Positions 1 to 21,134 of a stretch of DNA of 21,134 bases are shown piece after piece. Position 1 is the stretch's first letter. The number at the start of each line of letters is the position of its first letter. Origin of the DNA: a virus; IMG/VR virus record IMGVR_UViG_3300043786_000854, positions 1 through 21,134 of that record; one strand, 5' to 3'. The notes under the pieces are model-generated. The model saw nothing but the letters and a program-made list of their open reading frames with translations, made no database searches and was not told the origin of the DNA. Position numbers and translations under genes: made by a program.

Positions 1-1
1 A

Positions 2-301
2 GCGGCTTTATTGTACAATTACTATGTCAAGAAACTTGATCTAGAGATGAAGTATCCACTTGTACAAGAAGGCGAAAAGATTAAGTTCCTACATTTGAAG
101 CAGCCGAATCCTGTTGCTGGGGTGCATGGAAAAGACGCGGTCATTGGTTTTATAACCACTCTTCCAAAGGAATTTGGATTGGATAAGTATATCGATAGAG
201 AAGCACAATATGAAAAGTCATTTTTTCATCCACTCAGCACTATCGTTGATGCTATTGGGTGGAATCTGTCGGAAACAACGAATATAGAATCATTATTTTA
301 A
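2..301 (+). CDS. 43: DNA polymerase gp43, C-terminal end (5' end outside the window)
   Basis: The reading frame is already open at the left edge, so this is the last 99 residues of a longer gene. It would be the family B replicative DNA polymerase of the T4 replisome. Visible features match the gp43 C-terminus: AALLYNYYVKK (compare the T4 thumb segment RGAL-YN), a GEKIKFLHLK strand, LPKEFGLDKYID, then a FFHPLSTIVDAIGW helix and the final ESLF, which resembles the sliding-clamp-binding tail of T4 gp43 that ends in a hydrophobic LDFLF-type sequence. The catalytic aspartates and exonuclease domain lie outside the window. The uvsX ribosome-binding site begins at the stop codon, so the two genes are probably cotranscribed. 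Family assignment is by remembered similarity to T4 gp43 and by synteny with uvsX-41-61. Confidence 0.88.
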   Translation, partial: AALLYNYYVKKLDLEMKYPLVQEGEKIKFLHLKQPNPVAGVHGKDAVIGFITTLPKEFGLDKYIDREAQYEKSFFHPLSTIVDAIGWNLSETTNIESLF

Positions 302-310
302 GGAGATGAT

Positions 311-1342
311 ATGAAAGAATACTTAAACAAAATTATCAAAAGGTCTGGAAATACAAATGCGTCCGTAGTATCTGACGGAATGGACGGTTCTGATGTAACA
401 TCATACACTGATACTGGAAGTATGATATTTAACGCTGTGATCAGTGGATCTCTATTCGGAGGTGTGCCAAACAATAAGATTGTAGGTCTTGCTGGAGAAC
501 AGGCCACTGGAAAAACATTCTTCACTCTTGGAATTATTGCCAAATTTCTGAAAGACAACCCAGGTGGAGTAGTTGTTTACTTTGATTCGGAACAGGCAGT
601 TACCAGTGAAATGTTTATTGCACACGGGATTGATCCAGACCGTGTAGTAAAAATGCCAGTTACGACTGTTCAGGAATTTAGAACCCAAGCATTCAACATT
701 GTAAACGATTATATTAAGGAAAAGGAGACTACACCCATGTTTATGGTTCTTGATTCTCTTGGTATGTTAACCACAAACAAGGCATTGCAGGATATCGAAG
801 AGGGAAAAGATACTCGCGATATGACAAGACCCCAGTTGATCAAGGGTACATTCACTGCGCTGACGAATAAACTTGGTGTCGCAAAGATTCCTATGATTGT
901 CACCAACCACACATATGAAATTATTGGTGCTTATGTTCCAATGAAAGAGATGGGTGGCGGAACGGGCCTGAAATTTGCCGCATCGATTGTTGTTTATCTC
1001 TCCAAGAAAAAGGATAAAGATGCGGATGGAGATGTTATTGGTAGTATCATCAATTGCAGTATATACAAATCCCGATTCACCAAGGAAAATAAGAAAGTAT
1101 CAGTCAGACTAAACTTTGAGTCTGGTCTTGATAGATACTACGGTCTTGTCGATCTTGCCCTTGATCACGGTGTATTTGTTAAGAATGGCACTAGAATCAC
1201 AGTGGCTGATGGAAGCAATGTTTTTGAAAAGAACATCTACGAGAATCCAGAAAAGTATTTTACCAAGGATGTTTTGGCTAAATTGGAAGCAGCGGCAGCG
1301 AAAGAATTCAAACTGAAGTCGAGTATTGATAATGGACATTAA
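311..1342 (+). CDS. uvsX: UvsX recombinase (RecA/Rad51-like)
   Basis: A 343-aa strand-exchange protein that coats ssDNA with ATP and drives recombination-dependent replication in T4-like phages. The Walker A motif GEQATGKT is at residues 62-69. A Walker B-type strand (FMVLDSLG) follows, then the NHTYE motif (the UvsX/RecA switch region) and the GGGTGLKF loop 2 region. T4 UvsX shows closely matching segments (YDSE, DSLGNL, INHTYE, MGGGTG). At 343 aa it is somewhat shorter than T4 UvsX (about 390 aa), mainly at the C-terminus. The start is well supported by a ribosome-binding site AAGGAG at 300-305, five bases before ATG 311. The gene follows gp43 by 9 nt and overlaps the helicase gene by 11 nt, indicating one replisome operon. 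Confidence 0.95.
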   Translation: MKEYLNKIIKRSGNTNASVVSDGMDGSDVTSYTDTGSMIFNAVISGSLFGGVPNNKIVGLAGEQATGKTFFTLGIIAKFLKDNPGGVVVYFDSEQAVTSEMFIAHGIDPDRVVKMPVTTVQEFRTQAFNIVNDYIKEKETTPMFMVLDSLGMLTTNKALQDIEEGKDTRDMTRPQLIKGTFTALTNKLGVAKIPMIVTNHTYEIIGAYVPMKEMGGGTGLKFAASIVVYLSKKKDKDADGDVIGSIINCSIYKSRFTKENKKVSVRLNFESGLDRYYGLVDLALDHGVFVKNGTRITVADGSNVFEKNIYENPEKYFTKDVLAKLEAAAAKEFKLKSSIDNGH

Positions 1343-2693
1343 AGACATCATTATACAGAATCTGGCAACAAATGAAGAATATTCGAGAAAAATCCTACCA
1401 TTCATCAAAGTGGAATACTTCTCTCAGCAAGAGGATAAGATTCTATTTTCTTGTGTTCGTGATTTTATCAATCAATACAATGATCTACCAACCAAAGATG
1501 CTATAATAATCGCAATCGATTCTAAAAAGGAATTGTATGAAGCCCAATATCAACCAGTCGTAGAACAGGTTGATATGATCTTTGGTGATAAGGAAAAGCA
1601 CAATCTTGATTGGTTGATCGAAGAGACTGAGAAGTTCTGCAAGGACAAATCGGTATACAATGCAATCATGGAGGCTATCAATATCATTGATGGTAAAGAA
1701 AAGAAACCTCGCACGGCTATTCCTGAGATTCTTTCCAGTGCATTGGCTGTCTCGTTCGATTCTCATATCGGTCATGATTATGTTGAGGACTTTGGTGCGC
1801 GATATGATTATTACCACACAACAGAAGAGAAGATTGCCTTTGATATTGATTACTTGAATCATATCACTGGTGGTGGTATGGGAAACAAAACTCTATTTTG
1901 TGTTCTCGCATCTACAGGTGTGGGCAAATCTTTACTACTGTGTCATCACGCCGCAGCATGTTTGAAGAACAATAAGAATGTTCTCTACATCACATGTGAA
2001 ATGGCAGAGGAGGCTATTGCGGCAAGAATTGATGCCAATATCCTTGATATGACAATGGATGACCTGAAGACAACACCTCGCTCAGTCTATGAGAAGAAGA
2101 TCAAGAATATGTGTGGTGGTATGAAGGGTAAACTGATTGTCAAGGAATATCCTACTGCTACGGCAAATGTCAATCATTTTCGATTCCTTATTGATGAATT
2201 GAAACTCAAGAAGAAGTTCAGACCAGATATCATATTCGTTGACTATCTCAATATTTGCGTATCGGCCAGAATCAAGCCAGGAAGTAATTCCAATTCATAC
2301 ACAATTGTTAAGTCTATTGCTGAAGAACTTCGTGGTCTGGCTGTAGAGAATAATGTTCCTATCTTCACCGCCACACAGATGAACCGTGACGGCTACGGCA
2401 ACACAGATCCAGATATGTCCAATACATCGGAATCCATGGGTCTGGCTCATACCGTCGATGTTATGATGGCCATGATCAGCACCGAAGAGTTGGAAGAAGT
2501 AAATCAGATAATGTTCAAACAACTCAAGAATCGCAACAATGATGTCAATAAACCGAAAAGATTCATAGTAGGTATTGACAGATCGAAAATGAAGTTGTAC
2601 AATATCGATCCCAGTGAGTTGGAGTCTGCTCAAGAAGAAGAGGAAGAAGAGGAGACTCCCAAGAAAAACAATACATCTGGCTGGAAGTTTTAA
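1332..2693 (+). CDS. 41: Replicative DNA helicase gp41 (DnaB-like)
   Basis: A 453-aa hexameric 5'-3' helicase of the DnaB/T4 gp41 family that unwinds the fork and works with primase gp61. Matches to T4 gp41 are visible along the whole length: an EYF N-terminal segment, ALAVSFDSHIGHDY, Walker A ASTGVGKS (K about residue 199), MAEEAIAARIDANILD, IVKEYPT, ELKLKKKFRPDIIFVDYLNIC (Walker B aspartate) and the SYTIVKSIAEELRGLAVE segment. The frame also has an upstream TTG at 1326, but ATG 1332 aligns with the T4 N-terminus and is preferred. The ATG lies inside the end of uvsX (11-nt overlap) and the stop overlaps the primase start as TAATG, so translational coupling is likely. The C-terminus is an acidic run of glutamates (about residues 432-440) before a basic tail. 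Confidence 0.95.
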   Translation: MDIKDIIIQNLATNEEYSRKILPFIKVEYFSQQEDKILFSCVRDFINQYNDLPTKDAIIIAIDSKKELYEAQYQPVVEQVDMIFGDKEKHNLDWLIEETEKFCKDKSVYNAIMEAINIIDGKEKKPRTAIPEILSSALAVSFDSHIGHDYVEDFGARYDYYHTTEEKIAFDIDYLNHITGGGMGNKTLFCVLASTGVGKSLLLCHHAAACLKNNKNVLYITCEMAEEAIAARIDANILDMTMDDLKTTPRSVYEKKIKNMCGGMKGKLIVKEYPTATANVNHFRFLIDELKLKKKFRPDIIFVDYLNICVSARIKPGSNSNSYTIVKSIAEELRGLAVENNVPIFTATQMNRDGYGNTDPDMSNTSESMGLAHTVDVMMAMISTEELEEVNQIMFKQLKNRNNDVNKPKRFIVGIDRSKMKLYNIDPSELESAQEEEEEEETPKKNNTSGWKF

Positions 2694-3679
2694 TGTCATT
2701 AGCCGTCGATAAGAAATACATCAATTTTGTTTCGGTATATTTTCCAAAGTTTAAATGGAAGAGCGATAAGGTGGCGAATTGTCGTTGCGTCTTCTGCGGA
2801 GATTCTGCAAAGAACAAGAACAAAATGCGAGGGTCGTTCTTTCCCCAAAACAATGTATTCTTTTACAAATGCCATAACTGCGGCGTGGCATATAATGTTT
2901 CTCAGATATTAGAACTTGTTTCTCCTTCTCTCTGCACCGAATATAAGTTAGAAACCAGATGGTTTAAAGGTGATGAACTGAAACTTGAGCCTGTTCAGAA
3001 GAAGGAAACTGTACCTACTCATATTGATATAGAACCGTTATCATCTCTTCCCCCTACACATAAGGCAAGAGTCTATGTAGAAGGTAGAGGTATTCCCTGT
3101 TCTCATTGGGGAAATCTAGGATATACCGAAGACTTTTCACAAGTTGCAACACAGTTGAATCCAGACTATAACCGTAGATTCTTTAAAGAGGATAGACTTC
3201 TTATATTGATCAGAGACAAGAATGGTATCATAGGAATACAGGGTAGATCATTCTCACAGAAGTCTAAGATGAAGTACATCACTTTGAAGAAAGAAGATAT
3301 AGAGATGTATTATAATATGAATGCTGTTGATACTTCAAAGCCGTTCTATATCGTAGAAGGGCCATTTGATTCGATGTTTTTGCCTAATGCTGTTGCTACG
3401 CTAGGAGCCAGTGGATTCAAGAGTATCGGGTCTAAGTTGGATGACACAAACGGAGTATATATTGTAGATAATCAACCACTGAACAAGGATGTGATTCGCA
3501 TTCTAAAGTATCTTGTGGATAAAGGCAAGCGAGTTTTGATCTTTCCTTCAAAAATAAAGGAAAAAGATATCAATGAGATGGTATCGAATGGTATCGATGT
3601 TATGAGTTTGATTGAGAAAAATACATTCCAGGGATTAGAAGCCTTGGTAAAATTTAACGAATGGAAAAAATATGAGTAA
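2693..3679 (+). CDS. 61: DNA primase gp61
   Basis: A 328-aa primase that makes RNA primers for lagging-strand synthesis with the gp41 helicase. The N-terminus has a four-cysteine zinc ribbon, CVFC at C32/C35 and CHNC at C60/C63, as in phage and bacterial primases. The central part has the short catalytic-core motif GIQGRSFS. A TOPRIM segment YIVEGPFDSMF follows, with the catalytic glutamate at about E222 and D226, and then VYIVDNQP, a plausible second TOPRIM acidic strand. Length is close to T4 gp61 (342 aa). The start codon shares its A with the gp41 stop (TAATG), and its own 3' end overlaps the next gene by 8 nt. Placement directly after gp41 matches the T4 order 41-61. Confidence 0.93.
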   Translation: MSLAVDKKYINFVSVYFPKFKWKSDKVANCRCVFCGDSAKNKNKMRGSFFPQNNVFFYKCHNCGVAYNVSQILELVSPSLCTEYKLETRWFKGDELKLEPVQKKETVPTHIDIEPLSSLPPTHKARVYVEGRGIPCSHWGNLGYTEDFSQVATQLNPDYNRRFFKEDRLLILIRDKNGIIGIQGRSFSQKSKMKYITLKKEDIEMYYNMNAVDTSKPFYIVEGPFDSMFLPNAVATLGASGFKSIGSKLDDTNGVYIVDNQPLNKDVIRILKYLVDKGKRVLIFPSKIKEKDINEMVSNGIDVMSLIEKNTFQGLEALVKFNEWKKYE

Positions 3680-3929
3680 TAAAGTAACACATCTAACACC
3701 TGAAGATGTAATTTATCTGGAAGGATATATTTCATTTACGGAACATTATGCTAATTATGTCAGAGAGAACAACAAAGATATTCACAACAGAGCGGTGGAT
3801 TATGCCATGACATATGCAGGAGAGGATGTAAAGGGAATAAAATTCTCATACATCAAAGATGAAAATGGCAACACAACTTTAGACATGAACACTGAAAAAA
3901 GGAAAAAAAATGAAGATACAGGTTCTTGA
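3672..3929 (+). CDS. Small unknown protein between primase and ThyX
   Basis: An 85-aa protein I do not recognise. The ATG lies within the last codons of the primase (8-nt overlap), and its end overlaps thyX by 20 nt, so it is locked between two certain genes in the same orientation. This supports it being real. The first two thirds look helical and acidic (LTPEDVIYLEGYISFTEHYA), with a mixed strand (GIKFSYIKDENGNTTLDM) and a lysine-rich tail. No membrane segment, signal peptide or cysteine pair is visible. The A-rich 3' end (six A at 3895-3900, eight A at 3903-3910) carries the ribosome-binding site for thyX. A role in replication or nucleotide metabolism is suggested only by position. Confidence 0.7.
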   Translation: MSNKVTHLTPEDVIYLEGYISFTEHYANYVRENNKDIHNRAVDYAMTYAGEDVKGIKFSYIKDENGNTTLDMNTEKRKKNEDTGS

Positions 3930-4593
3930 TTATGGACATGTTGAATATGTTTCTCATATGGGAGATGATTTAACCGTAGTGAACGCTGCGCGAGTGTCTT
4001 TCAATAAGGAAAGTGAATGGGAAAAGCAAGACGGATCTGCTTTCCTTCCCACCAGAGATGAAAAACTAATCAAATATCTGGCCAAGCATAATCACTGGAC
4101 ACCATTTGCACATCCTCAAATTACGATAAGGGTCAAGGCTCCTATATTTGTTCGTGGTCAATTAGGCAAGCATCAGGTTGGGTTTGTGATGAATGAGGTA
4201 TCTCGTAGATATGTTAAGGATGATCCCGAATTCTATATTCCCAAATGGAGGGCCGCACCAACAGACGGAGCAAAACAAGGTAGTTCTGATTTTATCAATT
4301 TGTCTGAATCGGCAGGATTTTCGGTTATATTCCAAGATGTATGTGATTCGGCTCTGGAGGCATACGACTATATGCTTGGCAAGGGAGTGGCCCCAGAGCA
4401 AGCCAGATCCGTTCTACCACAGGCCATGTATACGGAGTGGTGGTGGACGGGAAGCCTCGCAGCGTGGGCTAGGGTCTATACACAGCGTTCTGACGCACAC
4501 TCCCAATGGGAGACGCAGCAGTATGCAAAAGCAATAAATCAAATTATTGCTCCATTGTTTCCAGTATCGTGGAAAGCACTCGTCGGGGAATAA
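3910..4593 (+). CDS. thyX: Flavin-dependent thymidylate synthase ThyX
   Basis: A 227-aa FAD-dependent enzyme that methylates dUMP to dTMP using methylenetetrahydrofolate and NAD(P)H. Family features include the N-terminal VVNAARVSF segment, HNHWTPFAHPQI (the HxxxTPF stretch typical of ThyX), the signature region at residues 82-101 (RGQLGKHQ then NEVSRRY) and a C-terminal arginine-rich segment (PEQARSVLPQAMYTEWWWTG) that matches the conserved QARxxLP substrate-binding motif. The classical signature is RHRxxSxNExSxRY. Here the first half reads KHQVGFVM, lacking the usual serine and one residue longer. AAGG at 3899-3902 precedes ATG 3910 with seven bases between. It is followed after 45 nt by the ribonucleotide reductase gene, so the two form a dNTP-supply pair. 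Confidence 0.95.
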   Translation: MKIQVLDYGHVEYVSHMGDDLTVVNAARVSFNKESEWEKQDGSAFLPTRDEKLIKYLAKHNHWTPFAHPQITIRVKAPIFVRGQLGKHQVGFVMNEVSRRYVKDDPEFYIPKWRAAPTDGAKQGSSDFINLSESAGFSVIFQDVCDSALEAYDYMLGKGVAPEQARSVLPQAMYTEWWWTGSLAAWARVYTQRSDAHSQWETQQYAKAINQIIAPLFPVSWKALVGE

Positions 4594-4596
4594 ATA
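4589..4596 (+). promoter_or_regulatory. Possible late-type promoter octamer AATAAATA over the thyX stop codon
   Basis: The octamer AATAAATA fits the NATAAATA form and includes the thyX stop codon TAA. It is 42 nt before the nrdJ start, in a 45-nt gap that otherwise holds only the nrdJ ribosome-binding site. First-base A is the weakest variant, and nrdJ would normally be an early or middle gene, so this may be chance. Confidence 0.25.
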
Positions 4597-4638
4597 AGAA
4601 GCGCGAAAAAATATCTAAGAAGAATTCAAAGGAGTTTT

Positions 4639-6564
4639 ATGAATAATTTACCATCGTTGTATCAGGAATTTATAGCAAAGTCAAAATATGCCCGTTGGAT
4701 AGAGGAAGAAGGGCGACGAGAGTCATGGACAGAGTCCGTGGCTCGTTATTTTGACTTCTTCGAAAAACATTTAGCAAAGAATTGTAATTTTATTCTCTCA
4801 AAAGATGAGAGATTAGAACTGGAAAATGCGGTCATTAATTTGGAAGCAATGCCTTCAATGAGAGCATTGATGACTGCGGGAGAAGCACTTGATCTTCATA
4901 ATGTTTCGGGATATAATTGTGCGTATGTGGCTGTGGATAATGTAAGAGTATTTGATGAAATTCTATACATTTTAATGTGTGGAACTGGAGTTGGATTTAG
5001 TGTCGAGAGACAATATGTGGAAAAACTTCCAACAATCGCTGAAGAATTTACTAATTCTGAAACCACTATTGTTGTTAAGGATAGCAAGGTTGGTTGGGCT
5101 AAAGCATATAGGGAACTCGTATCCTTACTTATTGGAGGTCAGATCCCAAAGTGGGATGTGTCTAAAGTACGCCCTGCTGGTGCAAGACTCAAAACCTTTG
5201 GTGGTAGGGCTTCAGGACCAGGACCGCTTGTCGATCTTTTTCAATTCACCGTTGATACTTTTACAAGAGCGGCGGGAAGAAAACTTACTTCCATCGAATG
5301 CCACGATGTTGTTTGTAAAATCGCGGAGATTGTCGTTGTCGGAGGCGTTAGACGCTCTGCACTTATTTCATTGTCGAATCTCACAGATGAACGAATGCGA
5401 GACGCAAAGAGCGGTGCTTGGTGGAACATTAATCCACAACGAGCCTTGGCAAACAATTCGGTTGCCTATAAAGAGAAACCAGAAATTGGAATTTTTATGG
5501 AAGAATGGCTCTCTCTCTATAAGTCAAAGAGTGGAGAAAGAGGCATATTCAACAGAGCGGCGGCTAAAAAGACCATTGAAAAACTAGGAGATCGTCGCAA
5601 TCCAAATCACGATTGGGGATGCAATCCCTGTTCTGAAATTTTACTCAGAAGTAAACAGTTCTGTAATCTTTCCGAAGTAGTAGTTCGTCCAGAAGACACC
5701 TATAAGAGTCTGGCCAGAAAAATTAGACTTGCGACTATTTTAGGAACATTCCAATCAACTCTGACTAATTTCACATATCTTTCTTCTAAGTGGAAGGAAA
5801 ATACAGAGGAAGAGCGGTTGCTTGGACTTTCTCTGACTGGTATATACGATAATCCAATGATGAGTAAACCAGATCCTTCGTTGGACTCTAGTCTTAAGAG
5901 GTTAAAGGAATATGCAGTAGAGATAAACAAAGAATATGCTGCTAAATTAGGAATCAATCCTGCGGCTGCGATAACTTGTGTGAAGCCATCTGGCACAGTT
6001 TCTGCGCTTGTAGATTGTGCATCTGGTATTCACCCCAGACACAATAATTACTACATTCGCACGGTTCGCGCCGATATTAAAGATCCTTTGTGTCGCATGA
6101 TGATTGATAAGGGATTTCCGCATGAGCCATGTGTCATGCGTCCAGAAAGCACCATGGTCTTCTCATTCCCGATGAAAGCGGAAAAATCAGTCACCAGAAA
6201 CGATATATCGGCCATAGACCACCTTAAACTTTGGCTGACATATCAGCGTCATTGGTGTGAGCATAAGCCTAGCGTGACTATTACGGTACGAGAAGAGGAA
6301 TGGATGGCCGTGGGTGCATTTGTGTATGATCATTTTGACGAGATAAGTGGTATTTCATTCTTACCACACTCCGATCATAATTATCGTCAGGCTCCATTTC
6401 AAGATTGTACAAAGGAACAATATGAACAACTTTTAGCAATAATGCCCGATAATTTCGATTGGGAAGCACTAAAACTTTATGAAAAGGAAGATACCACATC
6501 TGGTACGCAACAATTTGCTTGCACTGCCAACTCATGTGAGTTGGTTGATCTTACCAAACCATAA
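4639..6564 (+). CDS. nrdJ: Adenosylcobalamin-dependent class II ribonucleoside-triphosphate reductase
   Basis: A 641-aa monomeric B12-dependent reductase that makes dNTPs from NTPs by thiyl-radical chemistry. All five cysteines of the Lactobacillus leichmannii-type enzyme can be placed: C94 (SGYNC) and C342 (QFCNLSE) as the active-site reducing pair, C331 in NPCSE as the thiyl cysteine with E333 nearby, and C628/C633 as the C-terminal relay pair with CxxxxC spacing. The spacing of 11 residues between C331 and C342 equals the 408/419 spacing of that enzyme. KPSGTVSALVDCASGIHPRH is the expected barrel loop. Length is about 100 residues below the lactobacillar enzyme, as in other phage versions. 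AAGGAG at 4629-4634 lies four bases before ATG 4639. No nrdA/nrdB genes are in view. The enzyme depends on host cobalamin. Confidence 0.95.
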   Translation: MNNLPSLYQEFIAKSKYARWIEEEGRRESWTESVARYFDFFEKHLAKNCNFILSKDERLELENAVINLEAMPSMRALMTAGEALDLHNVSGYNCAYVAVDNVRVFDEILYILMCGTGVGFSVERQYVEKLPTIAEEFTNSETTIVVKDSKVGWAKAYRELVSLLIGGQIPKWDVSKVRPAGARLKTFGGRASGPGPLVDLFQFTVDTFTRAAGRKLTSIECHDVVCKIAEIVVVGGVRRSALISLSNLTDERMRDAKSGAWWNINPQRALANNSVAYKEKPEIGIFMEEWLSLYKSKSGERGIFNRAAAKKTIEKLGDRRNPNHDWGCNPCSEILLRSKQFCNLSEVVVRPEDTYKSLARKIRLATILGTFQSTLTNFTYLSSKWKENTEEERLLGLSLTGIYDNPMMSKPDPSLDSSLKRLKEYAVEINKEYAAKLGINPAAAITCVKPSGTVSALVDCASGIHPRHNNYYIRTVRADIKDPLCRMMIDKGFPHEPCVMRPESTMVFSFPMKAEKSVTRNDISAIDHLKLWLTYQRHWCEHKPSVTITVREEEWMAVGAFVYDHFDEISGISFLPHSDHNYRQAPFQDCTKEQYEQLLAIMPDNFDWEALKLYEKEDTTSGTQQFACTANSCELVDLTKP

Positions 6565-6567
6565 ATA
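6560..6567 (+). promoter_or_regulatory. Candidate late promoter CATAAATA over the nrdJ stop codon
   Basis: The octamer CATAAATA (NATAAATA form) contains the nrdJ stop codon TAA and lies 18 nt before the ATG of the 43-aa membrane gene, with an AAAGGAG ribosome-binding site between. It could give the small gene its own transcript. No -35 element is expected for T4-type late promoters, so the call rests on the octamer and its position. Confidence 0.45.
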
Positions 6568-6585
6568 CTATAAAGGAGATTAGTA

Positions 6586-6717
6586 ATGGAACTAATTATA
6601 TCAAGTACATTGGGAACTGTTTTTTATTCGGCTGTTTTGTTTGTTGCTGGCGCATTAGTCGGCAAGGAACTATGGGGCTGGATTTCAAGTAAGTTGCCAT
6701 GGAATAAGAAAAAGTAA
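6586..6717 (+). CDS. 43-aa single-helix membrane protein
   Basis: A short gene with a strong ribosome-binding site AAAGGAG (6572-6578) seven bases before ATG 6586, ending in TAA just ahead of a hairpin terminator, so both ends are well framed. The protein starts MELIISSTLGTVFY, has one hydrophobic helix (about residues 10-26, VFYSAVLFVAGALVG), then an aromatic amphipathic stretch (KELWGWISSKLPW) and a basic tail NKKK. That layout predicts a single-pass inner-membrane protein with the C-terminus in the cytoplasm. Similar tiny one-helix proteins occur in many T4-like phages without known function. It could act on host membrane processes or lysis timing, but nothing in the sequence decides this. 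It is the last gene of the rightward replication and nucleotide operon. Confidence 0.8.
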   Translation: MELIISSTLGTVFYSAVLFVAGALVGKELWGWISSKLPWNKKK

Positions 6718-6734
6718 ACACTATATGTTTCACG

Positions 6735-6764
6735 AAAGCACCCCCCAGAAATGAGGGGTGTTTT
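6735..6764 (+). terminator. Rho-independent terminator after the replication/nucleotide operon
   Basis: Left arm AAAGCACCCC (6735-6744) pairs with GGGGTGTTTT (6755-6764) around a 10-nt loop, giving a 10-bp stem with one G-U pair, and the right arm runs into TTTTCATTT. It sits 18 nt after the small membrane gene and immediately before a late-type promoter, separating two transcription units. Confidence 0.9.
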
Positions 6765-6768
6765 CATT

Positions 6769-6776
6769 TATAAATA
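6769..6776 (+). promoter_or_regulatory. Late promoter TATAAATA for the tail/adhesin gene
   Basis: A perfect T4 late consensus TATAAATA, five bases after the terminator hairpin and exactly five bases before ATG 6782. If transcription starts at the usual distance from such an octamer, the mRNA would begin at or next to the start codon. No Shine-Dalgarno sequence is present in the five bases between. Confidence 0.8.
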
Positions 6777-6781
6777 CCACT

Positions 6782-9328
6782 ATGGCCAGAAAAAATATCA
6801 ATGGAACATTTTATAGACAACTGGGAAATGGGTTTTGGCAAAATGAAATAACTGGTAGTGCTGTAAACTCATTTGCTTTTGACATTATCAAAAGATTTCC
6901 GAATGGATATCCTATTTCTCAACCATTATCGTCAAATGAATACAATACTAGTGAGATCTGGGTGTCCTCATGGCTACCAACCGACCCAGACGCAAATGTT
7001 TCTGGATTTGGTCTTGTGCGTCAGACGGCTGGTTTAGAAGGTGGGGCTACAGCAAGCAGTCTTGCCGAAAACATGGGTAATGTGAATAGGTTTGAATATA
7101 TCAAACCAGCAGTGTACTTCATGAAATGTGCTGGTGACGGTGGTTTTGAAGCGGACTATGCGCCAGTTGGAAATCAAGGAGCAACAGGTATGATTAATGC
7201 CAGTTGTTTTTCTCCGTATAATACAACTGGTGGAAGAATGGCCGCAATAAAGGATAGGCTTTTGGAATTGCCAAAAGGTAAAAGATCTTTAAATCCACGA
7301 AGATATGATCAAGGTGATATGTATGATTCTTCATATAGAGCAGGAGCAACATACTGGGATAATTTCTCAAACGGTGTAACTGGAAACATTTTCGCCAATA
7401 GTATTGGTGCTACATTGTCTAATGATTTCAGATTAATATTACAAAACTTGAAGAATATAGGTGGTGATGTTGACTATATCACATTCGATCTGGAAGAAGT
7501 AGGACCAAAGGCACAATACAGTGCTGGTGCTGCCGATGCTCTCTTTGATGCAAGGGTAAACGCAATCGTTGCTAACCCTAATTACAATCAACCTTATTTC
7601 ACTGGTCAGACATTTTCTCAGATCCTATCTGAATTTGCTGGATTTACATTAAACGATATATTAAACGGCAATTCACACCCACAACTAAATTCATCTTATA
7701 TTTACTGGGACAGAGCGATAACTTCTAATTTTGCCGCATGGACCAATGAGTTCTTGGTAAAACCAGCAAAATTGGTATTTCCAGAAGTTAATGTAGCAAA
7801 TTATAATGGATATTCAACGGGTGCTACAAATGATAATTTCTTTTATGACACAGGGTTTCATCCTGCTAGATTTAATTCTGTAGTTGGGGAAGGACAATCC
7901 CCCGAATTGTATGGGGGTATAAGATTCCCAGACATATACGGAATATTGATATCTGATCCAACAAAAATATACAGAACAGATGTTCCAGGATTCACTACTA
8001 TTGATGGCGGTGTTCAAAATACTGCATGGAACAATCTTCTGGTTCTTATACAAAATGCAAGATCAATGAAGAGACAATCACCCGAATTGGCACTTCGTCC
8101 TTGGATTGCAAGTATAAACTTCAACGAAACCCTTGTGGTTACTCCACCATGGATAGAAAATAGTGTAAGCCGAGGATTGTATTATGAAATGGTTCGTCAT
8201 TTGTGTTTAACTGGCACAGAAATGTTTAATTATTGGAATACCAACGATTGGACAAATTCTTTAAACGCATATAGTTCTCCAAATTGGTTTACAACCAATC
8301 TCACTAGACTCAATAATACTATAGCCGATGTGAATAATCAATTAGGTGGGTGGAGAAATGTTGCACTCAACACAACAAGAATAAATTTCCTTTCTGATTA
8401 TTTGATCTCTGGTGCGCCTATAAACAATGACTCTTATTTGTGGAGAGTTACACCCAAACCAGGAATATCGCTAATTGATGAGGAGTTAAATACAGTAAAT
8501 CTTGATTTAGATGGTGGTGCATGGATAACAACAAACACATCATCTATACCAACATTTACTTCTGTTGTAATAAATCCATGGACTCCTCAACAGTTAGGTG
8601 ATGTTATATTGTGGGTAGATGCAACAGACGCAAGCACTGTAACGACCTCTGGAAGCCCTGCGAGAGTTTCTGAATGGAGAGACATAAGCGGAAATGATAG
8701 ACACTTATCACAGGCTACACCGAATTATAGACCATATTATGAAAGTAACCTGATTGGTGGAAATACGGCAATTAGATTTGATAATTCATCGTCTACTTCG
8801 CTAAGGAATACTTTTGGATTGTATGCACAACCATACACATGGGCGTTTGTGATGAGAACACCAAATACTGGTGATCTATCTCAAAGTGGTATGATTATTG
8901 GTAGCGCAAACATAGACGATCCAACATCGTCTGCCTCTGGTGTGGCCATAAACTACTTCCAAAACGGTATAACATGGGGATTTAATCAGTTTGGTGGTAA
9001 CGGATCTGGTGGGCCTCAAGGAAACTTTACAGAAAATACAAATTACATACTGGTAAATCAATTCTTCGGCATCACCAGTGGTTATAGTGTAAATGGTGTA
9101 AACTCTATTGTAAATTCTGGTGTTAAGCCTTTCTCTGGTATTGAAGTTGGCGCATGGAATGGAAACGGTAATGCCTCTGATACAACAGTCGGTGAATTGG
9201 TGGTAATTCATACCACCTTGACCACAGAAGACAGGCGTTTACTTGAAGGATACTTTGCTCATAAGTGGGGTCTAACGGCTTCTCTGCCGATAAGTCATCC
9301 ATACAGATATAGTCAACCTAGTATATAA
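6782..9328 (+). CDS. Large tail/adhesin-like protein with C-terminal concanavalin A/LamG-type lectin fold
   Basis: An 848-aa protein, probably a tail fibre, receptor-binding or surface-glycan-binding virion protein. The C-terminal part (about residues 605-845) has the pattern of LamG/concanavalin A-like modules of phage and aquatic bacteria: ILWVDATDAS, WRDISGNDRHLSQ, IRFDN, a central WAFVMRT strand, GELVVIHTTLT and the closing EGYFAHKWGLTASLP followed by HPY. The N-terminal 550 residues are rich in Asn, aromatic residues and Gly. They contain DYITFDLEEVG (about 231-241), an acidic strand end that recalls TIM-barrel glycoside hydrolases, but I cannot name a family. No signal peptide or membrane segment is present. 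An upstream in-frame GTG (6758) lies inside the terminator, so ATG 6782 is chosen. It stands directly behind a perfect late promoter, consistent with virion expression. Confidence 0.8.
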   Translation: MARKNINGTFYRQLGNGFWQNEITGSAVNSFAFDIIKRFPNGYPISQPLSSNEYNTSEIWVSSWLPTDPDANVSGFGLVRQTAGLEGGATASSLAENMGNVNRFEYIKPAVYFMKCAGDGGFEADYAPVGNQGATGMINASCFSPYNTTGGRMAAIKDRLLELPKGKRSLNPRRYDQGDMYDSSYRAGATYWDNFSNGVTGNIFANSIGATLSNDFRLILQNLKNIGGDVDYITFDLEEVGPKAQYSAGAADALFDARVNAIVANPNYNQPYFTGQTFSQILSEFAGFTLNDILNGNSHPQLNSSYIYWDRAITSNFAAWTNEFLVKPAKLVFPEVNVANYNGYSTGATNDNFFYDTGFHPARFNSVVGEGQSPELYGGIRFPDIYGILISDPTKIYRTDVPGFTTIDGGVQNTAWNNLLVLIQNARSMKRQSPELALRPWIASINFNETLVVTPPWIENSVSRGLYYEMVRHLCLTGTEMFNYWNTNDWTNSLNAYSSPNWFTTNLTRLNNTIADVNNQLGGWRNVALNTTRINFLSDYLISGAPINNDSYLWRVTPKPGISLIDEELNTVNLDLDGGAWITTNTSSIPTFTSVVINPWTPQQLGDVILWVDATDASTVTTSGSPARVSEWRDISGNDRHLSQATPNYRPYYESNLIGGNTAIRFDNSSSTSLRNTFGLYAQPYTWAFVMRTPNTGDLSQSGMIIGSANIDDPTSSASGVAINYFQNGITWGFNQFGGNGSGGPQGNFTENTNYILVNQFFGITSGYSVNGVNSIVNSGVKPFSGIEVGAWNGNGNASDTTVGELVVIHTTLTTEDRRLLEGYFAHKWGLTASLPISHPYRYSQPSI

Positions 9329-9331
9329 ATA
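9324..9331 (+). promoter_or_regulatory. Late promoter TATAAATA for the RuvC-like gene, over the tail-gene stop codon
   Basis: A perfect TATAAATA whose internal TAA (9326-9328) is the stop codon of the preceding tail gene. It ends five bases before ATG 9337, the same spacing as the octamer at 6769. The five bases TCTAA contain no ribosome-binding site. Confidence 0.75.
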
Positions 9332-9336
9332 TCTAA

Positions 9337-9882
9337 ATGAAGATATGTGGTATTGATTATAGTCTCACAAGTCCAGCAATTTGTGTTCATGAAGGAAATG
9401 AGTTCAGTTATTCAAACTGTAAATTTTACTTTCTGACCAGTGTAAAGAAAAACGCCACTGTGTTTGATGGTAGAATACAAGGTGAATTTATGGATGATTA
9501 TATCCATGAATGTGAAAGATATGATATCATATCAAATTGGGCCATGAATATTATTAAAAGATGCGATAAAATAGCCATAGAAGGTTATGCCTATGGAGCC
9601 AGTGGTAAGGTATTCCATATAGCGGAGAACACTGGTCTATTGAAATATAAGATATGGAACAATGGGAAACCTCTAGAAATTGTTACGCCTTCACATGTGA
9701 AGAAGTTGGCAACGGGAAAAGGTAATGCCGACAAGCGTGGAATGTATGATGCATTTGTGAAAGAAACTGCTGTTGACTTGCAAAAAATAATAAGTCCCAA
9801 TAAAAAAGATATCGGCTCACCAGTAGCCGATATCATTGATTCTTATTTTATATGTAAGGTGTTATTTAAACAAATCCTGTAA
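9337..9882 (+). CDS. RuvC-like Holliday junction resolvase (RNase H fold)
   Basis: A 181-aa protein with the four-acid layout of RuvC-type junction endonucleases: D7 in the first strand (KICGIDYSLTSPA), E82 in IAIEGYAYG, and the DxxD pair D165/D168 in PVADIIDSYF. The conserved segment GKGNADKRGMYDAF precedes the last pair, as in RuvC and poxvirus A22-type enzymes. It would cut branched recombination intermediates before packaging, the job of gp49 (endonuclease VII) in T4. The start is fixed because the first beta strand begins at residue 2, yet there is no Shine-Dalgarno sequence. The gene follows a perfect late promoter at 5 nt. Its 3' end overlaps the convergent leftward gene by 17 nt, and its coding region contains that gene's probable terminator. 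Confidence 0.88.
   Translation: MKICGIDYSLTSPAICVHEGNEFSYSNCKFYFLTSVKKNATVFDGRIQGEFMDDYIHECERYDIISNWAMNIIKRCDKIAIEGYAYGASGKVFHIAENTGLLKYKIWNNGKPLEIVTPSHVKKLATGKGNADKRGMYDAFVKETAVDLQKIISPNKKDIGSPVADIIDSYFICKVLFKQIL
9802..9834 (-). terminator. Leftward terminator buried inside the RuvC-like coding region
   Basis: A perfect 10-bp inverted repeat GATATCGGCT (9808-9817) / AGCCGATATC (9825-9834) with a 7-nt loop. On the minus strand it is followed directly by TTTTTT (9807-9802), the layout of an intrinsic terminator. It lies about 30 nt past the stop of the leftward gene ending at 9866, yet encodes the KKDIGSPVADI part of the RuvC-like protein on the plus strand. Confidence 0.75.
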
Positions 9883-10594
9883 TTTTCTTTGCTTGCAGTG
9901 CGGCAGATATTCTGGCCTGTTCTCTTGCCGCAGCAGCAATAGATGCGGCTCTGCGGACCTTCGTTTCTCTTCTTTGTTGTATGGCTGATCCCCGTAGATT
10001 CTTGGCCTTGTCTGCCGCAGCCTTTTGCGCTTCAGGTGTTATCCCACCAACCGATAGAGGTGTGCTGGGAAAATCTTGCATAGAAATATTAATTTCACTC
10101 TCTCCCTCTTTTGCTGGTTCACCAACAAGTCTTGGAATAGGTGTAAATTGTGGATTTGACTTGTCTTGAGTAAATGTGGCCTTTAATTTACCACCGACAT
10201 TTTGTAGATTACTCAGATTTACAGCGGTTGATAATGCTTCAATTCTTTCTGGTGCATTTTCTGCTGATTTAAGTGGTGGTCTGATTGTTTTTTCTGTTTT
10301 TGGATCTTTTATTGGGAGTCTAGATACTGCTATTTGTGCATCAGACCTTCCAGCAATGTTCTTCAGTCTTGCTTGTTGATGTGCTAGTATTCCAGGTGCT
10401 ATCTTTTTGGCTCGTTCTACACCAATTAATTTTGTGCTTTTCTTACCTTTTCCAGGAATCTTATCAGGAAATAACTCTGGATGTTGTGCCTGTAATTGAG
10501 GAGTAATACCAGAAGTTGCCAATGTTGCTACTAATTCTGCTTCTGTTTTTACTTCAGACAACAATGACTTATAATGTTCTACTAATTTTTTCAT
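9866..10594 (-). CDS. Basic unknown protein with capsid-targeting-like N-terminus
   Basis: A 242-aa protein with no family I recognise. It begins MKKLVEHYKSLLSE, nearly the same as the start of the upstream neighbour (MRELVEHYKQILSE) although the rest differs. This N-terminal peptide ends in LSE, the (L/I)xE form cut by T4 prohead protease gp21. The body is rich in Ala, Lys and Pro, looks partly disordered, and ends in an Ala/Arg-rich helix (about residues 200-235, including AASIAAAAREQARISAAL). No membrane segment or cysteine is present. A TTG lies one codon upstream, but ATG 10594 overlaps the previous stop (TGATG) and is preferred. It is the last gene of the leftward block. I infer an internal head protein; only the N-terminal peptide and location support this. 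Confidence 0.75.
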   Translation of the reverse strand: MKKLVEHYKSLLSEVKTEAELVATLATSGITPQLQAQHPELFPDKIPGKGKKSTKLIGVERAKKIAPGILAHQQARLKNIAGRSDAQIAVSRLPIKDPKTEKTIRPPLKSAENAPERIEALSTAVNLSNLQNVGGKLKATFTQDKSNPQFTPIPRLVGEPAKEGESEINISMQDFPSTPLSVGGITPEAQKAAADKAKNLRGSAIQQRRETKVRRAASIAAAAREQARISAALQAKKITGFV

Positions 10595-10878
10595 CAATCT
10601 GCTCCAGATTGTAGTCTTGCCTTTAATTCTGTTTTTCTTTTGATAAACTGTTCTCTAGGTTTATCTTTTGTTTTTTCTTTTTTGATTCCAGATGTAATTG
10701 GAGTCACACCAGCCTTTATGGCGCGAGAAAAATTAAAGCGAGTATCAGATGCTGGAGTTCCAGTTAAATCTGTTGAAAGTTTTTGGTTTCTGGCTTTTTG
10801 TTTTCTGGCCAGTATTCTTCTTTCTGCTCTCGTAGTTTCAGATAAAATTTGTTTATAATGTTCTACTAGTTCTCTCAT
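10594..10878 (-). CDS. Small basic protein with capsid-targeting-like N-terminus
   Basis: A 94-aa, strongly basic protein of unknown function. The first 14 residues MRELVEHYKQILSE match the N-terminus of the following gene closely and end in the LSE motif. The rest (lysine- and arginine-rich, including RRILARKQKARNQK and EQFIKRKTELKARL) looks helical or disordered and could bind nucleic acid. A purine-rich GAAGAG lies eight bases before ATG 10878, and a perfect TATAAATA is placed 18 nt upstream. The stop overlaps the next start by one base (TGATG). Shared N-terminus with unlike bodies is the pattern expected for proteins using one targeting peptide. Confidence 0.75.
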   Translation of the reverse strand: MRELVEHYKQILSETTRAERRILARKQKARNQKLSTDLTGTPASDTRFNFSRAIKAGVTPITSGIKKEKTKDKPREQFIKRKTELKARLQSGAD

Positions 10879-10879
10879 G

Positions 10880-11425
10880 TTATTTTCTCTTCTTTTTATT
10901 TATATTTTTCTCTGTGTCCTCAAATCCGTCATTGTTGACATCTTTGGTTCTGATCTTGATATAATACCAACCAGCACCCAAAATAACTAAACAATAAAAC
11001 AAAAGAGCATACCAGTTGACTTTCCGAATTGTTATTTCTGTGCCAGTAGGAAGGATAATTTCTGTTTTTTCAGGAACATTTATCGGTGTTATATTAAATG
11101 TCTGAATAGATGTGTTTTCTGGAAGAATAACCTCTGTATTTTGAGGCAGTACCATTTCCTCATACTTTTCTGGTTCTACTTGTACTGACGCGATAGTATC
11201 CTTTGCGAGAGTAACATGGGTTTTTACTGTAGATGGTGTCTGTACTATTACACTACAAGGAATAGACGCTTCAGTTTCTTGTACTAATACAGTTTTTGTA
11301 GGATTAGACAAAACATCAGGAGCCTTATATGTAAGACCTGGCAATGTGACACTAGATTTACAGGAAGCCAGAGTAAATAATAACCAAATTGCCGATAATT
11401 TAAGAATTGTCTTTAGATTCATCAT
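10880..11425 (-). CDS. Probable single-gene spanin: lipoprotein with C-terminal membrane helix
   Basis: A 181-aa protein starting MMNLKTILKLSAIWLLF with a lipobox LASC, so an N-terminal lipoprotein signal peptide with the lipidated cysteine at about residue 22. The centre is a beta-rich periplasmic domain (PENTSIQTFNITP, PTGTEITI). Near the C-terminus is one hydrophobic helix (WYALLFYCLVILGAGWYY) followed by a charged cytoplasmic tail ending KKKRK. An outer-membrane lipid anchor plus a C-terminal inner-membrane helix in one chain is the architecture of unimolecular spanins such as phage T1 gp11, which fuse the two membranes at lysis. The frame is open further upstream to an ATG at 11455, inside the neighbouring gene. 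The ATGs at 11425/11422 behind AGAAGA are preferred. A holin-like gene lies just upstream. The role is inferred, the topology is visible. Confidence 0.7.
   Translation of the reverse strand: MMNLKTILKLSAIWLLFTLASCKSSVTLPGLTYKAPDVLSNPTKTVLVQETEASIPCSVIVQTPSTVKTHVTLAKDTIASVQVEPEKYEEMVLPQNTEVILPENTSIQTFNITPINVPEKTEIILPTGTEITIRKVNWYALLFYCLVILGAGWYYIKIRTKDVNNDGFEDTEKNINKKKRK
10897..10904 (-). promoter_or_regulatory. Late promoter TATAAATA (leftward)
   Basis: A perfect TATAAATA on the minus strand, 18 nt before ATG 10878, lying inside the last codons of the spanin-like gene. Unlike the octamers with 5-nt spacing, it leaves room for a purine-rich ribosome-binding site. It would serve the two genes with paired N-termini. 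Confidence 0.7.
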
Positions 11426-11597
11426 TTTTCTTCTTTCTGTTCCAAAAAATGTCATTCAGCCTTTTCATCATGGCATCGACTTTTTCAGTCGAATCTTTGA
11501 CTTGTGAGGGGTGGAATGATGGATCATCAATATCACCAGCATAATTGATCGTGAACTCTTGCCATTTTTCGCCTAAAAATTCTTTGAATGATTTCAT
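11400..11597 (-). CDS. 65-aa protein starting with a capsid-targeting-like peptide
   Basis: A small protein whose first ten residues MKSFKEFLGE closely resemble the T4 internal-protein targeting peptide MKTYQEFIAE, including the (L/I)xE end where gp21 cuts. The remainder is charged, with a predicted helix (KVDAMMKRLNDIFWNRKKK) and an acidic middle. The ATG overlaps the stop of the holin-like gene as ATGA, and the 3' end overlaps the spanin-like gene by about 26 nt. Placement between holin and spanin candidates could mean a lysis role, but the N-terminus argues for an internal head protein. No hydrophobic segment is seen, so it is not itself a holin or antiholin of the usual type. Confidence 0.72.
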   Translation of the reverse strand: MKSFKEFLGEKWQEFTINYAGDIDDPSFHPSQVKDSTEKVDAMMKRLNDIFWNRKKKNDESKDNS

Positions 11598-12028
11598 GTT
11601 TTATTACTCGCAGAAGCAGAACCAAAGTAGAATCCGACTATAGAAATAAGTATCTGTCTATTTTCCTGTGTAAACAAGTATCCGTTGATTGTTTGGAATA
11701 TTGTTTCCTTTGTCTCTGGGATCAGGCCAAATAACAGTTCAGGATTGATCTGAGTGACTTCGACAACTGTGGGTATACCGAAGAACGGTAGGACGAATGG
11801 AGCCGCTATAGTGCCAAACAAGACCATCAGGACAATGATCTGACGGACGGCCTTCCCAGCGTCTATAGGCACTCTCTGAACGGCCTTGGTACGGCTTTCC
11901 TCGACAAGTTTATTCATCTCAATGAGACGCTTAAAGTTTTCCTGTTCGGCTTGGCTCTTTTGGGCCATATAACGGAAAAGGAACCCTGCGGCAGATCCGC
12001 CGATAAGTGAAAGTAGTTCTGTTGTCAT
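11594..12028 (-). CDS. Holin-like three-helix membrane protein
   Basis: A 144-aa protein with three hydrophobic stretches: residues about 5-21 (LLSLIGGSAAGFLFRYM), about 63-85 (IIVLMVLFGTIAAPFVLPFFG) and about 127-142 (ISIVGFYFGSASAS). A charged coiled segment (residues 23-60, rich in Lys and Glu) separates the first two. The last helix with its YFGS ending recalls the GTA-type three-helix holins, where a yFGsR-like motif follows the final helix. The gene overlaps both neighbours as ATGA. Together with the lipoprotein/membrane-helix gene two positions downstream it forms a plausible lysis pair. No endolysin is recognisable in the window. An alternative is a structural or host-membrane protein; I give holin moderate support. 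Confidence 0.6.
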   Translation of the reverse strand: MTTELLSLIGGSAAGFLFRYMAQKSQAEQENFKRLIEMNKLVEESRTKAVQRVPIDAGKAVRQIIVLMVLFGTIAAPFVLPFFGIPTVVEVTQINPELLFGLIPETKETIFQTINGYLFTQENRQILISIVGFYFGSASASNKT

Positions 12029-12531
12029 TGTGGTTTCTTTCTTTTTAAGATCTTATTTTTAACACGATCCCGTTTATGCATAAACCCAGAATCCATACCA
12101 GCCAAATTTGGATTTGGATCACTGGCCGCACCAGTTACACTAAATCCACCACCCGTACTCATTTCCTCAGTCAAATCAAGTCCTTGAGACTTAAGATAAT
12201 TGTTTATTTCCAAAAGAACAACTTCTGAATCTCCACCCAACATATCAACTTCTTCTGCATACAAAGATATGGCCGTTGTCAGGTTCTTTGCCTTGGCCTG
12301 AATGGATGGGTTGGGAATTTGTTTTACCAGTTTTTTAAGATTTATTATCAGTCTGTAATAAATCGGCACTAATCGACTGTCTTTTAAATAATTACCTTTT
12401 TTGTCGATCAGACCAATTTTGAAGAATTTCATGTCTTCGAAGTCTGTGGTCATGTCTTTGATGAACTTAAAGACGGTAAAAGTATTCACCAGTTTATTTA
12501 AATCAGCAGTTGTGGGTTTTTTACTCTTCAT
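12025..12531 (-). CDS. Unknown 168-aa phage protein
   Basis: A protein of a type often found next to structural genes in large tailed phages, without known function. The N-terminal two thirds are helical (LNKLVNTFTVFKFIKDM, and a central IINLKKLVKQIPNPSIQAKAKNL segment), followed by a Gly/Ser/Asn-rich linker (about residues 128-148) and a basic end (HKRDRVKNKILKRKKPQ). No membrane segment or catalytic motif is visible. Both ends overlap neighbours as ATGA (12528-12531 and 12025-12028), so it is translated in a coupled series with the gene before it and the holin-like gene after it. Probably a minor virion protein. Confidence 0.7.
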   Translation of the reverse strand: MKSKKPTTADLNKLVNTFTVFKFIKDMTTDFEDMKFFKIGLIDKKGNYLKDSRLVPIYYRLIINLKKLVKQIPNPSIQAKAKNLTTAISLYAEEVDMLGGDSEVVLLEINNYLKSQGLDLTEEMSTGGGFSVTGAASDPNPNLAGMDSGFMHKRDRVKNKILKRKKPQ

Positions 12532-12905
12532 TTTATCTCTGATAATAGACTTAGAATATTCTTATCACTCTTTATCGAATCTAGATTAACCTCTGGTATA
12601 TGATCTGGCGTATACCTTAGATGGTCTAAAAATGATTTTAAAGAAGAATGTAATGACTGCGGTATTCTGAAAAACAATATTCTTGAACAGTTTAAAGGTC
12701 CATACACATTTCCCAAAATTATTATATGATTGAGTATGAGCCTTTCTTTTATTTTGGTTGTTTTTTTATATTTCAGTAATAGTCTTTTGATATATTTTAT
12801 TCTGTTTAAATCCTCCTTAAACTCTGAAAACCCTTTACAAGAGGGATTTTCATAGTTCTTCATGGCAAAAAGAATAAAATTGTCTTCGTCTATAGGCTGA
12901 AACAT
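12528..12905 (-). CDS. Conserved phage protein of unknown function
   Basis: A 125-aa protein whose middle (FKEDLNRIKYIKRLLLKYK, then ERLILNHIIILGNVYG) matches a pattern I have seen in many tailed-phage hypothetical proteins: a helix with RIKYIKRL, followed by LILNHIIxLxNVFG. Those proteins are usually annotated only as a domain of unknown function and lie beside structural genes. The protein is helical, with no membrane segment. No Shine-Dalgarno sequence precedes ATG 12905 in the 18-nt gap after the upstream gene; the next in-frame ATG (residue 15) has none either. The stop overlaps the next start (ATGA). The role is unknown. Confidence 0.75.
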   Translation of the reverse strand: MFQPIDEDNFILFAMKNYENPSCKGFSEFKEDLNRIKYIKRLLLKYKKTTKIKERLILNHIIILGNVYGPLNCSRILFFRIPQSLHSSLKSFLDHLRYTPDHIPEVNLDSIKSDKNILSLLSEIK

Positions 12906-12923
12906 AGCAAAAATAAATCTGTA

Positions 12924-13736
12924 TTAGTCTTTTATCGTTTTAACTTTTTTCAATTTACGATGTAATTCTCTCTCTACTTGACTGTGAATATCCCCAGGAA
13001 GAGATTCTCGCTTGATCTTTCCTGCGGTGTGGAGTCTTCGAACGATTTGTTTGGCTGCAAATCTTACTCTTTGCGCGACTTCGTCGCTAGTTCTTCCGTT
13101 TTTAGTGATGTTTTTCATCAATGGCTCAAGAACTTTAGTCTTGATTTCAGGGTGTCTATTTGCCTTACGAATAAGAGAAGCACCCATATGAGATGATTCT
13201 AGAAGAACAGTACCAGTTTCATCATAACTTTCACGAACACTCAAAGATGGTGTTTCTATGTCAATTTTATCAGTGAAACCTGTGCGAGTAATTCCTACAT
13301 CACTGAAATAGAATTTTCCACTTGGTGACTTAGTAAGATCAAAAGTCAACGAAAGTGGTACATAATCCTTACCGCGATCAAATCCATCCATGAGGTTATG
13401 TGTAGGAGTCGTACCGAAGATTTCACCATATCGGTTCAACTGGAAGGTATTGCGTCCGATATTTAATTTGGTTTGATTATTGAAATCAAAGTCAAGACCA
13501 GCATGGTTGATCTTGGCTCTCATGGTTTTTAACGCTTGAATAGGATCAAGATAATCTCCACTCAAATGTGCATTTGCAAATGCGTGAATACGGTTTATTT
13601 GAGACGAATCGTCCCGATAAACACCAGCATCACTGTGGGCAGAACGAGGGAATCCAGACGAGAACCCATTAAATACATTACCGACATCGGCGTATTCATT
13701 TTCTAGAAGTGTTAAGATATTCTTGAAATTTTTCAT
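12924..13736 (-). CDS. Unknown 270-aa protein with capsid-targeting-like N-terminus
   Basis: No family is recognised. The N-terminus MKNFKNILTLLENE has the MK-aromatic start and an LLE end like the other candidate targeting peptides in this block. The middle looks globular with alternating strands (TKLNIGRNTFQLNRYGEIFG, YVPLSLTFDL, KFYFSDVGI), and the C-terminal third is basic and helical (QRVRFAAKQIVRRLHTAGK, then a lysine-rich end KLKKVKTIKD). ATG 13736 overlaps the upstream stop as ATGA, with AAAGGA a few bases before it. If the first 12 residues are removed by a prohead protease, a mature protein of about 258 residues remains. I infer an internal or injected virion protein; function is unknown. 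Confidence 0.72.
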   Translation of the reverse strand: MKNFKNILTLLENEYADVGNVFNGFSSGFPRSAHSDAGVYRDDSSQINRIHAFANAHLSGDYLDPIQALKTMRAKINHAGLDFDFNNQTKLNIGRNTFQLNRYGEIFGTTPTHNLMDGFDRGKDYVPLSLTFDLTKSPSGKFYFSDVGITRTGFTDKIDIETPSLSVRESYDETGTVLLESSHMGASLIRKANRHPEIKTKVLEPLMKNITKNGRTSDEVAQRVRFAAKQIVRRLHTAGKIKRESLPGDIHSQVERELHRKLKKVKTIKD

Positions 13737-14215
13737 TTATTGTCCTTTTTTCCTTTTTTCTTGCCTCTGAATGACCCAGCCTTCAATGCTCCACCCTTAC
13801 CTTTTCTGGTAGATCCAAGAGTCACGAAAGTACATGCTCTGGCTCGTCTTTCTTTTGCGTTATCAGTACCACCGCGTTTCTTCTCTTTGAAGTATTTGTT
13901 GAATCCTTTAAGTTTTTTTGCCTTGAAACACTTGTTTCTGGCAGCAACTTCAGCACGGGACATTGGCTGATTTTCCTTATTGATAACATCACCTTCTGAA
14001 AGATATGATTCCTTTACGGATTTTTTATCCTTTTTCTTGCTCTTTTTCTTAGCAATGATGGTGGCAACTGCCATTTTCACTGCCTTGCCACGCTTTCCGT
14101 AGCGTTCAGACCAACCATCACCTTTTTCTAATTTCTTGGCTACTTTTTCCTTTTCGCCCTTTTCGGTTTTGGTTAGTTTTCTCTCTAGTAAAGTTTTAAG
14201 AGTAAGTTTTGGCAT
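13733..14215 (-). CDS. Very basic small protein, probably internal head protein
   Basis: A 160-aa protein dominated by Lys, Arg and Gly. It starts MPKLTLKTLLERKL, a candidate targeting peptide with an LLE motif. Then come GDGWSERYGKRGKAVKMAVA (a WxxRYGxR pattern seen in other small phage proteins), the lysine run KKKSKKKDKKS, a SYLSE segment, MSRAEVAARNKCFKAKK, and a CTF segment before a Gly/Lys tail. The SRAE-ARR-like part and the later Arg/Cys segment recall the C-terminal module of the 679-aa protein upstream, which has LSRAEARRQG and RKRFCARM. The composition suggests DNA or RNA binding or charge neutralisation in the head. The frame has an earlier ATG at 14224, but AGGA (14225-14228) abuts that ATG, whereas it lies nine bases before ATG 14215. 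Confidence 0.72.
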   Translation of the reverse strand: MPKLTLKTLLERKLTKTEKGEKEKVAKKLEKGDGWSERYGKRGKAVKMAVATIIAKKKSKKKDKKSVKESYLSEGDVINKENQPMSRAEVAARNKCFKAKKLKGFNKYFKEKKRGGTDNAKERRARACTFVTLGSTRKGKGGALKAGSFRGKKKGKKDNK

Positions 14216-14224
14216 ATTATTCAT

Positions 14225-14228
14225 TCCT
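14225..14228 (-). promoter_or_regulatory. Ribosome-binding site deciding between two starts
   Basis: AGGA on the minus strand touches ATG 14224 directly but is nine bases from ATG 14215. Normal spacing favours 14215, which also gives an N-terminus (MPKL) similar in form to the other candidate targeting peptides of the block. Confidence 0.55.
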
Positions 14229-14235
14229 AGTACTA

Positions 14236-14243
14236 TATTTATC
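14236..14243 (-). promoter_or_regulatory. Candidate late promoter GATAAATA (leftward)
   Basis: GATAAATA fits the NATAAATA late form and lies in the 37-nt gap after the 679-aa gene, 20 nt before ATG 14215. With AGGA between, it would give a short leader. It could start a transcript covering 14215 down to about 10880. Confidence 0.55.
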
Positions 14244-14261
14244 TGTAAACTATTTTGTTAA

Positions 14262-16301
14262 TTATGATCTACATCCCCATACTCTTAACGATGCATTTAT
14301 CTTAGATTTTGGATCTCTTGCAGTTTTTGCGCTAGTGCGTTTTCGTTTCATACCGATCATTCTGGCACAAAACCTCTTTCTTCTAGCCTGAGTTTTCTTT
14401 GATAATTTACTAAACCCACCTTTACGCTTTGCTTCATCCTTGGTTTCTATGCCAGCATGAATACCTTGTCTTCTGGCTTCGGCACGGGAAAGACCCCCTT
14501 CTGGGTGGTTTATACCTTTTTTGAAGCCTTTATATGGTTTAGTTTCTTTCTTTTCTTCGGAGATGAATTTAATAAATGATTTCATTTCTGCCATTTCTTT
14601 GATAAGTTGTCTTTTTGATATCATGTCTTTAAAATTATTTATTATGCTATAATTTGATTCTTTTATTTCAGATTTTCTTTGTATTGCTCTCTCGCGAACA
14701 TACGAATTTATATCATTCAATGCTTTATCAATATGTGATGCTGTGGCCTTTGGATGTCTTATTGCTGCGTGTCGAACATCAGCATCTGTATCATTCAATG
14801 CTTTATCAATATGTGATGCTGTGGCATTTGGATGACTCATTGCTGCGTGTCGAACAGTCACTGATTTATCATTCAATGCTTTATCAATATGTGATACTGT
14901 GACATTTGGATGTCTTATTGCTGTGGATCGAATATCCTCAGATTTATCATTCAATGCTTTATCAATATGTGATACTGTGACATTTGGATGTCTTATTGCT
15001 GTCTCGCGAACATACGGATGTGTATCATTCAATGCTTTATCAATATGTGATACTGTGACATTTGGATGTCTTATTGCTGTGGATCGAATATCCTCAGATT
15101 TATCATTCAATGCTTTATCAATATGTGATACTGTGACATTTGGATGTCTTATTGCTGCGGATCGAACAGTCACTGATTTATCATTCAATGCTTTATCAAT
15201 ATGTGATACTGTGGCATTTGGATGTTTTATTGCTGTGTATCGAACAGCATCACTTTTATCATCCAATGCTTTATCAATATGTGATGCTGTGGCCTTTGGA
15301 TGAAACATTGCTGTGTATCGAACAGCCTCATCTTCATCATTCAATGCTTTATCAATATGTGATACTGTGGCATTTGGATGACTTATTGCTGTGAATCGAA
15401 CAACCTTTTTTTTATGATCTAACATTCTGTCCAATATTTCGGGATGCGTATCTATTTTACTATCTGCAAAATGTGCTGCTCCATGGTCACCACCAAACTC
15501 ATCATACATTTTATGCTGTTTTTCTTTAGATAATGTGTTATTTCCTGAAAAGAAATCATATTTTTCTTTTTTTGTTCCTGTTAACAAAGAACTAGTTTGT
15601 TTTTTTACTATTTTAGATTCGTCATCATGAATCACGCTATTGTCAGGTCTTACTATTCCCCGATCACCGAATCCATGGCTTAGAACTGGTGACCCTTTAT
15701 CATTCGTATAAAAAAATATTCCATGACCGTGGCTATAGTGTTTTAAATGAGTTGGTCCGTGTTCTTTTGGAAGAACACACCAAGAACTACCACTACATGT
15801 TTTTCTCAGAGAAGAAGAAATATTTTCATATTCTTTATCATCATTTATATCGCTTTTTGATACATGATATACACCTAATTTTCCGTGTTCTGGATGATCT
15901 ATATCTCCAATTTTATATTTTTCCATTCCTTTCAGTGCAGATGCTTTATTTTTTTGCATATCTAATTGAGGAAAATTTCTAAATGCTTGTGATATTGTAT
16001 CATGTGTATGAGAACTAAGATTTCCAGAAATTAATCCCTCGGTCTTTGCTTTTCTCCATTTACCAAGAGTTGATTTTATAGTTGAGTCATCTTCTCCTGG
16101 TTTGTATGTTTTATCCAATAATTGGCGTGTCAAATATGTGGCTTCATCGTGTCCTTGTGCAAATTGGTGAGCATGTTGTACTAGAGAAGTTGCTTCTTCG
16201 GGGTTTGATTTTACAAGTGGATGCTCTTTGTGGATATTTAAATATCTATTAGCGAATTCATTGGACTTTGCCTCTAGTACAAGTTGGATAAATGATTTCA
16301 T
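14262..16301 (-). CDS. 679-aa repeat protein with LRV/HEAT-like array and basic C-terminal module
   Basis: A multi-part protein. Residues 1-12 (MKSFIQLVLEAK) resemble the targeting peptides of the block. About 30-290 is a globular part with a CSGSSWCVL segment followed by HGHGIFFYTND, which reminds me of Trp-Cys domains in other large-phage proteins; its function is unknown. Residues 301-534 are nine 26-residue repeats of the form VRxTAIRHPNxTVSHIDKAL, like the leucine-rich repeat variant (LRV) and HEAT families, which form curved protein-binding solenoids. After a linker, a second targeting-like peptide (MKSFIKFISE, from residue 573) opens a basic tail with FCARM and TSAKTARDPKSKIN. ATG 16301 overlaps the upstream stop (ATGA), with AAGGG five bases before. 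It may be a fusion of two internal-protein genes or may be cut in the prohead. The molecular target is unknown. Confidence 0.78.
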   Translation of the reverse strand: MKSFIQLVLEAKSNEFANRYLNIHKEHPLVKSNPEEATSLVQHAHQFAQGHDEATYLTRQLLDKTYKPGEDDSTIKSTLGKWRKAKTEGLISGNLSSHTHDTISQAFRNFPQLDMQKNKASALKGMEKYKIGDIDHPEHGKLGVYHVSKSDINDDKEYENISSSLRKTCSGSSWCVLPKEHGPTHLKHYSHGHGIFFYTNDKGSPVLSHGFGDRGIVRPDNSVIHDDESKIVKKQTSSLLTGTKKEKYDFFSGNNTLSKEKQHKMYDEFGGDHGAAHFADSKIDTHPEILDRMLDHKKKVVRFTAISHPNATVSHIDKALNDEDEAVRYTAMFHPKATASHIDKALDDKSDAVRYTAIKHPNATVSHIDKALNDKSVTVRSAAIRHPNVTVSHIDKALNDKSEDIRSTAIRHPNVTVSHIDKALNDTHPYVRETAIRHPNVTVSHIDKALNDKSEDIRSTAIRHPNVTVSHIDKALNDKSVTVRHAAMSHPNATASHIDKALNDTDADVRHAAIRHPKATASHIDKALNDINSYVRERAIQRKSEIKESNYSIINNFKDMISKRQLIKEMAEMKSFIKFISEEKKETKPYKGFKKGINHPEGGLSRAEARRQGIHAGIETKDEAKRKGGFSKLSKKTQARRKRFCARMIGMKRKRTSAKTARDPKSKINASLRVWGCRS
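14867..15001 (-). repeat. First copy of a perfect 135-bp duplication inside the repeat array
   Basis: This stretch is identical base for base to 15023-15157, at an offset of 156 bp (two repeat units). Other units in the array differ at several positions, so this pair marks a recent two-unit duplication. Confidence 0.9.
15023..15157 (-). repeat. Second copy of the perfect 135-bp duplication
   Basis: Identical to 14867-15001. Both copies encode an IRHPNVTVSHIDKALNDKSED unit boundary and most of the next unit. Confidence 0.9.
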
Positions 16302-16924
16302 TTGCTACCCTTTATTTGCTGAGTCAATTTAGTCTGTATAATGTCTCTTCCCCGTACCAGATCATTCTTTATATTTGCTTCATTGTTTAGTACATAATCT
16401 TCTTTTTCATCGGCACACCATTGAATCATCATATATCCACTCTTCATATTTGTGAAAAATAACGGAAGTACCATATATGAATAAACATTTGCGGCTTCTA
16501 ATGTGTTCTTGAAAAAACTTGTCTTTTCATCTGCAACAACACAGTATTCTGGTGTATTATTGTTGAGTTTTTCCATCAGAGGAGCAAAATGACTTATTAG
16601 TATCCCAGTTTTAGATGTTGCCTCAGATGAAATACCATTCGACACTGATTCGTGAGTCAGAGACAATTTCTGCATCGATACTCCATCGATAAAATACTCT
16701 CCATTGTGGAACTGAACTATTTGCGCTCTGTCCGCGTGTGCCAATACTCTCGTTTCTGTTAGAAAATCATGTATTTGACTGTGAATACTCCAATCAATAT
16801 TAGATTTCTTTTTGGGTAACAGGTTTTTTATCCAGGCAATGAAAAATCCTCCAACAACTAAAAATATTGCTATGCCTATTTCAATGAAAAACGATGGGGT
16901 GATATCTGGTACTAAATCCGACAT
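16298..16924 (-). CDS. Membrane-anchored GAF-like protein of unknown function
   Basis: A 208-aa protein with one N-terminal membrane helix (about residues 12-32, FFIEIGIAIFLVVGGFFIAWI) and a soluble part that begins WSIHSQIHDFLTETRVLAHADRAQ-like, followed by VQFHNGEYFIDG and MQKLSLTHESVS. The order of elements (helix, FHNG strand-turn, central loop, YSYMVLPLFF and GYMMIQW strands) resembles a GAF/PAS-type sensor fold. Similar FHNG proteins occur in tailed phages without known function. It could detect a small molecule or a host state at the membrane, or be inert structurally. SD-like TAAGGA lies shortly before ATG 16924, eight bases after the 855-aa gene. Its stop overlaps the start of the 679-aa gene (ATGA), so the two are probably made in a fixed ratio. 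Confidence 0.72.
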   Translation of the reverse strand: MSDLVPDITPSFFIEIGIAIFLVVGGFFIAWIKNLLPKKKSNIDWSIHSQIHDFLTETRVLAHADRAQIVQFHNGEYFIDGVSMQKLSLTHESVSNGISSEATSKTGILISHFAPLMEKLNNNTPEYCVVADEKTSFFKNTLEAANVYSYMVLPLFFTNMKSGYMMIQWCADEKEDYVLNNEANIKNDLVRGRDIIQTKLTQQIKGSK

Positions 16925-16932
16925 TTATATCC

Positions 16933-19500
16933 TTACTTCTTTGATCTATTGTGTGATCTAGATGTCACTTTTAAGTTTGATACACTGTTGTTCTTAGGAT
17001 TTCCATCCTTATGGTCAACATCCTTACCATCCCCCTTACTAACTCGTCCTAATCTTTCCATTTTTCGTCTTGCCGTCACTCTTTTCGATCTATTCTTTAT
17101 TTGTGATCTTTTTCCTTGATACTTTCGATACTCTTTTTTATAGTCTCTTTCCCCATTCTTTTTTGTCCAGTATTCTGAAATGAATCTCTTGGCGAATGTG
17201 TAGGATTCAGACATATCATCAATCTCTGGCAATGTATCCGAATTAAATACTGGATGACCCATTACCTTGATAAATTTTTGTTTTCCGTCTACTGTTATAC
17301 TAGTTATCTTTATTCCGTCCCGTTTTTCAACGACATCAAACAACTTAACAGGATTGGTTCGTACCCCGATTGGAGTCGTTTTGAATAGATTAAAGAACAA
17401 TCCTATTCTGGCATCCTGGGTCTTTGCCGAATTTACGGCTGCTTGGATCTCTTTGATGTAGTTCTTATAGTATAGAGCAAGGAATTCTTCGGCAGGGTTT
17501 TGTGGCTTTCTTTCGTCTGCTTTGTCTTGTTCGAAAAGAACTTTCAATACTGAATTCTTGAACATTCCTTCTTTTTGTTGAGTTAATATTCCTTCAGTCG
17601 TTCTTCCACACATACGCATAGAATCAATGTCTTGTGGTAATTCCATATCACCCTGTAGGTAATAATTTACTGTATTGTTCCATGCCGCTTCTTCATACAT
17701 TGTGCCGCAATGGTCACATTTAAAGTTGATGTCAAGAGTCAACATTTCAGTGTCAATCATCTCGTCTATAAGACTTTCATTCAACTGAGATATTTTTAGT
17801 TCTTGTGAATCATCATCAATTACAAGAAGATAGTTGGCCGATGCCATTGGTTCTTCAAACTTAAGTTTACCAGTTAATGATTCATGGTAGAATAACTTCA
17901 TTGCCACCCGATTATTTGAGAAAATATCATGAAGTCTCTTATATACCTCTATCTTTATTGCTTCTATCTTATGGGCATATAACTCAATCTCTTCTTCTGT
18001 GTTTGCAGCCGCACGATTGAGCATTATATTGTTTTGATATGGAACAGCCGCATCTCCGATAACTCTGTCGAGATATTTCTTGAAATCATTGATCGAACGG
18101 TGCATATTCGACAATTCTTTCTTATCTGCTTCGGATAATGTCTCTTCGTCTCCTAATAGACTACCGTAACCACCATGAAGATGACCCTGAATCTCCGCAT
18201 TCACTGTTTCAAATAAGGCACGAAGATCACCATTCATCTTTCCATCAATTAAGTGAGATCTGCCAAATTTGATGTTTAACTTAACAATTTGTTCAGGTGG
18301 TTCAATACCGAACGAATCACACACATTCTTTCCCTTGGTACAGGAATGAACAAGTGCTATATCTGCTTTGGGGAAATTATTGACCGACCCATACTTGAGC
18401 CAAAGTTCCGATACTTTGGCCTCTTCGCGTTCAATCACCTGTAATTCATATTCGTTCAAATTTCTTCCCGTGACAGAAATGAATTCCTTGGCCAACTTTT
18501 GTGCCAATTCATTACCAAAGGTCTGCATGTTTTCAGAGAACATGTATTCATTGGCCTGTTCTGGTGTAAGAATACCAGCCTTGACCTGTGCCTTGATATC
18601 CATTCCCTTCATCATATTGATTGTTGCTGCCAAAATCCATTTGGCATTGCTTGAATCAATCTGAGTATTATCAAGAACTGGCTGACCACCTGGAAGGCTC
18701 AGTTGTTGCTGTTGCTGGGCTATTGGTTGATTTGGTTGACCTTGACCCCCACCAGCGGCTTGCTGTTGTGGCTGTTGCTCCCCTGTTTGCTGAGTGCCTA
18801 GAATTCTATCGGAAGTCAATGTTCTCTTAAATGATGGATCTTGTGAGACACGCAAAGCGACCGAATAACTCATGTCTTGTGGTTTTACGATAGGGACATG
18901 TTTATCTGTTTCATATGAATCTTTATCAACAATAATCAAATTTCCAGTTGGATCACGCACAACCATGGCCATCTTTGATGGGTCCATTTCGCGGATTTCT
19001 TTTTCTTTTTCTCGTTGTTTTTGCTTTCGTAGACGAGCCGAAACACGATCATTCTTTGGATTAATATCCTGTTCGATTATGTAATTTTCACGAACTCCCC
19101 GAGGACGATTGATTTTTTTAATTCTGTCTGATTCTCTTTTTGTTACCCTTGGCATTATCTGTGAAACCAGTTTTCCGATAAATCCCTTTCTGCGATTGAT
19201 TGCAGCGTCGATTCTGGCTCTCTGGGCATATGATGCCTTGCGAATATCTCCACTATAAAGTCTTCGTCTCAAAGCACTACGAACCTCTCTATAGGCTCTT
19301 TTCTTCAAATCCTTGCCACTTTTACGCCTTCGGGATCTGGCCTTTCGTAGAAATGCTCTTCTCTTAGCGGTTCTTTTCGCTGCTCTCGCAAGTTTAATTC
19401 TTGTCTGTACGGATACTTCTTCATCCAATTGATTACTGGCGATAAAGTCATCAAATTCTTTTATGTCGAACCATTCAGGTAAATAAGTAAATTCGTGCAT
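16933..19500 (-). CDS. 855-aa protein with basic N-terminus and HNH-like C-terminus
   Basis: A large protein in several parts. About 35-130 is an extremely Arg/Lys-rich helical region (RTAKRRAFLRKARSRRRK). A Gln/Gly-rich linker lies at about 237-275. A helical globular middle follows with PKADIALV (D380) and, 31 residues on, LNIKFGRSHL (K411), a spacing that could be a PD-(D/E)XK-like core but is unproven. A CDHC pair sits at about residue 600. The C-terminus is an HNH-type motif: D829-H830, DGNPKNN, and a final HN pair (851) in SNLKVTSRSHNR. HNH domains cut DNA, often as homing or packaging nucleases. The gene stands behind a late-type octamer with 5-nt spacing and no ribosome-binding site. 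A virion-associated nuclease or DNA-binding structural protein is plausible. It does not match any T4 protein I know. Confidence 0.75.
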   Translation of the reverse strand: MHEFTYLPEWFDIKEFDDFIASNQLDEEVSVQTRIKLARAAKRTAKRRAFLRKARSRRRKSGKDLKKRAYREVRSALRRRLYSGDIRKASYAQRARIDAAINRRKGFIGKLVSQIMPRVTKRESDRIKKINRPRGVRENYIIEQDINPKNDRVSARLRKQKQREKEKEIREMDPSKMAMVVRDPTGNLIIVDKDSYETDKHVPIVKPQDMSYSVALRVSQDPSFKRTLTSDRILGTQQTGEQQPQQQAAGGGQGQPNQPIAQQQQQLSLPGGQPVLDNTQIDSSNAKWILAATINMMKGMDIKAQVKAGILTPEQANEYMFSENMQTFGNELAQKLAKEFISVTGRNLNEYELQVIEREEAKVSELWLKYGSVNNFPKADIALVHSCTKGKNVCDSFGIEPPEQIVKLNIKFGRSHLIDGKMNGDLRALFETVNAEIQGHLHGGYGSLLGDEETLSEADKKELSNMHRSINDFKKYLDRVIGDAAVPYQNNIMLNRAAANTEEEIELYAHKIEAIKIEVYKRLHDIFSNNRVAMKLFYHESLTGKLKFEEPMASANYLLVIDDDSQELKISQLNESLIDEMIDTEMLTLDINFKCDHCGTMYEEAAWNNTVNYYLQGDMELPQDIDSMRMCGRTTEGILTQQKEGMFKNSVLKVLFEQDKADERKPQNPAEEFLALYYKNYIKEIQAAVNSAKTQDARIGLFFNLFKTTPIGVRTNPVKLFDVVEKRDGIKITSITVDGKQKFIKVMGHPVFNSDTLPEIDDMSESYTFAKRFISEYWTKKNGERDYKKEYRKYQGKRSQIKNRSKRVTARRKMERLGRVSKGDGKDVDHKDGNPKNNSVSNLKVTSRSHNRSKK

Positions 19501-19505
19501 GAATA

Positions 19506-19513
19506 TATTTATG
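19506..19513 (-). promoter_or_regulatory. Late promoter CATAAATA for the 855-aa gene
   Basis: CATAAATA on the minus strand ends exactly five bases before ATG 19500, the same geometry as the plus-strand octamers at 6769 and 9324. It lies just beyond the terminator of the upstream leftward cluster. No Shine-Dalgarno sequence is present before the ATG. Confidence 0.65.
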
Positions 19514-19529
19514 TTTGGTTATATCTAAT

Positions 19530-19555
19530 AAAAAATGGCCATTTCTGGCCATTTT
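19530..19555 (-). terminator. Terminator ending the leftward nuclease cluster
   Basis: AAAATGGCCA (19532-19541) and TGGCCATTTT (19546-19555) form a perfect 10-bp stem with a TTTC loop. On the minus strand the right arm ends in a six-T run. It lies 2 nt past the stop codon of the gene ending at 19557 and ahead of the CATAAATA promoter. The sequence is symmetric enough to slow plus-strand transcripts also. Confidence 0.88.
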
Positions 19556-19556
19556 A

Positions 19557-19937
19557 TCAATCTGGGTCATCCCCAGGTCTTACCCAAGGTATTTCACCCT
19601 TGAACTTAAATCCCTTATGGTGCGCTCTGTTTCCTGCCATCAGATCATACATTGCAGGACGAGTTAAATTGTGGGTGTTGCAGAATTCATACATGTTATC
19701 AACCATGTAAGTCACCCCATTCTTGTCTTCGAAGATGAACTTGCGACGAATCTGTACTGGCTTCTTGGGTACTTCTTTATCTTCCCAAATGAAGGTGGTT
19801 CTACCCTGTTTCACGAACTTCCCTCCATGCACCTCCGTGAACTTTTCCCTATAATAAGCAGAACGAGAATTATCATTGCAATAAACCCAGGTTGGAGTAT
19901 ACTTCTTATTCACATCTTCTTTTTTCATGGGGATCAT
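19557..19937 (-). CDS. NUMOD-like DNA-binding protein
   Basis: A 126-aa protein. The C-terminal half has the pattern of NUMOD1/IENR1 repeats found beside homing endonucleases: FEDKNGVTYMVDNMYEFC, then HNLTRPAMYDLMAGN (helix-turn-helix) and HHKGFKFKG, where the family usually shows HKGW. No nuclease domain (HNH, GIY-YIG) is visible in the N-terminal half, which reads TPTWVYCNDNSRSAYYREKF and contains a basic GRTTFIWEDK part. The protein may be a remnant of a homing endonuclease or a stand-alone DNA-binding protein. ATG 19937 overlaps the stop of the exonuclease gene as ATGA, with AAGGA nine bases upstream, suggesting coupled expression with the nuclease. Confidence 0.68.
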   Translation of the reverse strand: MIPMKKEDVNKKYTPTWVYCNDNSRSAYYREKFTEVHGGKFVKQGRTTFIWEDKEVPKKPVQIRRKFIFEDKNGVTYMVDNMYEFCNTHNLTRPAMYDLMAGNRAHHKGFKFKGEIPWVRPGDDPD

Positions 19938-20596
19938 TTATTCACATCCTTCTTGAACTTTTTGATACAATCTACCAATTTTCTAACATATTTCATTGGT
20001 TTTTCTTCAAAAACCTGTAAATCACCAGTTTCAGTCGCAATCATTATAACAATCTTATTTATTATCGTACCTGTTCTCTCTTGCCACAGCAAGGCATATG
20101 CTGTTGCCTGTAGAAAGTAATTGTCGATGTCATCTTTGTATTTGTTCTTCGTAGATCCTTTAAAATCTATGATCGCCAGTTCCCCATTGTACTTGGCAAT
20201 ACAATCGACTCGACCAGCCAGACCAGTTATTTTACCCCATAACATGGTTTCAAGTGCGTATACTTCTTCTATTTTATTGATTTCTGGCATTAACAATTCG
20301 AAGAGTTTTCGTTCATTTTCCTCGACATCTTCAAGATTTATTTCGTTGTTGAGTAAATAATGTTCACATAAGGTGTGTAGGTCAGTTCCGCGCTTACACA
20401 CTCTTTTAGATTCTTCTGGATTTTTATTTCTCCAAGAAGCAAAGAAGTTTCTCTTCTCCCAGCCCGTGACTGTAGTAACAGAGTAAAAATCTCCATCTTC
20501 AGTGGAGTAGACCCGAAATCCATTCGTTTCTTTTGATTTTATGTTTTCGGCTGTTGGAACTACTATATTATGCTTAAAATTACCACATATTTTCAT
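19934..20596 (-). CDS. PD-(D/E)XK exonuclease, MGME1-like
   Basis: A 220-aa nuclease of the RecB/PD-(D/E)XK superfamily. Motif order fits: RGTDLHTLCEHY (residues 69-80, the RG-H helix), an E116 before LWGKITGLAGRVD, D131 in GRVDCIAKYNG, D144 and K146 in AIIDFKGS, and the YFLQATAYALLW helix (motif after the core). The GRVDCIAKYNGELAIIDFK arrangement closely resembles mitochondrial genome maintenance exonuclease 1 (human VDCVAEY...VIDWK) and phage homologues. It would trim single-stranded flaps or ends in replication or recombination. ATG 20596 shares a base with the upstream stop (TAATG) and its stop overlaps the next ATG (ATGA), so three genes are translated in a chain. Confidence 0.87.
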   Translation of the reverse strand: MKICGNFKHNIVVPTAENIKSKETNGFRVYSTEDGDFYSVTTVTGWEKRNFFASWRNKNPEESKRVCKRGTDLHTLCEHYLLNNEINLEDVEENERKLFELLMPEINKIEEVYALETMLWGKITGLAGRVDCIAKYNGELAIIDFKGSTKNKYKDDIDNYFLQATAYALLWQERTGTIINKIVIMIATETGDLQVFEEKPMKYVRKLVDCIKKFKKDVNK

Positions 20597-21066
20597 TATT
20601 GTCTTTCTATCTCTGCCTTCATTTTAGATATCATCTTTTCATGACGGGGAGAATTCAGTAGTTGATGAATCTTTTCTCGTATACCCTCTGCTATCACACA
20701 TCCATTATATTTATCTCCATCAAATGGGCTATAAGAGTTGTTAATCTGACCTCTTCTACCCATATTCATTAAGTTCGTCGCTGGGTTCATGAAACCCAGA
20801 GCAGCGGCATCTGATGCCGATGAGGCGAGTGGATTTCTCCTTCCACCGTGAACAGACGAAACTCCTTCTGGTGGTCGGCTCATAGTTCTCTTTCGAAGAG
20901 GAGATGTACTTTGTCTCTTTGGTAGTTCTGCCAAAGGATTTATTGGAATTTCAGTTGAATCAGGCACAGAATCTTCTGTCTCCTGCTCTATTGGCTTTTG
21001 TGCTTTATCATGCTTTTTTTCTTTATTCAAATGAATTGTAAGAAAGTCTTGAACTGTTTTGTACAT
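20596..21066 (-). CDS. Unknown 156-aa protein, disordered N-terminus
   Basis: No family is recognised. The N-terminus MYKTVQDFLTIHLNKEKK is helical and charged, but its (L/I)xE match is poor, so I do not count it with the targeting peptides. Residues about 20-110 are rich in Pro, Ser, Arg and Gly (PLAELPKRQSTSPLRKRTMS, PPEGVSSVHGGRRN) and look disordered. The C-terminal 45 residues appear helical (GIREKIHQLLNSPRHEKMIS). A strong ribosome-binding site GGGAGG lies seven bases before ATG 21066, and the ATG shares its A with the upstream stop (TAATG). It may be a structural or assembly protein; its location before the MGME1-like nuclease is the only context. Confidence 0.68.
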   Translation of the reverse strand: MYKTVQDFLTIHLNKEKKHDKAQKPIEQETEDSVPDSTEIPINPLAELPKRQSTSPLRKRTMSRPPEGVSSVHGGRRNPLASSASDAAALGFMNPATNLMNMGRRGQINNSYSPFDGDKYNGCVIAEGIREKIHQLLNSPRHEKMISKMKAEIERQ

Positions 21067-21134
21067 TATCTTCCTCCCTGTAAGGCTCTATAGAACGCGC
21101 TTTGTGGTGCGGCAAAGTTTCCTGTATCTTTTCT
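21066..21134 (-). CDS. C-terminal fragment of an unknown leftward gene (5' end outside the window)
   Basis: The minus-strand frame is open from the right edge to TAA at 21068-21066 and gives 22 residues, RKDTGNFAAPQSAFYRALQG plus GR. Its stop overlaps the next ATG as TAATG, the same junction style as between other genes of this cluster, which supports it being a true gene end. The fragment is too short to assign. Confidence 0.6.
   Translation of the reverse strand, partial: RKDTGNFAAPQSAFYRALQGGR

Follow-up and report, generated by a model that had tools for sequence, protein, structure and literature searches.

What is the 855-residue protein encoded near one end of the window (the whole 21,134-nt stretch of viral DNA analysed here), and where in the life of the phage would it act? 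The initial annotation had described a large basic chain with two possible nuclease parts, either an injected nuclease or a structural protein that took up an HNH tail. The reading that we favor, with a probability of roughly 0.57, is that it is a composite internal-head (ejection-type) protein with nuclease modules, made by a T4-like marine phage, packaged in the virion and partly trimmed there. The gene occupies positions 16933-19500 as a single open frame on the minus strand, just as first described, with its ATG at 19500 and its stop at 16933-16935, and the plus strand across the same interval is full of stops; all feature coordinates given below likewise refer to the minus strand. One T4-late-like site (19506-19513) ends 6 bases upstream of the start codon; sites matching TATAAATA with at most one mismatch number 49 against 39.4 expected, a count reached in 3 of 100 shuffles, and the one near the start codon speaks neither for nor against the late expression suggested earlier. 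Replication genes are present in the same window. A tblastn search of 50,697 phage records with the whole protein (E ≤0.01) returned 7 records with matches confined to the HNH tail, and a whole-protein pattern search of viral contigs gave no match; relatives of the protein were reached via neighboring genes.

The chain begins with a leader-like segment (residues 1-27, 19420..19500) that contains two L-x-E sequences, LPE at residues 7-9 and LDE at residues 25-27, the latter (19420..19428) being a possible prohead-protease (L/I-x-E) site directly ahead of a conserved basic segment. This segment (residues 28-135, 19096..19419) bears out the Arg-rich start that had been noticed, with 40 K/R against 7 D/E. 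Its residues 23-134 are matched by the profile of phrog_23027 (E 2.9e-5), a family with no assigned function whose profile matches 54 ORFs, 7 of them the family's own members, and whose genes usually lie near a gene for the nuclease family described below. The Gln-rich linker is equally real: 17 Q fall within residues 230-290, and we delimit the linker itself to residues 230-278 (18667..18813).

The middle of the chain, residues 279-642 (17575..18666), is predicted to adopt the HinP1I/MspI/HhaI restriction-endonuclease fold, an assignment that is relative to the families listed by the structure search. Namely, Foldseek on the model of this region (mean pLDDT 71) placed HinP1I first (E 2.7e-3, prob 0.94), with the next match at E 0.24, and VIA gave Z values of 8.4, 8.3 and 8.2 for HinP1I, MspI and HinP1I, the best of these with an rmsd of 3.9 over 185 aligned positions and the best unrelated chain at 5.7. 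For L036, a stand-alone member of the related phage family, the model (pLDDT 81) gave MspI in Foldseek (E 2.6e-3, prob 1.00; next 0.52) and VIA Z values of 10.9, 10.6 and 10.0 for chains of the HinP1I/MspI type, followed by HhaI at 6.8 and a Cas4-family nuclease at 3.0. The 855-aa protein aligns to this family by hhalign at E 2e-10 when the profile includes the relative L004, and at E 1.5e-4 (probability 51) when L004, L005 and the target itself are removed, a shuffled target giving 0.43. At the level of sequence, tblastn with the middle domain in phage records gave no match, the family having been reached via L004; searching the PDB by sequence with its profile gave 3 matches (best E 0.067), no nuclease by name among them, and a PHROGs search with L036 at E 0.01 gave none. 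The family is common, with 392 relatives among 498 candidate stretches of the viral collection, and those of HTVC008M, Melnitz and S-RIM50 are annotated as 'hypothetical protein' in their records.

D380 and K411, proposed earlier as a PD-(D/E)XK-like pair, are indeed found at those positions and inside the modelled region, in PKAD (residues 377-380, D380 codon at 18361..18363) and NIK (residues 409-411, 18268..18276). They are identified as core residues by alignment to the columns of the phage family, in which PKxD retains its P, K and D, and SxK its K, in all 34 rows (31 nuclease loci, the window protein, L004 and L005). The active site of HinP1I and MspI has a core Asp together with an x-Lys motif, although a passage of one review assigns the lysine position in MspI to an Asn. 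The window row departs from its family at several places: the residue two before the core Lys is S in 32 rows and N in the window protein alone, the family Q column is H, and the acidic residue of helix 1, Glu in 33 of the 34 rows, is Lys, in a stretch where the alignment is uncertain and where an alternative pairing with L004 likewise puts Lys. Since the Asp and Lys are kept but the conserved Glu is lost, the restriction-type core may be weak, altered or merely DNA-binding. The same three substitutions, along with the very basic N-terminus, are what one would expect of an internal DNA-condensing or scaffold-type head protein, whose core has decayed to DNA binding and whose HNH tail is a passenger without a phage role. 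The earlier suggestion of a structural protein with an HNH tail is a live rival. The 34 of 34 conservation of the core residues speaks against it, however, and on balance we regard it as unlikely.

The HNH module bears on the same choice. It spans residues 781-855 (16936..17160; Pfam HNH_3, phrog_4590), with a possible prohead-protease site, I774-S-E776 (17173..17181), ahead of it. Pfam HNH_3 scores 29.7 bits at residues 824-851 against a cut-off of 24.8, and slightly under this cut-off in L004 (24.4 bits) and L005 (21.9 bits); the direct alignment of the HNH tail to I-HmuI (1u3e), at E 0.28, is weak and does not reach the final N. By I-HmuI spacing, D829-H830...N842...N851 (16948..17016) make up the catalytic quartet, residues which presumably have catalytic roles in I-HmuI. 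Of the residues originally named, D829, H830 and N851 therefore stand, and N838, which is not a catalytic equivalent, gives way to N842 on the strength of the I-HmuI alignment and of its conservation. In particular, all 12 HNH copies compared have H, N and N, and the D ahead of H is kept in 5 copies at or near the C-terminus, namely the window protein and 4 others, being G in the other 7. A passenger module would accord with these D to G changes, with the varied places at which HNH modules sit within neighboring polyproteins and with the similar HNH ORFs found in small phage genomes (34-42 kb); the quartet, complete in the window protein and the 4 others at or near a C-terminus, argues the other way. 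Of the two predicted nuclease parts, the HNH module is more likely to be active. The initial annotation had named two outcomes that would speak against it, a lack of any predicted nuclease fold in either region and HNH residues that vary among relatives; neither occurred.

Turning to the composite nuclease reading and to the question of the virion, the two relatives reached through neighboring genes combine the same parts with a nucleotidyltransferase. L005 (1192 aa) consists of nucleotidyltransferase, basic segment, a weakly matching middle (hhalign E 0.005) and HNH, and L004 (939 aa) of nucleotidyltransferase, middle (hhalign E 6.7e-22) and HNH, with no basic segment found by profile. Both contain I-K-E (L004 241-243, L005 187-189) shortly ahead of a WF-containing segment that by eye resembles WFDIKEFDDF of the target. 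By blastp, the nucleotidyltransferase domain of L005 matches Syn19_174 (3e-53), SSCSM1_91 (2e-48) and S-CREM2 gp154 (6e-34). This family (T4-GC190) is reported to have been detected in virions of S-SM1 (PMC3037559), and homologues were found in those of S-SCSM1 (PMC9602691) and S-CREM2 (PMC10665884), detections by mass spectrometry that concern the fusion partner and not the nuclease domain or the basic segment; the authors of two virion proteomics papers allow for lysate carry-over. Other candidates for relatives were set aside. For S-CREM2 gp12, annotated as Cas9, Pfam matched nothing at E 0.1. Inspection by eye suggested a resemblance (PxD...SxK) among the slot proteins of S-SCSM1, Syn19, phiM12 and DLP6, but hhalign found no match for them, 13 shuffled controls giving E values from 0.019 up, and the S-SCSM1 virion protein in the neighboring slot likewise had none.

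The leaders of the stand-alone nucleases point in the same direction as the fusion partner. PMC9026906 gives the L/I-x-E rule for the prohead protease, and together with PMC3012670 and PMC5694885 it describes how the T4 leader/gp21 system brings diverse proteins into the head; the known cargo named there comprises an ADP-ribosyltransferase, an anti-restriction inhibitor and some proteins whose role is less well known. We kept 80 nuclease loci, examined 53 of them for leaders and used 31 in the alignments. With start codons assigned by our own rule, as the one nearest the tblastn match, 34 of 35 distinct leaders have [LIM]xE at most 4 residues ahead of the conserved fold; L085, counted as a match, has just M-F-E at its start codon. 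In Melnitz, FLSEA occurs in both gp23 and the nuclease leader. A gp21-like protease was found in 3 of 8 related contigs, including that of L005, and a search for gp21 or gp23 in a fragmentary contig of the same phage as the window (G003) gave no match. The leader of the window protein itself fails the strict pattern and meets the loose one, which marks 42 of 221 Melnitz ORFs. The whole protein contains 14 L/I-x-E against 8.9 expected, and therefore the sites near its domain borders can be chance.

Do such leaders go with presence in virions? With the strict pattern fixed before the comparison, 5 of 219 S-CREM2 ORFs carry it, and 4 of these 5 appear in the virion list, compared with 48 of the 214 others (p 0.012), or 4/5 against 24/190 once 24 structural proteins are left out (p 0.0016). 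The same test in S-SCSM1 was not significant (1/3 against 47/279, p 0.43). The loose pattern is weakly tied to virion presence in S-CREM2 (13/36 against 39/183, p 0.049) and gave p 0.07 in S-SCSM1 (13/52 against 35/230). What is more, 7 of the 10 island genes 89-98 of S-SCSM1 are annotated virion proteins, compared with 41 of 272 elsewhere (p 2.2e-4). Packaging of the window protein is something that we infer and no more, since the strict pattern does not fit its own leader, and the test of leaders against virion presence is significant in one phage and not in the other. The injected nuclease of the initial annotation is in this way supported indirectly, by the leaders and the virion proteomics of relatives, and is not supported by the window protein's own leader under the strict pattern or by the strict test in S-SCSM1. 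A late-made nuclease used inside the producing cell, for host DNA breakdown, recombination or packaging, and never carried by the virion, would suit the lack of a strict leader and the replication genes in the window, and T4-like phages do need nucleases late in infection. Yet it would leave aside the T4-like leaders with which stand-alone homologues begin (34 of 35 distinct N-termini), the virion-rich island of S-SCSM1 and the reported presence of the fusion-partner family in virions of three cyanophages, and we consider it quite improbable.

If the protein is indeed an internal-head protein, it would be drawn into the prohead, where a gp21-like protease would cut at some of the L/I-x-E sites, cuts by which the basic segment and the HNH module might be released. 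The basic segment would keep the protein on the packaged DNA, the protein would be ejected along with the genome, and DNA, be it that of the host, of a competitor or of the phage, would be nicked or cut in the new cell.

A more specific proposal is that T4-like marine phages package and inject a sequence-specific HinP1I/MspI-fold nuclease against host or rival DNA and guard their own genome by purged sites rather than by methylation, the purged palindromes here including CCGG, ACGT or AGCT. In a 49-kb contig of the same phage, these three tetramers occur 0 times, with 60, 81 and 91 expected, an absence that is at most suggestive of sequence-specific double-strand cleavage. Palindromic tetramers are totally or nearly lost in the window phage, in the contig of L005 and in G006, G007, Melnitz and HTVC008M. 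As a simple rule, self-restriction by site purging fails: G001, G004, G005 and G008 all have the nuclease and show no such loss, and G008 is without the hexamer AAGCTT (0 against 31 expected). Host restriction explains the tetramer losses at least as well. Self-restriction with a methylase partner was also rejected: Melnitz does carry a methylase named M.HhaI, but no general pairing of nuclease and methylase is seen, as none of the 8 related contigs searched has the C5 methylase domain PF00145. All in all, we hold the proposal to be highly improbable.

Should the internal-head reading be right, T4-like marine phages would have turned the head-loading route of T4 into a means of bringing in DNA-cutting enzymes as soon as infection begins. 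The reading would also go some way toward accounting for the conserved gene island between helicase and primase, whose genes are uncharacterized and in part carried in virions, and the leaders of the nuclease family are short enough for proteomic and mutational testing in isolates such as Melnitz and HTVC008M.

The closest known systems include the T4 internal head proteins IPI, IPII, IPIII and Alt, which have capsid-targeting leaders cut by gp21 at L/I-x-E, the motif that also ends the short leaders of the stand-alone nuclease homologues; here, however, the cargo is nuclease-like and the window protein's own leader is non-canonical. The T4-GC190 family ('cytidylyltransferase/NMNAT') belongs to the same gene island and, in L004 and L005, is fused N-terminal to parts of this chain, but is absent from the window protein. 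With HinP1I, MspI and HhaI, residues 279-642 and the phage family share the predicted fold, with Asp and Lys at the core motif and an atypical residue ahead of x-K, which is mostly S in the family and N in the window protein; unlike these enzymes, the domain is fused to basic and HNH parts and in the window protein has lost the helix-1 Glu, and the PDB search with the profile of the family named no nuclease. Finally, the HNH tail of the window protein, which exceeds the Pfam HNH_3 cut-off, has a D-H-x11-N-x8-N spacing identical to that of I-HmuI, but whereas I-HmuI is a free homing enzyme, the HNH module here forms the tail of a presumed virion-type protein.

The open reading frame at 16933-19500 (minus strand) is intact and encodes 855 amino acids. 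The Arg-rich start and Gln-rich linker of the initial annotation are indeed there, residues 28-135 carrying 40 K/R against 7 D/E and residues 230-290 containing 17 Q. Ten PHROGs families match the protein, all at the HNH end (phrog_4590 at residues 781-854, E 8.8e-14, among them) except phrog_23027, a basic family without assigned function (residues 23-134, E 2.9e-5). Pfam HNH_3 matches residues 824-851 (29.7 bits, cut-off 24.8), and tblastn of the whole protein against 50,697 phage records matched 7, every one in the HNH tail. The match of this tail to I-HmuI (1u3e) is weak (E 0.28) and places D829-H830 on D74-H75, N842 on N87 and, if the alignment is extended, N851 on position 96, residues with catalytic roles in I-HmuI. 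Of the HNH residues originally proposed, D829-H830 and N851 stand, while N838 gives way to N842 as the aligned Asn in this weak alignment. The expected conservation in relatives was also found: all 12 copies compared retain the His and the Asn residues at +12 and +21, and the 5 copies located at a C-terminus or close to one (window, L004, L005, L009, L010) also retain the preceding Asp, which is Gly in the 7 embedded in longer polyproteins. The D-to-G modules lie in polyproteins (L056, L057, L065, L069, L070, L082, L085) of the island, the conserved gene cluster between helicase and primase genes; EPRLR follows the module in 7/7 of them, and EPRLRE in 4. Separately, an adjoining 126-aa ORF (19557-19937, minus strand) shows similarity, under the cut-off, to the NUMOD-like domain of I-HmuI (PF22083, E 8.6e-4).

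Relatives of the middle domain (residues 279-642) came in part from loci L004-L012, obtained by searches with genes neighbouring the window ORF. Two of these encode composite proteins: L005 (1192 aa) joins a cytidylyltransferase-like domain, basic segment, middle and HNH part, and L004 (939 aa) a weaker cytidylyltransferase-like start, middle and HNH part, a profile search giving no match to the basic segment in L004. The L004 middle matches the nuclease family clearly (E 6.7e-22) and that of L005 weakly (hhalign E 0.005; shuffled 0.21). As a query, the L004 middle matched 9 phage records, namely Melnitz and sister isolates (4), HTVC008M (2) and, more weakly, S-RIM50 (2 records at E 0.06) and a phage of Microcystis (1 at E 0.4). 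In hhalign, the target matched a three-sequence Melnitz/HTVC008M/L004 profile at E 2e-10 (probability 96.9). Since this profile included L004, the test was rerun with a second profile, built without L004, L005 or the target. It gave E 1.5e-4 (probability 51) for the target, 0.43 for the shuffled target and 2.1e-5 for S-RIM50 gp064, and none of 13 shuffled controls went below E 0.019. A scan of viral_contigs yielded 498 candidate stretches; relatives are encoded in 392, and 80 were kept.

The nuclease core initially suspected in the middle finds support in structure prediction, the AlphaFold models matching the HinP1I/MspI group. Mean pLDDT is 71.1 for the target region and 81.3 for L036, a stand-alone relative (leader residues 1-10 below 50). 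Against the PDB, the top Foldseek match is HinP1I for the target (E 2.7e-3, prob 0.94; next 0.24) and MspI for L036 (E 2.6e-3, prob 1.00; next 0.52). VIA-align gives the target Z 8.4 (HinP1I), 8.3 (MspI) and 8.2 (HinP1I), with unrelated chains at 5.7 or less; for L036 the same three chains score 10.9, 10.6 and 10.0, followed by HhaI endonuclease at 6.8 and a Cas4-family nuclease at 3.0. A Z near 8 is ordinary by itself, and the weight of the predicted fold lies in the Z gap and in two models agreeing on one enzyme group, models that are not independent, because they were built from the same sequence set. A 34-row alignment shows no variation at P, K and D in the PKxD motif, at the SxK lysine or at G116, E212 and G216 (L036 numbering); the window row alone has N for S (32 rows), H for Q (33 rows) and K for the helix-1 E (33 rows). 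HinP1I and MspI themselves have atypical residues before x-K; for MspI, however, a review lists N replacing the usual lysine.

In L007, L008, Melnitz (L014) and HTVC008M (L013), a small gene of its own encodes the basic segment, whose profile matched 54 ORFs across the 96 loci searched, its own 7 members counted in. The segment is present in 46 of the 80 loci retrieved for the nuclease; in 43 of these 46 it lies on the strand of the nuclease gene, at most 4.5 kb downstream. Of the 48 nuclease loci holding at least 3 kb of downstream sequence, 40 contain it. Adjoining the Melnitz nuclease is an island gene (L014:9273-10526) annotated hypothetical, with a DUF6267 match (PF19782, E 3.6e-105) and ligase-like by eye.

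Packaging is suggested by the leaders, short T4-like N-termini ending in L/I-x-E. In the stand-alone family, 34 of 35 distinct leaders carry [LIM]xE no more than 4 residues ahead of KAED, the conserved start; the exception is L070, whose start codon is possibly misplaced, L085 counts through M-F-E at its start alone, and L057, whose read began after the KAED anchor, was left out. In Melnitz, FLSE-A is common to the major capsid protein and the nuclease leader. The fusion partner points the same way: the L005 nucleotidyltransferase matches Syn19_174 (blastp E 3e-53), SSCSM1_91 (2e-48) and S-CREM2 gp154 (6e-34), and that of L004 more weakly (5e-7, 1e-8 and 0.003). Syn19_174 is annotated T4-GC190, which was found in S-SM1 virions (PMC3037559), as were SSCSM1_91 in S-SCSM1 virions (PMC9602691) and gp154 in those of S-CREM2 (3 unique peptides; PMC10665884 Table 3).

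The strict leader pattern, fixed before the S-CREM2 data were examined, occurs there in 5 of 219 ORFs, 4 of these being among the 52 listed virion proteins (p 0.012; p 0.0016 without 24 structural proteins); with the loose pattern, virion proteins are 13/36 versus 39/183 (p 0.049). The association was not replicated in S-SCSM1, where the strict pattern marks 3 of 282 ORFs, 1 annotated virion (p 0.43), and the loose one gives 13/52 versus 35/230 (p 0.07). Here the 282 CDS come from a record of 293 features in all, and virion proteins number 48 by record annotation as counted here, 45 according to PMC9602691. Virion proteins make up 7/10 of island SSCSM1_89-98 versus 41/272 elsewhere (p 2.2e-4) and 4/7 of S-CREM2 gp154-160 versus 48/212 (p 0.057), with island borders set after the virion tables were inspected. 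One S-SCSM1 ORF among structural genes (L155:44215-44535) has a clear leader pattern, MKTFKQFMSES, and no virion annotation; an S-CREM2 virion protein annotated Cas9 (L148:7704-10313) gave no hit in Pfam at E 0.1, and that annotation looks doubtful.

The window is a complete IMG/VR record. IMG/VR contig G003 is 99.98-99.99% identical to window 1-15069 and is therefore the same phage; it terminates within 78-bp repeats near 15 kb of the window. A 679-aa HEAT-like protein (14262-16301, minus strand) holds these near-identical repeats at about 14.7-15.4 kb, where the other assembly breaks, and an internal leader-like MKSFIKFISEE at residue 573, followed by a DUF6321-like end under the Pfam cut-off. 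ACGT, AGCT and CCGG are absent from the window (tri- and dinucleotide counts predict 30, 40 and 25) and from G003 (L119-L121; 81, 91 and 60 expected), as is AGCT from the 157-kb contig of L005 (G002, L103-L110; 265 expected), and other palindromic tetramers are absent from many relatives. In 50 loci of at least 9 kb, not all of them separate in sequence, fewer than a tenth of the expected copies are present for 51 of 713 palindromic tetramers expected at least 10 times, against 2 of 5935 non-palindromic pairs. That said, a tie of this loss to the nuclease is unsupported, since 4 nuclease-bearing contigs show no such loss. Melnitz encodes an HhaI-named methylase (L097 4010-5227) 7 kb from the gene for the nuclease of predicted HinP1I/MspI/HhaI fold; a C5 methylase was absent from 8/8 related contigs searched. 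The matching text of the Melnitz paper (PMC9004378) discusses the methylase and is silent on the nuclease gene, and in the part of the literature searched neither a packaged family of restriction-fold nucleases nor the window protein is described.

The window protein itself fails the strict leader rule. L/I-x-E occurs at LPE 7-9, LDE 25-27 and ISE 774-776, and its position at domain borders could be coincidence, because the protein has 14 such motifs against 8.9 expected. IKE at 241-243 in L004 and 187-189 in L005 shortly precedes a segment that, by eye, is like WFDIKEFDDF of the target. Among minus-strand ORFs of the window 6/15 meet the loose rule and 1/15 the strict one, while 0/8 plus-strand ORFs meet the leader rule; the loose-rule background is 42/221 Melnitz ORFs. 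We infer that the window protein is probably packaged, cleaved and ejected as a DNA-acting protein, in which the basic segment would hold the packaged DNA, the HNH part would likely be a nicking enzyme, and the restriction-type core would be either active or decayed. In T4, gp21 cleaves after L/I-x-E and a short leader brings a range of proteins, foreign nucleases included, inside the head (PMC9026906, PMC3012670, PMC5694885), an engineered staphylococcal nuclease (cited in PMC3012670) being the precedent for a nuclease inside T4 heads.
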